Position numbers and translations under genes: made by a program
Shown: one piece after another, positions 1 to 64,000 of the stretch
How the letters are laid out: each line of letters starts with the position of its first letter
How positions within the stretch are numbered: the first letter of the stretch is position 1
Notes under the pieces: generated by a model
The model's input: the letters and a program-made list of their open reading frames with translations, nothing else
Database searches by the model: none
Told to the model about the DNA's origin: nothing
DNA from: Alphaproteobacteria bacterium LSUCC0684
GTDB lineage: Bacteria; Pseudomonadota; Alphaproteobacteria; Puniceispirillales; UBA1172
Reading direction: 5' to 3'
Assembly (NCBI GenBank): GCA_041228335.1
Contig: CP166130.1
Location: forward strand, 1,698,638-1,762,637
Length of the DNA stretch: 64,000 nucleotides

Positions 1-495
1 TTTCGCGCGAAAATCTTCGGTAAACCAGCGCTCAATCGCTGCATCCACCGTAGCCGCGGGGCCGTGCTTTTCGGCCTGATGGACGCGCGCCTGAATCGAG
101 TCATGTTCGGCGCTGGTTCTTTGATGGGGAGAATGCAGAACAACGAGCGCCATCGTCATTTCAGGATAGGTCATGGCAATCCGGCGGGCAATCATCCCGC
201 CGAGGGAAAATCCGGCAATCACCGCGTTTTCATATCCGAAATGCTCAAGGACACTTGCCGCCTGATCGGCAAAAAGACCAAGGCAGGGCGTTTCAGGCGG
301 CGGCGGTGAGACGCCATGTCCGAACAGATCATACGTTATCACCGGGCCGCGTTCCGCCAGCGCATCAATCTGGGCTGCCCACATCTCCTGATTAAGCCCG
401 AGCCCGTGAATCAGAAGTATCGGCACCCCTACCTTGCCCCTTTCAAAAAGACGGCAGAACGTGCCGTCAACTGTTGTGCTGCCGGTTCGGATCAT
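1..495 (-). CDS. Alpha/beta hydrolase (C-terminus cut by window edge)
   Basis: I translated this from the minus strand; 165 codons are visible and the frame is open at base 1. It shows the alpha/beta-hydrolase landmarks: an HGLG oxyanion-hole motif at residues 30-33 and a GFSLGG nucleophile elbow at 95-100 (Ser97). The ATG shares one base with the TGA of the upstream ridA gene, so the two are probably translationally coupled. In the family such enzymes hydrolyse esters, lactones or thioesters. In this cluster it might release carnitine from carnitinyl-CoA or act on a monooxygenase product, but that is inference. The catalytic Asp/His lie beyond the window. Confidence 0.8.
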   Translation of the reverse strand, partial: MIRTGSTTVDGTFCRLFERGKVGVPILLIHGLGLNQEMWAAQIDALAERGPVITYDLFGHGVSPPPPETPCLGLFADQAASVLEHFGYENAVIAGFSLGGMIARRIAMTYPEMTMALVVLHSPHQRTSAEHDSIQARVHQAEKHGPAATVDAAIERWFTEDFRAK

Positions 496-896
496 CAGAC
501 GTCTTCAGGCCTCCATGCAACGACTTCAACCTCAACGCGGACATCCACCAGCAGATCATTTACCACCGCCGAGCGGGCGGGAGGATCATTGGGGAAATAT
601 TCCGCATAGACGGCATTGAAGCCGGGGAAATCTTCCCGGGAGGTCAGCCAGACCATGGCTTTCACCACGTCCTCCATGCCGCATCCGGCCATCTTGAGAG
701 TCGCCTTGATATCTTCTAGCACCGCGCGGGTCTGATCTTCGATCGTGCCATCGGTCATGACCTTGCCGTCCTTCATGGGCACCTGGCCGGTCAGATACAC
801 AAAATCCCCTGCCCGAACAGCCCGCGAAAGCGACAGTCTGCGGCCATTGATAATGAGCGGATCGCCAATGACCTTCTTTCCCATCATGCCCCCCAT
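495..896 (-). CDS. RidA/YjgF family enamine-imine deaminase
   Basis: A 133-residue protein of the Rid superfamily. It has the family's usual length and a conserved arginine in PPARSAV (Arg108), the residue that binds the carboxylate of imine intermediates in RidA proteins. Internal ATGs at 887 and 884 are alternative starts, because MGGMMGKK offers three methionines and no Shine-Dalgarno sequence decides between them. The gene is transcribed leftward with the alpha/beta hydrolase and diverges from the aldehyde dehydrogenase. The intergenic region carries the AT-rich boxes described separately. Its substrate here is unknown; detoxifying an imine formed during amine oxidation is a guess. Confidence 0.85.
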   Translation of the reverse strand: MGGMMGKKVIGDPLIINGRRLSLSRAVRAGDFVYLTGQVPMKDGKVMTDGTIEDQTRAVLEDIKATLKMAGCGMEDVVKAMVWLTSREDFPGFNAVYAEYFPNDPPARSAVVNDLLVDVRVEVEVVAWRPEDV

Positions 897-1061
897 TCTT
901 ACTGTTGATTACATAAAGGCTGGGCCAGCCCGGGGATAAGTATTTGCAATTTTTCGGCACAAGATGACCAAAAATTTATGCTGATCGCGACGCTACACCA
1001 TAGGCTAAATACAGGACTTGTGCGAGCATGCATAAAGAAAACACAATCGAAGGAGGGCCAA
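897..1061. promoter_or_regulatory. Divergent promoter region, ridA / aldehyde dehydrogenase, with two AT boxes
   Basis: This region separates ridA (leftward) from the aldehyde dehydrogenase gene (rightward). It contains CAATTTTTCGG at 947-957 on the plus strand and AAATTTTTGG on the minus strand at 977-968. They form an inverted pair of the same AAATTTTT(C/G) box seen in the other two promoter regions of the carnitine cluster. The strong Shine-Dalgarno AGGAGGG (1051-1057) precedes the ATG at 1062. No clear -35/-10 pair was identified. Confidence 0.45.
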
Positions 1062-2546
1062 ATGTCAGACCTCGTGCATTATAAGATGTTCATCAATGGC
1101 GAATGGCGGAATGCCAGTGACGGCAAAAGTTTCGAAAGCATCAATCCGGCGACCGAACAGCCCTGGTGCACCGTGCCGGAGGCGACGGAAGATGATATCA
1201 ATATGGCGGTTGAAACAGCGCATCAGGCTTTTACTTCAGGCGAATGGGCAACGCTGACCCCGACCGCACGCGGCAAATACCTGCGCCGTCTTGCGGAACT
1301 CCTTGATCAGCAATCGGAACATCTTGGCCGCATTGAGACCATTGATACAGGAAAGATGCTGAAGGAAACGCGTTGGCAGGCAAAATACATTGCCGAGTTT
1401 TTCCATTTCTATGCCGGCTGTGCCGACAAGATCAGCGGCCAGACGCTGCCCATCGACAAGCCTGACATGCTGACGATGACGTTCCGGGAACCGCTCGGTG
1501 TCGTGGCGGCGGTTGTCCCCTGGAATTCCCAGCTCTTTCTGGTTGCGGTAAAGATCGGCCCGGCGCTGGCCGCGGGCAATACCGTGGTGCTGAAAGCGTC
1601 CGAACATGCTTCGGCGGCCATGCTCGAATTTGGCAAACTCATTGAGGAAGCCGGTTTCCCCAAAGGAGTGGTGAATATTGTCACCGGACATGCGGACCCT
1701 TGCGGCAAAGTGCTGACCTCGCATTCGCTTGTCCAGCGGATCAGTTTTACCGGCGGCACATCGGCGGCACGCCATGTGGTCCGCAATTCGGCAGAGAATT
1801 TTGCGCAAGTTTCCCTTGAACTTGGCGGCAAATCCCCTTTCATCGTCTTTGGTGATGCCAATGTCGAAAGCGCGGTGAACGGCTCGATCGCCGGTATCTT
1901 CGGCGCCAGTGGCCAGAGCTGCGTTGCGGGCTCCAGGCTTTATCTCAATAACAGCATCGCTGACGAATTTCTTGAACGCATGCTGGATCAGGCAAGCCGG
2001 ATACGCATTGGTGATCCGCTCGCGGAAGAGACACAGATGGGCCCGCTTGCCACCTTTGCCCAGATCGAGCATATCGAACACCAGGTGAAACTGGCCCGGG
2101 AAGAAGGCGGAACGGTGCTGACTGGCGGCAAACGCCCCAAGACACCGAATGCCGGCTGGTATTACGAGCCCACCATCATCGAATGCCCGCGCCAGGACCT
2201 GACCATCGTTGATACCGAACTGTTCGGCCCGGTGCTGAGTGTTCTTCGCTTTGATGAAGAAGACGAGGTGACCACCCTTGCCAATGACAGCAAATTCGGG
2301 CTGGCGGCCGGGGTCTTCACCCGTGACAGCGCCCGCGCGCTGCGGATGACGAAAGCGCTGAGGGCAGGGATTGTGTGGGTGAACACCTACCGTGTTGTCT
2401 CCCCGATTGCCGAATTTGGCGGGTTCAAGGAATCCGGTTATGGAAGAGAAAGCGGGATGCAGGCCATCTATGACTACACGCGGCCGAAGACAGCCTGGAT
2501 CAATATCTCGGATGAACCCATGGCCAACCCGTTTGTCATGCGCTAG
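1062..2546 (+). CDS. NAD(P)-dependent aldehyde dehydrogenase (betaine-aldehyde type)
   Basis: A 494-residue aldehyde dehydrogenase. I chose the ATG at 1062 because AGGAGGG lies just upstream; a reading frame continues further 5' but adds a non-homologous extension. The catalytic pair is visible: Glu253 in LELGGKSP and Cys287 in GQSCVAG. The PWN motif of the cofactor site is also present. The family oxidises aldehydes to acids with NAD(P). Given its neighbours, likely substrates are 4-trimethylaminobutyraldehyde (giving gamma-butyrobetaine) or betaine aldehyde; the sequence alone cannot say which. Its TAG stop overlaps the TAG stop of the convergent acyl-CoA synthetase gene within a shared CTAG. 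Confidence 0.9.
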   Translation: MSDLVHYKMFINGEWRNASDGKSFESINPATEQPWCTVPEATEDDINMAVETAHQAFTSGEWATLTPTARGKYLRRLAELLDQQSEHLGRIETIDTGKMLKETRWQAKYIAEFFHFYAGCADKISGQTLPIDKPDMLTMTFREPLGVVAAVVPWNSQLFLVAVKIGPALAAGNTVVLKASEHASAAMLEFGKLIEEAGFPKGVVNIVTGHADPCGKVLTSHSLVQRISFTGGTSAARHVVRNSAENFAQVSLELGGKSPFIVFGDANVESAVNGSIAGIFGASGQSCVAGSRLYLNNSIADEFLERMLDQASRIRIGDPLAEETQMGPLATFAQIEHIEHQVKLAREEGGTVLTGGKRPKTPNAGWYYEPTIIECPRQDLTIVDTELFGPVLSVLRFDEEDEVTTLANDSKFGLAAGVFTRDSARALRMTKALRAGIVWVNTYRVVSPIAEFGGFKESGYGRESGMQAIYDYTRPKTAWINISDEPMANPFVMR

Positions 2547-4636
2547 CGGCTGAGGGTTATCAGCGCATCCACCACGACAGCCCCGTCGGCGAGCACAAAG
2601 AGCGGATTTACCTCAATCAGGTCAATCCGCTCATCCTCCATCATCATATCCGTCAGGGCAAGGATGGTGGATATGACGGCTTCGCGGTCCCCGGGCTTGC
2701 CGCCGCGATACCCATCGATGATCCGGCCTGCGGCAAGCCTGCTGATCCCGGCATTGATCATCTCAGGTCTCGCCGGCACGATCAGGGTGCTGGCATCCCC
2801 CAGCAACTCGACAAGAACACCGCCGGAGGCGATGGTGAGCAATATCCCGAATACCGGATCCCGCCGCAGGCTGACCATCAGTTCCGCCACCACGCCGGAT
2901 ACCATTGTTTCAATGAGAAACCCGTTCTGCCTTGCGGCGGGAGCATGGCGGCTGACTTCCTCCCGCATCCGGGTCATTGATTTCTCCAGCATCTCGCGGT
3001 CCGTGATGGAAAGTGCCACCGCGCCCATCTCGGATTTATGGGGCAGGTCCGGGCTCACCATCTTGAGGGCAAGCGGATAGGCAAGATTCCCCGGCAGTTG
3101 CGTCGGCAGATCACCTGCAATGACGAGCCCTTCGGGCACGGCAATACCTGCCGCTGAAAGCATCTCTTTGGCGGCGGCCTCATCAAGGGTTTCGGCCATG
3201 CCCTCACCCTTGGGGCCGGCAAGATGAAGAGGCGGTGGCGGGGATGCTAAAATTTGCTGTCTTTTTCTTCCGTATTCGGCGGCGGCGGCAATTGCCCTGA
3301 GGCAGTCACCGATCCCCTGCATCGGCGCGGTTCCATGCTCGATCAGAAAATCACGGGTTTCTTCATCCAGATTCTCGGCGATGGTGCAGCAGACGGCGCC
3401 AGGCAGGCCATGCGCTTTGGTTGCCTTGATGAAACTGATGGAATCGTTGCGGTAATATGGCTTGCTTTCATCAAGCCCGGCGGCGGGGTAATCCTGAATG
3501 ATCACCGCCGCATCATAGCCGTCTTCAAACATGGCGCTGAACACAGGTTCGGTCTTCTCGGGCATTCCCCAGATCGGGGTCGTGTAGTCAAGCGGGTTCG
3601 ATACCGTTGCCGTAAGCGGCAACATGGCGCGCAATTTTTCATTTGCCTCAGGACCTGGTCGCGGCAGATCAAGCCCCAGTCTTTCCGCGTTATCGGCAAG
3701 CATGGTCGCGCCACCGCCCGAACAGGCGAGGCCAGCAAGACGGGGGCCGACCGGTATCCCCGCAACGGTGATGAATTTCAGCACTTCGAGCAGAAGCGAT
3801 GGTTCATCCACGCGAATGATCCCAAGACGATCAAAAAACGCATCATACGCCTCTTCCGCCCCTGAAAGCGATCCGGTATGGCTGACGGTCAGCTCGCTGC
3901 CGATCCGGGATGTTCCGGTTTTCAGCACCACAATCGGGATGTTGTGGTGAAGTGCCTTGAGGGCGGCGGCCTCAAAAAGGCGGCTGTCTCTAATCCCCTC
4001 GACATGCAGACCAATGGCGCTGACCTCCGGCATCTCGGCAAAGCAGTCGATGAAATCATCGATCTTGAGCACCGCCTGATTACCGAGCGAGACCATGTAA
4101 CTCATGGGAAGAGAGCGCTGCGACATGGTCAGGTCCGATGACAGCATCCCGCTCTGGGTGATGATCGCGGCCCCGCGGCCGGTAAACCTGCCGCCATGGG
4201 CAAAAGGCCAGAGGGCTACCTTGCCGCCGTAATTGATGAGCCCGTAACAGTTGGGCCCGACGAGGGCCATATCTCCTGCAGCGCGGATCAATTCAGCCTC
4301 AAGCGCGGCCCCTTCATCACCGATTTCCCCGAAACCTGCGGTATAGCAAACGGCACCGCCGGCGCCCATCCGGCCAAGTTTCGCAAGGCTTTCGATGGCC
4401 TGCTCTCTTGGCACGGCAATGAATACCGCATCCGGGGCTTCGGGCAGATCTTCTATGCGGCTAAAACAGGGGAAACCGCCGATCGTCTCCCGGTTCGGGT
4501 TGACCGGCCAGAACGGGCCTTCATACCCGATCCTTCGGCATTCACCGGCAACAACCTCAGCATCCCGCCCGCCAAGAACCGCGATGTGGCGGGGGCGGAG
4601 AAGACGTTTCAGATTCTGCTGCCGCTGCCCGGTCAT
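2543..4636 (-). CDS. ADP-forming acyl-CoA synthetase (CoA-binding + ligase + ATP-grasp)
   Basis: A 697-residue, single-chain acid-CoA ligase of the ADP-forming (Acs/ACD, Pat-like) family. The order is an N-terminal CoA-binding Rossmann domain (HIAVLGG), a succinyl-CoA-synthetase-like middle with the phospho-histidine motif SHTG (His253), and a C-terminal ATP-grasp domain. The start at 4636 is set by a 4-base ATGA overlap with the acyl-CoA dehydrogenase stop, a strong coupling signal. A longer frame runs into that gene. In context it probably activates gamma-butyrobetaine, carnitine or crotonobetaine, the role played by the AMP-forming CaiC in enterobacteria. The substrate is inferred, not seen. 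Confidence 0.88.
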   Translation of the reverse strand: MTGQRQQNLKRLLRPRHIAVLGGRDAEVVAGECRRIGYEGPFWPVNPNRETIGGFPCFSRIEDLPEAPDAVFIAVPREQAIESLAKLGRMGAGGAVCYTAGFGEIGDEGAALEAELIRAAGDMALVGPNCYGLINYGGKVALWPFAHGGRFTGRGAAIITQSGMLSSDLTMSQRSLPMSYMVSLGNQAVLKIDDFIDCFAEMPEVSAIGLHVEGIRDSRLFEAAALKALHHNIPIVVLKTGTSRIGSELTVSHTGSLSGAEEAYDAFFDRLGIIRVDEPSLLLEVLKFITVAGIPVGPRLAGLACSGGGATMLADNAERLGLDLPRPGPEANEKLRAMLPLTATVSNPLDYTTPIWGMPEKTEPVFSAMFEDGYDAAVIIQDYPAAGLDESKPYYRNDSISFIKATKAHGLPGAVCCTIAENLDEETRDFLIEHGTAPMQGIGDCLRAIAAAAEYGRKRQQILASPPPPLHLAGPKGEGMAETLDEAAAKEMLSAAGIAVPEGLVIAGDLPTQLPGNLAYPLALKMVSPDLPHKSEMGAVALSITDREMLEKSMTRMREEVSRHAPAARQNGFLIETMVSGVVAELMVSLRRDPVFGILLTIASGGVLVELLGDASTLIVPARPEMINAGISRLAAGRIIDGYRGGKPGDREAVISTILALTDMMMEDERIDLIEVNPLFVLADGAVVVDALITLSR

Positions 4637-5793
4637 GCACCAAGCGGTCGCAGGATCGAACGCGTGATGATATGACGCTGGATTTCGGATGTGCCATCCC
4701 AAATCCTCTCAAGCCGGGAGTCGCGCCAGAGCCGGTGGATGGGCATTTCTTCCATCAATCCCATGCCGCCGAAAATCTGCACCGCATCATCGGCGGTCCG
4801 GCAGAGCATTTCCGAGCAATAGAGTTTGACCATGGCGGCATCGCTATCCGACATTGCGCCGGCATTGGCTTTCTCGATTGCGTCCCTGACGAGAAGCTGG
4901 CCCGCCCGAAGCCCGACGGCCATATCCGCAAGCTTGAAGCCGGTGGCCTGAAACTTGCCGATGGCCTGGCCGAACTGCTTGCGATTGGCGGCCCAGTCGC
5001 AGGCCATCTGATAAATCCGGTCAGCCTTGCCGCAACAGGTCGCGCCAACCCAGATCCGGCCCATGCCAAGCCATTTCCCTGAAAGCTCAAGCCCCTTGCC
5101 CTCTTCGCCGAGGATATGTGCATCGGTCAGGCGGACATCGCTGAAATCAAGGCGAAAATTGAGATAACCGCGATAGCTCGTGCAATTGTAGCCGATGCTG
5201 ACATCAAAGCCTTTCATCCCCACATCGACCAGAAACGCCGTAATCCTGGGCCGCTTGCCGCGCGGAGTTTCATCATGGCCCGTCACGGCAAAGACGATGG
5301 CGAAATCCGGCATCACCGGGCCGGAAATGAAATGCTTTGAGCCGTTGAGGATCCAGTCCTTGCCATCGCGGCGGGCATTGGTTTTCATCGACATGATATC
5401 GGAGCCGGCTTCAGGTTCGCTCAGGCCGAAGAGTTCGCGCTTCTCTCCGGTCACGCAAGGCAGAAGATATTTCTCCCGCTGGTCTCCTTCGGTGGCAAGA
5501 AGGATTTCCGTCGGTCGCGCCACCCAGGAATGCAAGGCGTGGGATGTCTTGCCGAACTCGTATTCAATGATCGCCATCTGTTCATAATCCAGCCCGCCGC
5601 CACCGATCTCCGTCGGCAGGTTGGCGGCAAAAAGCCCGACTTCCCTTGACCGCTCTTCGATCTGGCGGCCGAGTTCCAGCGGCACATGCGCCTCCTTATC
5701 GACCTTCTCTTCATGGGGGAAGATCTCTTCTTCCATGAAGCGGCGAACGGTTTCCGCCAGCAGCTCATTTTCATGGCTGGAGTTGCCAAACAT
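4633..5793 (-). CDS. Acyl-CoA dehydrogenase (CaiA-like role)
   Basis: A 386-residue FAD-dependent acyl-CoA dehydrogenase. It has the FAD-contact motif LSEPEAGSD near residue 130 and a C-terminal helix with QIFGGMG. The usual catalytic Glu of the YEGT motif reads WDGT here, with Asp366 in its place. The ATG at 5793 follows a GAGGGAG Shine-Dalgarno sequence; an upstream TTG is less likely. The gene starts 11 bases after the BKACE stop and overlaps the ligase start. Likely reaction: gamma-butyrobetainyl-CoA to crotonobetainyl-CoA, by context. In E. coli CaiA runs the reverse reduction. Confidence 0.88.
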   Translation of the reverse strand: MFGNSSHENELLAETVRRFMEEEIFPHEEKVDKEAHVPLELGRQIEERSREVGLFAANLPTEIGGGGLDYEQMAIIEYEFGKTSHALHSWVARPTEILLATEGDQREKYLLPCVTGEKRELFGLSEPEAGSDIMSMKTNARRDGKDWILNGSKHFISGPVMPDFAIVFAVTGHDETPRGKRPRITAFLVDVGMKGFDVSIGYNCTSYRGYLNFRLDFSDVRLTDAHILGEEGKGLELSGKWLGMGRIWVGATCCGKADRIYQMACDWAANRKQFGQAIGKFQATGFKLADMAVGLRAGQLLVRDAIEKANAGAMSDSDAAMVKLYCSEMLCRTADDAVQIFGGMGLMEEMPIHRLWRDSRLERIWDGTSEIQRHIITRSILRPLGA

Positions 5794-5804
5794 GTAATAC
5801 TCCC

Positions 5805-6692
5805 TCAAGACTGCTTGATCAGGCCAAGTTTTTCACGGGCCTCGGCCGGGGTCAGCACACGGCCACCCATGCGATGGATAATCTCAACCGCGCGCTCGAC
5901 CAGCTGGGCGTTGGTCGCCAGCACGCCGCGGTCAAGATAGATGTTATCCTCAAGCCCGACGCGGACATTGCCCCCCATCGCCACGGCGGCGGCGGCCATC
6001 GGCATCTGCATGCGCGAAATCCCGAACGACGCCCAGGATGCGTTCGCGGGCAGCTCATCCTTCATCACCTTCATCGTATCAACCGACTGATCCGCCCCCC
6101 AGGGGATACCAAGACAGATCTGGAACATGGGCGGCTCGTTGATCAGCCCCTCGGCAATCATCTGTTTGGCAAAGCGGATATGGCCAAGTTCAAACACTTC
6201 GAGCTCAGGCTTGACGCCAAGTTTCTGCACGATCTCCGCCATTTTCCGAAGATAGGGCGGGGTGGAGATATAAATCTCATTCCCGTTGCCGAAATTCATT
6301 GTCCCGCAGTCAAGGCTGCAGATCTCCGGCTTCAGTTCGATCACATGGGCAAGACGTTCTTCAGGGCCGATCATATCCGTGCCCGGCCCCGGCATGGACG
6401 GTTTGTCCTCGCTCGGCACCCAGTCTCCACCCATGCCAGCCGTCAGGTTGACAACAACGTCGGTATCACTGGACCGGACGCGATCCACCGTCTCCCGGAA
6501 CAGGGCCACATCACGAGAACCTTTGCCGGTTTCGGGATCACGAACATGGATATGTGCCGCAGATGCGCCGGCCCTGGCCGCCTCTATTGCGGCATTGGCA
6601 ATCTGTTCAGGCGTTACGGGAACATGCGGACTCCTTCCGGTTGTATCTCCGGCACCGGTGACCGCACAGGTCAGCACAACATCGTAATTCAT
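5805..6692 (-). CDS. Beta-keto acid cleavage enzyme (BKACE, DUF849), probably dehydrocarnitine cleavage
   Basis: A 295-residue BKACE-family protein. The N-terminal beta-strand ends in HIHVRDP (His47 and His49, metal ligands in the family), and [11 protein letters not shown] lies near the C-terminus. BKACE enzymes condense a beta-keto acid with acetyl-CoA, giving acetoacetate and a new CoA ester. The nearby L-carnitine dehydrogenase and CdhR-like regulator point to 3-dehydrocarnitine as substrate (the cdhC role in Pseudomonas), yielding betainyl-CoA. It has a good GGGAGAGG Shine-Dalgarno sequence. It is the first gene of the leftward operon BKACE - acyl-CoA dehydrogenase - acyl-CoA synthetase. 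Confidence 0.88.
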
Positions 6693-6817
6693 CAGCCTCT
6701 CCCACCGATTGTGTATCTTGATGTATCATTCACCTCGCGTATTTTTTCAGTTGTAAATTTTTCGCCAATAGATCAAATTTTTCGTTAGATTTGATTTGCT
6801 GGAGACGCCCCCGGGAC
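6693..6817. promoter_or_regulatory. Divergent control region between BKACE operon and cdhR-like gene
   Basis: An AT-rich region in otherwise GC-rich DNA. It holds two direct copies of AAATTTTTCG at 6755-6764 and 6775-6784, exactly 20 bp apart. There is also a 7-bp inverted repeat ATCAAAT/ATTTGAT at 6772-6778 and 6789-6795, and a direct repeat TGTATC at 6712 and 6722 (10 bp apart). The helical spacing suggests binding sites for a dimeric regulator, most simply the adjacent GlxA/AraC protein. This is inference from pattern only. Confidence 0.5.
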
Positions 6818-7876
6818 ATGACAAATTCATCCGCTGAAAACACCAAATCCGAGCGGGTTCAGTTCATCCTTCTGCCGCGATTCAACATGGCTACGCTGGC
6901 GACCATGATCGAGCCCCTGCGTATCGCCAACTACATTGCGTCTGCCCAGGTTTACACCTGGTATTTCACCTCTCCTGCTGCCGGAACGGTGCGGGCCAGC
7001 AACGGCATCCCCATCGACTGCGATGACCTTGATACCACTTCAGGGGCGGCGACATCAATTGTTCTCCTTGGTAGCTGGGGGGCGGAGCGATATTCGGATG
7101 AGCGGCTGACCAGCTGGCTCAGAACCCAGACACGACACGGCAGGGCCATGATCGGGGTGGAAATCGGCGCCTATATCTTTGCCAGGGCTGGCCTGCTCAC
7201 CAACAGGAGCGCGACAACGCACTGGTCTTTCTTTGCCGGGTTTGCCGAAACCTTCCCGCAAGTCAATGCCGTTGAGCAGATGTTCACCATCGATGGCAAT
7301 ATCATGACCTGCGCGGGCGGCATGGCTGGGATTGATCTGATGCTGCAGCGCATCGCCGACAGCCATGATGAAGATCTGGCCGATGAAGTGGCGCGGCAGA
7401 TGCTGCATCATTTCCGCAGTGACGAGTCCATGCCCCAACGCCCAAGCCGGAACGCGGCGACGATCGATGTGCATCCTGTGATCAAGAAAGTCACGCGGTT
7501 TCTCGAAGAACGTATCGAGGACAATATCACCATTCCGGAATTATGCGCGCATATCGGGGTGCCGCAACGAAAACTCGAACGGCTCTTCAACCGCTATGTG
7601 GGTTGTACGGTGGTGCAGTTCTACCGCCATCTCAGGCTGCAATACGCGCGGACACTTCTGGTCAGCACGAATATGGATATAAGGGAAATCTCGGTTGCTT
7701 CGGGGTTTAATTCCATGTCCTATTTCTCGCATTGCTTTTCAAAGACCTTCGGCCGCAAGCCAAGCCAGTACCGCCTCGCCTGGCCGGAAGAGGAAACCGT
7801 GCCTTCCTGGCCCGGGACAATGTATGACTTCACCCATAGCGCCAGACCGCCGAAACCGGAAAGCACCCGGAATTAG
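6818..7876 (+). CDS. GlxA-family AraC-type transcriptional regulator (CdhR-like)
   Basis: A 352-residue regulator with an N-terminal DJ-1/PfpI-like domain (FILLPRFNMATLATMIEPLR, then IGAYIFARAGLL and THW) and a C-terminal AraC double helix-turn-helix (roughly residues 230-330, ending GRKPSQYR). Position 2 of the family's nucleophile elbow is not cysteine (GVEIGA), so a protease activity is unlikely, as in the GbdR/CdhR group. It is divergent from the BKACE operon. I infer that it senses carnitine or a related quaternary amine and activates the cluster. The ATG at 6818 is favoured over an upstream TTG. The GGAG at 6801-6804 is a little distant. Confidence 0.87.
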   Translation: MTNSSAENTKSERVQFILLPRFNMATLATMIEPLRIANYIASAQVYTWYFTSPAAGTVRASNGIPIDCDDLDTTSGAATSIVLLGSWGAERYSDERLTSWLRTQTRHGRAMIGVEIGAYIFARAGLLTNRSATTHWSFFAGFAETFPQVNAVEQMFTIDGNIMTCAGGMAGIDLMLQRIADSHDEDLADEVARQMLHHFRSDESMPQRPSRNAATIDVHPVIKKVTRFLEERIEDNITIPELCAHIGVPQRKLERLFNRYVGCTVVQFYRHLRLQYARTLLVSTNMDIREISVASGFNSMSYFSHCFSKTFGRKPSQYRLAWPEEETVPSWPGTMYDFTHSARPPKPESTRN

Positions 7877-7928
7877 ACGCGGCCCGGAATTAGGTGCGAA
7901 TATCAGGAAGGTTCAGTCGGGGAGAATT

Positions 7929-8873
7929 TCAGGTATCCTCACCCCGGGCAGCCTTGATCACCGCCACAATCCGCCGATCACGTTCTGCCGCCATATCCTC
8001 AAAATGGCGATCACCGGCCATGGCGTTACATCCCTCAACCATGGCGTCACGCAGCTCCTTTGTCAGTTCCGGGGCTTTAAGGCGTGTCCAGGGAAGTTTC
8101 AGCGCCGGGCCGAACTGATCGAGATTGGTTGACATCCCGCCTTTGCCGCAGGCGACATGAAACGCCATGCACTGGCCCTGGATCGCCATGCGCGGGGCGG
8201 GTCCAAACCGCAGCGCCCGGTCGATATCTTCCGGTGATGCTTCTCCATTGGCCACCATATGCAGCGCCTCACGCCAGAGCGCTTCCTGAAGGCGGGTGGC
8301 GATAAAGCCGGGAATTTCCTTTTTGAGCAAAAGCGGCTCCTTGCCGGCGATGCGGTAGAATTCCATTGCCCAGTCAAGCGCCTCCTTCCCCGTCGACGCG
8401 CCGCCCACCACTTCGACCAGCGGCAGAAGATAGGGCGGATTGAACGGATGACCGACCACGGTTCGTTCCGGCGTCGCACAGCGTGCCTGAATATCCGACA
8501 TGGGCAGGCCCGAGGTGCTCGAGGCAATCACCACGCCGCCGGGAACCATCTCCCCGAGTTTCTGATAGAGTTCCTGTTTGATCTCAAGCCGTTCAGGGGC
8601 CGATTCCTGCACGAATTCCGTCCCCGCCACCGCAGCTTCAAGATCATCGGTAACCGTCAGGTTATCAAGGCTTGCGCCCTCGGCCAGACCCAGATCCTCA
8701 AGGCATGGCCAGGCCGTATCAAGGACCGAACGAAACGCCGCCTCTTCATCCAGGTGATGAAGATAGGCACGCACCTTGAAGCCCCGGGCGAGGAAGAAGG
8801 CCGTCCAGCCGCCACCGATCGGGCCCGCGCCAATGCTGGTGACTACGCGCACATTCCGAGCATCTGGCCGCAT
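7929..8873 (-). CDS. L-carnitine dehydrogenase (3-hydroxyacyl-CoA dehydrogenase family)
   Basis: A 314-residue NAD-dependent dehydrogenase. The Rossmann motif GAGPIGGGW (15-23), QESAPERLEIK, SSTSGL, VGHPFNPPYLLPLVEVVGG and PGFIATRLQEALWREALH are all characteristic of L-carnitine 3-dehydrogenases rather than generic fatty-acid enzymes. Reaction: L-carnitine + NAD+ to 3-dehydrocarnitine. The ATG at 8873 lies one base past the caiD TGA; a longer frame into caiD was rejected. In some bacteria this enzyme is fused to a betainyl-CoA thioesterase. Here it is not, and no hotdog thioesterase is visible in the window. Confidence 0.9.
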   Translation of the reverse strand: MRPDARNVRVVTSIGAGPIGGGWTAFFLARGFKVRAYLHHLDEEAAFRSVLDTAWPCLEDLGLAEGASLDNLTVTDDLEAAVAGTEFVQESAPERLEIKQELYQKLGEMVPGGVVIASSTSGLPMSDIQARCATPERTVVGHPFNPPYLLPLVEVVGGASTGKEALDWAMEFYRIAGKEPLLLKKEIPGFIATRLQEALWREALHMVANGEASPEDIDRALRFGPAPRMAIQGQCMAFHVACGKGGMSTNLDQFGPALKLPWTRLKAPELTKELRDAMVEGCNAMAGDRHFEDMAAERDRRIVAVIKAARGEDT

Positions 8874-8874
8874 G

Positions 8875-9678
8875 TCATTTCCCCTTGAAGACCGGTTCCC
8901 GTTTTTCAACGAACGCCTTGATGCCTTCGGCGGCATCTTCGGATTTCAACATCGCCCTGTAGGTGGGCAGATCATCCTTGCGCATGCTGGCAAAAGCCTG
9001 CTCGATAGGACGGCATTCAATATGGCGGATGACTTCCTTGATCGACTGCATCGCCAGCGGTGCCGCCCAGGCGAGTTGATCGGCCCATTCCCGCGCCTCT
9101 TCCATCAGTTTCTCATACGGCACCACCTTGTTGACGAGGCCATAATGGGCGGCCTCATCCGCTTTCATCCGGCGCCCGAGAAACAGCATTTCCATGGCGA
9201 TATTATGAGGAATACGGCGAGGAAGGCGTTGAATGGCGCCGGCATCGGGGATGATCCCGAGCGGCATTTCCGGCAGGGCAAATTCTACATGCGATGCGGC
9301 GATCAGCAGATCACAGGCAAGGGCAATTTCAAACCCGCCACCGATCACCAGCCCGTTCAGCGCGCCGATGACCGGCTTGTTCAGCGACCAGTTTTCCGTC
9401 AGCCCGGCAAAGCCGCCTTCGCCATAATCGCCATCATCCCACCACTCATCAAGCTGGGCCTCGCCGGCATCGAGGGATTTGAGATCCCAGCCAGCGGAGA
9501 AGATGCGATCCCCTTCGGCGGTGATGATCCCGACGCGCAGATCATTGTCCTTTCTGAGCTCGGCGAAAGCTTCGGCGAGATCGCGGCTCATTTCGTGATC
9601 AATCGCGTTTACCTTCGGCTTGTTGAGCTTGACCTCAAGCACATGGCCCCGGCGTTCCACTTCAACGGTTTTCGGCAT
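8875..9678 (-). CDS. caiD: Carnitinyl-CoA dehydratase / crotonobetainyl-CoA hydratase
   Basis: A 267-residue crotonase-fold enzyme that matches E. coli CaiD closely in recalled signature segments: FSAGWDLK, GGFAGLTE, GGGFEIAL and FALPEMPLGIIPDAG. The two active-site glutamates known for CaiD correspond to Glu117 and Glu137, with the same 20-residue separation as in E. coli. It interconverts crotonobetainyl-CoA and L-carnitinyl-CoA. The ATG at 9678 follows GGAGA; the 58-residue 5' extension overlaps the next gene and is not coding. It lies 31 bases after the monooxygenase gene and directly before carnitine dehydrogenase. Confidence 0.9.
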   Translation of the reverse strand: MPKTVEVERRGHVLEVKLNKPKVNAIDHEMSRDLAEAFAELRKDNDLRVGIITAEGDRIFSAGWDLKSLDAGEAQLDEWWDDGDYGEGGFAGLTENWSLNKPVIGALNGLVIGGGFEIALACDLLIAASHVEFALPEMPLGIIPDAGAIQRLPRRIPHNIAMEMLFLGRRMKADEAAHYGLVNKVVPYEKLMEEAREWADQLAWAAPLAMQSIKEVIRHIECRPIEQAFASMRKDDLPTYRAMLKSEDAAEGIKAFVEKREPVFKGK

Positions 9679-9709
9679 TTTCTTCTCCGTCTTTCTCGCG
9701 TGATCGCTT

Positions 9710-10747
9710 TCAGGCGAAAGCTGGCATGACTTCCCTGATGAAAAGTTCAAGCGATCTTTTCTGTTCTTTGCGGCCCAGCCCCATGCTGGCGTAATAGGTG
9801 AACTGATCGACCCCGAGTTCCTGATAGGGCCTGAGCTTGGCGATGACTTCATCGGGGGTGCCGAACATCAGGTTTTCATGCAGCATCTTGGGGCTGTATT
9901 CCTCACGGTTCTGCAGCTCCTCGAGATTGATGCTGGCGGGGAAGCCGTTTTTCACGTCCCCCAGATTCTTGTAGAGGTTTTCAAACTGGCTCAGCACCCG
10001 CTGGACCGCATGCACCGGCACCATCCAGTCTTCCTTCTTGTCGTAGACCGCGGTATGGCGCATCATGGCAAAAACAGGTCTCGGCTTGCCCGGGTTTGCC
10101 GCCATGGCTTCCTCGAGGCGCTCCTTGTAGAGCTCCGCTTCCGCCATCGGGCGGGTGAAGGGCCAGGACAGAATATTGAGCGAATTCTTGACCGCAAAAT
10201 CATAGGTGATCGGGGCGCGGGCAGCAGCCCAGATCGGGGGATGGGGCTGCTGCAACGGTTTCGGCACCGAGGTCGAAAGAGGAAAGGACCAGTACTCCCC
10301 GTTATGTTCGTAATCCCCCTGCCAGAGCGCTTTCAGCGCCGGCAGCATTTCGTGCATGTATTTCCAGCCATCGGACTGCTTGAGCCCGGGATGCATGCGG
10401 TCAAACTCACGCTGATAGGCACCGGAACCGATGCCGAATTCCAGCCTGCCGCCGGAAATGAGATCCGCCATCGCCGCTTCCCCGGCAAGCTTGATCGGAT
10501 GCCAGTAGGCCGCGTTGACCACCGCCGTCCCGAGGCGGATGGTCGATGTATGCGCCCCCCACCAGGCCAGCAGCTGAAACGGATCAGGGGCAATCGTCAT
10601 CTCAATGGCATGATGTTCGGCGGCCCAGACGATATGAAATCCGCCTTCTTCGGCCATCTGAACCATTTCAAGTGTATGCGCGGCCACCTCCCGCATATCA
10701 TCTTCGTCCGTTACCCGTTCCAGATTAACTGCCAGTTGAAACTTCAT
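9710..10747 (-). CDS. LLM-class flavin-dependent monooxygenase
   Basis: A 345-residue luciferase-like TIM-barrel oxidoreductase. It carries the bacterial-luciferase family features EHH near residue 65, a strand reading TIRLGTAVV, RLEFGIGSG, and FGTPDEVIAKL near the C-terminus. Such enzymes use FMNH2 (or F420H2) and often O2. It is the first gene of the leftward operon LLM - caiD - carnitine dehydrogenase. A flavin monooxygenase is not part of the known dehydrogenase route for carnitine, so its substrate is open; a related quaternary amine is a guess. Its promoter region carries two AAATTTTTG boxes 19 bp apart. Confidence 0.85.
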   Translation of the reverse strand: MKFQLAVNLERVTDEDDMREVAAHTLEMVQMAEEGGFHIVWAAEHHAIEMTIAPDPFQLLAWWGAHTSTIRLGTAVVNAAYWHPIKLAGEAAMADLISGGRLEFGIGSGAYQREFDRMHPGLKQSDGWKYMHEMLPALKALWQGDYEHNGEYWSFPLSTSVPKPLQQPHPPIWAAARAPITYDFAVKNSLNILSWPFTRPMAEAELYKERLEEAMAANPGKPRPVFAMMRHTAVYDKKEDWMVPVHAVQRVLSQFENLYKNLGDVKNGFPASINLEELQNREEYSPKMLHENLMFGTPDEVIAKLRPYQELGVDQFTYYASMGLGRKEQKRSLELFIREVMPAFA

Positions 10748-10920
10748 CTCTCTTCCCCATGCTGAAAACGTTGTCCGTCAAGACCCGGAAAACCCGCAAA
10801 ATCGCGCGGCATATCCTTATGTTTCTTTATCAATCTTGGGATGGATTCACCGCAAAAAAAACGAAATTTTTGACAGCATTATAAATTTTTGGACATTACC
10901 GCGGCCCGGGCCACCTACGC
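10748..10920 (-). promoter_or_regulatory. Promoter region of the LLM-caiD-carnitine dehydrogenase operon with two AT boxes
   Basis: The leftward operon starts at 10747. Upstream lie AAATTTTTG at 10864-10872 and AAATTTTTGG at 10883-10892, 19 bp apart. They are the same element as in the other two control regions of the carnitine cluster. A Shine-Dalgarno-like GGAAGAGAG abuts the start codon. No gene is seen between here and 11199. Confidence 0.45.
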
Positions 10921-11130
10921 CAGCCGTGATCGGGGCCCGTGATCGAACACATCAGCGGGGCAGTTGCCCGGAGCATGATCGGGCGCTTCTGCTGGGGCAG
11001 TTGCCCGGATTGTGATCGGGTGCATGATCGGGGGCGTGAGCGGGGGCAGGCTTCAGGAGTGAGATCGGGGGCGTGAGCGGGGGCAGTTGCCCGGAGCATG
11101 ATCGGGGGCGTGAACGGGGCGGTGAATGTT
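10921..11130. repeat. G-rich repeat array with a recurring 12-bp palindrome
   Basis: The palindrome GGGCAGTTGCCC occurs perfectly three times, at 10958-10969, 10995-11006 and 11081-11092. Each copy is followed by a variant of GGAGCATGATCGGG (or GGATTGTGATCGGG). Additional GATCGGGGGCGTGAGCGGG units occur near 11026-11048 and 11063-11083. The array lies between the monooxygenase promoter and the EamA gene. It has no CRISPR-like spacer structure. It could be a set of protein-binding palindromes, an mRNA hairpin series or a minisatellite. Confidence 0.6.
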
Positions 11131-11198
11131 TTTGTTTCGCAATCGAGATTTGAGGCGTATGAGTAGCAGATTGCCTGATTAGTTCGCCGAGCCCGCCC

Positions 11199-12059
11199 AT
11201 GCCCAAGACCGTTGATATAATCCTGGGGATCCTCGTTGCCCTGACCTGGGGGATGGGGCTTGTCTTTGCCAAGGCGGCGATCGGCCATTTCCCGCCGATC
11301 CTGCTGATGGCGTTCCGCTTCACCGTGACGGCGCTGGCCATGATCTGGTTTTTCCCGCCACCTCGCGGGGCGTTCCGGGCGCTGATCGGGATCGCGTTCA
11401 TTTCCTGCGCCGTGCAGTACAGCCTCACCTTCAGCGGTCTTGCCCGGCTCGATGCCGGGGTCGCCGGGCTCATCGTTCAGCTTGAAGTGCCGTTTCTGAC
11501 CCTGCTTGGCGCGTTTTTTCTCGGCGAGAAAACCGGGCTGAGGAAATGGATCGGGATAGGTCTTGCCTTCCTTGGTGTCTATATCATCTCCGGCGAGCCG
11601 CGGGTGGCGGAAGATCTGGGTGCTGTCTTCCTCGTGATCGGCGGCGCCGCAACCTGGGCGATCGGGCAGGCGCTGATCCGCAAACTCGAGAATATCGACG
11701 GGCTGACGCTGACGGCATGGATTGCGCTCATGGCCGCGCCGCAGCTCTTCTTCATGTCGGCGGTCTTTGAGACCGGCCATCTTGAGGCCATCCTTGAGGC
11801 GGACTGGGTTGTGTGGGGATCGGTGCTCTATCTCGGGCTGGTGATGACGGCGATCGGCTACGGGATGTGGTACACGCTGATCCGCCGCAATCCGGTGAGC
11901 CAGGCGGCGCCGTTTCTCCTGCTGCTGCCGGTCTTCACCATCGCCGGCGGCGTCACCTTCCTCGGTGAGACGCTCACCACCCCGATGCTGATCGGCGGCG
12001 CGATCGTGCTGGCCGGGGTTTCCAGCATCTTCCTTGAAGATCGGAAAGCCGAGGCCTGA
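11199..12059 (+). CDS. EamA/DMT-superfamily exporter
   Basis: A 286-residue membrane protein with about ten hydrophobic segments arranged as two EamA repeats. Each repeat ends in the typical pattern of a short loop with a conserved Glu (GAFFLGEK near residue 109, and TFLGET near residue 255). Drug/metabolite transporters of this family usually export amino acids or other small metabolites. The gene is single and follows the G-rich repeat array; the substrate cannot be inferred. It converges with a small leftward membrane-protein gene. No terminator hairpin with a T-run was seen in the 29-bp gap. Confidence 0.88.
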   Translation: MPKTVDIILGILVALTWGMGLVFAKAAIGHFPPILLMAFRFTVTALAMIWFFPPPRGAFRALIGIAFISCAVQYSLTFSGLARLDAGVAGLIVQLEVPFLTLLGAFFLGEKTGLRKWIGIGLAFLGVYIISGEPRVAEDLGAVFLVIGGAATWAIGQALIRKLENIDGLTLTAWIALMAAPQLFFMSAVFETGHLEAILEADWVVWGSVLYLGLVMTAIGYGMWYTLIRRNPVSQAAPFLLLLPVFTIAGGVTFLGETLTTPMLIGGAIVLAGVSSIFLEDRKAEA

Positions 12060-12088
12060 AGGCAGATGCCTCCATCCTCCCGGGCCGA

Positions 12089-12298
12089 TCAATGGTCATC
12101 ATAGAGCGGGTTGACCTCGGCCGGGGTGAGCCGGGAAAGAAGCATCCCCGCCGGATCCCATCGGATTTGGGAAAAGACGACAAGCCCCACCAGCACCGCT
12201 ATGACAAGGACCAGCCGCGGGAAGACGCGGGAAGTCCTGCGATAGGGGCGATTGACGGTGATCGCGTTGGTGAAGGTGAAATCGAGTTTGTCGCTCAT
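12089..12298 (-). CDS. Small single-pass membrane protein, function unknown
   Basis: A 69-residue reading frame starting MSDKLDFTF. It has a basic stretch (RPYRRTSR), one hydrophobic helix (VLVIAVLVGLVVF) and a short acidic tail, consistent with an N-in single-pass membrane protein. The start at 12298 is chosen because the upstream extension is unlike a protein; no strong Shine-Dalgarno sequence is present. I do not recognise the family. Confidence 0.5.
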   Translation of the reverse strand: MSDKLDFTFTNAITVNRPYRRTSRVFPRLVLVIAVLVGLVVFSQIRWDPAGMLLSRLTPAEVNPLYDDH

Positions 12299-12641
12299 TC
12301 TTGGGGGCTTTCTGACAGCATGATGCAGGCGAGAAAGACGCGATAATTGCACTTAACCCATAGCTTTGCAAGCGGTATACCAACGGTTCTGCAGGAAAAA
12401 GAGGCCCGGTGGCGGCCAAGGATAGGCGCGGCCTAGATTGGCATGGCGGGGGATGGGCGCGGCGGAATATGTGTGTGGCGAGGGAATATGAGTGTGGCGG
12501 GGGATGGGGCGCCGAAAATGGGTTCGTTTCGGGAAATTCACCTTTCCGGTCGCCCTCGCCCTATCACTGGCAAGAGTCAAGGGCCTTTTGGCTTATCCTT
12601 GTTGATGATACGGATAGCCCCGAAGCATATGCGGGAGGGGC
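12299..12641. other. 343-bp intergenic stretch with short G-rich repeats, no gene seen
   Basis: No convincing gene lies here. Between about 12440 and 12515 there are imperfect repeats: GGCGGGGGATGGG occurs twice, and a GGAATATG-type unit followed by GTGTGGCG occurs twice. They recall the G-rich repeats at 10921-11130. Frames across it give only low-complexity peptides. Confidence 0.4.
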
Positions 12642-12965
12642 CTATTCGGTGCGTTTGCACTGGAACTGGCGCTGGCAGGGGACGTTCGGGTCCTCGTTGC
12701 TGATCACCACGTCATTGCCACCGGATTGACGCCGGTAGATGCAGCGTGTCTCTTCGTCGCGCTCGACTTTCCTGAGCCGGCAGGTTTCAAAAAGATTGCG
12801 GGTGTTTTCCTGATTGCCCTTGGAATTATAGGTCTTCGCCGCCGCCAGCGCCTGACCGGAGATCGCACCCCCGGGAAGATTCAGCCCCGGGATGGCAAGG
12901 GTTGCCGCCAGCACGAGCGCGGCAAGACAGGGAAGATAGCGCGGATTACGAGGCGTCCGGGTCAT
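12642..12965 (-). CDS. Small exported cysteine-containing protein, function unknown
   Basis: A 107-residue protein with a signal peptide (MTRTPRNPRY followed by a hydrophobic stretch and AxA-type sites near residue 42). The mature part of about 65 residues has four cysteines, which could form two disulfides. The ATG at 12965 lies inside the end of the upstream 66-residue gene (20-base overlap). It ends a leftward run of small genes. I do not recognise the family. Confidence 0.6.
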   Translation of the reverse strand: MTRTPRNPRYLPCLAALVLAATLAIPGLNLPGGAISGQALAAAKTYNSKGNQENTRNLFETCRLRKVERDEETRCIYRRQSGGNDVVISNEDPNVPCQRQFQCKRTE

Positions 12966-13146
12966 CTTCCGATCCCGGCAGAAAGGCCTTGCCCTGTATC
13001 GCGCGGGCGCCAAGTTCCCCAAGAAGAGACGGCGAGTTTGCCATGACGTCTTTCAGCATTTCCTCGACCTTCGCTTCCGCTTCCTCCGGTGTCGCGACGT
13101 CCATTTCAGCAATACCATCAATGATCCAGTGAACTTTGACTTTCAT
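12946..13146 (-). CDS. 66-residue acidic protein, function unknown
   Basis: A small soluble protein starting MKVKVHWIIDG, with a central amphipathic acidic helix (PEEAEAKVEEMLKDVM) and an acidic tail. A strong GGAGG Shine-Dalgarno sequence precedes the ATG, supporting expression. It lies 23 bases after the Sel1-like gene and overlaps the next exported-protein gene, so it is part of the same leftward operon. No family recognised. Confidence 0.6.
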   Translation of the reverse strand: MKVKVHWIIDGIAEMDVATPEEAEAKVEEMLKDVMANSPSLLGELGARAIQGKAFLPGSEDDPDAS

Positions 13147-13169
13147 GGATGCCTCCTCTCTTTAAGACG

Positions 13170-13808
13170 TTATTTGCCGAAAGACAGGCCGTAAAAGGTG
13201 GACCTGGCTTCTTCCTGCGTGGCAATGATCTGTTCCACCTCAAGATTTTCGGCCGCCGCATCACGGGCTTCCTGGCTGCCGTCAATGCCGATGGCCGCGG
13301 CGATGGAATACCAGAAATAGGCCTGCTGATAATCGGCCTCTTCGACGATTTCAAGATGATAGCGGGCAAACTGCATGACGGCGTTCCTGTCGCCGTCGTC
13401 GATCCTCTTTCTGAGCCGTGTTGCAACTTTCTCCCGGACCGCGCCGACGGTATCAACGGGCACAAGCTCGATGATTTCCTCGGCCAGCGCGCGGCTTTTC
13501 TCAATACCGCCGAGATAGGAGAGCCAGGCCCACATCAGCGCGTCCGGGTAATGCTGCGGGGTTCCGCGCCCCGATTTCAGCAACAGCGCAAGATTGAACT
13601 GGGCGTCGTGCTGGGCCGCCTGAGCCTGCATCTCAAAAAGCGTGTAGGCATGGGCGAAATCCTTGGCCTTGGCCGCTTTCACCGCTTCCTGAAAGGTCTT
13701 GTCGGAGGTGGCGATATCATCGTCGCTGCCGGAATGGCTGCCCGCCACCGCAACACCGCCGCCAAGGAGCGTTGCCAGAGTTGCCAATGTTATCGCTGAA
13801 CGGAACAA
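13170..13808 (-). CDS. Exported Sel1/TPR-like repeat protein
   Basis: A 212-residue protein with a cleavable signal peptide (LATLLGGGVAVAGS). It has helical repeat segments of Sel1 type (AQFNLALLLKSGRG, DALMWAWLSYLGG, QFARYHLEI, AYFWYSIAAAIG). Such proteins usually act as periplasmic scaffolds. The start appears to be TTG at 13808, three bases after the stop of the NHLP-like gene; no ATG lies close enough to keep the signal peptide. The role is unknown. Confidence 0.7.
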   Translation of the reverse strand: MFRSAITLATLATLLGGGVAVAGSHSGSDDDIATSDKTFQEAVKAAKAKDFAHAYTLFEMQAQAAQHDAQFNLALLLKSGRGTPQHYPDALMWAWLSYLGGIEKSRALAEEIIELVPVDTVGAVREKVATRLRKRIDDGDRNAVMQFARYHLEIVEEADYQQAYFWYSIAAAIGIDGSQEARDAAAENLEVEQIIATQEEARSTFYGLSFGK

Positions 13809-13811
13809 AAT

Positions 13812-14195
13812 CTACTTACCTGCCATCATGACGAGCTGGAGATAGAAAACACGCATACGGAACTTGGAGCCGGGTTTCTGTTCAAAGACCACGATGCGCG
13901 GGCGATCACTTTCCGGCTTCTGAAATTCAAGAGACATGTTATCCGGCAGTTCAACCCCGTAGGTCATCAGCGTGGCTTGCGGGTTGCGGGAAAATTGCTC
14001 ATGAAAGGAGGAGTCAATCCAGGTGCGGGCCAGCGCCCGGCCGAGGATATCCGGCAGCCGCTGCCGCATCTCTTCCTTATCGGCAAACTTGACCTGCTCC
14101 GATACAAGTTTGAACGGATCATCACTATGCGATCGCCTCACCACCGGCGTTGAGCCGGATGGAACGACCACAAGAGCATTTGGCGGATTGCTCAT
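13812..14195 (-). CDS. NHLP-like (nitrile hydratase leader-peptide-like) protein
   Basis: A 127-residue protein. Residues of about 50-105 read like the NHLP/nitrile-hydratase-alpha leader consensus: LARTWIDSSFHEQFSRNPQA, then a short segment ending YGVELPDN and a following VVFEQKP strand. In RiPP pathways such domains are precursor leaders, but here no maturase or cyclodehydratase is visible and the C-terminal tail (GSKFRMRVFYLQLVMMAGK) is not an obvious core. It heads a leftward run of small genes and diverges from a flagellar rod/hook-like gene. The function is not inferred; family membership is by recalled motif only. Confidence 0.55.
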   Translation of the reverse strand: MSNPPNALVVVPSGSTPVVRRSHSDDPFKLVSEQVKFADKEEMRQRLPDILGRALARTWIDSSFHEQFSRNPQATLMTYGVELPDNMSLEFQKPESDRPRIVVFEQKPGSKFRMRVFYLQLVMMAGK

Positions 14196-14323
14196 TACGA
14201 AATCCCGTCAGGACAGAAAGATTAGGGTTTTATAATGCCATGATTCGGCGAAATTACAACTGTCGTGAAGAATCCCCCAGCCAAGGCAGGGCCATGTGCC
14301 CCCGGCATCGGCGAGGAAATATC

Positions 14324-14339
14324 TGGCATGATTCTTGAA
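14324..14339 (+). promoter_or_regulatory. Probable sigma-54 promoter for the short FlgE-like gene
   Basis: TGGCAT-GATTC-TTGA: -24 GG and -12 spacing are correct, but the -12 reads GA rather than GC, so it may be weak. The start site would lie near 14350, about 29 bases before the ATG at 14379, the same geometry as the other sigma-54 promoters in this window. Confidence 0.5.
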
Positions 14340-14378
14340 GAGATCCCGCAAAACAACTGCGACGCGAGGGGATTGCCC

Positions 14379-15158
14379 ATGCTTCCGATCATCCGCACCG
14401 GCATGATGGCCGCCAATAAAGAAATCGCCACGATCTCAAACAATATTGCCAATGCTGGCAGCACCGGTTTCAAGCGGAGCTCGAACAGTTTTGAGGATAT
14501 CTATGCGACGATGGCCGATCAGGTCAAACGCAGCACCACCGGCATGGGCACGCGAAATTCAACCATCCGCGTCAACCACGGTCAGGGCTCACTGAAGCCG
14601 ACCAATATGTCGCTTGACCTGGCGGTTTCCGGCTACGGCATGTTTGTGACCACCGATCCGAATGATGCCACCATCCGATATACCCGCGACGGCAGCTTGA
14701 CGCTCAATGAGAACAGCCAGATCACGACGAGCAACGGGCGCACCCTCCTTTCCTCGACGGGCCGACCGATCACCGTACCTATGGCGGTTGCCCAGCCGAA
14801 CGGAACACGGGTGCTGCTCGATTCCATCACCATTACGCCGAAAGGTCAGGTCATGGCCCAATATGGCGGGCTTGCCGCGGTCAATGCCGGCCAGATCGCC
14901 ATTGCCGGGTTCCGAAACATGAACGGGCTCCAGCAGCTTGGATTAAATGAATTTGCCGAAACAGCGAATTCCGGCGCGCCCCGGATCGGCGTGGCCGGTG
15001 ACGGGGTTTTCGGGACGATCATCCAGGGAAGCGTCGAAGCCTCCAACACCAATATTTCCGATGAAATGGTGATGATGATGCGTGCCCAGCAGGCTTTCGG
15101 TGCGGCATCACGAATGGTGCAGGCGGATGTGGATATCACCCGCCGCCTGATGAGCTGA
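14379..15158 (+). CDS. Short FlgE/FlgG-family hook-basal-body protein
   Basis: A 259-residue axial protein. Its N-terminus has the rod/hook signature SNNIANAGSTGFKRS, and its C-terminus has IQGSVEASNTNI followed by a heptad-rich helix, so it has both D0 halves. It resembles FlgE more than FlgF or FlgG in the first 60 residues, yet it lacks a large hook D2/D3. The true flgE, flgF and flgG are elsewhere in the window, so this is an additional paralogue. The ATG at 14379 follows GAGGGG. A proximal rod, hook-cap or hook-variant role is possible. Confidence 0.8.
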   Translation: MLPIIRTGMMAANKEIATISNNIANAGSTGFKRSSNSFEDIYATMADQVKRSTTGMGTRNSTIRVNHGQGSLKPTNMSLDLAVSGYGMFVTTDPNDATIRYTRDGSLTLNENSQITTSNGRTLLSSTGRPITVPMAVAQPNGTRVLLDSITITPKGQVMAQYGGLAAVNAGQIAIAGFRNMNGLQQLGLNEFAETANSGAPRIGVAGDGVFGTIIQGSVEASNTNISDEMVMMMRAQQAFGAASRMVQADVDITRRLMS

Positions 15159-15183
15159 TTTCTTAAAACCGGGTGAGATCTGT

Positions 15184-15588
15184 CTACCTGAACGGAATGG
15201 TGAGGGAGAAACCGGTCACGCCGAGGATCGTTTCCTCGTTGATCCGCAGATCACCTTCGACGCTGACGGCAAGGTCCTGATCAACCCCGAGAACCATCAC
15301 CATGGGCCGGGCCGAAGAATGACGCGCCAGCGCGGTCATTTCATCAAACCGGGGCCGGGGCATTTTCAGCGCAACCTGCATCAGGGGCTTGCTGACAAGG
15401 ATGGTCACCCGGCCCGAGACGCGGGATATATGCGCATCCGGCGTGATGACGACCTGGCTGCGGCCGCGGGCAATATTGACAAGGTTGCAGGTGGCGTGGA
15501 AGGTCTGCCGCAGATCAGGGCCCGACATGTGCAGATCCATTGTCTGCACCGACATGCTGATTTCGCGTATCTGCTGCCAGTCACTCAT
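15184..15588 (-). CDS. 134-residue protein of unknown function, last gene of the flhA operon
   Basis: A predicted mixed alpha/beta soluble protein. I do not recognise a family; a PilZ-like beta barrel was considered but the RxxxR and DxSxxG motifs are absent. Its ATG overlaps the fliA TGA by four bases (ATGA), so it is translationally coupled to the sigma factor and should be part of the flagellar operon. Confidence 0.65.
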   Translation of the reverse strand: MSDWQQIREISMSVQTMDLHMSGPDLRQTFHATCNLVNIARGRSQVVITPDAHISRVSGRVTILVSKPLMQVALKMPRPRFDEMTALARHSSARPMVMVLGVDQDLAVSVEGDLRINEETILGVTGFSLTIPFR

Positions 15589-16307
15589 GAGGCAATCAGG
15601 CCGCCTTCGGAATTGCTGAGATACTCACGCAGGCGCCGGACCGCGGATTTCTTGATCTGCGAGACACGGCCGGTGGTGATCTCAAGGACTTCGGCGATTT
15701 CGTAGACATTGAGCTCTTCGACGTAATAGAGCTGGATCAAGAGTGCCTCGCGTTCGGGCAGGGTCTTGAGCGCCTCTTTGAGCGAGGCGCGCAACTCAAT
15801 GTCATTCATGATTTCTTCGGGGTTGTCCTCATCCGAGACAAACCAGATGGAAAATTCATCATAGACGCTGTCAAGAGACTGGTGATTGTTCGCCTGAAAC
15901 GCCTTTTCCCATTCCATCATTTCATGTTCGTCGATTTCAAGATATTCGGCGAGTTCATGAAGCTGGGGCTCACGTCCATTGGCCGAGCGCAGCTTTTCCT
16001 CTGCCTGGCGGACGCGCTGCTGCATCTTGATCGTGGTACGGCAGAGATTGGAATTCTTCCTCAAATGGTCGACGATCTCGCCTCGTATCCTGAGGCTGGC
16101 ATAGCTTGAAAAACTCGCGCCTTCCCTGACGGTGTAGTTCTGCGCCGCCAGCACCAGCCCGTAATACCCGATCTGGATCAGGTCCTCGATCTCCGCCGAC
16201 AATGCCACCCGGCCATGAATATGCCAGGCGATTTTCTTGACCAGATCAAGATGATCGCGGATCAGCTGTTCGACATCCTGCTTCTGTTCGGGGTAATGCG
16301 CTTTCAT
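15585..16307 (-). CDS. fliA: RNA polymerase sigma factor for flagellar operon (sigma-28)
   Basis: A 240-residue sigma factor. Region 2 contains EIEDLIQIGYYGLVLAAQNY and SFSSYASLRIRGEIVDHLRK, and region 4 ends in VYEIAEVLEITTGRVSQIKK, matching the FliA/WhiG class. It transcribes late flagellar genes such as flagellin. The ATG at 16307 follows the flhG stop by one base. The anti-sigma factor FlgM is encoded at 23604. Confidence 0.93.
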   Translation of the reverse strand: MKAHYPEQKQDVEQLIRDHLDLVKKIAWHIHGRVALSAEIEDLIQIGYYGLVLAAQNYTVREGASFSSYASLRIRGEIVDHLRKNSNLCRTTIKMQQRVRQAEEKLRSANGREPQLHELAEYLEIDEHEMMEWEKAFQANNHQSLDSVYDEFSIWFVSDEDNPEEIMNDIELRASLKEALKTLPEREALLIQLYYVEELNVYEIAEVLEITTGRVSQIKKSAVRRLREYLSNSEGGLIAS

Positions 16308-16308
16308 G

Positions 16309-17109
16309 CTAGCCTGCCCCCCTGGTGCCCGTATCAAAGAAGCGGATACCGCTTGACGTGCTCTGCGGTGCAGCCAGCACGTTCCTGGCCAGCGATTTGA
16401 ACACCATCACTTCCGGCAGATCTTCCTTGTGAAGGACAACAGGTTTGCGATCGACAATCGATTTCCGGATACGCTGCGAGAAGGGCACATAGCCACCATA
16501 GCGAAGCTTGACGTCAAGGAACTGCATCACGATGGCGTTGAACTTGTCGTAATACTTTCTCGCCTCGGCATCGCTGCCCGCCATGTTGACGGCGATGGTG
16601 AAATCGACAAGACCTGTTTCAAGATGGCAGGCCTTGATGAAGGAATAGGCATCAAGGAAACTGGTCGGCTCACCCACCAGCACCACCACCGCCCGGTCGG
16701 AGGCGGCAACAAAGGAGACCGAATTATCCGATGCCCCGGCCGGAACATCGACGATCAGCACATCGATTTCATCCTTGAAGTGATCCATCATGCGGATGGT
16801 ATGATATCTGCCCGCGGGATCGACATTAAGCATTTCAAGAAGGCCGCTGCCACCCGAAACAATCCGGACCCCCCTGGGCCCGTCGCAGATAATCTCACTG
16901 ATGGTTTTCTGCCCGTTCAGCACATCGCTGAGGCTGTGCGCCGGGTTCACCCCGAGAAGAATATGTGAATTGGCCATGCCGAAATCCGCGTCGAAGATCG
17001 CAACGCGTTTGCCAAGTTTCTGAAGGGTCAGCGCCAGATTGACCGCAACGCTGGTCTTGCCGACACCGCCTTTCCCGCTTGATACTGCAATCGAGGTAGG
17101 CATAACCAT
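16309..17109 (-). CDS. flhG: MinD-like ATPase, flagellar number regulator FlhG/FleN
   Basis: A 266-residue ParA/MinD-family ATPase with a deviant Walker A motif GKGGVGKT (residues 12-19) and a Walker B DVPAG. FlhG controls flagellar number and placement, normally by stimulating the GTPase FlhF and by acting on the FleQ-type activator. Here the flhF slot is filled by a protein without the GTPase domain. A second ATG at 17103 is an alternative start. Confidence 0.9.
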   Translation of the reverse strand: MVMPTSIAVSSGKGGVGKTSVAVNLALTLQKLGKRVAIFDADFGMANSHILLGVNPAHSLSDVLNGQKTISEIICDGPRGVRIVSGGSGLLEMLNVDPAGRYHTIRMMDHFKDEIDVLIVDVPAGASDNSVSFVAASDRAVVVLVGEPTSFLDAYSFIKACHLETGLVDFTIAVNMAGSDAEARKYYDKFNAIVMQFLDVKLRYGGYVPFSQRIRKSIVDRKPVVLHKEDLPEVMVFKSLARNVLAAPQSTSSGIRFFDTGTRGAG

Positions 17110-17175
17110 TCTCTACTATATGCACATTACGGGTACATTATGCAATTTCTGATCCAACTCAAAAAATGCCGGGGT

Positions 17176-18252
17176 TCATGTGCCCAGATTTGCACGGGAG
17201 ACGGGCCTTGAGGCGCGTTCCACCGGGATGGCGATGATATCTGTCCGCACATCATCATCAAGCCGCGTTGCGAGTTCAAGCTGGGCGGAAACGGCGGCGG
17301 GCCGGCCCGGCCTGAGGGCGGGCTGATCGATCACCACATCACGTTCGGTCAGCACCAGCCCCTGATCGTCCTTGACCATGAAACGGATCACCGGGGCATC
17401 GGCGGAAAGCGGGTAATTGTTGGTCACCTTGCCTTTGATGCGGATGATATCGCCGAGGCGGACGGCCTCAAGATCGCTGACCTTGAAATACTCCATGCTG
17501 ACATTGACGGTCGCGCCGATGGTCGACATGAAGGTATCCACCATGGGCAGAAGCATCTCGCTCCGGTCCCTGATTGCATAGGCCCCGGCAGAGAGGCCCA
17601 TGAGGCAGGCAAGCGCGATGAAAGCAAAGCGGCGGCGCGACGTTGACCGGGCAGCCTCGCGCTGCCGGGTTGTGATCATCTCCTTAAGGGAGGTGAGCTC
17701 ATTACGGAAGCCATCAAGGGTCTTGGTTGTTTCTTCCTGATGCTGTTCGGATTTCTCAAAATACATGCGGGCGGTGTCCACGGCTTCACGCGAGAGGTCT
17801 TTAAGGGAATTCGTCTCTTTGGACAGACGCTCATTTTCCCATTGCAGCCGCCGCATCCGGATATTGATTTCGGATTCCCTTTCTCTGAGTTCATCGGCTT
17901 CGCGGGAATGTTCATCGGCATTACCGGTATCATCGCCGCCTTCAATCTTCTTCCAGAATTCATCGACGCTTTTCCTGTTCAACACCGGACCTGACGCGTT
18001 GGCGGCTGAGGCGGCCGCTTTCGCCCGGTCTCCTGCCTCGGGCGGGTTCAGCTCATCATGCATGATCCTGGTGAACACATCGCTGACTTGCCTGGGTTTC
18101 CGAAACTTGAACGCAACATCATTGGTGGCGCGGATTTCAAGCTTGCCGTCCCTTGTCGTGGTATCGAGGATCATGGCGTCTTCACCCAGCTGGGCGATGA
18201 TCTGATCCATGGCCGTCGCGCTATCGGCGGCTGAAACGGTAATGGTTGGCAT
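17176..18252 (-). CDS. FlhF-like N-terminal domain fused to coiled coil, membrane segment and C-terminal beta domain
   Basis: A 358-residue protein at the position normally held by flhF. Residues 1-50 (QIIAQLGEDAMILDTTTRDG, then EIRATND) resemble the FlhF N-terminal B domain. No SRP-type GTPase (no Walker A) follows. Instead there are a coiled coil (about 115-200), one transmembrane helix (209-227) and a C-terminal domain (about 240-345) resembling the DUF3426/FxLYD type. An excellent AAGGAGG Shine-Dalgarno sequence precedes the ATG. It could be a membrane polar marker that replaces FlhF, but this is inference. No homologue of this arrangement is recalled. Confidence 0.7.
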   Translation of the reverse strand: MPTITVSAADSATAMDQIIAQLGEDAMILDTTTRDGKLEIRATNDVAFKFRKPRQVSDVFTRIMHDELNPPEAGDRAKAAASAANASGPVLNRKSVDEFWKKIEGGDDTGNADEHSREADELRERESEINIRMRRLQWENERLSKETNSLKDLSREAVDTARMYFEKSEQHQEETTKTLDGFRNELTSLKEMITTRQREAARSTSRRRFAFIALACLMGLSAGAYAIRDRSEMLLPMVDTFMSTIGATVNVSMEYFKVSDLEAVRLGDIIRIKGKVTNNYPLSADAPVIRFMVKDDQGLVLTERDVVIDQPALRPGRPAAVSAQLELATRLDDDVRTDIIAIPVERASRPVSRANLGT

Positions 18253-18278
18253 AATACGTCCTCCTTAGGGTCCCTGGC

Positions 18279-20381
18279 TCAGGTTTCTGCCTCACCGCTG
18301 ATGGTGGCGATAAGTTCAATTTTGCGATTATCGGGTATCTCGGTGAACCCGATGACAATCATGTCGTCGATATGCTGCCGGATCAGTCGCGACAGGGAAC
18401 GCCGGATCACCGGCGAGACAACCAGCACCGCCTGCTTGCCGTTGGACGACATATCGTCGTTGATCTGATTGAGGCGAGTGAGCAGCTTTTCGGACAGCTC
18501 GTTGTCAATGATAAGCCCCTCATCCCCACTCTGCCGTTCCATGGTGATCAGCATGTTTTCAAGATCGGAATTCAGCGTGATCACCGGCAGCGGGCTGTTG
18601 AGCGGCGCCACCTGCTGGATCAGCATGCCGGCAAGTTCCGGCCGCAGTGCTTCGGCCATATCCGGAATGCTCATGTTGCGGGAAACAAGATGCGAGATAT
18701 TTTCAAGAATACGGCGCATATCGCTGATCGGCACGCGTTCCTGCAGCAGAATCCGCAAGACACCGGTCAGGTTATGCAGCGGGATCAGTTTCGGCACCAC
18801 CGACTGCACCAGATTGGGCGCCGTCTGGGCAAGGTTGTCGAGCAGTTTCTGCACATCATCCTGGCCGACAAGCTGATCGGCAAATTTGTAGAGAAGATGG
18901 CTCAGATGCGTGGCCAGCACCGATTCAGGCGCAATCGTCACATAACCGCGGGCTTCCGCTTCCCGTACCTGGTTCGAGGCAATCCAGACCGCATCCATGC
19001 CGAAGGTCGGGTCCTTGACCTCGATGCCGTCGATTTTGATATTCGTGTCTTCGCCCGCAATGGCGAGTTTGCGATCAGGATAGATTCTGTCCTCGCCGAC
19101 AATCGTCTGCCCCACCCTGATCTGATAGGTATTGGGCTGAAGTTTCATGTCATCCCTGATCCGCACCGACGGAACGACAAAGCCGAGCGCCGTCGAAACC
19201 TGGCGGCGGATACCGGTCACCCGCGAGCTCAGGAGCCCGCCATCTTCGTTATTGACCATCTCGATCAGGCCATATCCAAGCTGGATGGATACCGCCGAAT
19301 TATCCGCAATATCCGAAAGAGAGATTGCATCGGGGTTTTCCCCGGCTGTTTCCTCCTCGGCGAGGAGGTCGCTGTCGTCTTCCACGGCGCTGTTTTTTTC
19401 CTTGTGATAGGAATAAAAGGCGAGCGCTCCTGCAATCAGCGCGCCGGTGAGGAAAAGCCAGTTCGGCATCGCTGGCACAAGCCCGATCAACCCCAGCACC
19501 ACGGCCACCGGTATCCATGCCCGCGAGAGGTTGATCTGGCGGCCGATATGTTCCGCCATATCCTGGGTCGAGGAAACACGGGTGACGATCACCGCGGTCG
19601 AAATGGCCAGCAGGAGCGACGGGATCTGGGCAACAAGACCATCCCCGATCGACAGCAGCACATAGTTTTCCGCGGCAAGGCCAACCGGCATGTCATGCTG
19701 GGCGATACCGATGATCAAGCCGCCCAGCACGTTGATCACCAGAATCAGGATGGAGGCAACCGCGTCCCCTTTGACAAATTTGGACGCGCCATCCATGGCG
19801 CCGTAGAAATCCGCCTCGCTGGCGATCTCCTCGCGCCGCAGTTTGGCTTCTTCATTGGTGAGCACCCCGGCATTGAGATCGGCATCAATCGCCATCTGCT
19901 TGCCGGGCATCGCATCAAGGGTGAACCGGGCAGATACTTCCGAGACACGCCCCGCCCCTTTGGTGATCACCAAGAGGTTGATGATGATCAGGATAACAAA
20001 GACAAAAATCCCCACCGCGTAATTGCCGGCGATCACAAAGGCACCGAAAGCCTCGATCACCTCACCGGCGGCGTTGCTGCCGTTATGGCCTTCGGTCAGC
20101 ACCACCCGGGTCGAGGCGACATTGAGCCCGAGACGAAGCACGGTTGCGATCAAAAGAAGGCTCGGAAAGCTCGAGAAATCAAGCGGGCGATAGGTGTGCA
20201 TTGCCACCATCAGCACCAGCAGCGAAACAAGAATGTTGCTGACAAAAAAGATATCGAGAAGAAACGCCGGCAACGGTAGCACCATCATCGCAACAAGAAT
20301 GAGAATGCCCGCGGGCAACACACTGCCGCCAAAGGCGGCGCGCAAATTGGGGATATTCAGTCGCTGCAATACCGCGTCCAT
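18279..20381 (-). CDS. flhA: Flagellar type III export gate FlhA
   Basis: A 700-residue export-gate protein. About eight transmembrane helices occupy the first ~330 residues, including the FHIPEP-family signature RLGLNVASTRVVL with AAGEVIEAFG. A cytoplasmic domain follows, with a typical linker near residue 330. The gene heads a leftward operon: flhA, FlhF-like protein, flhG, fliA and a 134-residue ORF. A canonical sigma-54 promoter lies about 205 bases upstream on the same strand. Confidence 0.96.
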   Translation of the reverse strand: MDAVLQRLNIPNLRAAFGGSVLPAGILILVAMMVLPLPAFLLDIFFVSNILVSLLVLMVAMHTYRPLDFSSFPSLLLIATVLRLGLNVASTRVVLTEGHNGSNAAGEVIEAFGAFVIAGNYAVGIFVFVILIIINLLVITKGAGRVSEVSARFTLDAMPGKQMAIDADLNAGVLTNEEAKLRREEIASEADFYGAMDGASKFVKGDAVASILILVINVLGGLIIGIAQHDMPVGLAAENYVLLSIGDGLVAQIPSLLLAISTAVIVTRVSSTQDMAEHIGRQINLSRAWIPVAVVLGLIGLVPAMPNWLFLTGALIAGALAFYSYHKEKNSAVEDDSDLLAEEETAGENPDAISLSDIADNSAVSIQLGYGLIEMVNNEDGGLLSSRVTGIRRQVSTALGFVVPSVRIRDDMKLQPNTYQIRVGQTIVGEDRIYPDRKLAIAGEDTNIKIDGIEVKDPTFGMDAVWIASNQVREAEARGYVTIAPESVLATHLSHLLYKFADQLVGQDDVQKLLDNLAQTAPNLVQSVVPKLIPLHNLTGVLRILLQERVPISDMRRILENISHLVSRNMSIPDMAEALRPELAGMLIQQVAPLNSPLPVITLNSDLENMLITMERQSGDEGLIIDNELSEKLLTRLNQINDDMSSNGKQAVLVVSPVIRRSLSRLIRQHIDDMIVIGFTEIPDNRKIELIATISGEAET

Positions 20382-20585
20382 TTTCTACCAGCCTCTTTTC
20401 TCTGTCCGGGCCCTGATCCGCGCCGGGGAAACTTCATGGATGGCAGGATTTCGACTGTCAGAAAACCGACAACCTGCCGTGCCTTCGGAAGGCGGGCTTA
20501 TGATTATCACATTGTTTTCAAACATTTTATTTTCCATCTTTTCGGTCTTCCATCCGGATTGCGGATCGCGTGTCATGGAGAAGAA

Positions 20586-20601
20586 GGCAAAAGCCGTGCC
20601 A
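20586..20601 (-). promoter_or_regulatory. Sigma-54 promoter for the flhA operon
   Basis: Read on the minus strand: TGGCAC-GGCTT-TTGCC, a perfect -24/-12 pair (GG and GC separated by 10 bases). The start site would be near 20574, leaving a long leader of about 190 bases before the flhA ATG. Confidence 0.85.
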
Positions 20602-20641
20602 GCCCGCATCGGGGAGGTGATTTTTTGTTCCCGCGGGGATC

Positions 20642-20657
20642 TGGCACAAATCATGCA
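20642..20657 (+). promoter_or_regulatory. Sigma-54 promoter for the flgP/flgT-like operon
   Basis: TGGCAC-AAATC-ATGCA: GG and GC are correctly spaced (10 bases), with one departure (A for the first T of TTGCA). The start site would be near 20668, 30 bases before the ATG at 20698. Confidence 0.8.
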
Positions 20658-20697
20658 AGGGGACCGGGCAGATGAATTTCTCGGATGGAGCTAAACC

Positions 20698-21225
20698 ATG
20701 ACCAAATCCAATTTCAAGCCTCTGTTGATGTTGCCGGTGGTGGCGCTGCTCGGTGCCTGCCAGGTGCCGGTGGTGCTGACGGATGGCAAATCCCTCACCA
20801 ACGCCCCGGGCGCCGGCATGACGGATCTGGAATTGAGCCAGGCGGAATCACTCAAGGCCGTCAGCGAGGTTCTCGATGCCAAGGCCGAAGCCATCCCGAC
20901 GCTGAATGCCGTCGGCTATGCGGTTGTATCTTCGCAGCCGGGCCGGTCCGAAGCCCAGAAGCGGCTGATGGCCATCCGCGCCGCCCGCATGGCCGCGATG
21001 CGTGATCTGGCCGAACAGATCCATGGCCTCAAGGTTGACAGTTCCACCACCGTGATCGATCTCATGGTCCAGAACGATACCTTCCGGGGCATCGTCACCG
21101 GTACCATTCGCGGCGCCCGTACCGTACGGATCAACCCGACCGGCGCGGACACTTATGAAATCGTTCTTGAAATCGACCGTGAAATGATTGCCTATCTGAT
21201 GGATAGCGCAAGGCAGGTCATCTGA
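20698..21225 (+). CDS. FlgP-like flagellar outer-membrane lipoprotein (LPP20 family)
   Basis: A 175-residue lipoprotein with a lipobox LLGAC (lipidated Cys21). Its body resembles the LPP20/FlgP family (AQKRLMAIRAARMAAMRDLAE, then VKGxIxGA-like GIVTGTIRGARTV). In Vibrio, FlgP forms the H-ring around the P/L ring together with FlgO and FlgT. It heads a rightward operon controlled by the sigma-54 promoter just upstream; the FlgT-like gene follows. The gene symbol is withheld because the homology is by motif only. Confidence 0.72.
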   Translation: MTKSNFKPLLMLPVVALLGACQVPVVLTDGKSLTNAPGAGMTDLELSQAESLKAVSEVLDAKAEAIPTLNAVGYAVVSSQPGRSEAQKRLMAIRAARMAAMRDLAEQIHGLKVDSSTTVIDLMVQNDTFRGIVTGTIRGARTVRINPTGADTYEIVLEIDREMIAYLMDSARQVI

Positions 21226-21244
21226 TCTTTTCGAGCCTGTTGTC

Positions 21245-22423
21245 ATGACCAGCACCATCCCGCCCGTTGCCGCCACGCCCTGCCTGAAGCCATTCAGGCA
21301 GGCTTTCGTGATGCTGGCGGGGGCTTTTCTGGTGGTGCTCGCCGCCCTGCCCCATCCGGCCCGGGCGCAACTGAACTTCACCGAATCCACGGGAAGAGCG
21401 GTTATTCAGGAAGGCGCCGATGCGAGCGAGGCCCGCATGATGGCGCTCGAAGACGCGCTGTATCTGGCCGCCCTGCAAGGCGGTGCGACCATCGACGGAT
21501 TTTCCTCGGTCAGCACCGACACCAGCCTCAATGATTTTCTTCTTGTCCGCCCGGCCAGCATGATCATGGACTACACCATCATCGATGAAATCGAGGACAG
21601 CACCCATTATTCGGTCACCATCCGGGCGGTCATCGGCGAGAAAGAGACCGCAACCTGTGTTCGGCCGATGGTGAACGCCACGCTCTACCAGCCCGAGATC
21701 AGGATAAGCGCCAAGGTTCCCGGCTGGGCTTCGGCCTACAGTCCGGCGATTGCCCGCCTGCTGACGCGATCGCTCAACGAGCGGGACAGTATCGAGCTCA
21801 TCAATGCCAGCAACCGGAGATTTTCCGCCTCCAGCCTGACCAATACAAACGATGCGTTTGACTACGCCGCCCTTACCGGCGGCAGCGTGCGGGTCAGCGA
21901 TGGTGATTTTGCCCTGGTGCCGGAAATCCGCATGGATCATGAACGTACCGGTTCAGGTCTCCTGCGCGAGGAATTCGTCATCCTCACCGTAACGCTTAAT
22001 GGTTTTCATGGCCGCAGCTATGCGCCGGCTTTCAGCGAGACTTCACGTGTTCGCATTCCGGTGAAACGCTCAACCCCGCTTGCCACCATCGACCAGCTGA
22101 CCCGGAAAACCCGGGATGAGCTGACCGCGGCCATGGGGCTTCCGGTGCCGGAAGTGATCGATGCCGCCATCAGCGCCATGACCTGCCAGCCGCTCGAAGC
22201 TCGGCTTGTTCTCACCAACACCACCCTTTCGGTGCCTTTCGGCCGCAACCAGGGCCTGAACGAAAACTCACTTGCCGTCACCAGCGGTGGCGACATGAAC
22301 TGGACGGTGCTGCGGGTCACCTCTCTTGACGAGACCAGCGCAAGCCTTGCGCCGCTGGACCCGGGCCGCGATGTTGCTAAACTTGCCGGAAAGACGGTCG
22401 AATTTATGGAGTTATCCCGATGA
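21245..22423 (+). CDS. FlgT-like flagellar assembly protein
   Basis: A 392-residue exported protein with a signal peptide ending near residue 42 (ARAQL). The first mature segment (VIQEGADASEARMMALEDAL) resembles the N-terminal domain of Vibrio FlgT, which stabilises the H ring. It lies between the FlgP-like and LysM-type genes and overlaps the next gene's start by four bases (ATGA). I assign FlgT-like on the N-terminal motif and context; the remaining domains are more divergent. Confidence 0.6.
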   Translation: MTSTIPPVAATPCLKPFRQAFVMLAGAFLVVLAALPHPARAQLNFTESTGRAVIQEGADASEARMMALEDALYLAALQGGATIDGFSSVSTDTSLNDFLLVRPASMIMDYTIIDEIEDSTHYSVTIRAVIGEKETATCVRPMVNATLYQPEIRISAKVPGWASAYSPAIARLLTRSLNERDSIELINASNRRFSASSLTNTNDAFDYAALTGGSVRVSDGDFALVPEIRMDHERTGSGLLREEFVILTVTLNGFHGRSYAPAFSETSRVRIPVKRSTPLATIDQLTRKTRDELTAAMGLPVPEVIDAAISAMTCQPLEARLVLTNTTLSVPFGRNQGLNENSLAVTSGGDMNWTVLRVTSLDETSASLAPLDPGRDVAKLAGKTVEFMELSR

Positions 22424-22848
22424 TGATATCACGCTTGATGATGGTGGGGCTTGTCTTGATGCTCCCCCTTGCCGCCCAGGCCCAGTCCCAGCCGCTGATC
22501 GTGCTGGAATATCCCGGCGGCTATTCTGCCTCTTCGGATTCAGACAACCCCTTTGTCCAGGATGAGAACTATTCGGCCAAGCACCGGGTTCAATCCGGCG
22601 AAACCCTGAGCCATGTCATGGAAAAACACTACGCGGGAAGCGGGCTCAACATGCGGTTCATCGAAATGGCGATTGTCATGAAAAACAAACATGCCTTTGT
22701 CCGCAACAACCCGCACTATCTTTATGCCGACAAGACGCTTCATCTGCCTTCTCTCAATGAAATCAAAGCATTGATCATGGGTCAAACCAATGATACGCCA
22801 AGCACCTCATCCAGCATCACCGATCAGATCTTTTTCTTTGGCAGCTAG
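22420..22848 (+). CDS. Exported LysM-like protein
   Basis: A 142-residue exported protein. A signal peptide ends near residue 21, and a LysM/FimV-like segment follows (HRVQSGETLSHVMEKHY to LYADKTLHLPS), with the GDTL-type loop reading SGETLS. LysM modules bind peptidoglycan, so it may anchor the outer ring proteins to the cell wall. The start overlaps the flgT-like stop, and the flgA start lies within its last 59 bases. A serine/threonine-rich tail follows. Confidence 0.7.
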   Translation: MMISRLMMVGLVLMLPLAAQAQSQPLIVLEYPGGYSASSDSDNPFVQDENYSAKHRVQSGETLSHVMEKHYAGSGLNMRFIEMAIVMKNKHAFVRNNPHYLYADKTLHLPSLNEIKALIMGQTNDTPSTSSSITDQIFFFGS

Positions 22849-23578
22849 TCTGGCCGCGGTGCTGACGGTATCCGCGGCTCTGCCCGCGGCGGCATCGGCG
22901 GATGCCCGGGACACCCCGCTTACCGGCGCGATAATCGCCCGCCATATCGAAGCGCTGCTGGCCGCGCGCAACATTGCGGGCACGCCCGTGCTTAACCTCA
23001 AGGAAAAGCACAACCCCTGCCCCGGCGAGATTGCGGCAGCGCCAATGTTCAAGAACTGGAAAACCATCAAAGTGACCTGTTCGTCCGCTGCGCAATGGCG
23101 GCTGCTGGTGCGGGTGGAACTGGACGATGAAAACATGGCTCCGGCAAGACCTGCGGCCTCTTCAGGGCAGACAGGGGAAACGGACAGATCAGCCGGATCG
23201 CACCGGGCGCTTGCACTGAATCGCAGCATGGCCAAGGGGGAGGTCATCATGCAGGAAGATGTGCTGATGGTGCCGATTTCCGCCCAGCAGAATTATGGTG
23301 TTTTCCATGATGCCGATGACATTATCGGTCGCCGTGTCCGCACCCCGATCACGGCCAATTCCCCGATCAAATCACGCCAGCTTGAGCCGAAATATCTGGT
23401 CGAGGAAAAAAAGCCGGTGATCATCGCCGTCAGCAGCGGCGGAATTTATGTGGAAATGTCCGGAATTTCGTTGCAAAATGGGCAGTTAGGTGAAGCCATA
23501 AAAGTCGAGAATATATCGAGCGGCAAGACGATTACGGGAAAAGTTATCGGATTGAGAAAAATTTCACCCATGCACTAA
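22790..23578 (+). CDS. flgA: Flagellar P-ring assembly chaperone FlgA
   Basis: A 262-residue periplasmic protein with a signal peptide and the C-terminal SAF-type fold of FlgA (ALNRSMAKGEVIMQEDVLMV, then RRVRTPITANSPI and ENISSGKTITGKV). It assists FlgI polymerisation into the P ring. Its start lies inside the end of the LysM-like gene in another frame (59-base overlap), which is unusual but supported by the signal peptide. flgM follows after 25 bases. Confidence 0.88.
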   Translation: MIRQAPHPASPIRSFSLAASLAAVLTVSAALPAAASADARDTPLTGAIIARHIEALLAARNIAGTPVLNLKEKHNPCPGEIAAAPMFKNWKTIKVTCSSAAQWRLLVRVELDDENMAPARPAASSGQTGETDRSAGSHRALALNRSMAKGEVIMQEDVLMVPISAQQNYGVFHDADDIIGRRVRTPITANSPIKSRQLEPKYLVEEKKPVIIAVSSGGIYVEMSGISLQNGQLGEAIKVENISSGKTITGKVIGLRKISPMH

Positions 23579-23603
23579 AATATCCGGAAGCTGGGTCGTT
23601 AAC

Positions 23604-23921
23604 ATGTCTGAGGAGGCTAGACCGATGGTTGAGTCGATTAAAAACACCATGAACAGGGTTGATGTTCCGCGTAATCGCCAGGGCGATACCGCAACCGCAT
23701 CTCGCACCCCTGTGTCGGCAGCAGCTGGAAGCATCCCAACGGCCTCGGTAGACAATAGCGTTGATACCCCGAAGGTAGTCGCACAACTCGCCGAGAGCCC
23801 GCCGGTGAATACAGAAGCCGTCGCACGCATCAAAGCTGCCATAGCGCAAGGGAAATATCCCATTGATGTCGATCAGATCACTGACGCATTGATGGATGCA
23901 TATCGCGAACTTAAAAGCTAA
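23604..23921 (+). CDS. flgM: Anti-sigma-28 factor FlgM
   Basis: A 105-residue protein whose C-terminal half (VNTEAVARIKAAIAQGKYPI followed by DVDQITDALMDAYREL) is the typical FlgM sigma-binding segment. The N-terminal half is polar and Ser/Thr/Ala-rich, as expected for the unfolded export signal. It restrains FliA until the hook is complete. flgA-flgM-flgN-like order is a standard late/middle gene arrangement. Confidence 0.9.
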   Translation: MSEEARPMVESIKNTMNRVDVPRNRQGDTATASRTPVSAAAGSIPTASVDNSVDTPKVVAQLAESPPVNTEAVARIKAAIAQGKYPIDVDQITDALMDAYRELKS

Positions 23922-23944
23922 ACTGTCGTCAGGAGTTCATTCTG

Positions 23945-24253
23945 ATGACAGTTAGCCCTGTTGAAGATCATTTTGCCATCATTGAGCGGCTGCTCGATGG
24001 TGTGTCTGCGCATGGGGATGACGGAACCTCGGACTCCCCTGCCCTTATTGCACCTGCATTTCAGGAAGAACTGGGCGAGGCGCTGGCCAATCTCCGGCAG
24101 GACATGGAAGACGGCAAGATCACGGTCACGGAACAGGACCGGGGCAGGCTCAACGCCATTTTCCAGCGGATTCTGAAACTTGAGGGCATGACCCATGCCC
24201 GACTCAGCTGGTTTTCCGATCTCGAGGCAAATCTGCGCAATCAAGACAAGTGA
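23945..24253 (+). CDS. FlgN-like chaperone candidate
   Basis: A 102-residue helical protein directly after flgM, where flgN normally lies. It has no strong motif, but the size, helical content and position fit FlgN, the chaperone of hook-associated proteins FlgK and FlgL. It converges with a leftward lipoprotein-like gene. The 48-base gap shows no clear T-tailed terminator. The assignment is by context. Confidence 0.5.
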   Translation: MTVSPVEDHFAIIERLLDGVSAHGDDGTSDSPALIAPAFQEELGEALANLRQDMEDGKITVTEQDRGRLNAIFQRILKLEGMTHARLSWFSDLEANLRNQDK

Positions 24254-24301
24254 AACTGTGCCCGGATAACGGCGCGGCGGCAGAACCCGTCACGTTTAAC
24301 C

Positions 24302-24718
24302 CTACATGGTGAAGAGTGATTTCTCGCACCGGATATAGTTTGCGATAGTGCCGACGGTGACCTGCATATGTCCCGTGTTGCGATCGATGATCAGGACCAT
24401 CTCATCATTGGCCATGATCACCTGCTCACGGGTGATGCTGCCGATGGTCATGGTGTAGTCCCGGCCGATCTCAATGATCGATGCCGCCGCGCCGGCGCGA
24501 TCATCGTTGATCACCACCTCCACCAGACCAAGACGATTGGAAGGGCAGGCATATTTTTCATGCCGGAACCGCTCGCATGAACCCAGAAGAGGCGCGGCCA
24601 TGATGGCGACAAGCCCCTTGAGCAGGGTTGTGCCGACTTCCCTGCGCGCAAGAGAGATGTCGATGGCCTGCCGGATCCCGGTTTCAGCTTTTTTCTGCAT
24701 CATCGCCTGCTGCTTCAT
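24302..24718 (-). CDS. Putative lipoprotein of unknown function
   Basis: A 138-residue protein with a basic N-region and a hydrophobic segment ending in a lipobox (LLGSC, Cys near residue 52). The rest predicts beta-rich secondary structure (LGLVEVVIND, YTMTIGSITREQVIM). The chosen ATG (24718) follows AGGCGAGG and lies inside the end of the upstream gene; ATGs at 24703 and 24700 are alternatives. A long N-region before the lipobox is unusual. It belongs to a two-gene leftward unit with 24684-25400. Confidence 0.55.
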   Translation of the reverse strand: MKQQAMMQKKAETGIRQAIDISLARREVGTTLLKGLVAIMAAPLLGSCERFRHEKYACPSNRLGLVEVVINDDRAGAAASIIEIGRDYTMTIGSITREQVIMANDEMVLIIDRNTGHMQVTVGTIANYIRCEKSLFTM

Positions 24719-25400
24719 TTTCCTCGCCTGCCTCTTCTGCCGGGGGTTCATCGGGGGTGTCGGCGGGGGCGTCGGCGGAGTCTTCGGCCCCGGCTTCGGC
24801 TGTTTTCGCTGTTTCATCTGTTTCGGCGCCGATATCTGATGCCTCGGCGGAGGCGCCCTCCGTGGCGGCATCAGTGGTGTCATCAGAGGCGGCGGCGGTA
24901 TCATCATCGCTGGAGATTTTTTCCGCCTTGCCCGCGTCGATCAGTTTCCGGGCGTCGGCGGTAAGCGCATCAATCACGACACCTGCCGGGAAGCGGACAT
25001 GGTTCACTTCGGCGTCCTTGAGGATACGGACCCGCATCCATTCGCTGTCTTTTCCTTCCGGCGCGTGTTCAGATGCGCTGTCCTCCGAGGAGGCGGTTTC
25101 GTTCACCGGTGTCCCATCCACCATGGAGCTGTGACGTGACCGGATATGGGCGGCGCTGGCGTCATCAAATTCAAGGCCAAGCAGAAAGGAGATCTTTTCC
25201 CGCAGGAGATAGACACGGGCGGCCAGCACACCGAGACGCTTCTGCTCATTGGTTTCATGTTCAAGCAATTGCTTGACGAACAGATTCATTTCCTCAAGGT
25301 CCTTGCCTTCGCATTTCTGGATCACGGCATCACGCACCTTGATTGTTGCCGCCGACAGGTTGCTCTGCTTGATACCTTCAAAATCTAGGTTGGCTTCCAT
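24684..25400 (-). CDS. Acidic low-complexity protein of unknown function, sigma-54 controlled
   Basis: A 238-residue protein. The N-terminal 100 residues are helical. A short beta motif (MRVRILKDAEVNHVRFPAG) resembles the SH3-like fold common in phage and structural proteins. The C-terminal 80 residues are Ala/Glu/Asp-rich and repetitive. It is the first gene of the leftward unit opposite flgB. Its promoter appears to be the minus-strand half of an overlapping pair of sigma-54 promoters. Confidence 0.72.
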   Translation of the reverse strand: MEANLDFEGIKQSNLSAATIKVRDAVIQKCEGKDLEEMNLFVKQLLEHETNEQKRLGVLAARVYLLREKISFLLGLEFDDASAAHIRSRHSSMVDGTPVNETASSEDSASEHAPEGKDSEWMRVRILKDAEVNHVRFPAGVVIDALTADARKLIDAGKAEKISSDDDTAAASDDTTDAATEGASAEASDIGAETDETAKTAEAGAEDSADAPADTPDEPPAEEAGEENEAAGDDAEKS

Positions 25401-25421
25401 TTTTACACCTCAATCGATTGT

Positions 25422-25437
25422 TGGCATCGTTCTTGCA
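25422..25437 (+). promoter_or_regulatory. Sigma-54 promoter for flgBCDE
   Basis: TGGCAT-CGTTC-TTGCA, a near-perfect -24/-12 pair. The start site would be near 25449, about 42 bases before the first flgB ATG. Its -12 TGCA is shared with a promoter on the opposite strand. Confidence 0.85.
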
Positions 25438-25449
25438 AAAATCGATCCA
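25434..25449 (-). promoter_or_regulatory. Opposing sigma-54 promoter sharing the -12 core
   Basis: Read on the minus strand: TGGATC-GATTT-TTGCA, with GG and GC separated by the required 10 bases; the -24 differs from TGGCAC at two bases. The start would be near 25423, 23 bases before the ATG at 25400. The TGCA of this promoter is the same TGCA used by the flgB promoter. Confidence 0.6.
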
Positions 25450-25490
25450 AATCAGCCGGCTCAAATCAAATCGCCGGATAAACATTGTAA

Positions 25491-25889
25491 ATGGATTTGG
25501 ACATGAAGGGAATTGCTGACCATCTCGGGTTTCACGGAACAGCGCTGATGCTGCGCCAGAAGCGGAACATGATCCTCGCGTCCAATATTTCAAACGCGGC
25601 GACACCGAACTTCAAGGCACGCGATATCAATTTCGAGGAAGCCATGAAAACGGCGCAAGGTATGGGCCCGATGGTGACCACGCATACACAGCATATCCCC
25701 GTGGCCATGACCTCACCTGGTCGTGAAGTGCTTTATCGCCAGCCGGTGAATACTTCGATGGATGGCAATACCGTTGAACTCGCGGTCGAGCAGCTCGAAT
25801 TTTCGGAAAACGCGATGCGCTTCCAGACCAGCCTCACCTTTCTGAACAATAAAATCGGCGGCCTTATGTCGGCGATCAAGGGAGAATAG
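25491..25889 (+). CDS. flgB: Flagellar proximal rod protein FlgB
   Basis: A 132-residue rod protein with the FlgB pattern MLRQKRNMILASNISNAATP near the N-terminus and ELAVEQLEFSENAMRFQTS at the C-terminus. FlgB is the first rod subunit above the MS ring. An ATG at 25503 is an alternative start that fits usual FlgB length slightly better. It is first in the operon flgB-flgC-flgD-flgE. Confidence 0.94.
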   Translation: MDLDMKGIADHLGFHGTALMLRQKRNMILASNISNAATPNFKARDINFEEAMKTAQGMGPMVTTHTQHIPVAMTSPGREVLYRQPVNTSMDGNTVELAVEQLEFSENAMRFQTSLTFLNNKIGGLMSAIKGE

Positions 25890-25891
25890 AA

Positions 25892-26308
25892 ATGGCCGAG
25901 ATCAAAAACGTCTATGATATCGCCGGCCGTTCCATGGCAAGCCAGTTGATCCGGCTCAATACGGTTGCCAGCAACATTGCCAATGCCGGCACGCTGACGG
26001 GCAACCCGGATGAAGCCTACAGATCCATCAAGCCGGTGTTCGAGGCAACCTATTCCGACCAGTTCAAGCAGAACGGCATCGCCTCGGTGACCGTTTCGGA
26101 TGTCGTTGAAATGAACATGAAACCTTCACGAATCTTCATGCCCTTCCATCCTGAAGCGGATGCGGAAGGCTATGTTTACGGCGCCGCCGTCAATCTCGAG
26201 GAAGAATATGTCGAGATGCTGGAGGCCAGCCGCCAGTACCAGAACAATGTCGAGGTCATCACCACCATGCGTGCCCTCGACATGCGCACTATCAACATCG
26301 GCAAATAA
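25892..26308 (+). CDS. flgC: Flagellar proximal rod protein FlgC
   Basis: A 138-residue rod protein with the FlgC signature ([34 protein letters not shown]). Two bases separate it from flgB. The size and the C-terminal helix match the family. It forms the proximal rod with FlgB and FlgF. Confidence 0.95.
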
Positions 26309-26325
26309 GCCCACGGAGCACGACC

Positions 26326-27042
26326 ATGATTGACCCTGCCAGCCAGAACCAGTTGAACAGCATCCTTTCAAAACTGGGCATCAATAAAAACGAGGAAGAG
26401 AAAAAGGCCAACAAGGATCAGCTTGGGCAGGAAGATTTTCTTAAACTCATGACAACCCAGCTCCAGAATCAGGATCCTTTTGCGCCGATGGAAAACGCGG
26501 AGTTCATCGCCCAGATGGCGCAGTTCTCCACCGTAACGGGGATTACCGAAATGGGTGAAAGCCTCAAAGGTCTGGCAAGCCAGCTCAAGGAGTTTCGCAT
26601 CGCCACCGCCTCAAGCCTGCTTGGCTCGTCGGTGATGGTGCCGGGCAATGTGGCGCGACCGGACAGCAACGGGGAGATCCACGGGATGATTGATCTGCCC
26701 TCCACTTCCACCATGACGCAGCTGACTTTCTCCGATGCGAACGGCACGCCGATCCATTCGATGGATCTCGGCCCAAGCCAGGCCGGGCTGGTTGGGTTTG
26801 CATGGGAAGATATTCCTGAAGACGTGCTGGCGAGCAATACGCCGCTGCGTGTCGATGTCTATGCCGATTTTGGCAACGGCATGGAAAGCCTGACGCCATC
26901 GGTCTTTGCCGAGGTGTTTTCCGCCTCGGTCGGCGATGATACCACCGGCGTCATGCTCGATGTTCGTGATTACGGTCAGGTGCGGGCCGCCGATGTGCTC
27001 CGCTTTCGCGCCGCTTCCGGCTCAACCCAGCAACCACTCTAA
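26326..27042 (+). CDS. flgD: Flagellar hook capping protein FlgD
   Basis: A 238-residue hook cap/scaffold protein. The N-terminus ([18 protein letters not shown]) is the typical FlgD export segment, followed by [16 protein letters not shown] and a C-terminal beta domain. The cap is needed for polymerisation of the hook; here the hook subunit is giant. The 43-base gap to flgE has a clear Shine-Dalgarno sequence (AAGGAGA). Confidence 0.94.
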
Positions 27043-27085
27043 TCAGGTCAAATTACAAGATTCTGCCAATTGAAGGAGAAACAAC

Positions 27086-30000
27086 ATGTCGTTCTACACT
27101 GCTCTTACGGGTCTGAATGGTTCATCCGCAGATATTTCGGCAACTTCAAACAACATCGCCAACGTCGGCACGACCGGCTTCAAGCGAAGCCGGGTTGAAT
27201 TCGGTGATATCTTCGCCACCTCGCCGTTGCAGAACGCGTCTTCATCAATTGGTTCAGGCACCATCCTCAAAGGGATCAAGCAGCAGTTCACCCAGGGTAA
27301 CATCGCCGCCTCGCTGAACGCGCTAGACCTTGCGATCTCCGGGCAGGGCTTTTTTGCGCTGAAACCGTCGCTGACCTCGGCGCAGACGGTGTATACGCGA
27401 AACGGCTCCCTTAACGTGAACAACGACCGATATGTGGTGGATTCCGCCGGCCAGTATCTCCTGACCTATCCGGTGAACACCGACGGATCCGTCACCGCGA
27501 AAGACCTCGACAGCGCGGTGCCGCTGCAACTGCCGGTAACGTCAGGTGATCCGCAGGCGACATCGAATATCAAACTCGGGGTCAACGTCAACGCCGCCTC
27601 CGACGTCGTTCCGGCCCGGCCGCAGTTCCAGGACGGGTATTCGTTTGATCCAAATGATCCGGAAACCTTCACCAACTCAACATCGATCACGATCTTCGAT
27701 GACCTTGGTAACCCGACGATTGCGACCGTGTATTTCATCAAGACCCAGGCGGCATCGGCGGATGACCCGACGAACAAATACGACACCCGCCTGGTGATCA
27801 ACGATACGATCATCAACCCTGATCTGGTGAGCGCGGTGGATGACGCCGGAAATCAGATCTTTGTGGATCGCTTCGGCCAGAAGACCACCAGCATCCCCGA
27901 TGACAACTACTTCATCGAAGGCAAGGGCTCGCCGCTTTACAAACTGGATGATCTGCAGACACTTGTGCCCTCACAGCCAGCCAAAATCAGCGGTGAACAG
28001 ACCAGTTTCGACTTCGGTGAGGAAGGCGACAAACTGGTTGAGATCGTCACCGATCCGCTACAGTTCAAGGCCACACGAGAGGCTGGCAATACAGGCTCTG
28101 ATGTCTATTGGGGCAAGGATTTCCTTTTGGTGAATGTCGACGATTCAGACCAGCCGGTCAGCATCGATATCAATCCCGGTCTCTATAACGCCGATCAGCT
28201 CGCCGCCGAAGTCGAGCGGGCGATCAATGCCGCCTATGGCGATGACCGTAAATTCCAGGTCGAGCAGAATGTCGATGATACCATCACCCTTGATTTTCAG
28301 CGTGTCGGTGCCGATGGAACCATCACGCCGCTGACCAACAAGATTTCTGTCGAACTGCTAGGGACAGACAGTTTCGTGACCGAAGCCATGGGTGAAGATT
28401 TTGCCATCACCGGCACGTCGCCGGATTTCACCAAGGAAGAATTTCTTGCCCATGCGCAGGTCCGGATCAACGAGACCCTCAACGAATATGGCCGCGCCTA
28501 TTCCGATGACCCGCTGGGTGTCGGTGGCCTGCAGTTTGTCAAATCCCGCGGCGAGAAAATCACCTCTGTCTATGAAAACACCCAGGTGGTTGAACTTGAG
28601 CGTGTGGATGACCCGGCAGACAAGCACTATATGGTGCATTCCTATTTCAACAAACGGCCGACCTTGAGCGTCCATTCGGTGATGGATCAAGTCAGGGGCA
28701 ACAGCTCCAACCTGATTGAATATGCCGCAACGGAAAACCGCCTGCGGATCTATCTCGGCAATGAAACTTCCACCAACCAACTTTATTCAAGTTCCGACCT
28801 GACCAATTATGAACAGGGCCGGTCTATCACTCTTGCGGGCAATGATGCGTTCCGCGGTGATCTCAACGGCCGGAGTTTTGTGATTTCCTCCACCGGCACC
28901 GATGCCGTTACCGGCTATAAATATATCGATGTCAGCACCTCCGGTCTGGCGGTGGCGGATGAAGATTTCTCCATCGCCGCCGGCAGTGGCGTCAGCCTTT
29001 TTGCCCTGACAAGCCCCGCCGATAATGAGCCTACCGTTGAGGCCTTCTTTGAAGGATCCTACTCCGTTTATGAGGGGGCTCAGGAAGACTACAGCAGCCA
29101 GCATATTATTATCCGTGAAAAACAGGGCTCAACCGCAGATACTTCCAAAGGTGCATTTGTCGCCACCGCCTGGAAACTGACCAACGATTCCGAAGGCACG
29201 AACCTGGCGACAAACCTGGCCCTGCTCGGGCTGCAGAATCTGCACCGGCCGATGGAAATCACCGCTGCCGCCTCTGGCTCCGCCGATTCCACCACCCTGA
29301 CCTGGTCTGACGGCACAAACAGCCTGTCGATCACGACGGCGGACCATAGCAACGCAACGGCCCATGCCCAGCTCGCCGATATAAGGGACAAGCTGGACGC
29401 GCTGACTGATCTGAAGGGCTTTTCTTTCACCTTCCTTGACGCTTCCGGCAATATGGTCGATTCCACAACCGGCAATAACTGGCGCGACACGAGCGCGGTG
29501 ACCACCAATACCGGCACCGCCAACATCGCCAAGCTGATTGTGTCACGGGACGACAACACCGACTTCAGCCTGAAGGCAGGGGCCACCACTGCTCTGACAT
29601 CATCGGTCGATGGCGGCGCCACCAGTGCATCCGTCAGCGCAACAGAATTGACCTCCGATGTGCTGGCCAAGTCGTCGGTAGACTGGGTGGATGAGAAAAA
29701 CCCGCCGGTCAAGGTCGGGTATGATGCCGTCAACCAGCGCCTCAGCTTTGAGGTTGACCGGACGGTTCTCGGCTCGGGCACGGACAGTAACTTCAACTCC
29801 TTCTCTGTTTATGGTTCAGCATCTCAGACAGGCACCAACAACCTTGGCCTGACCAATGCAGACAATGCCCAGCGTGTCCAGATCCGCGGTGGTGAGGTTC
29901 TCTATGGTGATTCTTTCGTTGCGACAGGCGAGGAAATCCAGCCGAACGACAAGCGCTATGGGATCAAGGTAGCGTATAACTCGGAATTTCAGAACTTCAC

Positions 30001-31258
30001 CATCTCCAGTGGCACTACCGGCGAGGCTATTAACGCGAATGGAGCCATTGGCGTGGAAACACAGCAGAAAGCCTCGAATATCCAGGTCGGGCGTTACGCC
30101 ATCAGCGAGACAACGGGGGCGCGAGTTGCCCAGCCTTATGATGTGGATGCCACGATTATCGGCAATGGCGACAATTCACTCTTTGGTATCGGCCGGACGA
30201 AGAACGGCTTTCTGTTCTCCGCCGGTACCGGCCTCAAGGCAACACCGGCCCGGGCCATCGGCGCCAGCGCCAACGAACCGCTGACCAATGTCTTCAAACT
30301 GTCGACACAGAACGGCGATAATATCTTCAACGTTTCCGTCAATGGTATCAGCGGTATCATCGAAGTCCCGGCAACGTCATATGTCGGCACCACGCTTGCC
30401 GATGCGCTCCAGACACGGATTAACCAGATTGTTGACCCCGCGACCGGCGACACCATCGGCGGCGTGACGGTGACCTATAGCAGCGAAACCAACAGTTTCT
30501 CGTTCTCGACCGGCACCACCGGCACAACTTCCACCATCAAGGTGAAGGGGGCTGCCCGTCTCGGCCTCGATGACGTGCCGCTCGGGGTGGGATCGGTGCC
30601 TGAAATCTACAACCTCGTTCAGGCCACCGATGCCGATGGCGTCGCGCTTTATGTCGACGCCAATGGCGAGGTGGTTACCAACCCGCCGGAGAATATGGTT
30701 GACGGATACTATCCGCTCTATATCGATGAAGGCGAGCTGACCTTTGATAAAACAGGTAAGCTCATCAGCCCGAAAAACCTTGTTCACTATGAAAAACAGG
30801 AAGAAGGTTTCTCGATCGCGCTGGATGTGGATTTCTCCACCTCCACCCAGCTGGCCCAGCCCTTCTCGGTGCTGACCGTTGAACAGGATGGTTTCACCTC
30901 AGGCCGACTGGACGGGATCGAGATCGACTCCTCCGGCACGATCCGCGCCAACTACACCAACGGGCAGAACAATCCGCTCGGCAAGATCGTGGTGGCGAAC
31001 TTCAACAACCAGAACGGCCTGAAGCAGATCGGGAACGCGACCTACACGGAAACCGCGGTCTCAGGCACACCGCAGGTTGGTGAGGCCGGATCCGAAGGCT
31101 TCGGGAACATCCTTTCGGGTTCGCTCGAACGTTCCAACGTCGATATCACCGAAGAGCTGGTGAACCTGATTACCGCCCAGCGGAACTTCCAGGCATCGGC
31201 CAAGGCGATTGAGACAACCACCGGCCTGACCCAGACCATCATCAATATCCGCATGTAA
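27086..31258 (+). CDS. flgE: Giant flagellar hook protein FlgE
   Basis: A 1390-residue hook subunit; typical FlgE is 400-450 residues. The N-terminal D0/D1 (SNNIANVGTTGFKRS) and the C-terminal D1/D0 (NQNGLKQIGN; LERSNVDITEELVNLITAQ) are canonical. The extra ~900 residues are Thr/Ser/Asp/Gly-rich beta material without recognisable internal repeats. The expansion forms the exposed outer domains and should give a thick hook. I saw no frameshift across the 4.2 kb. An AAGGAGA Shine-Dalgarno sequence precedes it. Confidence 0.93.
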   Translation: MSFYTALTGLNGSSADISATSNNIANVGTTGFKRSRVEFGDIFATSPLQNASSSIGSGTILKGIKQQFTQGNIAASLNALDLAISGQGFFALKPSLTSAQTVYTRNGSLNVNNDRYVVDSAGQYLLTYPVNTDGSVTAKDLDSAVPLQLPVTSGDPQATSNIKLGVNVNAASDVVPARPQFQDGYSFDPNDPETFTNSTSITIFDDLGNPTIATVYFIKTQAASADDPTNKYDTRLVINDTIINPDLVSAVDDAGNQIFVDRFGQKTTSIPDDNYFIEGKGSPLYKLDDLQTLVPSQPAKISGEQTSFDFGEEGDKLVEIVTDPLQFKATREAGNTGSDVYWGKDFLLVNVDDSDQPVSIDINPGLYNADQLAAEVERAINAAYGDDRKFQVEQNVDDTITLDFQRVGADGTITPLTNKISVELLGTDSFVTEAMGEDFAITGTSPDFTKEEFLAHAQVRINETLNEYGRAYSDDPLGVGGLQFVKSRGEKITSVYENTQVVELERVDDPADKHYMVHSYFNKRPTLSVHSVMDQVRGNSSNLIEYAATENRLRIYLGNETSTNQLYSSSDLTNYEQGRSITLAGNDAFRGDLNGRSFVISSTGTDAVTGYKYIDVSTSGLAVADEDFSIAAGSGVSLFALTSPADNEPTVEAFFEGSYSVYEGAQEDYSSQHIIIREKQGSTADTSKGAFVATAWKLTNDSEGTNLATNLALLGLQNLHRPMEITAAASGSADSTTLTWSDGTNSLSITTADHSNATAHAQLADIRDKLDALTDLKGFSFTFLDASGNMVDSTTGNNWRDTSAVTTNTGTANIAKLIVSRDDNTDFSLKAGATTALTSSVDGGATSASVSATELTSDVLAKSSVDWVDEKNPPVKVGYDAVNQRLSFEVDRTVLGSGTDSNFNSFSVYGSASQTGTNNLGLTNADNAQRVQIRGGEVLYGDSFVATGEEIQPNDKRYGIKVAYNSEFQNFTISSGTTGEAINANGAIGVETQQKASNIQVGRYAISETTGARVAQPYDVDATIIGNGDNSLFGIGRTKNGFLFSAGTGLKATPARAIGASANEPLTNVFKLSTQNGDNIFNVSVNGISGIIEVPATSYVGTTLADALQTRINQIVDPATGDTIGGVTVTYSSETNSFSFSTGTTGTTSTIKVKGAARLGLDDVPLGVGSVPEIYNLVQATDADGVALYVDANGEVVTNPPENMVDGYYPLYIDEGELTFDKTGKLISPKNLVHYEKQEEGFSIALDVDFSTSTQLAQPFSVLTVEQDGFTSGRLDGIEIDSSGTIRANYTNGQNNPLGKIVVANFNNQNGLKQIGNATYTETAVSGTPQVGEAGSEGFGNILSGSLERSNVDITEELVNLITAQRNFQASAKAIETTTGLTQTIINIRM

Positions 31259-31295
31259 TGACGGATAAGGCAGCCAGGGAGCCCGGGAGTGCATC

Positions 31296-32048
31296 ATGGA
31301 CAGGTTGATACATACCGCATTGAATTCACTGAAGATTATCAAGGATAATGCCTTCATCAGGTCCAACAACCTGTCCAATATCAGCGTGCCCGGCTTCCGT
31401 GCCGACACCCACCTTAAGACGGCGGGCACGGCATTTCTGGATGCTTATGGCACCCATGTGACCCGCGGGCTTTCGGTGACAGATAATTCAAACATCTTCG
31501 ATGCCTCACCGGGCACGCTCAACGAAACCGGCAAGGAACTTGACGTGGCGATCCGTGACGACGGGTATTTCATCACCCAGTCGGATAATGGCAATTCGCT
31601 CAGCCGGCGGGGGGATTTTGACCTTGATATCAATGGCCGGCTGATCAATGGCGCAAGCGGGGTTATCCTTGACAACAACCTTAGCCCCATCACGATCCCG
31701 CCTTACCGGAACATCAACATCACCGAGACAGGCGAGATCATCATCGAGCCCATGAACAGTGCACCAGGCACCTACCAGACCGTGGCGACGCTCGGGCTTG
31801 TCCGGCCAACCGCGCCCTTGAAGAAATTCCCTGATGGGGAGATTCGTTATGCGGATAATTCGCCCATCGTGGCCAATCAGGAAGCGCGGGTGGTGAACAA
31901 GTATCTCGAAATGAGCAACGTCAATCTGATGGAAGAGCTGGTTTCCTCCATCGAGGAACAGCGGGTGTTCGAGATCAACCTGAAACTGGTGAAAGCTGCC
32001 GAAGACATCGATCGCAGCGGCTCAACCCTTCTCAAAATACCGACCTGA
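31296..32048 (+). CDS. flgF: Flagellar proximal rod protein FlgF
   Basis: A 250-residue rod protein. Its start MDRLIHTALNSLKIIKDNAF and SNNLSNISVPGFRAD match FlgF, and the C-terminus (MSNVNLMEELVSSIEEQRVF) carries the D0 helix. It lies 37 bases after flgE. A 97-base gap with its own sigma-54 promoter separates it from flgG, so flgF ends this transcription unit. Confidence 0.92.
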   Translation: MDRLIHTALNSLKIIKDNAFIRSNNLSNISVPGFRADTHLKTAGTAFLDAYGTHVTRGLSVTDNSNIFDASPGTLNETGKELDVAIRDDGYFITQSDNGNSLSRRGDFDLDINGRLINGASGVILDNNLSPITIPPYRNINITETGEIIIEPMNSAPGTYQTVATLGLVRPTAPLKKFPDGEIRYADNSPIVANQEARVVNKYLEMSNVNLMEELVSSIEEQRVFEINLKLVKAAEDIDRSGSTLLKIPT

Positions 32049-32092
32049 TCCATCTTCCGGCCTACCCTGCCCCGATGGACGGGCAGGCCAAT

Positions 32093-32108
32093 TGGCATGG
32101 GTCTTGCA
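32093..32108 (+). promoter_or_regulatory. Sigma-54 promoter for flgG operon
   Basis: TGGCAT-GGGTC-TTGCA, a near-perfect -24/-12 pair in the gap between flgF and flgG. The start would be near 32120, 26 bases before the flgG ATG at 32146. Confidence 0.85.
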
Positions 32109-32145
32109 ACATGTGGGGGAGTGTTTTTCTTGAAGGAGCAACCCC

Positions 32146-32934
32146 ATGTCCACCAGTTCGATGCATGTGGCCAAAACCGGCCTCAACGCCCAGCAGACAC
32201 GGATGCAGGTCATCGCCAACAACCTGGCCAACGTGAACACCACCGGGTTCAAGCGTGACCGCGTAAATTTCGAGACTCTCCTCTATCAGGTGCGGCGCAC
32301 GGCGGGGGACCAGACATCGGCGGATACGGAACTTGCCTCATCTTTTGCTGTCGGGACCGGGGTTCGCACGCTCAATACCCAGAAACTGTTTTCGCAAGGC
32401 AGCCTGATCACCACCGACAACTCCCTTGACGTGGCGATCGAAGGCGCGGGCTTCCTGCAGGTGCTGCTGCCGGATGGCCGTCTTGGCTATACCCGTAACG
32501 GGGCTTTTTCCCAGAATGCGGAAGGGGTGCTGACCACCGCAAGCGGCTATGTCCTGCAGCCGGAAGTTCAGATCCCCGAAAACGTGACCCAGATCAACAT
32601 CTCAGGTGACGGCATCGTCAGCGCGCTGGTGGCAGGCGAGATCGGCTCCCAGGAACTGGGCCAGATCACCATGGCGGATTTCACCAACCGCGGCGGGCTC
32701 CAGCCCATCGGGGAGAGCTTCTATGTGGAAACCGTGGCCAGCGGCCCGGCGATTGTCGCCAACCCCACCGAACAGGGGTTCGGCAAGCTTATTCAAGGCG
32801 CACTTGAGGCATCCAATGTCAATGTGGTGCAGGAACTGGTCAACATGATCGAAACCCAGCGCGCCTATGAAGTCAGCTCCAAATCCATCACCTCGGTGGA
32901 TGAGATGCTGCGCTTCATCTCAAACAATCTCTAA
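32146..32934 (+). CDS. flgG: Flagellar distal rod protein FlgG
   Basis: A 262-residue distal rod protein. ANNLANVNTTGFKRDRVNFE and the C-terminal GALEASNVNVVQELVNMIET are diagnostic for FlgG. The gene heads the unit flgG-flgH-flgI-flgJ-flgK-flgL, which appears to be driven by the sigma-54 promoter at 32093. The Shine-Dalgarno sequence is AAGGAG. Confidence 0.95.
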   Translation: MSTSSMHVAKTGLNAQQTRMQVIANNLANVNTTGFKRDRVNFETLLYQVRRTAGDQTSADTELASSFAVGTGVRTLNTQKLFSQGSLITTDNSLDVAIEGAGFLQVLLPDGRLGYTRNGAFSQNAEGVLTTASGYVLQPEVQIPENVTQINISGDGIVSALVAGEIGSQELGQITMADFTNRGGLQPIGESFYVETVASGPAIVANPTEQGFGKLIQGALEASNVNVVQELVNMIETQRAYEVSSKSITSVDEMLRFISNNL

Positions 32935-32952
32935 GTTTTAAGGGAAATCCCC

Positions 32953-33636
32953 ATGCCCAGGACCGGTTCACTCATCCTATCTTTCGCGTTCATGGCGGCG
33001 CTTCTTTCGGGCTGCACCACCTATGTGCAGAATGTTGTATCGGATGAGTTTGAGCCGATCTTCGAGGAAGTTGCCGATACCGCGGATCAGGTGCCGACCG
33101 GCAGTATCTATACCGATAACGGCGTCGGGCTGTTCCCTTCCGGCCATACATCGAAAGAGGTCGGGGATATCATCAATATCACCATGCTGGAAACCTTCAG
33201 CGCCACCAAATCTTCAAGCGCGGCCAGCAGCAAGGCCGATTCATTCGACGTCACCCTGCCGACGGGCCTGCCGAACATTCTGACCGGCGGGTTCGCGCCG
33301 GGCTCGCTGACCAGCGGGACAACCCAGTCCTTCGGCGGCAGTGGCACGGCCTCGCAATCCAATACCCTTACCGGGTCCATGTCGGTCACGGTGATGCGCG
33401 TCTTCACCAATGGCAATCTTGAAATTGCCGGGCAGAAGAAGCTCACCCTTACCAATGGCGATGAATATGTCCGCGTCCGTGGTATCATCCGGCCGCAGGA
33501 TATCAGCCAGGATAATGTTGTGCTGTCGTCGCGGATTGCCGATGCCGAGATCACCTATATCGGGGCAGGTCAGGTCGGGGACAGTGTCAATCAGGGATGG
33601 CTCAGCCGCGGGCTCCGTGCCATCTCGCCATTCTAG
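32953..33636 (+). CDS. flgH: Flagellar L-ring lipoprotein FlgH
   Basis: A 227-residue outer-membrane lipoprotein with a lipobox LLSGC (Cys near residue 22). The FlgH core is visible: [20 protein letters not shown] and [13 protein letters not shown]. It builds the L ring in the outer membrane. The gene lies 18 bases after flgG and 10 bases before flgI. Confidence 0.94.
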
Positions 33637-33646
33637 GGAGTGCTTC

Positions 33647-34777
33647 ATGCTGAGGCTGATCATATCACTCATGGCATCGACATGGCTCCTGATCGGGCCT
33701 GTCGCCGAAACCCGCGCTGACCGCATCAAGGATATCGCCTCCATCGCAGGTGTCCGAAGCAATCATCTGATTGGTTACGGGGTTGTGGTCGGGCTTGCCG
33801 GAACGGGGGACGGCTCCTCCACCCTGACGCAAGCCTCGCTTGAAACACTCATCCAGCAGTTCCGCATCAATATCGACGCAACCAATCTCAGTGCCAAGAA
33901 CGCGGCAGCGGTGATGATCACCGCCAATCTGCCGCCTTTCGGCAAGCCGGGGCAGAATATTGATATCACGGTCTCCACCCTTGGCGGGGCGAAATCCTTG
34001 CGTGGTGGCACGCTCCTGATGACGCCGCTGCTTGGCGCCGACGGCCAGACCTATGCGATTGCCCAGGGAAATCTGGTGGTTGGCGGGCTCGGTGTTTCGG
34101 GCAATGACGGCTCATCGGTGATTGTCAATGTGCCCACCGTCGGCCGGATCCCGAACGGTGCGGTGATCGAACGCATGGTGGAAACGCCGTTTCTGAATAA
34201 CGAGAACGTCATTCTCAACCTGCATCAGGGCGATTTCAGCACCGCCAACAACGTCGCCGATGCGGTCAATGATGTCTTTGGCGGGGATGTGGCGGTACCG
34301 CTTGACAGCTCATCGGTGAAGGTACGGGCGCCGGTTGATCCTTCCCAGCGGGTCAGTTTCGTCAGCCTGCTTGAAAATATCGATGTGGAAATGGCCCGGC
34401 CGAAAGCCCGGGTGATTGTCAATTCCCGCACCGGCACGATCGTGATCGGCGGGGATGTGCGCGTGACGCCGGCGGTGGTGACCCATGGCTCGCTCACCGT
34501 CCGGGTAGAGGAAGATACCAATGTCACCACCACCGCCACGACGACGACAACCGATGGCGTCACCACCACGGCGCCGGGTGATGCGGTCACGACCCAGGAC
34601 AGCCAGATCACCATCGAGCAGGAACCGGTCAAGGCCTTTGTCTTTGATCCGGGGACCGAGCTTTCCGATATCGTCGATGCGATCAACGCCGTCGGCGCCG
34701 GCCCGGCTGATCTCGTGACCATTCTTGAAGCTTTGCGTGAGGCCGGATCTCTCCGGGCCGAGCTGATCATCATCTAG
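33647..34777 (+). CDS. flgI: Flagellar P-ring protein FlgI
   Basis: A 376-residue P-ring subunit with a signal peptide (ending near AETRA) and the family start [14 protein letters not shown] followed by [16 protein letters not shown]. The ATG at 33647 is chosen because the longer frame overlaps flgH in another register and lacks a signal peptide. A Thr-rich stretch near residues 285-310 is an unusual loop. The last 50 residues ([19 protein letters not shown]) are typical. Confidence 0.95.
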
Positions 34778-34786
34778 GGGCAGGAC

Positions 34787-35086
34787 ATGATAGATCCCAC
34801 GAGCACGATGCCATCCTTGAGCCAGATCAACGGGGAGAAAACCATCAAAGGGCTCAATACTGAAAAGGACCTGCGCGAGGTCGCCGAACAGTTCGAGGCG
34901 ATTTTCCTCAACCAGTTCCTGAAACAGGCGCGGCAGGCGAAACTTGCCGATGATATCCTGTCGAATTCAGCATCGAAGACCTATCAGGAAATGCTCGATC
35001 AGCAATACGCGTCCATGCTTTCGGGTGATGTCGATCTCGGGATCGCCGAGGCGTTGATGCGGCAATTCGGCCGCAACGTGGAGTAA
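34787..35086 (+). CDS. flgJ: Rod-binding protein FlgJ (no muramidase domain)
   Basis: A 99-residue protein equal to the N-terminal rod-binding half of FlgJ (VAEQFEAIFLNQFLKQARQA; YQEMLDQQYASML). The C-terminal muramidase found in enterobacteria is absent, as is usual in alphaproteobacteria, which employ a separate lytic transglycosylase. None is visible in this window. It lies 9 bases after flgI and 3 bases before flgK. Confidence 0.88.
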   Translation: MIDPTSTMPSLSQINGEKTIKGLNTEKDLREVAEQFEAIFLNQFLKQARQAKLADDILSNSASKTYQEMLDQQYASMLSGDVDLGIAEALMRQFGRNVE

Positions 35087-35089
35087 GCC

Positions 35090-38000
35090 ATGGCCGGCTT
35101 GATGGATATCGGCAAATCCGGCTTGCAATCCTACCGTGAGGCGCTCTCGGTAACCGGCCAGAATATCGCCAATATCAATACCGATGGCTATAAACGGCGC
35201 GAGGCCTCCCTTGCCGAGGTTACGGGGGCATCGGGGGGAATAACTGCCCTGTCTTCACAACAAGGGCTGGGTGTCCGTGTTGAGGAAATCCGCCGGTCAT
35301 TTGATGAATTCCTGCTCAACAAGGCGCGGAATGCGCGCTCCAACGCTGCAAGTATTGAAAATTATCTGGACAGTATTTCCCAGCTTGAGGATATCCTTCT
35401 GCCAGGCGATTCAAATATCGGCAATGCCATTGGCCAGTTTTTTGAAACGTTGCAAGAAGTCGCGGCAAATCCCTCTGAAACCGGCCCCAGAATGATGGTG
35501 ATGCACAGTGCAGATTATCTGACAAGCCTCTTCCATCAGACTGCAAAACTGGCAGATGAGATGCAGCGAGGACTGCTGACCCAGAGCGAACAGGCTATCA
35601 CTGAAATCAATTACCTGACCAATAATCTGGCGAATATCAATCGCAACATCATTTCATCGGGAAAGAACGCGCAGAATGCCTTGCTCGACAACCGGGACGC
35701 ACTGATTGACAAGATCAGCGAATATGTCAATGTCACCATCCAGCTGGAAAACAGCGGTGCCGCCGTGGTGACCCTTGGAGACACATTCAGCGGCCCGGCA
35801 CTGGTCACTGGTAGCAAATCTCATGATATCAGCGTCCAGAAGGGCAATGAACGGTTGAATTTCTTTGTCCAGAAGGACGCAACCAACGTTCTCACTTCAC
35901 AGGTCACGAATGGTAGCCTGAAAGGCTATAGCGATGCCTATATGGCTATCGCTGACACGCTCAAATCCCTTGATAATCTGGCCTATAAACTGATTCAGGA
36001 TATCAACAGTATCCACCAGCAGGGCATCGATCTTGAAAGCCAACCGGGCGGACTTTTTTTCCATGATATAAATTTCAATGTCATCCCCAGTCCTTCCAAC
36101 ATGGGAAGCGGGGGCGCAACAATAGAAATCATTGATTTTTCCCAGGTCAAATCCGATGAAATCATTTTCAGTCATGATGCCGATCAGAACATCTGGGCAG
36201 CCCGCGACAAAACAAATGCCTTGATTGCGAGTGGCCGCGACAGCATATCCCTGCCCGGGATGAAAATCAGTTTCACCGGTGACCCAGCACCTGGCGATGA
36301 AATCAGCCTGCACCCCATGAAAGGTTCTGCAGAGGCCATCTCCCTTGCCATATCACGGCCTGAAGACATCGCCGCAGCATTGCCCTTTCTGATCTCTTCC
36401 AAAGTCACCAACGCAGGTAACGCCACCCTAACGGCCACCGCAGTGGATACTTACGAAACACCAACAAATCTGCCCAAACTGCAGGATGTCATAGCTAATG
36501 GGCATTCAGCCACAGGCTCATCACAGTTTATGCGTGATGGCGCCGTCGCGCTGATCCCGGCTGATGTTGAACATATTGATTTGATGAGCCTTATACAGCA
36601 GTCGAGCATTCATTTCGGCATGCCGGAAGCCGCCATTTCCGGTGTCAGCACCATCAGCCTGACAAGCCAGCAAGGCAATAATACCCCCAAAACTTATACT
36701 TTTGATCTCAGCGCCTATGCCAGTACCCTTAACAGTGCCTCCAGCGATGCCGGTTTCAGTTGGACCGACGCCGAGCAAATCGCACGGCTGATGAATGTCG
36801 GGGCATTGAAAGCCACGAACGGCGTTGATCCGGGGGAGTTCACGCTCAGCGAAATTGGGGGCCATGCTTCGGGAGCTGGCGGCAATCTCAATATTGCGCT
36901 GCATACAGATACATTTACCGCTGGCAACGCATTGTTCAGCAGCTATCCTACCATAGCAGGCGTGGTATCTGAACGAATTGACAAAGCTTCAGACATTCAG
37001 GTCTTCACTCGTGAAGGACGGCATATTGCCGGAACCAGCTTTACCGGGATTGCCAGCCTCGTGACGGCTGAAAACGGATTTTATTCTGCTGCTGAATACC
37101 GCGATGACTACCTCAACCGCACGGATGATGCGGGTTATATGGGCATGACCGTGAAGACGAGTGCTGACTTCGCCGACGAACTCATCAACGTCAGTGACAC
37201 GGATACCGGACATCGCATCAGCTTTGACCGGATTAATGAAATCGATGGCGCTGACGGCACCTTTGATGGCAGCCGCGCTTCCGCTGGTATTTTTGACTAC
37301 ACGGTTTCGGTCGGCGGATTTTCAGCGCAGCTGGACGAAGGAAACGTGGATGGTCATTCAGCAGAAGCCATAGCCAAAGCAGCGATCGAAGTCTTCCGAA
37401 GCAATGCCCCGATCCCAAGTCTTGCAGGCCTTTCCAGCCTTATTTCAACCGCCAGTTTCACTATAACGGCCGACCAGAAAACCACCCTCGATACCGATGG
37501 TGAACTGAAGGTCACCTATAGCGGCATCGATTATTATCTTGGCAAGGATGGCAGCAGTTACACCATCACTGGCGGTCGGGCGGACAAACTGAGCCTCAGT
37601 TTTGATCCAGCCACCAGAACAGTGACAACAACCTATCCTGAACTGCCGGAAGACGGCGCCGCAGTTGCCCTGGCTTTCGAGGGCCAGACATACATGCTCA
37701 GCATGAAGGACGGTGAGGTCGCGGTCACCGGAGGCGAGCCCGGACGGCTTATTGCTCGATATGATAATAATTTCAGATTGCAGATCTCCGCCAGTAACGG
37801 GAGCATAAGCCGAAGTGACATAACTATCGTAGATGACGCCACCTTGAGCAATAATCTGGGTATGGCCAAAGTCTTCGGCCTTATCACCGACACCGCTTCA
37901 CCTGTCACCAGTTTTGCCAATGATACCGGATATACCATACCTGATTTCGATATCACCATCGACGGCGCGAGCCTTGTTGTCAACAAGGATGCAGACCACC

Positions 38001-38689
38001 TCGATGACGTGATCGCGATTTCCACAAATGTCGGCACCAAGATCGGCGAACGCATCACCCTGAAGGGCCTGCCGCGGGAGGAACTTCTTGTCTTTATCAC
38101 CGGAAGCGATGATGGCAACGGGGTACGAGCGCGCTCAATCAGCGCGGTCTATGACATGGCTCCAGATACCGGCCCCGCCTTGCCGCGTGATCTCACGGTC
38201 AGCGTTGTGGATGCGCAAAAAGGCATCTTCGAGGTCATTGACACAGCCACCAATAGTTCGCTTGCGACACGCCAGCTGGATGCAGAAGGGGTGGCTTCTT
38301 GCCTGGGCTATCGCTTTACCTTCGACGGGACCATCCTGAAGGATGACGCGTATTTCATTTCCAACAACGACGGCGGCGTGTTTGATAATCGCAACATCCA
38401 GCGGATGATTGACCTGAAGGTCAGAGGCAAGGATCAGCAAGGTGGTTTTCAGGAAATTTTTTCCAATCTGGTGCTTGGAATAGGGGCTGATATACAATCC
38501 AACAAACTGAATGCCGAAGCGGCTTCAGCGCTCAAAGATGCCAGTATCGAAGCCGAAGCCATGTATACCGGCGTCAATCTCGACACTGAGGCATCACAAC
38601 TGATTGAATACCAGCAGGCGTATCAGGCCTCGGCACGCATCTTGCAAACCGCAAGGGAAATCTTCCGGGATTTGCTGGAAATGATCTAA
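35090..38689 (+). CDS. flgK: Giant hook-associated protein 1 FlgK
   Basis: A 1199-residue HAP1, about twice the typical length. N-terminal QSYREALSVTGQNIANINTD and C-terminal NLDTEASQLIEYQQAYQASA are canonical. The middle ~700 residues carry extra beta-rich domains, paralleling the expansion of FlgE. No stop or frameshift breaks it. Its base composition is more AT-rich than the upstream operon genes. Confidence 0.92.
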   Translation: MAGLMDIGKSGLQSYREALSVTGQNIANINTDGYKRREASLAEVTGASGGITALSSQQGLGVRVEEIRRSFDEFLLNKARNARSNAASIENYLDSISQLEDILLPGDSNIGNAIGQFFETLQEVAANPSETGPRMMVMHSADYLTSLFHQTAKLADEMQRGLLTQSEQAITEINYLTNNLANINRNIISSGKNAQNALLDNRDALIDKISEYVNVTIQLENSGAAVVTLGDTFSGPALVTGSKSHDISVQKGNERLNFFVQKDATNVLTSQVTNGSLKGYSDAYMAIADTLKSLDNLAYKLIQDINSIHQQGIDLESQPGGLFFHDINFNVIPSPSNMGSGGATIEIIDFSQVKSDEIIFSHDADQNIWAARDKTNALIASGRDSISLPGMKISFTGDPAPGDEISLHPMKGSAEAISLAISRPEDIAAALPFLISSKVTNAGNATLTATAVDTYETPTNLPKLQDVIANGHSATGSSQFMRDGAVALIPADVEHIDLMSLIQQSSIHFGMPEAAISGVSTISLTSQQGNNTPKTYTFDLSAYASTLNSASSDAGFSWTDAEQIARLMNVGALKATNGVDPGEFTLSEIGGHASGAGGNLNIALHTDTFTAGNALFSSYPTIAGVVSERIDKASDIQVFTREGRHIAGTSFTGIASLVTAENGFYSAAEYRDDYLNRTDDAGYMGMTVKTSADFADELINVSDTDTGHRISFDRINEIDGADGTFDGSRASAGIFDYTVSVGGFSAQLDEGNVDGHSAEAIAKAAIEVFRSNAPIPSLAGLSSLISTASFTITADQKTTLDTDGELKVTYSGIDYYLGKDGSSYTITGGRADKLSLSFDPATRTVTTTYPELPEDGAAVALAFEGQTYMLSMKDGEVAVTGGEPGRLIARYDNNFRLQISASNGSISRSDITIVDDATLSNNLGMAKVFGLITDTASPVTSFANDTGYTIPDFDITIDGASLVVNKDADHLDDVIAISTNVGTKIGERITLKGLPREELLVFITGSDDGNGVRARSISAVYDMAPDTGPALPRDLTVSVVDAQKGIFEVIDTATNSSLATRQLDAEGVASCLGYRFTFDGTILKDDAYFISNNDGGVFDNRNIQRMIDLKVRGKDQQGGFQEIFSNLVLGIGADIQSNKLNAEAASALKDASIEAEAMYTGVNLDTEASQLIEYQQAYQASARILQTAREIFRDLLEMI

Positions 38690-38702
38690 GACAGAGGCAT
38701 TC

Positions 38703-39605
38703 ATGCAGGTCAGTACAAAAGTATTTAACGATCAGGCTCTTGCTCGCTTTGGTGAAGCATCCAAAGAGATACAGAATGTTCAGGCCAGAATAGCCACGGG
38801 CAAAAATCTGCTGCGCGCATCGGATGATCCCGTGGCTGCTGTGGAAATATCTTTCGCCAAGGACAAGCAGAAAACGCTGCTGCGATTTCAGGATAATATC
38901 GCGCGCGTGAAGGACCGACTTGAACTGACCGAAATTTCCATGACAGAAATGCAGAATATCCTGACGCGAATTTACGAACTTACCATTCAAGCCAAAAATG
39001 ACACATACAGCACCGCCGACCGTGAGGCCATACGGCAGGAAATACTCACCCTGAAAGACATGATGGTCACTCTGGGCAATACACAAGACTCTAATGGAGA
39101 CGCCATATTCGCCGGCTACAAATCTGATGTAATACCATTCAAGGAAAATGAGCAGGGTGTAGTTCAGTTTTTTGGTGATCAGGGTGTAGCTCGCCTGCAG
39201 ATATCTGAAACCCTGATGGCCGCCACTGCCATCAACGGCGTTGACGCTTTCATGCGAGTCAACACAGAGACCGGGTACAAAGATGTTTTCTCCATTGTCG
39301 ACGGTATCATCGACAATATGGGGGATATAAGCACGAACACCACCATCATTGGTGAAATCAAATCCAGCCTGAGCCATTTCAGTAACAAACTTACAGAAGT
39401 CGGCTCCCTCATCAATCTTGCAGACCTGCAGAATGATACGATCGAAAAAAGGCGTATGCTGGTGACCGAAGATCTCTCTGAACTGGCAGATGCCGATCTG
39501 AGCCAGCTAGTTACCACGCTGCAGTCTCTCTTGCTTAACCGTGATGCTTCCCAGCAGAGCTTTGCCCTGATTGGCCAGCAAAGCCTGTTCGATTATTTGA
39601 GATGA
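38703..39605 (+). CDS. flgL: Hook-associated protein 3 FlgL
   Basis: A 300-residue HAP3. It has flagellin-like ends: VQARIATGKNLLRASDDPVA near the N-terminus and LNRDASQQSFALIGQQSLFD at the C-terminus. It is of ordinary size, unlike FlgK and FlgE. It is the last gene of the flgG operon. No T-tailed terminator follows. The next rightward gene has its own sigma-54 promoter. Confidence 0.92.
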   Translation: MQVSTKVFNDQALARFGEASKEIQNVQARIATGKNLLRASDDPVAAVEISFAKDKQKTLLRFQDNIARVKDRLELTEISMTEMQNILTRIYELTIQAKNDTYSTADREAIRQEILTLKDMMVTLGNTQDSNGDAIFAGYKSDVIPFKENEQGVVQFFGDQGVARLQISETLMAATAINGVDAFMRVNTETGYKDVFSIVDGIIDNMGDISTNTTIIGEIKSSLSHFSNKLTEVGSLINLADLQNDTIEKRRMLVTEDLSELADADLSQLVTTLQSLLLNRDASQQSFALIGQQSLFDYLR

Positions 39606-39637
39606 TATCTAAACCGCTGATAGTAATGATTACGCGA

Positions 39638-39653
39638 TGGCACGGAAATTGCA
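39638..39653 (+). promoter_or_regulatory. Sigma-54 promoter for the sulfotransferase gene
   Basis: TGGCAC-GGAAA-TTGCA, a perfect -24/-12 pair. The start would be near 39665, leaving a 126-base leader before the ATG at 39791. It places the sulfotransferase under the same sigma factor as the hook genes. Confidence 0.85.
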
Positions 39654-39790
39654 AAAAACTACTTCTACTCTAGATACGGTAAATGCGCCCAATCAGGGAC
39701 TACGCCAGCAATCTTAGCGGATTTGGCCTCCGAATTTCCAAGCCGAAAACTTAAACAATCAAAAGAAATCTGCCTAAGGAGACATATAAA

Positions 39791-40555
39791 ATGAAAGATA
39801 CGTTCTTTGATAGAAATATTAATTTTTATGACTGGATACTTAGAAAGGATATAACGACACATGATGTCAATCGGAATATCGCAATTGTATCGACGCCTAG
39901 ATCGGGATCAACATTTTTTTGTGATGTGATTAATCAATCACAACGATTTGGTATCGCCGCGGAATGGTTTGGACCAAAACAAATAAGTGCATTTTGCACG
40001 CATACAGGTCGTGATTTCGAAAACTTCGACCTACAGGAATATGTGGACATCATATATAAACGATCTGCAAGCAATGGTACGTTCTCAGCAAATTTTCACG
40101 TCAATCACTGGGAGTTTTGGAAAAAAAGGGGTGTCGATCTCCTGAATATAGGCTGGGAAAAAATCGTATTTATAGATCGAAAAGATAAATTCTCTCAAGC
40201 AAGATCTCTCGCAACTGCAGAAAAAACCGGTTCTTGGCGAAGTATTGACGCCCCGATAGGAGATGACACATCAACTATTATAGATGTCTTGGGAGCGTTA
40301 CAAAGGCTTTATCGATGGGAAAAGACCTACATAACCTCAATTAAGCCAAGCGTCGCAGAAACTTTTTATTATGATGAATTCACAGGAAAGAATTTTAGTG
40401 AATCCTTTCATCGCTTTGCCAATACAGTAGAAGAGAAAATAGAGGGCATTATTTTTCAAAAGCCCGAACGTCTAAGCAAACAATCACACATGAATAAGAA
40501 TATTGAAACCGGTGAATTTGTGGCTTGGTTAAAGCAAATAAACCAAGATTCCTAA
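39791..40555 (+). CDS. Stf0-type sulfotransferase
   Basis: A 254-residue protein. STPRSGSTFF (residues ~34-43) is the 5'-phosphosulfate-binding loop for PAPS. FIDRKDKFSQARSLATAEKT contains the Stf0-like 3'-phosphate-binding segment, and RWEKTY lies further on. Stf0 family members move sulfate from PAPS to sugars such as trehalose. The gene is AT-rich and sits behind a perfect sigma-54 promoter between flgL and fliC. I infer that it sulfates a flagellar component or attached glycan. The Shine-Dalgarno sequence is AAGGAGA. Confidence 0.8.
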   Translation: MKDTFFDRNINFYDWILRKDITTHDVNRNIAIVSTPRSGSTFFCDVINQSQRFGIAAEWFGPKQISAFCTHTGRDFENFDLQEYVDIIYKRSASNGTFSANFHVNHWEFWKKRGVDLLNIGWEKIVFIDRKDKFSQARSLATAEKTGSWRSIDAPIGDDTSTIIDVLGALQRLYRWEKTYITSIKPSVAETFYYDEFTGKNFSESFHRFANTVEEKIEGIIFQKPERLSKQSHMNKNIETGEFVAWLKQINQDS

Positions 40556-40753
40556 ATGCTACACGTCCCCTGCATTTGTATTTGCATTGTCATGGATATT
40601 TGGAAATATCAATTTCAGCTGGTGAACCTGGGCAACCACCACCCAGTAAAGAATTTTCATTCAATGGTCTTCTTGACGAAGCTTAATCATACCATAAAGA
40701 ATATAAGCTACTTAACCTATAGTTAAGCTGGATACAAAATCAATAAACTAACC
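40556..40753. other. AT-rich convergent intergenic region
   Basis: This 198-bp gap separates the converging sulfotransferase and LicD-like genes. It holds short hairpins (ATATTTGGAAATAT near 40600; CTTAAC/GTTAAG around 40713-40730) but no GC-rich, T-tailed terminator and no gene. Confidence 0.4.
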
Positions 40754-42277
40754 CTAAACAGCGACACTCTCCAAAATTAATAGAAATTTACTGAAAGTTT
40801 CCTCAGATGGCTGAAACTCTTTTTGAACACTTCTTCTGATACACTTAATCAACGCATTACCTTTTTCGAGCGACCCGCCCTTTTGAATGAGATCGATCAT
40901 TTCATGACGCGCAACAAATCCAAATAACGCTTCGTTTTGTTTAACGAGAGCAGGTGATTGAAGTTTTACAAAGTAGAATGGGTCCGGAATATTCCAAGTC
41001 GAACCATAATTTTCACTTAACATTTTTTCATAATTACTTGGAATAAAATAATTATTGCCCATAAAACTCCGTGAAATCAAATCAAATTTCGAAAATTTAT
41101 AGTTAATTGTATACCCTATACGACTATCAATTCCATGCAAAAAATGATCGTCCCGATCATGAAAAAAGAATATGTCAAAGTCAAAACCTGTATCTTTGTG
41201 CCGAACCGGCAGGAGAAAGAGTTTGTTGCCACGCAAATCTTTTGTGGAAAAATTGAACTCCCCCGACTTCAAAAGAGCGGCCGCAACATCATATTGGCTC
41301 TCCCACCCAAATATGCCGATGTCAAAGTCCTTATCGTGATTGAATATCCGACCCTCCCGAACACAACCAAGCAAAGTACCAGAAATCAAAAAAGGTTGTA
41401 AGCCAGCGGCAACAAGAACATCATTAACACGACGGAGGGAATACTCTGCGATTTCACGAGAAAATTCTGAAACTCCTACGTTTGGAGAAACGTAAGGCAA
41501 CATGCAATCAGCAGAACTTATCGCGGCATTAAAATCACCAGAACTTAAAGAGCGCCTCATCGATATTGAATAGTTAACAAGTTTGTCTTTTACGTTGTGA
41601 TTTTTTATTATTTTTTCTGCTTCAGCAAGACCACCATTTTGAGCAACCAAAAGAGCCATGCATGCATATAGAAAATTTTTATTATTCGCATCACTAAAGC
41701 ATACCGACTGAGCAATTATTTGACAATAACTCGCCCAACGATCAAGATCTATGTTTGCAGAAAGACGATCAGAAAAAGTTGCTGAAAACCTAGCAAGAGA
41801 AACAAGGAAATTTGCAAGAAATTCGCGTTCCACACCAGATGAAGCGGAATAAATGTTATTAACTAAATCCTGCCTATTATTTAGAGCCGCAAACTTTATA
41901 AGTTGCAATCTACAATATATCGATATTTCCATCAACTCAGATCGGCAGACTTTTCGCTGATTGAAAAATAAATCCAAGCAAACGCTTAAGTCTTTCGGCA
42001 AATCTCCGGTGTCATTAATCGGGGAATTTGCGTTATACAAAAGAATTTCAAGAGCAGCCGCATTTCGGCTTTCCGGATATTCGGAAACTGCATCGATAAT
42101 TTTTGCAATCTTTTCTCGCTCACGCACGATTGATAAGATGCTTGTAAACTTAATTAACTGAATTGGATCCTTTAAAATTGGATGCGATGGAAGATCTTTT
42201 AAGTTTATCGGGTTTCTCGAAGTATTCCTGATAAAATCTATATCTTGTTCCGTAATCGCTCCATTCTTAAGTTTCAT
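40754..42277 (-). CDS. LicD/fukutin-like phosphotransferase with helical N-terminal region
   Basis: A 507-residue protein. Residues from about 285 on resemble LicD-family nucleotidyltransferase-fold enzymes: ISGTLLGCVREGRIFNHDKD then FDIGIF, and a later FDFDIFFFHDRDD. They transfer phosphocholine, phosphoribitol or phosphoglycerol from a CDP carrier to a glycan. The first ~280 residues are helical, perhaps TPR-like. The gene starts 8 bases after the cytidylyltransferase stop, which suggests that it uses that enzyme's product. The acceptor is not known; flagellin or a flagellar glycan is inferred from position. Confidence 0.7.
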   Translation of the reverse strand: MKLKNGAITEQDIDFIRNTSRNPINLKDLPSHPILKDPIQLIKFTSILSIVREREKIAKIIDAVSEYPESRNAAALEILLYNANSPINDTGDLPKDLSVCLDLFFNQRKVCRSELMEISIYCRLQLIKFAALNNRQDLVNNIYSASSGVEREFLANFLVSLARFSATFSDRLSANIDLDRWASYCQIIAQSVCFSDANNKNFLYACMALLVAQNGGLAEAEKIIKNHNVKDKLVNYSISMRRSLSSGDFNAAISSADCMLPYVSPNVGVSEFSREIAEYSLRRVNDVLVAAGLQPFLISGTLLGCVREGRIFNHDKDFDIGIFGWESQYDVAAALLKSGEFNFSTKDLRGNKLFLLPVRHKDTGFDFDIFFFHDRDDHFLHGIDSRIGYTINYKFSKFDLISRSFMGNNYFIPSNYEKMLSENYGSTWNIPDPFYFVKLQSPALVKQNEALFGFVARHEMIDLIQKGGSLEKGNALIKCIRRSVQKEFQPSEETFSKFLLILESVAV

Positions 42278-42285
42278 TTTCTCAC

Positions 42286-42696
42286 CTAGATTATCAATTT
42301 TTCCTGTTGCGAATTGGCTAACCTGGCCTTAAGCAGCGTCGTTGATATGCCAACCGTTCGAGGCAAATATTTCACCTCACAAATATCTTTCAACCAATCA
42401 AATTTTCCCCTCCAGTCATCACCCATAACAAAAAGATCGATATTAAACCTTTTTACGTCGATTACCTTCTGCTGAAAAGAATTTTCAGGGAAAACATGCG
42501 CATTTGGGACATGCAATCGGACGTCATTTGCCCTTGTAGAAAATTTATTACACGATGTCTTTCCCTTTTCCATGTTAAAGCTATCTGTGGATACGCCGAC
42601 AAAAAGATTGTTGCACATTTCGTTCGCGCGAGTAAGGATCCGCTCGTGGCCATAATGAAAGAGATCAAAGGTGCCATATGTCAGTACGTTTGTCAT
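42286..42696 (-). CDS. Glycerol-3-phosphate cytidylyltransferase (TagD/TarD type)
   Basis: A 136-residue cytidylyltransferase. The nucleotide-binding HYGH is within YGTFDLFHYGHERIL, the substrate motif is VMGDDWRGKFDWLKD, and the closing motif is PRTVGISTT. These match the Bacillus TagD/TarD glycerol-3-phosphate enzyme closely and differ from choline-phosphate types. It would make CDP-glycerol from CTP and glycerol-3-phosphate. It lies downstream of fliC, separated by a perfect hairpin, with a strong GAGGAGGG Shine-Dalgarno sequence. The partner LicD-like gene follows. Confidence 0.85.
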   Translation of the reverse strand: MTNVLTYGTFDLFHYGHERILTRANEMCNNLFVGVSTDSFNMEKGKTSCNKFSTRANDVRLHVPNAHVFPENSFQQKVIDVKRFNIDLFVMGDDWRGKFDWLKDICEVKYLPRTVGISTTLLKARLANSQQEKLII

Positions 42697-42716
42697 AATA
42701 CCCTCCTCAAAGAGAG

Positions 42717-42742
42717 TGGGCGGTAGATTTTTCTACCGCCCA
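42717..42742 (-). terminator. Perfect 11-bp hairpin between fliC and the cytidylyltransferase
   Basis: TGGGCGGTAGA pairs perfectly with TCTACCGCCCA around a TTTT loop. On the minus (coding) strand no T-run follows, so it may be a partial terminator or an mRNA 3'-end stabiliser for fliC that lets a minority of transcripts continue into the decoration genes. Confidence 0.7.
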
Positions 42743-42751
42743 TTAACTTCT

Positions 42752-43591
42752 TTATCCCTGCAAGAGGGTTAGTGCAACCTGTTTAGATGCATTTGCCTGA
42801 GCAAGCATGGCCATCGATGCTTGCTGAAGAATTTGCGTCTTTGCAAGGTTCGTTGACTCTACCGCAAAATCGGCATCTTCAATCCGTGATCGGCCAGCAT
42901 CCAAATTGATCGTAATGTTGGTCAAATTTGATACTGTGTTGTCAAGTCTATTTGAATAAGCACCGAGGTTAGCTCGCTGTGTGTTTACTGAGGTGATTGC
43001 CGTATCAATTGCATCAATTGTGTTAAGTGCACTTGAATTGCTTGCCATCGTCAACGCATTTACACTAAGTGTAGAGGATGTCATTGAACCAATTGCAACG
43101 GTAATTGTGTCAGAACCTGAAGTTGTACCTGCTCCAACGTGGAAGGTGAAGGATCCAGATGTGCCACCGGTTGCGTCAAGCAGTTTGATACCAGCCCAAG
43201 TCGTGACATTGGCAATACGATCAATCTCGTTAACAAGCTCATCAACCTCAGCCTGCAGGTTAGTACGATCATCAGTTCCGTTAGTATCATTTGCAGCTTG
43301 AACTGCTAATTCACGCATGCGCTGAAGAATGTTCACAATTTCATTGTGTGCACCTTCAGCAGTGTCAATCAATGCCTGTGCGTCCATCGCATTGCGGATG
43401 GCTTGGTTCGTGCCACGAATTTCCGAGGTCAAACGTGAAGCAATCGCCACGCCTGCCGCATCATCAGCTGCAGCATTGATACGTTTGCCGGTTGAAAGCC
43501 GCTCCATCGAGGTTTCCATCGACTTGTTGACTGACGAAGCAGCCGCGGCAGCGCCGAGGGCGCCGATATTGGTGTTGATAACTAATGCCAT
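42752..43591 (-). CDS. fliC: Flagellin, short form
   Basis: A 279-residue flagellin. N-terminal NTNIGALGAAAAASSVNKSM and SASRLTS-like AIASRLTSEIRGTNQAIRNA are typical D0/D1, as is the C-terminal ESTNLAKTQILQQASMAMLA. The central variable domain is nearly absent, so the filament surface is simple. GGAGAG precedes the ATG. A hairpin lies just 3' of the gene, upstream of the CDP-glycerol genes. Confidence 0.94.
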   Translation of the reverse strand: MALVINTNIGALGAAAAASSVNKSMETSMERLSTGKRINAAADDAAGVAIASRLTSEIRGTNQAIRNAMDAQALIDTAEGAHNEIVNILQRMRELAVQAANDTNGTDDRTNLQAEVDELVNEIDRIANVTTWAGIKLLDATGGTSGSFTFHVGAGTTSGSDTITVAIGSMTSSTLSVNALTMASNSSALNTIDAIDTAITSVNTQRANLGAYSNRLDNTVSNLTNITINLDAGRSRIEDADFAVESTNLAKTQILQQASMAMLAQANASKQVALTLLQG

Positions 43592-43731
43592 TATACTCTC
43601 CTAGCACTGTGAAATTACAACTCGCGTCAAAGTGTTAAACGACACATCTGAAAAAAAGTTAGGGGAAAATTATTTTTTTTGTTTTTATTGAATTTTCATT
43701 TATTCGGTTCTATTAAGATTTTATAAATTTC
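43592..43731. promoter_or_regulatory. Divergent AT-rich region, fliC / unknown gene; possible sigma-28 promoter
   Basis: On the minus strand TAACTTTT (about 43661-43654) is followed after 10-11 bases by GTCGTTTAA, a rough fit to the sigma-28 TAAAGTTT/GCCGATAA pattern. The match is weak, and no sigma-54 site is seen for fliC. The region diverges toward the gene at 43732. Confidence 0.3.
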
Positions 43732-44232
43732 ATGGTATTGATGATGTTTACACCAGGCTGGATTTTCGACATAGCAGTTGCACGAACCGCGAGTGAATTC
43801 CTGTCTGCCGACATTGGAATTGAAGCTTTTGCCAAGAAATATGCTGAGGGACTGGCCAAATACTACACCACTCCCATTGACGTCGCACTCTTCAGCGATA
43901 CAGCACAGACTATTCTGGAATTTCTGTCGGAAATCGAGGCTGGAGATAGGGCGGTTGAATATCTCAACGATTTCATATACTTCAGACTCTATAATGAAAA
44001 CACCAGCACCCCCCGCAAGATGAAACCCATGTTCGGCTCCATTGAAGATGGCGTCAAAACACAGGAATACAAACCTGAAGAGACGATCAAAGCCTTTCGT
44101 GCTTATATCTTTGGGCTGAGATCGAACGCCGTCCCTACTGCACCGGATGGCTGGCGGCTTGAAACCGACGATCATATTGACAAGCTCAAATCAATTATCG
44201 AGCGTCAGGTCAGCATGCTGGATATGTTCTGA
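43732..44232 (+). CDS. 166-residue protein of unknown function between fliC and fliD
   Basis: A mostly helical, slightly acidic protein starting MVLMMFTPGWIF. It is not FlaF, FlbT or FlaG by any motif I know. It lies back-to-back with flagellin and converges with fliD, so a flagellin-related regulatory or chaperone role is possible. Several ATGs cluster at the start (43732, 43741, 43744), so the exact N-terminus is uncertain. A minus-strand frame across it was judged a shadow. Confidence 0.6.
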   Translation: MVLMMFTPGWIFDIAVARTASEFLSADIGIEAFAKKYAEGLAKYYTTPIDVALFSDTAQTILEFLSEIEAGDRAVEYLNDFIYFRLYNENTSTPRKMKPMFGSIEDGVKTQEYKPEETIKAFRAYIFGLRSNAVPTAPDGWRLETDDHIDKLKSIIERQVSMLDMF

Positions 44233-44249
44233 TCTACTTAGCATCTTCG

Positions 44250-45869
44250 TTATCTATTTGTATTTGCACGCCAGGTATCCATCATATTGGTCAAAGATTG
44301 CTCAGTTGATTTCATCATTTGCATGAGACTGTCCATCCGGGCAAAACGTTCAACGTAATTTGCCCTGAGGAATGCCATTTTCTCATCAAGATTATCGAGG
44401 TCTTCTTCATATCTGGTGACATCATCACGATAGCGGTTGATCTTGGCATCCAGATCATTATTACTTTTCAGATAGTCATCTGCCATCAACCTGAGCGCGC
44501 CAACTGCGCTGCGGCCCATATAGACTGTTGCACTGGTAACACCTGAACCAACTTCCAGCACAAGCCCGTTGGTATTCCCTGAATTTGATGAATAAACTCC
44601 ATTGCTCAACGTCATGGTATCACCATCAATGGTGGCGTTGCCGGAACCATCCACTGTCAACGCATAGGTACCGGGTGTCCAATTTGTGCCGCTGGCAGAA
44701 GCGCTGACGCTCGACGTTGAGGCGCTGAAACTGTTCTTGATCATGGCTGGAAAATTGGCTGGATTACTATCGAAAGCAGATTTGAACTTAGCAGCGTTAA
44801 GTGTAATACTTCCATCCCTCTCGGTCATTACACCAAAATTAGCCATATAAAGCGGATCATCCGCAAATCCATAGATCGCATTGGTAGTTATATTTTTTAG
44901 TGACCGTTTTAAACTAGCAATTGTTGGATCACTCACAAGAGGACCACTTTCTGCCCCGTTAGTGCCACGCAAACTCAACTCTCGCAACTTGCTGCCGAGC
45001 GTATTCATTTCATCCACCAGCGCCTGCATGATAACAAGCGCATCACTGGCACTGTGGCTTGCTGAAATAGTTTGCGCAGAGGAGGTGACGTCATTAAGCG
45101 TGAGACTAACCCCGTCAATCAGGTCGGTAATGGTATTGCTGTCTCTGGTAATCGCAACACCATCAAGACTCAAGGCGGCATCACTTGCCGCAACCGTTTC
45201 CTTTATGGCGTCATAACTGCTGTAGTCAAGCCCGGCAAGACCGCTGCTTGGAGTGAGTTCGGTTGCAACTATGTGCATTGCGTTGTCGACACCTGAAGAA
45301 GATTTGATCATCAGGCTATAGGCGTTAGTATCTGTTTTAACGATTGAAGCCGTCAGTCCTATGGCGGCATCATTAATCGTGTTGCAAACATCAGATAATG
45401 TATCTGCACCCGACGAAATCGAAAGAGTATTGGTAGCGGTGGCGTTTTGAGTAAAACTGCCACCACTCCATGTGCCAAAAGAAATTGCAAGCGAGCCTGC
45501 ACCAAGCGATTGATCCTGGCTCGTAAACCCATCAAAAACAAGGGTTTGCGCTTTGGCAAGACTGGCAATCTCTATATTATGGGAAAAGGTACTGGCAGTG
45601 GATCCATCTGTAATTGCAAGATTAATGGCAGAACTGCTCGATGCTGTTGACAGACTACTCAGATCGTTAAATGTGGCCAGGGATGCATCAAAATTTGCCA
45701 GTGCTGTCTTGACCTGCCCGAGCGCGGAGATGCTGACATTGCGGTATTCTATTTTCCCGTTGATTTGCTCTTCCTTAGGCACGCGCTCGGCATTGACGAG
45801 GGCATCGATGATCTCGGTGGTATTGAGACCACTGCCGACATTGAGCGCGCTGAGATAATCGGTTGCCAT
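44250..45869 (-). CDS. fliD: Flagellar filament cap protein FliD
   Basis: A 539-residue cap protein. The N-terminus (YLSALNVGSGLNTTEIIDAL) and the C-terminal coiled coil (INRYRDDVTRYEEDLDNLDE, MQMMKSTEQSLTNMM) match the family; the length is normal. I chose ATG 45869 (MATDYLS) over an upstream frame. A weak sigma-54-like site lies about 45 bases upstream on the same strand. Confidence 0.94.
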   Translation of the reverse strand: MATDYLSALNVGSGLNTTEIIDALVNAERVPKEEQINGKIEYRNVSISALGQVKTALANFDASLATFNDLSSLSTASSSSAINLAITDGSTASTFSHNIEIASLAKAQTLVFDGFTSQDQSLGAGSLAISFGTWSGGSFTQNATATNTLSISSGADTLSDVCNTINDAAIGLTASIVKTDTNAYSLMIKSSSGVDNAMHIVATELTPSSGLAGLDYSSYDAIKETVAASDAALSLDGVAITRDSNTITDLIDGVSLTLNDVTSSAQTISASHSASDALVIMQALVDEMNTLGSKLRELSLRGTNGAESGPLVSDPTIASLKRSLKNITTNAIYGFADDPLYMANFGVMTERDGSITLNAAKFKSAFDSNPANFPAMIKNSFSASTSSVSASASGTNWTPGTYALTVDGSGNATIDGDTMTLSNGVYSSNSGNTNGLVLEVGSGVTSATVYMGRSAVGALRLMADDYLKSNNDLDAKINRYRDDVTRYEEDLDNLDEKMAFLRANYVERFARMDSLMQMMKSTEQSLTNMMDTWRANTNR

Positions 45870-45912
45870 GGGTACCTTGTTCCTGTTGCCTTCGTGAATA
45901 ACGACCCATAGC

Positions 45913-45930
45913 ATGCAAGTTATATACCTT
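45913..45930 (-). promoter_or_regulatory. Possible weak sigma-54 promoter for fliD
   Basis: On the minus strand AGGTAT-ATAAC-TTGCA has the -24 GG and -12 GC exactly 10 bases apart and a perfect TTGCA, but the rest of the -24 (AGGTAT) is poor. The start would be near 45903, 34 bases before the ATG. Confidence 0.4.
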
Positions 45931-45995
45931 CTTTGCTGAAAGGGCCCATTTGGAGTATGATTAAGTTCTAATATTTAATTTTATCCAGGGTTTCC

Positions 45996-47714
45996 ATGTC
46001 GCCATCATCATCCGGTCATCTCATGCCAGCATCACGGCTGGCGCCGTTTTTTGCCCTTCTGGTGGGGATCGGGGTCGCCTTCGGCATCATGATGGCGATC
46101 GTGACGAACGGATTTGTTCTCGGTGTCCGGTCGCTCACCAGCATACGGGAGAATATGGGTTTTCTCGATTTTACGCTTGGCGGGGCCGAGCTGTCGCTTG
46201 CGCCGCTTCTGGCTATTCTGATCGCTGCCATGGCGATCCTGGTGATCCGGAAGGTCTTTGGTATCACGCGCTGGCACGGCCCGGCGGACAGTATCTATGC
46301 CGCGCACCGCACCGACAACGAACTTGATGTGAAGGCCGGGATGGGCTCGACGCTGGCGGCGTTTGTCTCGGCCAGCGGCGGCGCGTCGGTGGGTCAATAT
46401 GGCCCGCTGGTGCATTTCGGCGCCACGATCGGCAGTTTCCTCCGTCAGGTCACGGGCAACAGGCTAACAACGGATATTTTCATCGGCTGCGGGGTGGCCG
46501 GGGCGATTGCCGCCGGTTTCAACGCGCCAATAGCCGGCGTCGTCTTTGCCCATGAGGCAATCCTGCGGCATTTTTCGGTCCGTGCCGTCACCCCGATTGC
46601 CATTGCCAGCATCACCTCGGCGGGTATCAGCAAATGGATTTTCAGTGACAGCCACGCCTTTGCCGTGGTGCCGCCGATCTCGCTTGTCGAAACCCTGCCG
46701 GTTGCGCTGGTCGCCGGGCCAGTTTTCGGCATCATCGCGGTGCTTTACATGATGGCGATCCGGCGTTCAGCGCAACTCGCCGGCAGATCCGGCTATTCGC
46801 CAGCCGTACTGCTCCTGATTGCGGCGGTCCTGACAGGTCTGGTCGGGATGGTGCTGCCCGAAATTCTGGGGCTCGGCACCGGGGCGGTGCTCGACATGCT
46901 GAACATGAAACTGGCGCTGGCCATGCTGCTTGTCATCATGGTGGCGAAAACGGTCATGACGGCGCTATGTATTGGTTTCGGGCTTTTTGGCGGGCTGTTC
47001 TCCCCTGCCCTTTTCGTCGGGGCGGCGGCAGGGGGCAGTCTGCATCAGCTTCTCGGCGCGATCGGGATTACGGCAGGCGGGCCGGTGATGGTGGTCTGCG
47101 GCATGGCCGCGGTGGCAGGTGCGGTCATCGGCGCGCCGGTCTCCGCCATTCTCATCATGCTGGAAATGACCATGAGCTACAACTACGCGCTCGCCTCCAT
47201 GCTGAGCGTGGTGACGGCCGCGCTGATCAGCCAGTATCTTTACGGCCATTCCTTCTTTGACCGGCAGCTCCTCGATCGCGGCATCGATATCGCGCAAGGT
47301 CGCGGGCATCTGGAGATGATGGAGTTGTCGGTTGAGACCATCGTCGATCGGGAATTTCTTGCCGCCCGTCCCGATGAGACGAAAGATGCAATCCTGCCGC
47401 GGATGATCGAACAAGGTGTCAGCGAAGGATATGTGATAGATGGCAGCCGCTATGGGGGCAAATTCACCCTCAAGCAGCTGATCCCGCTTTCCGGCGGTGA
47501 GCGTATCGCAAGCGTGGCAGATCTCGAGGCCATCTCGATCAAGCATGATGCGTCGCTGATGCAGGCGATCGAGATTGCCAGTGACTTTGTTGGCGAGTCC
47601 ATCCCCGTCCTCAACCGGGAGACGGGCGAGATGATCGGCATCGTGACGGAAGGTGATATCTTCCAGCTGTATCTTAAGACCCAGTACACTATCATGGATC
47701 TGGAACATTCATGA
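45996..47714 (+). CDS. ClC-family chloride channel/transporter with C-terminal CBS region
   Basis: A 572-residue ClC protein with about 10-12 hydrophobic segments and a C-terminal CBS-type region (last ~150 residues, ending SIPVLNRETGEMIGIVTEGD). The family GREGP motif reads GQYGP, replacing the external gating Glu by Tyr. In FNAPIAGVVFAHEAI the position of the internal proton Glu appears to be Ala. So it may be an uncoupled channel rather than an H+/Cl- exchanger. It is embedded in the flagellar cluster between fliD and fliS with no clear functional link. Confidence 0.88.
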   Translation: MSPSSSGHLMPASRLAPFFALLVGIGVAFGIMMAIVTNGFVLGVRSLTSIRENMGFLDFTLGGAELSLAPLLAILIAAMAILVIRKVFGITRWHGPADSIYAAHRTDNELDVKAGMGSTLAAFVSASGGASVGQYGPLVHFGATIGSFLRQVTGNRLTTDIFIGCGVAGAIAAGFNAPIAGVVFAHEAILRHFSVRAVTPIAIASITSAGISKWIFSDSHAFAVVPPISLVETLPVALVAGPVFGIIAVLYMMAIRRSAQLAGRSGYSPAVLLLIAAVLTGLVGMVLPEILGLGTGAVLDMLNMKLALAMLLVIMVAKTVMTALCIGFGLFGGLFSPALFVGAAAGGSLHQLLGAIGITAGGPVMVVCGMAAVAGAVIGAPVSAILIMLEMTMSYNYALASMLSVVTAALISQYLYGHSFFDRQLLDRGIDIAQGRGHLEMMELSVETIVDREFLAARPDETKDAILPRMIEQGVSEGYVIDGSRYGGKFTLKQLIPLSGGERIASVADLEAISIKHDASLMQAIEIASDFVGESIPVLNRETGEMIGIVTEGDIFQLYLKTQYTIMDLEHS

Positions 47715-47723
47715 CGTATCTGT

Positions 47724-47770
47724 CCTGAGGGTGAGCCTCAGGTTTAACCTGTCAAGCCGGGCTTGTCAGG
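47724..47770. terminator. Two tandem hairpins after the ClC gene
   Basis: CCTGAGG-GTGAG-CCTCAGG (47724-47742) is followed by TTTAA. A second hairpin CCTGTCAAGC-CGG-GCTTGTCAGG (47748-47770) has one central mismatch. They lie between two convergent genes, so they could stop transcription from both sides. Confidence 0.6.
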
Positions 47771-48116
47771 CGAGGATGTCCACCTGCTGCGAGAAGCGGG
47801 GCTGATCTGCGTAAAGATTTGAAATTCGTGCAATTTTTGAGGCCGCCGACTGGTGAATATACCCGGGCGAGAGCATCGCACGGGCGCTCATGAACTGCTC
47901 GGAGGTGATGGTGGAGGGCGCGAAACGAGGGTGCGAGATCACACTTGCGGGCCGCTGGCTGTAGTCCTTATAGGGCGGATTGATCATCCCCACCGGTTCA
48001 AGCCCATGGCCGGTCTGGCGCAAGGATGGCACAGAATTTGCAGCAACGGGCAGAGGTGCCAGGACCTGTTGTGCTGGCATGACAAGGGAGGCTTGTGTCT
48101 GATCGACTGCAATCAT
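47766..48116 (-). CDS. 116-residue protein of unknown function
   Basis: A Pro/Ser/Gln-rich frame starting MIAVDQTQASLVMPAQ. It has no domain I recognise. It lies between the ClC gene and fliS on the opposite strand, and the likely fliS sigma-54 promoter lies inside it, on the other strand. It could be real or could be a long leader of other function; I give moderate weight because its frame is intact and occupies an otherwise empty region. Confidence 0.5.
   Translation of the reverse strand: MIAVDQTQASLVMPAQQVLAPLPVAANSVPSLRQTGHGLEPVGMINPPYKDYSQRPASVISHPRFAPSTITSEQFMSARAMLSPGYIHQSAASKIARISNLYADQPRFSQQVDILA
48027..48042 (+). promoter_or_regulatory. Sigma-54 promoter for fliS-fliT, inside an antisense gene
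   Basis: TGGCAC-AGAAT-TTGCA, a perfect -24/-12 pair. The start would be near 48054, giving a leader of about 118 bases to the fliS ATG at 48172. It lies within the leftward ORF at 47766-48116. Confidence 0.8.
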
Positions 48117-48171
48117 ATGAAATTTTTATCATATTTCCCTCAATAATAAAAGCCTGGAGTGCCCGAACCCC

Positions 48172-48573
48172 ATGTCTGTCAAGAAAATGATGCATGCCTA
48201 TACGGTTTCCGATCGCGAAGCGGTGGCGGAGTCCAATGATCCGGTTGCCATTGTCGCGCTTTTGTTTGATGAACTTATCCGCAACATGCAGGAATTTGTC
48301 CGTCAATCTGACCCTGAAACGGGAAAACCTGAAGATAAATCCTACCATTTCAGCCGTTCGCTGACCTTGATCTACGCCCTGCAATCCAGCCTGAATTTTG
48401 AACAAGGTGGCGATATCGCCAGCAACCTGTTCCGGCTTTACGAATATTCCCGCCAGCAGATGCTTCAGGACTGGAAAGGCAAAACAAGCGAACGCACCGA
48501 ACATGCCATTGCCGTTCTCGATGACATCAGGGACGCCTGGCAACAGATCAGCCGAAAAGGAGCTGCCGAATGA
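48172..48573 (+). CDS. fliS: Flagellin chaperone FliS
   Basis: A 133-residue helical chaperone. The motif VAIVALLFDELIRNMQEFVR and the four-helix pattern are typical of FliS. It binds the C-terminus of flagellin until export. Its TGA overlaps the next gene's ATG (ATGA, 48570-48573), so the two are coupled. A perfect sigma-54 promoter lies upstream. Confidence 0.9.
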   Translation: MSVKKMMHAYTVSDREAVAESNDPVAIVALLFDELIRNMQEFVRQSDPETGKPEDKSYHFSRSLTLIYALQSSLNFEQGGDIASNLFRLYEYSRQQMLQDWKGKTSERTEHAIAVLDDIRDAWQQISRKGAAE

Positions 48574-48860
48574 CCACCGCAATCGAGACGATCAACACGA
48601 TCAAATCTGTGAGCAACGACATCGAAGCGGCCATAACCGCAGGCAATATCAATGAAGCCATCAGCCTTGAAAACCTGCGACATGAGAAAATCAATTCCCT
48701 TGCGTCGATGGATCTTGAGGAAATCACCCCTGAAATCAGGCAGGAGCTCACCTCTATCCTTGGCCGTATTCAGGAGGATATCGACGTGATCGAAGCCGCC
48801 ATGCTCGAGCTGAACAAGACCACGGGCAAACAGGTGCGGCGGCTCAACGGCTATCGCTAG
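48570..48860 (+). CDS. FliT-like protein
   Basis: A 96-residue, wholly helical protein coupled to fliS by an ATGA overlap. The size and context match FliT, the FliD chaperone and regulator of FlhDC/FliI interactions in enterobacteria. No strict FliT motif is visible, so the call is by context. Confidence 0.6.
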   Translation: MTTAIETINTIKSVSNDIEAAITAGNINEAISLENLRHEKINSLASMDLEEITPEIRQELTSILGRIQEDIDVIEAAMLELNKTTGKQVRRLNGYR

Positions 48861-48895
48861 ATCACGGGCGCGCTGACCTCGGGGGTATTTCGAGT

Positions 48896-50002
48896 TTATT
48901 GTTCTGCCTGGGTCTGCGGCTTTTCGATAAGGTGCTTGCGCATTTTCTCGATCAGGGTGGTGCGCCGGAGCTTGAGCGCATCGGCGGCGTGACTGACCAG
49001 CCCGTCGTGCTTTTCCAGCGCCGCCTCGATCAAGGTGATCTCAATATCCTGAAGATGGCGGCGCAGATCAATATCGTCGAAATATTCAAACCAGTTGCGG
49101 TAATCCGATGTATGGGGTAGCGGCGGCCGGGCTGAAGAATCAGCGCTGATACGGGCAGGTTCCCCGAGATCGGCGGTGGCATTCCAGATAATTTCGGCTT
49201 CGATTTCGGGTTTCGGGGCCTTCATCCGGATCAGGTTTTCGCGCACCTGCTCGGCGCCGATCTCCTTGCCGGCAAAAAGCACCGCCGCGCGCTCCAGCAC
49301 GTTGCGCAGCTCACGCACATTGCCGGGCCAGGAATAGCGCATCAATTCGGCGACGGCCTCCTCATCAAAGGTGAAATCCGCGACATCGCCGTTCTTTCGC
49401 ATGACCCCGAGGATGCGTTCAATCAACTCCGGGATATCCACCTTGCGTTCGGCAAGGCTGGGAAGCTGCAGGGGAAAGACGTTGATCCGGTAATAGAGAT
49501 CCGCCCGGAAACTGCCTTCATCCACCTTGGCTTTGAGATTCTGGTGGGTGGCGCAGATCAGCCGGAAATCGACGCTGATATCCTTGCCGCCGCCGACACG
49601 CTGAATCTTGCGATCTTCGAGCGCCCGCAGAAGTTTGGACTGAAGCGAGAGGGGCATATCGCCAATCTCATCAAGGAAGAGCGTGCCGCCGGAGGCCAGT
49701 TCAAACCTGCCCTGGCGCGGCTTGTCGGCGCCGGTAAAGGCGCCTTTCTCATGGCCGAACAGTTCGGATTCAAGCAGTTCCGACGGAATGGCGGCGCAAT
49801 TCACGGAAACAAGATTGCCCTTTCGGGTCGAGGCATGATGGATGGCCTGGCTGACCATTTCCTTGCCTGTACCTGTCTCCCCCAGCACCAGCACCGTGGT
49901 CGAGGACGGCGCCACCATGCCGATCATGTTCTTGACCGCCATCATGGCGGCCGACTGGCCGGTGATAAACTGATCGATGCTGGCGCTCATCGGTACTGGC
50001 AC
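48896..50002 (-). CDS. Sigma-54 activator with AAA+ and Fis-type HTH, no N-terminal domain
   Basis: A 368-residue bacterial enhancer-binding protein. It starts almost directly at the AAA+ domain (Walker A GETGTGKE at 41-48, GAFTGA at 87-92) and ends in a Fis-type helix-turn-helix (about 325-360, [20 protein letters not shown]). The FleQ-type N-terminal receiver-like domain is missing. It could be constitutively active, or controlled by FlhG or its partner activator at 50223. No sigma-54 promoter for it is seen, so it may be at the top of the hierarchy. An internal ATG at 49990 is an alternative start. Confidence 0.88.
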
Positions 50003-50162
50003 TCATGGATAAACCAAAAGAATAATGTCCATATTTTGACAATATTTCCCTGAAATGTAAAGCCGCGTCAAAAAACCAACGCCTGCAAGAGGAAGATTTC
50101 AGGATTTTATTTTATCAATTAATACAACGGGTTGCGAAAAATTCTTCGATCCTGCCTCATCC

Positions 50163-50178
50163 TGGCAAGGATCTTGCC
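50163..50178 (+). promoter_or_regulatory. Sigma-54 promoter for the flbD-like activator and fliEFGH unit
   Basis: TGGCAA-GGATC-TTGCC, with GG and GC 10 bases apart. The start would be near 50190, about 33 bases before the ATG at 50223. It suggests that this activator is itself made in the sigma-54 tier. Confidence 0.8.
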
Positions 50179-50222
50179 TTGTCTGTTTCGAATTAACTTT
50201 TTGTGAACGAATAGAGGTTCCC

Positions 50223-51392
50223 ATGCCCCAGATACGGCTTGCCAAAGACCTTTTCGATGCGGCGGACGCCCTTGAGGCCATTCTGGCGCGACGCATGTTT
50301 GACATCAGCGGCCTGCCTGCGGGTGATGAGTTACCTTCGCAGGGATCCATTCTCATCTGCTCCCACGCCTATCAGGAGAAAGTCGGCGGGCGCGAGAAAA
50401 TCGTCGAACTTGCACGCCAGTCCAGGGCGCGGCAGATCATGATCATCCGGGAAGGTCAGGAAAGATTTGCGATCAGCACGGATCTGGGCGGCAAGATGCT
50501 CAGCCTTGATCTGCCGGCCGGGAAAAAGGTTGAGCCGGCGATGAATTACGGGCTGAACATGGCAGCTTCGCTGATCGATGCCGAAGGTCATCTGGCGGTG
50601 GGAAGCTCATCGAGCGAGTCCATGCTCAACCTGGCAAAGAAGGTGGCGGCCACCGATGTGACGGTTTTCATCAACGGGCCGACGGGCACCGGCAAGGAGG
50701 TTCTCTCCAGGTTTGTCCATGATCATTCGGCGCGCAAAGACAAGGCTTTTGTGGGCATCAACTGCGCGGCCATTCCCGAGAACATGCTTGAGGCCATTCT
50801 TTTCGGCCATGAGAAAGGTGCCTTTACCGGCGCATCCACCGCAAACAAGGGGATCTTCCGCGCCGCCGATGGCGGCACGCTGCTGCTCGACGAGATTTCA
50901 GAAATGCCGCTTGGCCTGCAGGCCAAGCTTCTGCGCGTGCTTCAGGAGAAGATTGTCACCCCTCTTGGCAGCCAGAACGAGATACCGGTTGACGTGCGCG
51001 TCATAGCCACCACCAACCGTTCCATGGCCGAAGAAATTCAGCGCGGGAATTTCCGCGAAGATCTGTTCTACCGGCTCAATGTCTTCCCGCTTCAGACCGC
51101 CAGCATCGCCGATCGCAGCGAGGATATCATCCCGATCACCACCGCGCTCCTGAAGCGGCACCACAGCGACCTTGCGACAATTCCCTGGATGGATGAAGCC
51201 GCCGCAAGCCAGCTGACCGGCTATCACTGGCCGGGGAATGTAAGGGAACTTGAAAACGTCTTGCAGCGCGCGCTTGTCCTGGCATCGGATGGCGTCATCA
51301 CTTCCGATGACATTATCTTCGATACCACCATGACGCATATGGCGCCGCCCCCACGGGAGGCCGGCATGCCCCAGCAGGCGCTGGCCCAGTAA
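50223..51392 (+). CDS. FlbD-like sigma-54 activator lacking a DNA-binding domain
   Basis: A 389-residue enhancer-binding protein. A poorly conserved N-terminal domain (about 1-120) without the phospho-Asp signature of a receiver is followed by the AAA+ core (Walker A GPTGTGKE 152-159, GAFTGA 199-204). It ends about 27 residues after the AAA+ lid (ITSDDIIFDTTM) with no Fis-type HTH, unlike Caulobacter FlbD. It resembles the DNA-binding-free FlgR type of Helicobacter/Campylobacter in this respect. It probably works with the Fis-containing activator encoded next to it. Confidence 0.85.
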   Translation: MPQIRLAKDLFDAADALEAILARRMFDISGLPAGDELPSQGSILICSHAYQEKVGGREKIVELARQSRARQIMIIREGQERFAISTDLGGKMLSLDLPAGKKVEPAMNYGLNMAASLIDAEGHLAVGSSSSESMLNLAKKVAATDVTVFINGPTGTGKEVLSRFVHDHSARKDKAFVGINCAAIPENMLEAILFGHEKGAFTGASTANKGIFRAADGGTLLLDEISEMPLGLQAKLLRVLQEKIVTPLGSQNEIPVDVRVIATTNRSMAEEIQRGNFREDLFYRLNVFPLQTASIADRSEDIIPITTALLKRHHSDLATIPWMDEAAASQLTGYHWPGNVRELENVLQRALVLASDGVITSDDIIFDTTMTHMAPPPREAGMPQQALAQ

Positions 51393-51418
51393 CAACATCA
51401 GTTTAAGAGGACGTGATC

Positions 51419-51745
51419 ATGAACGGCATCAAAGGCACAACCATCACCCAGCTCAGCACCAGCACGGCACTGACCGAGGCACGGGCGGCACTCAACGCGG
51501 CCAAGCTCAACCAGTCGGCAACATCCGAGGGGTTTGGCGACCGGCTTGGCAATGCGCTCAACGGCGTTGCCGAAGCGCAGAACAACGCCGCCGAACTTGC
51601 CCGGGCCTATGAAATGGGGATTGAAAACGACCTCAGCAAGGTGATGATCAGCCAGCAGATTTCCTCGCTTGGCTTTCAGCTCACCCTCAATGCAAGGAAC
51701 AAGGTCCTGAGCGCCTATAAAGATATCATGAACATGCCTGTGTAA
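51419..51745 (+). CDS. fliE: Flagellar hook-basal body complex protein FliE
   Basis: A 108-residue MS-ring/rod junction protein with the C-terminal pattern MISQQISSLGFQLTLNARNK and a QxxxAxELxRAYEMG-like middle. FliE connects the MS ring with FlgB. The ATG at 51419 follows AAGAGG; a GTG two codons earlier is possible. It starts 27 bases after the FlbD-like gene. Confidence 0.9.
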   Translation: MNGIKGTTITQLSTSTALTEARAALNAAKLNQSATSEGFGDRLGNALNGVAEAQNNAAELARAYEMGIENDLSKVMISQQISSLGFQLTLNARNKVLSAYKDIMNMPV

Positions 51746-51780
51746 ATCAGAACCCGCACCGGTGATTATGGAGAACAGAA

Positions 51781-53496
51781 ATGGCTGAAGCTGCTAGCAT
51801 GGATGAAAAGAACGGCTCCCTGACCCTTGCCCAGGGCACAGGTCCTCTTTCAAGCATTCGCCGTATGACCGCTGACCCCAGCATCAAGAAATCGATGCCG
51901 ATGATCATTTCGGTCATTGCGCTGACGGTCGGTCTTGTCATGTACATGTTCATCCAGAAACCTGCCGTGACCACGCTTTATGCCTCCCTGCCCGATGCCG
52001 AAAAAGCCCGTGTCGTCGAAGCCCTGCGCAATGGCGGCATGGATGTGAGCGTCGATCCCACCACCGGCGATGTGCTGGTCCCGGTCAGAGACTATCACAG
52101 TTCAAGGATCATGCTGGCAGCGCAGGGACTGCCGACATCCGTGCCCGAAGGCTATTCCGGGATCGGTGATATTCCCCTAGGTGCCAGCCGTTCGGTTGAA
52201 AACGTCAAGATCAGGCAGGCCCAGGAAATGGAACTGGCCCGATCGATCAGTGAAATCGACGGCGTTGTCGCCGCCAGAGTGCATCTGGCCATACCTGAAA
52301 AGTCGGTTTTTGCGCGTTCAGCCGTGCCGCCAAGCGCCTCGGTCTTCATGCAGATGAGCAATGGAAGGACCCTGGGCCAGCATCAGGTCAGCGCGATTGT
52401 GCATCTTGTCTCCTCCTCTGTTCCGAGCATGGCAAAGAGCGATGTGACGATTGTCGATCAATATGGAAACCTGCTTTCCAAACCTGTCGATGATCCGTCC
52501 AACGCCCTTTCCGACAGCGAGCTTGAACATCGCATGAAACTGGAGCAGATCTACCGCGCCCGCATCATCTCCCTTGTCTCCCCCATTGTCGGGGCCGGGA
52601 ATGTGACAGCGCAGGTCAATCTGGAGATGGATTTCACCCGCAGTGAAGTCACCGAAGAACTGGTTGACCCCGAAGCCAACGCCCTGCGCAGCAGCCAGTC
52701 CAGTCTCGACGTGACGGCAAATGCAGGTGCCAAGGGCATCCCGGGCGCAACCACCAACAGCCCGCCAGCCGCCACCGAACTCAAAAGCGATTTCACCAAT
52801 CAAGGCAGCTCCGGCGGCGGCGTGCAGACACGATCTTCAAACGAGGTGCGGAATTTTGAGGTCAGCCGCACGATTTCCACCACCAGGAAACCGTCCAACC
52901 AGATCACCAATATTCAGGCCGCCGTGCTGGTGCGCGAGATGGTCGTGGAAAACCCGGATACGGGCGAGAAAACCGTTGAAAAGATCCCGCCTGAAAAACT
53001 GAAGGAACTCGAAGCCCTCATCGCCGATGCCATCGGCATCAATCCGGAACGTGGTGACCGCCTGACCGTGAGCAGCTCGACCTTCGTGTCCGTCATCGAA
53101 GGCTTTGAGAAGCCATGGTTTGAAATGGACTGGGCCGTCAACCTGATGAAGCAGAGCATGACGCTCTTGATCATGGGTGTTATCATCCTCGGGGTGATTC
53201 GCCCGATGATCAACCGGATCATGGTTCCGATTGCCCCCGGCAAGCCCGGAGAAGCGCTGGTGCATATGGAAGACGAGCCTGATATGGATCAAGTTGAAAT
53301 CGGCGAAGGCGAGAGCCTTGAGGACATCAAGTCCAAGCTCAAGCCGAAGAAAGCCTCCATCTCCGCGGAGATGCTGGACACCGCCAACACCTATGACGAC
53401 AAGGTGGCCGTGATCCGGATGATCGTCAGCGACGAAGCCGGCCGTGTCTCCAACGTCTTCAAGGCCATGATGAAACCTGACCTGGATGCCCGCTAG
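51781..53496 (+). CDS. fliF: Flagellar MS-ring protein FliF
   Basis: A 571-residue membrane ring protein. It has two transmembrane segments (about residues 40-56 and 455-472), the ring-building motifs KIRQAQEMELARSISEIDGV and ARVHLAIPEKSVFARS in the periplasmic domain, and the C-terminal FliG-binding tail. It forms the MS ring, the platform of the basal body. The gene lies 35 bases after fliE. Confidence 0.95.
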   Translation: MAEAASMDEKNGSLTLAQGTGPLSSIRRMTADPSIKKSMPMIISVIALTVGLVMYMFIQKPAVTTLYASLPDAEKARVVEALRNGGMDVSVDPTTGDVLVPVRDYHSSRIMLAAQGLPTSVPEGYSGIGDIPLGASRSVENVKIRQAQEMELARSISEIDGVVAARVHLAIPEKSVFARSAVPPSASVFMQMSNGRTLGQHQVSAIVHLVSSSVPSMAKSDVTIVDQYGNLLSKPVDDPSNALSDSELEHRMKLEQIYRARIISLVSPIVGAGNVTAQVNLEMDFTRSEVTEELVDPEANALRSSQSSLDVTANAGAKGIPGATTNSPPAATELKSDFTNQGSSGGGVQTRSSNEVRNFEVSRTISTTRKPSNQITNIQAAVLVREMVVENPDTGEKTVEKIPPEKLKELEALIADAIGINPERGDRLTVSSSTFVSVIEGFEKPWFEMDWAVNLMKQSMTLLIMGVIILGVIRPMINRIMVPIAPGKPGEALVHMEDEPDMDQVEIGEGESLEDIKSKLKPKKASISAEMLDTANTYDDKVAVIRMIVSDEAGRVSNVFKAMMKPDLDAR

Positions 53497-53539
53497 GCCT
53501 GATATCCGGCAGAAGCAGTGATTAAGAGAGGATAGACAA

Positions 53540-54577
53540 ATGGCAGAGACCGATAATCAGGATAATGAACCTTCCGTCTTCGACACGCTGACGGGCACCC
53601 ATAAATCGGCAATCCTGATGATGCTCTTGGGGGAAGATGAAGCCTCGGAGATCCTGCGCAATCTCTCCCCACGCGAAGTCCAGCATCTGGGCCGGGCCAT
53701 GTATTCGGTGCAGGGACTTGATCAGGAAACCGTCAACAAGGTCCTGGATGAGTTTCTTGCCATCATCAAGGAACAGACAAGTCTCGGCCTCGGTGCCGGG
53801 AACTATATCCGGGTGGTGCTCAACAAGGCACTTGGAGAAGACAAGGCCCAGTCGGTGCTGAGCCGCATCACGCCGTCGAGCAACAACCAGCCGATAGAAA
53901 TTCTGGACTGGATGGATTCAAAATCGATCGCCGAGCTGATTGCCGATGAGCATCCGCAGATCATCGCGCTGATCATCTCCTATCTTGATTACGGTGTCGG
54001 CGCGGACGTTCTCGGCCTTCTGCCTGAAGATCTCCAGCCTGATGTGGTGGCGCGTATCGCCACCCTCGAGACGGTGCAGCCTGACGCGCTCAAGGAGCTT
54101 GAACTTGTCATGCAGAAGAAGTTTGCCGCCAACACCAACCTCCGGGCATCGCAGGTCGGCGGTGTTCAGGCCGCGGCGAAGATCATGAACTTCACCAAAC
54201 AGGCCATGGAAGCCCGGATCATGAAATCCCTCGGCAAGGAGGACAAGGCGCTCATGGTCTCCATTCAGGAAAGCATGTTCGTCTTCGACAACCTCATCAT
54301 GTCCGACGACAAGTCGCTGCAGACGCTGCTCCGGAATGTGGATACCGAGGATCTCGTGCTGGCGCTCAAGGGTGCGGACGAGCCGCTTCGGGAAAAGCTC
54401 TTCTCCTGTATGTCGTCGCGTGCGGCGGCCAACCTTCAGGACGAAATGGAAGCCCTTGGCCCTGTCCGTCTCACCGAAGTGCAGGAAGCCCAGAAACGCA
54501 TCATCAATGTGGCGCGGCGTCTTTCCGATGAAGGCTCGATCGTGCTGGCCGGACGCGGCGGTGATGATTTTGTCTAG
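53540..54577 (+). CDS. fliG: Flagellar motor switch protein FliG
   Basis: A 345-residue rotor protein. It has the ARM/hinge signature (EHPQIIALIISYLD) and the C-terminal torque helix region (KSLQTLLRNVDTEDLVLALK and FSCMSSRAAANLQDEME). It binds FliF and interacts with the stator. The gene starts 43 bases after fliF, with a clear Shine-Dalgarno sequence (GAGAGGA). Confidence 0.96.
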   Translation: MAETDNQDNEPSVFDTLTGTHKSAILMMLLGEDEASEILRNLSPREVQHLGRAMYSVQGLDQETVNKVLDEFLAIIKEQTSLGLGAGNYIRVVLNKALGEDKAQSVLSRITPSSNNQPIEILDWMDSKSIAELIADEHPQIIALIISYLDYGVGADVLGLLPEDLQPDVVARIATLETVQPDALKELELVMQKKFAANTNLRASQVGGVQAAAKIMNFTKQAMEARIMKSLGKEDKALMVSIQESMFVFDNLIMSDDKSLQTLLRNVDTEDLVLALKGADEPLREKLFSCMSSRAAANLQDEMEALGPVRLTEVQEAQKRIINVARRLSDEGSIVLAGRGGDDFV

Positions 54578-54583
54578 AACGTG

Positions 54584-55798
54584 ATGTGGGACCGGCACGC
54601 CATGATGACCGCCAGCGCAGAAAATCAAGCTCATGAAGATCAGGTGGATGCCCCACTTGATCGGGCTGAAATCCTGCGTCTGGTCAAGGCCTCACGCAAT
54701 GCCGGATACAACCGGTCAGAGGAGGCCTTCACCCAGCCGAAACAGGATTTCAAGCCTCTTTCCATCAAGGAAATGGCGGCGCTGAGCGCAATGGTAGCCC
54801 GGGAAAAGGCAGCGGCTGAAGCCACATCTTCAACCGAACCTTCATCGGCTGAAGATGCGGCGGCGGATCACCCTCTCCCCGAAGACAAGGTTTCAGCAGC
54901 GGAAGAGAATGCCGATCAAACAGCGCCCGAAACCAGCCGTGAAGAGGCCGCTGAAACCGCGATTGCCGACCCGCAGGCGAAGGCCGGGGATGAGGCGGCT
55001 GCTGATACGGAAGATGACGCGCCCGATGAGAGCGGCAACCCCCCCCAGGATGCCAGTTCCCCGGAAAGTATCGAGACCATCGGCGAGCAGGTGAACAAGG
55101 CCGCGGAAACGGCGGATGAGAGCGCCCCCGAAGATGCCGGATCCTTTGATGAGATCAAGGCCCGGATGGATGCTGTCTCCCGGCTCAAGCCAAATGAGGA
55201 AGGCGCGGCCGAGCACCCCGAATATCAGCGCGGCTATGAGGAAGGCCGCAAGGCTGTTCTGGCGGAAAAAGAAGCCGAAATGAATGATGCCATCGCCGCC
55301 TTCACCGCCGCCACCGAAGCGCTCAGCAAAGATGAAAACATTGATCTTTCCCAGCTTTCGCCTGCGATCAGCCGGGCCATCATGGAACTTGCCAGCGAAC
55401 GGGCCGGGATTGCCATCGACGCGCACCCGGATGCCTTTGCGGTGCGGATTGAGACCATGGTAAAGCGTATTCGCAACCGGGTGGACGAGCCCTATATCCG
55501 CCTTCATCCGGAAGATGCGAAGATTATCGGGGAAACCCTCGGGGAGATGCTAAGCCCGAGAGTTATCCATATCATCGCCGATGAAAACCTGAACCGCGGC
55601 GATGCGCGGATTGATGTCGGCTCGATCGGCATCATGGACCTGATCTCGTCCCGGATGGCGGATGAAACCGGCGCGAAAGAATCCCCCGGGGCTGCCGATA
55701 AAGGCAAGGTGAAATCCAGCGGCAAAGACGAAAATCAGGACACAGGCAAAGACGAGGATACCCCCCCGGAAGCAGAGGAGGACGCCAAGCATGACTAG
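54584..55798 (+). CDS. fliH: FliH-like export ATPase regulator with a long acidic insert
   Basis: A 404-residue protein in the fliH position. The C-terminal part (from about residue 215) matches FliH (YQRGYEEGRKAVLAEKE; VRIETMVKRIRNRVDEPYIR). The N-terminal 200 residues are an extremely acidic, Ala/Glu/Asp-rich low-complexity segment, and another acidic tail follows. FliH binds FliI and the C ring. Starts at 54581 (GTG), 54602 or 54605 are possible; none has a clear Shine-Dalgarno sequence. Confidence 0.82.
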   Translation: MWDRHAMMTASAENQAHEDQVDAPLDRAEILRLVKASRNAGYNRSEEAFTQPKQDFKPLSIKEMAALSAMVAREKAAAEATSSTEPSSAEDAAADHPLPEDKVSAAEENADQTAPETSREEAAETAIADPQAKAGDEAAADTEDDAPDESGNPPQDASSPESIETIGEQVNKAAETADESAPEDAGSFDEIKARMDAVSRLKPNEEGAAEHPEYQRGYEEGRKAVLAEKEAEMNDAIAAFTAATEALSKDENIDLSQLSPAISRAIMELASERAGIAIDAHPDAFAVRIETMVKRIRNRVDEPYIRLHPEDAKIIGETLGEMLSPRVIHIIADENLNRGDARIDVGSIGIMDLISSRMADETGAKESPGAADKGKVKSSGKDENQDTGKDEDTPPEAEEDAKHD

Positions 55799-57116
55799 CC
55801 TTGCCAGCAAAGTCCTCAACACCATTGACCAGATTTCCATCGACCGGCCGGAAAAACATTTCGGCCAGGTCAGCCGCTTTGACGGCCAGTTTGTCGAATG
55901 CGACGGTTTCCCGGCGCCGATCGGATCACTCTGCCATATCGACACGATCACCGGCACCACGGCACTGGCCGAGATCATCGGCTTCAAGGATGGCCGCAAC
56001 ATGCTTGCCATGCTCGATCATGACGCCAAAATCTGCGACGGGGCGATGGTCCAGCTGATCAATACCGGCCATGATATCGACGTTGGCGACGGGTTGCTGG
56101 GGCGCGTCACCGATGCGATCGGCCAGGCGCTCGACGGGCCTCCCATCACCGGGCTTAACGACAAATGGCCGCTTGCCGGCAAACCGCTCAACCCGCTCAA
56201 ACGCAACCTGATCAAGACGCCCATCGATGTCGGGATCAAGGCGATCAACGGGCTCATGACCATCGGCCAGGGGCAGCGCATGGGGATCGTCGCCGGGTCC
56301 GGGGTCGGGAAATCGGTGCTGCTGGCCATGATGAGCCGCTACACCAATGCCGATATCGTCGTCATCGGGCTGATCGGGGAACGCAGCCGCGAAGTCGGCG
56401 GGTTCGTCAACAGTGTCCTTGATGACGCCTCAAGGCGCCGGACCACCATGGTGGCTGTGCCGGCGGACCGCTCCCCCCTCCTCCGTATCCGGGCCGCCGA
56501 ACGTGCCACCGCGATTGCCGAATATTTCCGCGACAAAGGAAAAAACGTGCTTCTGATCATGGATTCCCTCACCCGGGTTGCCCATGCCCAGCGCGAGATC
56601 GGGCTTTCCATGGGCGAACAGCCGACATCGAAAGGATATCCGCCGTCGGTGGTCTCGCTCCTGCCGCGCCTGATCGAACGTGCCGGCACGGATATAGGCG
56701 ACAAAGGGTCGATCACCGCCTTTTATACCGTGCTGGCCGATGGCGATGACGGCAATGACCCGGTGGTGGATACCTCGCGCGCCATTCTGGATGGTCATGT
56801 CGTGCTGTCGCGCATGCAGGCACAGATGGGGATTTATCCAGCCATCGATGTCTCGCTTTCGGTGAGCCGGGTGATGAATGAAATCACGAGCCTTGAGCAT
56901 CAGGAAATGGCCCGGCAGTTCAAGCGCATGGTTGCGCTCTATCTTGAAAACCGTGACCTGATCCTGATGGGGGGATACCGCCAGGGGCAGGACCCGGAAC
57001 TTGACCGCGCGGTGCAGCTCTGGCCCGCGCTCATGGGATTCATCCAGCAGCCCGAACAGGAAAAGGCCAATATCCAGACCAGTATCGAAAGCCTTTCCGC
57101 CCTGATGCCGAAATAA
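55791..57116 (+). CDS. fliI: Flagellum-specific export ATPase FliI
   Basis: A 441-residue ATPase of the F1/V1-beta-like type. The Walker A GSGVGKS lies near residues 169-175, and MDSLTRVAHAQREIGLSMGE and ERAGTDIGDKGSITAFYTVL follow. It energises type III export with FliH and FliJ. It overlaps fliH by eight bases. Confidence 0.96.
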   Translation: MTSLASKVLNTIDQISIDRPEKHFGQVSRFDGQFVECDGFPAPIGSLCHIDTITGTTALAEIIGFKDGRNMLAMLDHDAKICDGAMVQLINTGHDIDVGDGLLGRVTDAIGQALDGPPITGLNDKWPLAGKPLNPLKRNLIKTPIDVGIKAINGLMTIGQGQRMGIVAGSGVGKSVLLAMMSRYTNADIVVIGLIGERSREVGGFVNSVLDDASRRRTTMVAVPADRSPLLRIRAAERATAIAEYFRDKGKNVLLIMDSLTRVAHAQREIGLSMGEQPTSKGYPPSVVSLLPRLIERAGTDIGDKGSITAFYTVLADGDDGNDPVVDTSRAILDGHVVLSRMQAQMGIYPAIDVSLSVSRVMNEITSLEHQEMARQFKRMVALYLENRDLILMGGYRQGQDPELDRAVQLWPALMGFIQQPEQEKANIQTSIESLSALMPK

Positions 57117-57120
57117 CCCC

Positions 57121-57546
57121 ATGTCCAAGCGTCGCAACCTTTTTCATCGTCTTGCCATGCGGGAGAAGATCACCGCCATGGCCCGGGCGGAAACCATCCG
57201 CACCCTTGATGATGAAATCCATAAAATCACCAGCATTAATGAAAAGCTTGAGCAGATGGCGCTGGAGACCAAGATCAAGGCCGGAACAACGACGATGATG
57301 GCGCTGCGTTCCGCCCAGCATTACGGCAGCAAAATCCATGAGCAGATGAAAGTCATTGAAAACAGGGTGAAATTCCTTGAAGAGGAACGCATCGAGGAAG
57401 CCCAGATCATGGGTCAGGCGCTCACCCGCCAGAAACATGCCACCGAGAAATCACGCCTGCAGCATATCCTCGAACGTGAGGAAATCGAAGAAAAGGCAGC
57501 GACCGACGTGCCCCGGCTCAACACCCCCGGTGCCGGCGGGCGCTAG
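57121..57546 (+). CDS. FliJ-like export chaperone
   Basis: A 141-residue coiled-coil protein directly after fliI. The helical heptads, size and position fit FliJ, the central stalk of the export ATPase. Sequence conservation of FliJ is low, so the call rests on context and predicted structure. Confidence 0.75.
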   Translation: MSKRRNLFHRLAMREKITAMARAETIRTLDDEIHKITSINEKLEQMALETKIKAGTTTMMALRSAQHYGSKIHEQMKVIENRVKFLEEERIEEAQIMGQALTRQKHATEKSRLQHILEREEIEEKAATDVPRLNTPGAGGR

Positions 57547-57559
57547 GCTTTGCCTATAT

Positions 57560-57575
57560 TGGCACTGATCTTGCA
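57560..57575 (+). promoter_or_regulatory. Sigma-54 promoter for fliK-fliLMN
   Basis: TGGCAC-TGATC-TTGCA, a perfect -24/-12 pair. The start would be near 57587, 31 bases before the fliK ATG at 57618. Confidence 0.85.
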
Positions 57576-57617
57576 CATTCCCGTGGCAGTAATTTCATCA
57601 AGGGATGCAGAAAGCGC

Positions 57618-59309
57618 ATGACGACCATCAGCACCATTCCAGCCAGAGCGGCTGATCTTGCCGTGGATTCAGGCAGCGTGGAAAACACCCCGATGGATGG
57701 TGCTTTCGCCATTTTCGCCGCCGTGCTCGCCACCATGTCCGCCCAGGAAGAGGCCCTGGAAGAGAATGGGCTCACAACAGGCACGGACGCGCCCGAACTC
57801 AATGCCGAAGACCTGCTTGACCAGATCATGGCAGATGAAAGTGTAAGTCCCTATATCGATCTCAAGGACCGCAAGGATCTGCTGCCACTCCTGGACAAGA
57901 TACTCGAAAACCCGGACCAGATCGCCTCCATCGTCGATCTTGAAGACGTGCCAGCCATCTGGGCAGATCTTGCTCAAGCCAGAATGAAACAGGAGATGCC
58001 AGCGGATACGGCCGAAGCCATGATCCCAGCGCCAAACTCAACACAAGTGGCAGGGCAAGGCCTGGCCGCTGAAAGAATTTTCACCGCCAGCTTGATCTCA
58101 ACACCGGTCTCTGCCCCGCGGGGACGCTACGATCAGCCCAGAAACCCGGTGCAGGCGCTGGCCGCGATCATCCGCAAGATCACCCCGCCGAAAGCGCAGG
58201 CAGAAATTGATCCTTCTGTCTACGGCCCGTTTCCGAAGAACAGCGCCGCTGCCGATGCGGTGAAAGCCCAACTACAAGCGCATAAAGAGATCAATCCGGT
58301 GATTGCCACGACCGAAGGGAAGATTGCCTCTTCTCCGGTTTCCGCCGAGACGGCCGCCCCGCGCGTGACCGACCATAAGGTCTATGGTCCGTTTCCTGAA
58401 AACAGCACCGCTGCCGATGCGGTGAAAGCCCAGCTACAAGCACATAAAGAAATCAATCCCGTGATTGCATCCGCCCCGCGCGTGACGGACCCTGCGGTTT
58501 ACGGCCCATTTGCGAAGGAGGCCGCCGGTACCGACGAGGTGAAAGCCCATGTTCAGAAACTGGACGCGCCCGCGCCGGGCGTGCCGGAGGTGCCGTTTGT
58601 TAAACCTGCCCTGCTGAAAGCCGCATCCCTCCGGATGACGGGTGCTGCCGCCGATCATGAAATGCTGGCCGCGGAAAGCCAGGGTTCAACCCAGCAGGCA
58701 TCGAGCCTGCGGCCGTCCCTTGCGCCAAATGGTGCCCATAACCCTGCCCAGGCCAGCGCCACGACCTTCACCATGTCGGGCGGCGAGAACGGCGGGCAGT
58801 TCAGGCAGAACCAGCAGTCGCCGTCCGGTCTTGATACTCGGATGGGGCTTGATCAGGGCCGTGACGCACGGCTCTTTCGTCTCAGCGTATCGGATCACGG
58901 CTGGCAGGATCGCCTCATCCGGCATATCCATGCCAGCAGGAATGACGGTATGGATGAAAAAATCACGGTTCAGCTGCAGCCGCGGACACTTGGACGGCTG
59001 ACGCTCAATATCAGCGTCATCGGCAACACCACCTCGGTGCAGATCGTGGCCAGCACCGCCGAGGCCGCGGCCATGCTCCAGGAACAGGAAGCAAAACTCC
59101 AGCAGGCCTTTGATCAGAACGGCCTCAGGCTCAGCAACATGCAGACCTCAACCCAGCACGGGGGACAGCAGCAAGGTCAAGAGGCAGGCGGCCGCAACAC
59201 CCGCAAGCGCGAGGCTGAAAACGCCTCCAAGATGGCATCATCCGATGAGAATTCATCGACTAAAATACAAGAAAATGCTAATAATGGTCAGATCAATATC
59301 CTGGCTTAG
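57618..59309 (+). CDS. fliK: Hook-length control protein FliK
   Basis: A 563-residue protein with the C-terminal FliK substrate-switch domain (KITVQLQPRTLGRLTLNISV; AEAAAMLQEQEAKLQQAFDQ). The middle holds three imperfect repeats containing YGPF...ADAVKAQLQAHKEINPVI, at DNA positions near 58216, 58378 and 58495. Length control matters here because the hook subunit is giant. It is longer than the usual ~400 residues. Confidence 0.9.
   Translation: MTTISTIPARAADLAVDSGSVENTPMDGAFAIFAAVLATMSAQEEALEENGLTTGTDAPELNAEDLLDQIMADESVSPYIDLKDRKDLLPLLDKILENPDQIASIVDLEDVPAIWADLAQARMKQEMPADTAEAMIPAPNSTQVAGQGLAAERIFTASLISTPVSAPRGRYDQPRNPVQALAAIIRKITPPKAQAEIDPSVYGPFPKNSAAADAVKAQLQAHKEINPVIATTEGKIASSPVSAETAAPRVTDHKVYGPFPENSTAADAVKAQLQAHKEINPVIASAPRVTDPAVYGPFAKEAAGTDEVKAHVQKLDAPAPGVPEVPFVKPALLKAASLRMTGAAADHEMLAAESQGSTQQASSLRPSLAPNGAHNPAQASATTFTMSGGENGGQFRQNQQSPSGLDTRMGLDQGRDARLFRLSVSDHGWQDRLIRHIHASRNDGMDEKITVQLQPRTLGRLTLNISVIGNTTSVQIVASTAEAAAMLQEQEAKLQQAFDQNGLRLSNMQTSTQHGGQQQGQEAGGRNTRKREAENASKMASSDENSSTKIQENANNGQINILA
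58216..58570 (+). repeat. Internal repeats in fliK
   Basis: Units of about 93 bases begin near 58216 and 58378 (162 bases apart) and are highly alike at the DNA level. A third, more diverged unit begins near 58495. The shared protein core is YGPF-x-ADAVKAQLQAHKEINPVI. Recent internal duplication is likely. Confidence 0.75.
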
Positions 59310-59332
59310 CATCGCAATATGAGGACATTGCT

Positions 59333-59914
59333 ATGGCAGACGAAAACGACGAAGAAAAGAAATCCGGCGGCCTGGTGCCCCTGCTTATCAAGATCGGCAT
59401 CTTCAGCGGCGTGCTTGTCGTCGGGCTGGTTGCCGGGTATTTCATTTTCAGCCCGGGCGGTGATGTCATCGAGAAGGAAGAGCTCGAGCAGATGATCGAG
59501 CGCAGCATCGTCGAGCGCGAGGAAGCCAAGGCGGCGGAAGAAGAAGCCAATGCCGACCCGTCGAAAGTGGCAAAGGAAACCCCTGAAGAGGAAACCTTTG
59601 CAACCATCTATTACGAGTTTGCCGGCACCTTCACCACCAATCTTGAAGGGTCGCGCAAGATGCTCCAGATCGGGATTGCGGTTTCAACCCAGTATGATGA
59701 TACCGTGATGCAGAATGTCGAAGCCCATGAACTTGGTCTGCGTTCCGCTATTCTGAACCGGATCGGCAGTTTCACCGAAGACCAGATCAAGGGCGAGGCC
59801 GGCCGCAAGATGCTGACCGAATCCCTCAAGGAAGTGCTGAACAAGGAACTCGAGGAACTCGAAGGATTTGGCGGCATCGAAAAAGTGCATTTCACCTCCT
59901 TTGTATTGCAATAA
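59333..59914 (+). CDS. fliL: Flagellar basal body-associated protein FliL
   Basis: A 193-residue membrane protein. One transmembrane segment lies near residues 15-37, followed by a charged linker, and the C-terminal FliL domain is typical (QIGIAVSTQYDDTVMQNVEA and AHELGLRSAILNRIGSFTED). It supports stator function. The gene lies 23 bases after fliK. Confidence 0.92.
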   Translation: MADENDEEKKSGGLVPLLIKIGIFSGVLVVGLVAGYFIFSPGGDVIEKEELEQMIERSIVEREEAKAAEEEANADPSKVAKETPEEETFATIYYEFAGTFTTNLEGSRKMLQIGIAVSTQYDDTVMQNVEAHELGLRSAILNRIGSFTEDQIKGEAGRKMLTESLKEVLNKELEELEGFGGIEKVHFTSFVLQ

Positions 59915-59937
59915 GATCAGATGAGACGAGGCCGAGA

Positions 59938-60912
59938 GTGACATCGACACGCAAACTTAGCTCAAGCGAAGTGAACGCCCTGATTGACGGCCTTCAGCAG
60001 GAAGGACCGAGCGGCGGCGCCGAAGCCGATGTGAGCAGCAGCGCTGAAGTGCGTTCCTTTCAGTTCGGCTCGGATGATCTGTCGCTGCTCGGGGATTATT
60101 ACGCGCTCAGGATGCTGAACGAGCGGTTTTCGCGTCTTGCCCGCAGTGTTTTCCTCCCCATGCTGCGGATTCAGCCGCGGATTTCCTCTTTTCCGCCGGA
60201 AGTGAAGACGTTTGATGAATATATCGCCGATGTCGACAATTTCCTCAGCCTTTCCATTTCCAAGATCGAAGAGTTGCGCGGCAGCATGATGCTCGTGCTC
60301 AACCCCTCTTTCATCTCGATCCTGACCAATTCCTTTTATGGCGGCAAGATTTCGACGCTGAAAAACAGGCGCAACGAATTCACCACCACCGAAGAGCGGG
60401 TCATCGAACTTGTCAATGAAGGGCTCAATACGGCGCTGGAAGAAGCCTGGAAAGATCTGACGCGGATCAGCATTCATCCCAGCACCCGTGAGGTCAACCC
60501 GCAATTTGCGTCCTTCGTGGATGGAAGCGATCTGGTGATCATCTGCTCTTTTGTGGTGCAGTTGCCGAATGTGGAAGCGGCAACCTTCGATATCATCTAC
60601 CCGCTCCAGACCCTGAAGCCGATTGCAAGCCAGCTCAGGTCACGCGTCCAGACCGATATGGTGGACGACAACAAATCCTGGCGTGAACGCATGGAACAGG
60701 CAGTGCTTGAAATTCCGCTCAAGATTGTTGCGCGGCTGGGCGAGCCAACCGTTTCAATGGGCAAACTCATCACCCTCAAGCAAGGCGACAGTTTCCCGAT
60801 GCAGATCAATGACGGCGTTGATGTCCTCCTCGAAGACAATATCATCTTCACCGGTGAAGTCGGTGAGATCAATGGTCAAGCCGCCGTCAAACTGACCGCC
60901 GCGGTAAGCTAG
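59938..60912 (+). CDS. fliM: Flagellar motor switch protein FliM
   Basis: A 324-residue C-ring protein. The N-terminal CheY-binding segment LSSSEVNALIDGL is present. The middle and the C-terminal SpoA domain (GEPTVSMGKLITLKQGD) are typical. It begins with GTG at 59938 since no ATG matches. It is 23 bases after fliL. Confidence 0.95.
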   Translation: MTSTRKLSSSEVNALIDGLQQEGPSGGAEADVSSSAEVRSFQFGSDDLSLLGDYYALRMLNERFSRLARSVFLPMLRIQPRISSFPPEVKTFDEYIADVDNFLSLSISKIEELRGSMMLVLNPSFISILTNSFYGGKISTLKNRRNEFTTTEERVIELVNEGLNTALEEAWKDLTRISIHPSTREVNPQFASFVDGSDLVIICSFVVQLPNVEAATFDIIYPLQTLKPIASQLRSRVQTDMVDDNKSWRERMEQAVLEIPLKIVARLGEPTVSMGKLITLKQGDSFPMQINDGVDVLLEDNIIFTGEVGEINGQAAVKLTAAVS

Positions 60913-60940
60913 GTTTTTTCGATCAGAAAAGGATAGGATC

Positions 60941-61273
60941 ATGGCCGAAGAAAACGAAACCGAAGATACAGAAGCCAAAGCCGAGGCCCCTGCAGGTGGC
61001 GGTGATCGCGTCAGTGTCGACAATCTCAGGGTGCTCGAGAATATCGACGTCAAACTGACGGTTGAAGTCGGCAGCACGGAAATCCGGATACGAGATCTGC
61101 TGCGGTTGAACGAGGGATCGGTGGTGGAACTCGATCGGCTCGCCGGTGATCCGCTTGATATTCTCGCCAATGGCACGATCATTGCCCGGGGCGAAGTTGT
61201 CATGGTCGGGGAACGGTTCGGGATCAGATTCAGCGAAATCGTCTCACCGGAAAAACGGATGGAAAATCTCTGA
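60941..61273 (+). CDS. fliN: Flagellar motor switch protein FliN
   Basis: A 110-residue protein with a charged N-terminal tail and one SpoA domain (VLENIDVKLTVEVGSTEIRI and GDPLDILANGTIIARGEVVM). It forms the base of the C ring. A strong Rho-independent terminator follows. Confidence 0.94.
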   Translation: MAEENETEDTEAKAEAPAGGGDRVSVDNLRVLENIDVKLTVEVGSTEIRIRDLLRLNEGSVVELDRLAGDPLDILANGTIIARGEVVMVGERFGIRFSEIVSPEKRMENL

Positions 61274-61293
61274 CCGGCCCGGGGCAAAGGCGT

Positions 61294-61332
61294 CGGTTTT
61301 CTGACAGCCCAACTGAAAACCGGCCTTTTTTT
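61294..61332 (+). terminator. Rho-independent terminator after fliN
   Basis: CGGTTTTC (61294-61301) pairs with GAAAACCG (61315-61322) around a 13-base loop and is followed after GCC by seven T residues. It closes the fliK-fliLMN unit. Confidence 0.8.
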
Positions 61333-61380
61333 AATAATTTTTCCAATATATACAGATAGTTATAATATAGTTTTCTGATC

Positions 61381-61396
61381 TGGCATGGGTTTTGCC
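61381..61396 (+). promoter_or_regulatory. Sigma-54 promoter for fliOPQR-flhB
   Basis: TGGCAT-GGGTT-TTGCC, with correct spacing. The start would be near 61408, 20 bases before the fliO ATG at 61428. It lies about 50 bases past the fliN terminator. Confidence 0.85.
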
Positions 61397-61427
61397 TTGC
61401 CTCTTCCATGTAAGTGGCGGGGTAACC

Positions 61428-61856
61428 ATGACCAATATATTCGCAACAAACCAGTTTCTCATTGTCGGGCTTTTCCTGATTGCGCTGATTGGCCTGATGG
61501 TGCTGGTGCGCCGCTTTAGGGACCCGCTGGCCTCGCAACTGGGCGGCCAGCGCCGGATCAAGCTGATCGAGGATACTTCCATCGGCGCGACGGAACGCAT
61601 CAAACTGGTGACGATTGACACCATCCAATACGCCATCATCACCTCCAAAAACCAGCAGCCGGTGGTCGTCCCGCTTGAAGATACCGGAACAGATGCACGC
61701 AAATCTGCGCCGAAACCTGCCGCCTTGCCAAAGGCGACGCCGACCCGATCCCAGGCCGGGGCGGAAGATACGGGCAGGAATTCGATGGCAGAGCCCTTCC
61801 TTCAGGCCATGAAAAAGGCCCGGTCCCGCAACCCGCTTCTGGGATTTGACAAATGA
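61428..61856 (+). CDS. fliO: FliO-like export-gate assembly protein
   Basis: A 142-residue protein with an N-terminal transmembrane helix (FLIVGLFLIALIGLMVLV) and a small cytoplasmic domain (RRIKLIEDTSIGATERIKLV). This is typical of FliO, the chaperone of FliP assembly. The start at 61428 is chosen because the upstream frame runs into the promoter. Its TGA overlaps the fliP ATG (ATGA). Confidence 0.8.
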   Translation: MTNIFATNQFLIVGLFLIALIGLMVLVRRFRDPLASQLGGQRRIKLIEDTSIGATERIKLVTIDTIQYAIITSKNQQPVVVPLEDTGTDARKSAPKPAALPKATPTRSQAGAEDTGRNSMAEPFLQAMKKARSRNPLLGFDK

Positions 61857-62638
61857 ACATGACGCCCAAAATCATGACTGCCTTCGGCGCTGTTCTGGCA
61901 GCGGCGTTCATCTCCATGAGCCCGGCGCTGGCCCAGAGCGGCCTTGATCAGGGTTTTGGCGGCCTGCCGGCGCTGACGGTCAGCGATAACAGCAACGGCA
62001 CGGCCACCTATTCGCTGTCGCTGCAGATCCTGATGCTGATGACGGCGCTGACGGTGCTGCCTTCGCTTGTACTGGGGATGACGTCATTCACCCGGGTGAT
62101 CATCGTTCTTTCCCTGTTGCGTCAGGCGATGGGCACCCAGCAGACCCCGCCCAATCAGGTGCTGATCGCCATTGCGATGTTCCTCACCTTCTTCATCATG
62201 GCGCCGACCTTCACCGTGATCTACGATGAATCTCTCTCGCTTTACCTTGACGGCAGGATGGATGCGCTGACCGCGCTGCAGACGGCGAGCGTCCAGCTCA
62301 AGGCGTTTATGATTGAAAATACACGGATCAATGATTTGTCCATGTTCTCCGAAATGGCGGGGGATGAGCCTTACGCCAGCAATGCCGATGTGCCGTTTTC
62401 CGTGCTTCTGCCGGCGTATATCACCTCCGAGCTGAAAACCGCCTTCCAGATCGGCTTTCTTCTGTTCCTGCCCTTTCTGGTGATCGACATGGTGATCGCC
62501 TCGACGCTGATGTCCCTCGGGATGATGATGCTGAGCCCGATGCTTGTCTCCCTGCCCTTCAAGTTGCTGCTTTTTGTGCTGGTGGATGGCTGGGCCATGA
62601 CCGTCAGCTCGCTCGTTGCCACCTATTCTGTTCCTTAA
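61853..62638 (+). CDS. fliP: Flagellar export gate protein FliP
   Basis: A 261-residue membrane protein with a signal peptide (cleavage near SPALAQS), LTVLPSLVLGMTSFTRVIIV and LRQAMGTQQTPPNQVLIA. With FliQ and FliR it forms the export gate. It is coupled to fliO by an ATGA overlap. Confidence 0.96.
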   Translation: MNMTPKIMTAFGAVLAAAFISMSPALAQSGLDQGFGGLPALTVSDNSNGTATYSLSLQILMLMTALTVLPSLVLGMTSFTRVIIVLSLLRQAMGTQQTPPNQVLIAIAMFLTFFIMAPTFTVIYDESLSLYLDGRMDALTALQTASVQLKAFMIENTRINDLSMFSEMAGDEPYASNADVPFSVLLPAYITSELKTAFQIGFLLFLPFLVIDMVIASTLMSLGMMMLSPMLVSLPFKLLLFVLVDGWAMTVSSLVATYSVP

Positions 62639-62664
62639 CGGCCTGTCGCAAAGGATAAAGACCC

Positions 62665-62931
62665 ATGAGTTTTGACCAGAATGTTGATTTCCTGCAGATG
62701 ATGTTCCTGCAGATTCTGATGACCGGAGGCCCGCTTCTGGCCGTGGCGCTCGGGATCGGCCTGACCATCGGCATTATCCAGGCAGCGACCTCGATCAACG
62801 AGATGACGCTAAGTTTCGTGCCGAAACTTGTGGTGGTGCTGATCGTCTTCGGGCTTCTTTCCGGCTATATGCTGAACAGTCTGTCCGCCTTCTTCACCGT
62901 CACCTTTGATCAGATTGTGGCGATCAGGTGA
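62665..62931 (+). CDS. fliQ: Flagellar export gate protein FliQ
   Basis: An 88-residue protein with two transmembrane helices and the conserved GLTIGIIQAATSINEMTLSF segment. It overlaps fliR by four bases (ATGA). Confidence 0.95.
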   Translation: MSFDQNVDFLQMMFLQILMTGGPLLAVALGIGLTIGIIQAATSINEMTLSFVPKLVVVLIVFGLLSGYMLNSLSAFFTVTFDQIVAIR

Positions 62932-63761
62932 TGATCAAGGAAATGGTCATTGCCGGGGCAACCGACCCCTCCCTGCCGGGTCTGGATCTCCAGATCGTCA
63001 TGGCCTATCTTACCAATTTCTTTATCAGCAGTCTTCGTATTGGCGCCTTCATGATAGCGGCGCCGTTTTTCGGCTCGCGCTGGGTGCCGCTTCAGGTCCG
63101 GATCATCATGTCGATTTCGCTGGCCACCGCCATTGCGCTCAATGCCCCGCTTCTGCCGATGGAGGTGGTGGCATCGATGCAGGTGATTGTCATCATCATG
63201 GCGGAAATCAGCATCGGGCTTGCGGCCGGGCTGATCATGACGATCTTCTTCGGTGCCGCCATGCTGGCCGGGGAAAAGATCGCCTCTTCCTCGGGGCTCA
63301 GCTATGCCGCCCAGATCGACCCAAATGCCGGTGGCCAGACACCCGTGGTGAGCCAGATCCTCTATCTCTTTCTGATGATCGTATTTGTCAGCGTTGACGG
63401 CCATCTGATCGCCATCCGCTCGATGCTTGAATCCTACCGGATCATGCCGGTGGGGTTCAGCCCGGATACCGAAGTCATGGTCAGGTCCGGGATCGCGGCG
63501 GCGGGGTCGATGTTCTTCGCCGCCACCATGATCATGGTGCCGATCACCATGATCCTGCTTTTCATCAATGTGTCGATCGGCATTGTCACCCGGGCGGCGC
63601 CGCAGTTGAATCTCTTTTCCTTCGGGTTTCCGATTTCGCTGATGGGTGTGTTCGTCATTCTTTATTTTTCGGCGGATTTCCTCGGCGTGGCCATGGTCAA
63701 TCTGACCGATGAGGCGATCCAGCACCTGCACCAGATGATGGGAGATATGCACCATGGCTGA
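62928..63761 (+). CDS. fliR: Flagellar export gate protein FliR
   Basis: A 277-residue polytopic membrane protein. RIGAFMIAAPFFGSRWVPLQ and GEKIASSSGLSYAAQIDPNA are characteristic. It overlaps fliQ at its start and flhB at its end by eight bases. Confidence 0.95.
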   Translation: MMIKEMVIAGATDPSLPGLDLQIVMAYLTNFFISSLRIGAFMIAAPFFGSRWVPLQVRIIMSISLATAIALNAPLLPMEVVASMQVIVIIMAEISIGLAAGLIMTIFFGAAMLAGEKIASSSGLSYAAQIDPNAGGQTPVVSQILYLFLMIVFVSVDGHLIAIRSMLESYRIMPVGFSPDTEVMVRSGIAAAGSMFFAATMIMVPITMILLFINVSIGIVTRAAPQLNLFSFGFPISLMGVFVILYFSADFLGVAMVNLTDEAIQHLHQMMGDMHHG

Positions 63762-64000
63762 AGAAGACGACAGCCAGGAAAAGACCGAAGACCCCTCCCA
63801 GCGAAAACTGGATAAAGCCAGCGAGGAGGGGCGGGTTCTTTCATCAAAAGAGATGTTTGTCTTTACCGGCATCGCCATGGGCTGGGCCCTGATCTCAACC
63901 ATCCCTCTTTACGGGCAGTATATGCTTGATATCTGGTCGGATCTCTTTGTGCTTGATCACGCCGAAATGCTGGAAGGGCTGTGGCTGACCAAGGTCCGGT
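63754..64000 (+). CDS. flhB: Flagellar export switch protein FlhB (3' end beyond window)
   Basis: The N-terminal 82 codons are visible: EKTEDPSQRKLDKASEEGRV is the FlhB/YscU family signature and a transmembrane helix follows (MFVFTGIAMGWALIS). The ATG at 63754 lies inside the end of fliR. The auto-cleavage NPTH site lies beyond the window, so the cut is only by the edge. Confidence 0.92.
   Translation, partial: MAEEDDSQEKTEDPSQRKLDKASEEGRVLSSKEMFVFTGIAMGWALISTIPLYGQYMLDIWSDLFVLDHAEMLEGLWLTKVR

Follow-up and report, generated by a model that had tools for sequence, protein, structure and literature searches.

TagD-, LicD- and Stf0-type genes beside flagellin in an alphaproteobacterium: a candidate flagellin-decorating module

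Why do genes for teichoic-acid-type chemistry and a sulfotransferase lie between two flagellar genes? An earlier note on this DNA had placed a low-GC island with Stf0-type, TagD-type and LicD-like genes in the gap between flgL and fliC, and gene coordinates and Pfam matches bear this out, positions included. The island has 38% GC against 55% for the window (the whole 64,000-nucleotide stretch analysed), flgL and fliC each standing at 48%, and the tagD-type and licD genes follow close 3' of fliC on its strand (all −), as claimed. By Pfam, the genes scanned from flgL to a chloride channel gene are flagellar or without assignment, and a scan of the three proteins of the island and of five neighbours found no TagB/TagF or LtaS domain.

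We consider it probable that the island is a flagellin-decorating module, in which flagellin or its glycan would receive glycerol phosphate from CDP-glycerol, with sulfation in addition; the donor, acceptor and product are what we infer. The link between island and flagellum is strongly supported, because the trio lies beside flagellin in Octadecabacter and the 17 closest LicD relatives are all flagellar. The features of the locus are, in window coordinates:

38703..39605, + strand: flgL (TIGR02550, 208.6 bits, cut-off 127; synteny in relatives), second border of the variable gap
39638..39653, + strand: sigma-54 (-24/-12) promoter-like site TGGCACGGAAATTGCA, exact consensus match, 137 bases 5' of stf0
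39791..40555, + strand: stf0-like sulfotransferase, 254 aa, PRSGST motif (Pfam PF09037, 33 bits, cut-off 22)
40754..42277, − strand: LicD-family protein, 507 aa (Pfam PF04991, 25.1 bits, cut-off 22.6)
40958..41485, − strand: LicD catalytic domain, residues 265-440 (from pLDDT block means and the FKRP profile match)
41321..41335, − strand: D-x-D-x-D motif DKDFD, residues 315-319, aligned with DYDVD of FKRP
42286..42696, − strand: TagD-type (glycerol-3-phosphate) cytidylyltransferase, 136 aa (CTP_transf_like, 62.3 bits, cut-off 21; solved matches)
42717..42742, − strand: strong RNA hairpin between fliC and tagD, stem of 10-11 pairs (fold z -3.9)
42752..43591, − strand: fliC flagellin, 279 aa (Pfam flagellin N and C domains)

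The three island proteins

The TagD-type protein contains both motifs, VMGDDWRGKFD and PRTVGISTT, on which it had been assigned to the TagD/TarD type. Its HYGH and RTVGISTT fit the TagD/TarD motifs H-x-G-H and R-T-x-G-I-S-T, and five compared sequences share the main motif residues without exception. The best solved matches are two glycerol-3-phosphate cytidylyltransferases, 1coz (E 1.5e-36) and 2b7l (E 1e-33), aligned over residues 1-127; an ethanolamine enzyme reaches only 3.6e-8. The assignment stands on these motifs and on 1coz as closest solved enzyme, but not at the level of the NCBI equivalog for glycerol-3-phosphate cytidylyltransferase (TIGR01518), where the score of 126.1 bits lies under the cut-off of 165.4. 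Thus, we call the protein TagD-type and not TagD. TagD-type matches occur in 161 of 385 genomes of the class, a count that we leave out of our conclusions; of the matches listed, only six, with the own one counted, cover most of the protein at 45% identity or more.

The Pfam scores above uphold the LicD-like identity, and PF04991 matches all 15 aligned LicD sequences (E up to 0.1), in which D315, D317 and D319 are invariant. Structure prediction, which the earlier note had suggested as a check, yielded a nucleotidyltransferase fold like that of FKRP with the D-x-D-x-D motif aligned. The model is confident over residues 271-500 (pLDDT block means 82-97), and FKRP is the top fold match, at Z 15.6 for this model (rmsd 3.6 over 163 residues) and at Z 16.3 in a second comparison. 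A profile of seven LicD domains run against PDB sequences likewise found FKRP as its sole match (E 1e-6). Human fukutin-related protein (FKRP) is a ribitol-phosphate transferase (PMC4873967).

The N-terminal half of the window LicD protein is helical and poorly predicted, residues 1-230 lying mostly at pLDDT 60 or below. The N-terminal profile of the wider LicD branch matches designed TPR proteins (E 2.2e-24), and the LicD model of locus L112 is well predicted. A TPR domain in the window protein was supported by none of the approaches tried: Pfam gave no match to a TPR family, the structure did not support it, and comparison of its N-terminal half with those of the branch by profile gave a probability of 1.1%. 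Neither a transmembrane stretch nor a signal is conspicuous. Residues 288-306 of LicD, inside the catalytic core, have a mean hydropathy of up to 1.74, near the value of about 1.6 commonly taken as the limit for a membrane span; the FlhA control gave 3.05.

The Stf0-type identity also holds, and the Octadecabacter counterpart scores 37.7 bits (PF09037). A protein search of the window's own genome for Stf0 returned the known gene only; the corresponding family search missed this gene, matched 0 of 14 controls and is therefore uninformative. Weak Stf0 matches occur in 7 of the other 384 genomes of the class, and comparison with solved structures gave no usable match. Three APS-kinase matches indicate that PAPS can be made.

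Flagellar company and flagellar control

Does the trio keep flagellar company elsewhere? In Octadecabacter arcticus a fliC-tagD-licD-stf0 run lies on a single strand of the flagellar plasmid, identical to the window over nearly whole proteins at 73% (fliC), 53% (tagD), 38% (licD, 495 aa aligned) and 39% (stf0, 249 aa aligned). Its flagellar cluster is of the window's type (FlhA 63%), and the two loci are therefore not wholly independent witnesses. The Octadecabacter strain is described as non-motile (PMC3646047). The conservation of the trio beside fliC, proposed as a check, was thus found outside the order, in Octadecabacter, but not within the order, where a LicD profile matched the own genome only (1 of 136, of which 43 have a completeness of 90% or more and no more than 5% contamination). 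By this count licD is an accessory gene; with the own genome included, the protein occurs in 1 of 61 relatives, 4 of 385 genomes of the class and 14 of 398 of the phylum. Phages gave no match, and viral contigs gave two weak ones.

The central region of the window flagellin (residues 141-195) is 40% serine plus threonine. By identity its closest flagellin is that of Octadecabacter (73%; 74% in the columns of the tree). Transfer of fliC together with the trio was considered and is not established, as in the tree the window fliC has two flagellins from its own family as weakly supported neighbours (81/79).

Two short motifs, taken from three flagellar proteins, were used to scan 84,980 species and found 21 LicD relatives. 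Every one of the 17 closest belongs to a flagellar locus, with flagellin present on the examined stretch in 11 cases, and the four distant ones lie outside flagellar loci. The earlier note had held that homologues consistently located in capsule or LPS clusters would speak against its reading; this describes none of the 17 closest, and distant relatives do lie elsewhere. Both motifs differ by one letter in the Octadecabacter LicD, the closest relative found, so the scan would miss it and underestimates the spread of the branch.

In all 17 flagellar loci a CDP-polyol synthase adjoins LicD: a TagD-type protein in two and, in the other 15, an IspD-dehydrogenase fusion, which is truncated at a contig end in two cases. 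Hydrogenophaga pseudoflava and Limnohabitans radicicola are cultured bacteria with the fusion type. The first half of the fusion matches IspD-type cytidylyltransferases, including two named ribitol-5-phosphate cytidylyltransferase (4jis, 6xhp), and the second half matches dehydrogenases, an architecture that fits a CDP-ribitol synthase. The LicD tree splits by synthase type (support 97/99, and 99/98 in another tree), and at L084 and L096 LicD is fused to a cytidylyltransferase domain. Of 20 distinct loci with the flagellar LicD branch, only three (the window, L189 and L112) also have Stf0.

How might the island be tied to flagellar expression? Matched against the sigma-54 consensus, the window has 10 sites with at most one mismatch, against 2.1 expected from shuffles, and two are exact. 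One of these is the site 5' of stf0, as claimed, which suggests that the sulfotransferase gene is under flagellar control. No GG-N10-GC site lies in the 140 bases 5' of fliC. The proposed wiring into the flagellar regulon thus holds for the site at stf0 and for the place of tagD-licD behind fliC, but not for a sigma-54 site before fliC itself, and flagellar control of tagD-licD would follow from this position and not from a promoter of their own. The hairpin between fliC and tagD lacks a clear T run and is terminator-like on both strands; Octadecabacter has one at the equivalent place, of different sequence (z -5.6).

Proposed reaction and competing explanations

What would the module do? The TagD-type enzyme, judged by its family, would form CDP-glycerol from CTP and glycerol 3-phosphate. 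LicD would then use this CDP-glycerol to place glycerol phosphate on a hydroxyl of flagellin or of a flagellin-bound sugar, presumably in the cytoplasm ahead of export, leaving a phosphodiester-linked glycerol; fold, gene pairing and location point to this step. Less surely, the Stf0-type enzyme may place sulfate from PAPS on the same decoration or on another site of flagellin.

Alternatively, the trio could modify lipopolysaccharide, capsule or another part of the envelope, lipid included, its flagellar position being accidental. Distant TagD-type/LicD pairs do occur away from flagella (L091, L093, L095 and L097), so that the pairing is no proof of a flagellin acceptor. Away from flagella too, the two kinds of relative sit together at L094, with pse-like genes, and among capsule genes on a plasmid of Paracoccus and one of Phaeobacter, and the sole NCBI model to match the window LicD is a lipid cholinephosphotransferase, at 33.8 bits and far under its cut-off of 225. 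Two further plasmid TagD matches are non-flagellar, one in Sinorhizobium that adjoins a LicD gene and one in Sulfitobacter with no LicD on the stretch shown. An envelope role nevertheless appears unlikely, given that the branch of the window LicD has flagellar surroundings in its 17 closest cases as well as on the Octadecabacter plasmid, and that the scanned neighbours are flagellar or without assignment.

If flagellin is the target, is CDP-glycerol the donor? Another CDP-alcohol, for example a CDP-amino-alcohol or a CDP-threonine-like compound, would be consistent with the shortfall of the cytidylyltransferase against the NCBI model and with the CDP-threonine-like donor proposed for the C. 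difficile flagellin glycan (PMC10714395). We regard such a donor as quite improbable, since the closest solved enzymes are by far of the glycerol-3-phosphate type and the main motif residues do not vary. A recent, functionless island, foreign low-GC genes caught by chance in a variable gap, would account for the low GC and for the lack of LicD in every other genome of the order's 136; with three intact frames that retain 38-53% identity next to flagellin on a different replicon, and an exact sigma-54 site 5' of stf0, we give it very little credence.

Known systems and the filament surface

The earlier note took the link between teichoic-type chemistry and flagella to be new, which was too strong, since flag-2 tagD, tagB and ltaS, a Geobacillus tagD and a C. 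difficile TagF-like enzyme precede it. In enterobacterial flag-2 loci, tagD occurs in 235 strains, alongside tagB and ltaS, and the authors of that report infer that the teichoic-type units belong to the flagellin glycan (PMC6993521). As here, the CDP-glycerol synthase gene lies within the flagellar cluster, but the flag-2 transferases are of the TagB and LtaS types and not LicD, and the variable-region section of that report names no CDP-ribitol synthase or sulfotransferase (PMC6993521). A Geobacillus flagellin island is also reported to hold tagD (PMC5109656). In C. difficile the Type A glycan cluster (cd0240-cd0244), backed by genetics and mass spectrometry, likewise combines a cytidylyltransferase and a phosphotransferase, and its phospho-glycan requires the TagF-like enzyme; this phosphotransferase differs from LicD, and its proposed donor is CDP-threonine, acting on GlcNAc (PMC10714395). 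We found no published account of a LicD protein beside flagellin in the literature searched.

Caulobacter FlmG, whose N-terminus binds flagellin and whose C-terminus transfers, offers a likeness as a soluble cytoplasmic flagellin modifier, but its glycosyltransferase head moves pseudaminic acid (PMC7591256), whereas the window protein has a LicD head with CDP-glycerol as predicted donor. The FlmG-type C-terminal GT-B glycosyltransferase is absent from the window protein, its C-terminal domain being LicD, and although the wider LicD branch has support for an FlmG-like TPR region, this support does not extend to the window protein itself.

A parallel in fold is human ISPD/FKTN/FKRP on alpha-dystroglycan, in which IspD-type ISPD supplies CDP-ribitol, the source of the ribitol phosphate that LicD-domain enzymes attach to a glycoprotein (PMC4873967). 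That system works in the eukaryotic Golgi on a different acceptor, and the window synthase is TagD-type, with CDP-glycerol as predicted product. The Hib capsule enzyme Bcs1 (system Bcs1/Bcs3) reduces ribulose 5-phosphate and makes CDP-ribitol (PMC10299916); by its description, an enzyme of this two-step kind would fit the IspD-dehydrogenase architecture that adjoins LicD in 15 flagellar loci, although the Hib product is a capsule polymer and not a flagellar one.

It is possible, and we offer it tentatively, that a bacterial counterpart of ISPD-FKRP exists in which members of a LicD branch, each with its own CDP-glycerol or CDP-ribitol synthase, put polyol phosphate on flagellin across Alpha- and Betaproteobacteria, and that within the window's order this is one of many plug-in enzymes that together diversify the filament surface. 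We rate this reading slightly lower because the fliC-flgL gap is filled in four of 10 relatives and empty in six; a fixed cassette site there is only partly borne out. If the reading is true, flagellar chemistry would gain phosphodiester-linked polyols, perhaps sulfate, through fukutin-type enzymes, and the ISPD-FKRP reaction would gain small genetic models on an abundant, easily purified protein. Decoration of the filament can alter its charge, how phages adsorb to it and how hosts and grazers recognise it, and the enzyme collection around flagellin genes would supply a mechanism of filament variation. In some relatives the gap or the flagellin neighbourhood carries other enzymes, mostly TPR-fused (against a small control of 20 hand-chosen stretches, some sharing contigs); the heads of the TPR-fused enzymes near flagellin in the order are a sulfotransferase, a GT41 glycosyltransferase, a methyltransferase and an oxygenase.

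Gene arrangement and signals of the island

The LSUCC0684 genome is a single contig of 2.70 Mb, and its flgL-fliC interval holds three genes, each with an intact frame and a product that exceeds the Pfam cut-off of its own family, so that the trio described in the earlier note holds as observed:

39791–40555, + strand: stf0, Stf0-type sulfotransferase
40754–42277, − strand: licD, LicD-like phosphotransferase
42286–42696, − strand: tagD-type cytidylyltransferase gene

An exact sigma-54 site precedes stf0, which is oriented opposite to licD and tagD, confirming the site claimed for the sulfotransferase; no sigma-54 site was found when one was looked for upstream of fliC. As also claimed, tagD and licD lie just behind flagellin on the same strand, with 55 bases from the end of fliC to the start of tagD and 8 bases from tagD to licD. 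The fliC-tagD spacer forms a strong hairpin (z −3.9) without a clear T run, and thus may restrain or shorten most transcripts but allow a part of them to pass. The island is indeed low in GC (38%; third-position GC 0.33 in stf0, 0.32 in licD and 0.46 in tagD, against 0.54 in flgL), but low third-position GC extends beyond it to fliC (0.42) and fliD (0.46). Between fliC and fliD sits a 166-aa gene (43732–44232, + strand) without a match to any Pfam or NCBIfam family, whose relatives (33–65% identity) occur near flagellin in stretches L005–L007, L013, L014, L022, L028 and L029 from other genomes; it perhaps encodes a filament chaperone or regulator.

LicD relatives and the Octadecabacter plasmid

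Is the island tied to the flagellum? Two LicD motifs, run against a collection that covers 84,980 species, yielded 73 candidate stretches and 21 relatives. Of these relatives, the closest 17 (E 2e-34 or better) all lay in flagellar loci, with flagellin on the fetched stretch in 11 and flhA or hook genes in the other 6, in a scan where context played no part in selection and which favours the flagellar LicD branch because its motifs were taken from three flagellar proteins. The 4 distant relatives (E 1e-20 to 4e-19) had no flagellar gene of the panel on their stretches, and 2 of them had, at a distance of some 9 kb, a PseC-like aminotransferase. With L080, the plasmid stretch L189 and the window, the 17 make 20 distinct flagellar-branch loci, L110 and L081 being one record (contigs of equal length, panel genes 100% identical) that was counted once. 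In the phylum sample, 14 of 398 genomes, our own included, had a LicD match; among the stretches that surround the best match of each of the 13 others, the two top-scoring (L080, L081) were flagellar and the remaining 11 carried no gene of the same flagellar panel, one of them (L094) carrying pse-like genes.

Conservation of the trio beside fliC, proposed earlier as a check, failed within the order, where LSUCC0684 itself was the only one of 136 genomes with the LicD protein, and was found on a plasmid. Among 72,556 plasmid records searched, 6 matched, and a full-length LicD relative was present on pOA238_118 of Octadecabacter arcticus 238, where flagellin, tagD-type, licD and stf0 genes follow in this order on a single strand (licD and stf0 annotated as hypothetical). 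This plasmid was also the sole Stf0 match at E 1e-5 in these records. Identities to the window are 73% for flagellin, 53% for TagD-type, 38% for LicD (495 aa) and 39% for Stf0 (249 aa); the proteins are diverged far enough for the retention of the four genes as a set to speak for function. The plasmid flagellin-tagD spacer also has a hairpin, of different sequence (z −5.6). Together, the 17 closest relatives and pOA238_118 make the link of the island to the flagellum well supported.

The flagellar gene set of the plasmid (stretches L189 and L192, NC_020909.1) is large and comprises rpoN along with two sigma-54 activators. The FlhA proteins of plasmid and window share 63% identity, and thus the two clusters are of one type; a chloride channel gene adjoins fliD in both. 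This resemblance suggests that the flagellar cluster was transferred between the two lineages. An excerpt of a paper on the Octadecabacter strain (PMC3646047) describes complete flagella gene clusters on the 118-kb plasmid pOAR118, which we take to be the same as pOA238_118; these seem horizontally acquired according to its authors, and the strain was observed to be non-motile.

Chloride channel genes adjoining fliD
Window 45996–47714, + strand: ClC with CBS domain (domain scan)
L141 3325–5055: ClC with CBS domain (domain scan)
L144 2598–4322: ClC with CBS domain (domain scan)
L145 4278–6017: ClC with CBS domain (domain scan)
Octadecabacter plasmid, L192 42169–43911: chloride channel (annotation)

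Probable donor synthase and fold of the LicD protein

What supplies the LicD enzyme? A CDP-polyol synthase adjoins LicD in 17/17 of the closest loci: L100 and L101 have the TagD-type, and L102–L116 have an IspD-dehydrogenase fusion (cut by the contig end in L109 and L115). In the LicD tree, the 13/13 fusion-partnered proteins included, L106 among them, fall on one side of a branch (support 97/99); the TagD-partnered proteins are the remainder rather than a demonstrated single clade, and window and Octadecabacter group together (100/98). In L084 (9365–10906) and L096 (9251–10777), whose surroundings showed none of the panel's flagellar genes, one polypeptide joins a LicD-like part to a cytidylyltransferase domain behind it (domain scores 47.8 and 56.5 bits). 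From this adjacency, the split of the tree by synthase type and these fused proteins, the neighbouring synthase most likely supplies the LicD enzyme.

In the L110 fusion, the match to IspD reaches 166.6 bits and that to short-chain dehydrogenase 128.4 bits, and the best solved matches to its first half are IspD-type, the top four being two methylerythritol-phosphate and two ribitol-5-phosphate cytidylyltransferases. We infer that such fusions make CDP-ribitol by analogy with Bcs1, a single protein that reduces ribulose 5-phosphate and cytidylylates (PMC10299916, excerpt). L106, a flagellar locus of Hyphomicrobiales, has in a row (9083–13841) LicD, the fusion, another LicD-like protein (20.2 bits, below the cut-off of 22.6) and TagD, and perhaps uses both ribitol phosphate and glycerol phosphate. 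A Comamonadaceae flagellar locus (L112 12156–14925) carries, behind LicD and the IspD fusion, an Stf0 sulfotransferase (30% identical to that of the window) and a TPR-GT41 protein.

The window LicD is modelled with confidence from near residue 271 onward (block means of 82–97 to residue 500), and its best solved matches are all human fukutin-related protein, FKRP (Foldseek E 1.2e-5; Z 15.6, rmsd 3.6 over 163 residues), with antibiotic nucleotidyltransferases trailing (Z ≤ 13.4). The L112 model (pLDDT 89.5) matched FKRP with Z 16.3 and rmsd 2.8 over 157 residues. FKRP was also the sole match (E 1e-6), with the D-x-D-x-D motif aligned, when a profile of seven LicD domains was compared with PDB sequences (E up to 1). 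Since fukutin (FKTN) and FKRP place ribitol phosphate on alpha-dystroglycan from CDP-ribitol made by ISPD (PMC4873967, excerpt), LicD and its synthase beside flagellin resemble this pathway.

Teichoic-type chemistry on flagella had been put forward as new. The idea itself is published for the flag-2 loci of enterobacteria (PMC6993521), and a related flagellin phospho-glycan is demonstrated in C. difficile (PMC10714395), as excerpts of both papers state, so the island varies a known theme. In the 5.39 million papers of the open literature, which mostly lacks subscription papers, no match joins flagellin with CDP-glycerol and LicD, flagellin with LicD and a cytidylyltransferase, or LicD with fukutin and flagella. 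LicD, flagellin and flagellar do occur together in a Campylobacter genome paper. Judged by title or start of abstract, the matches listed for flagellin with phosphoglycerol and those for ribitol phosphate include no such modification, and by title none for flagellin, sulfotransferase and tetratricopeptide concerns flagellin modification.

TPR enzymes near flagellin and the proposed modification

The N-terminal half of the LicD branch is helical, and the branch profile matches designed TPR proteins; with the L112 model, Foldseek ranked TPR proteins after FKRP, and only a few of 15 branch members reached a Pfam TPR family, with weak E-values. In the window LicD itself, no TPR region was found by Pfam, the model (poor before residue 230) or profile comparison. 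Because the N-terminal TPR domain of FlmG, the Caulobacter flagellin glycosyltransferase, binds flagellin (PMC7591256, excerpt), the analogy hints at a like role for the N-terminal half of the branch.

Ten relatives of the order had fliC and flgL adjacent on the fetched stretch. The gap was empty in 6 (L144, L146, L156, L162, L165, L166) and held TPR proteins in 4:

L141, L142: TPR with sulfotransferase head
L145: TPR with GDSL-like and methyltransferase-like heads, both below the Pfam cut-off
L099: TPR with GT9-like head, just below cut-off, and one unrecognised gene

Heads on 24 scanned TPR proteins near flagellins were GT41 (5), methyltransferase (4, one below cut-off), sulfotransferase (3), 2OG-Fe(II) oxygenase (2), GT9-like (2, one below cut-off) and GDSL-like (1, below cut-off), with none recognised in 7. 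Five query proteins detected 24 TPR genes of at least 300 aa in 27 flagellin stretches (14/27 stretches) against 1 in 20 controls, 21 of the 24 being also among the head-scanned proteins. Without the four stretches that supplied queries, TPR genes occurred in 10/23 flagellin against 1/20 control stretches (Fisher p 0.005), the stretches coming from related genomes and hence not being independent. Up to four TPR-fused proteins cluster beside flagellins in L160, L161, L162 and L149, stretches from relatives within the order, with GT41, methyltransferase, oxygenase and sulfotransferase heads.

How might the island act? A glycerol-phosphate/sulfate decoration is, with good reason, the predicted product of the module. 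In a hydropathy scan, none of the three proteins has a conspicuous signal or transmembrane stretch (top 19-residue value 1.74 for LicD, in the catalytic core, against 3.05 for FlhA), and thus the modification is probably carried out in the cytoplasm, before flagellin export. A likely target is the flagellin middle (residues 141–195), where Ser and Thr make up 40%, and the acceptor may be the flagellin protein or a sugar. Three APS-kinase matches in the genome would allow a supply of PAPS for the sulfotransferase. A first sugar could be attached by two TPR-GT41 proteins encoded at 1.24 Mb. Their convergent genes (C1:1240624–1245573, or 8625–13574 of the own-genome stretch L125) lie far from the flagellar cluster and, by eye, are flanked on both sides by transposase-like genes.
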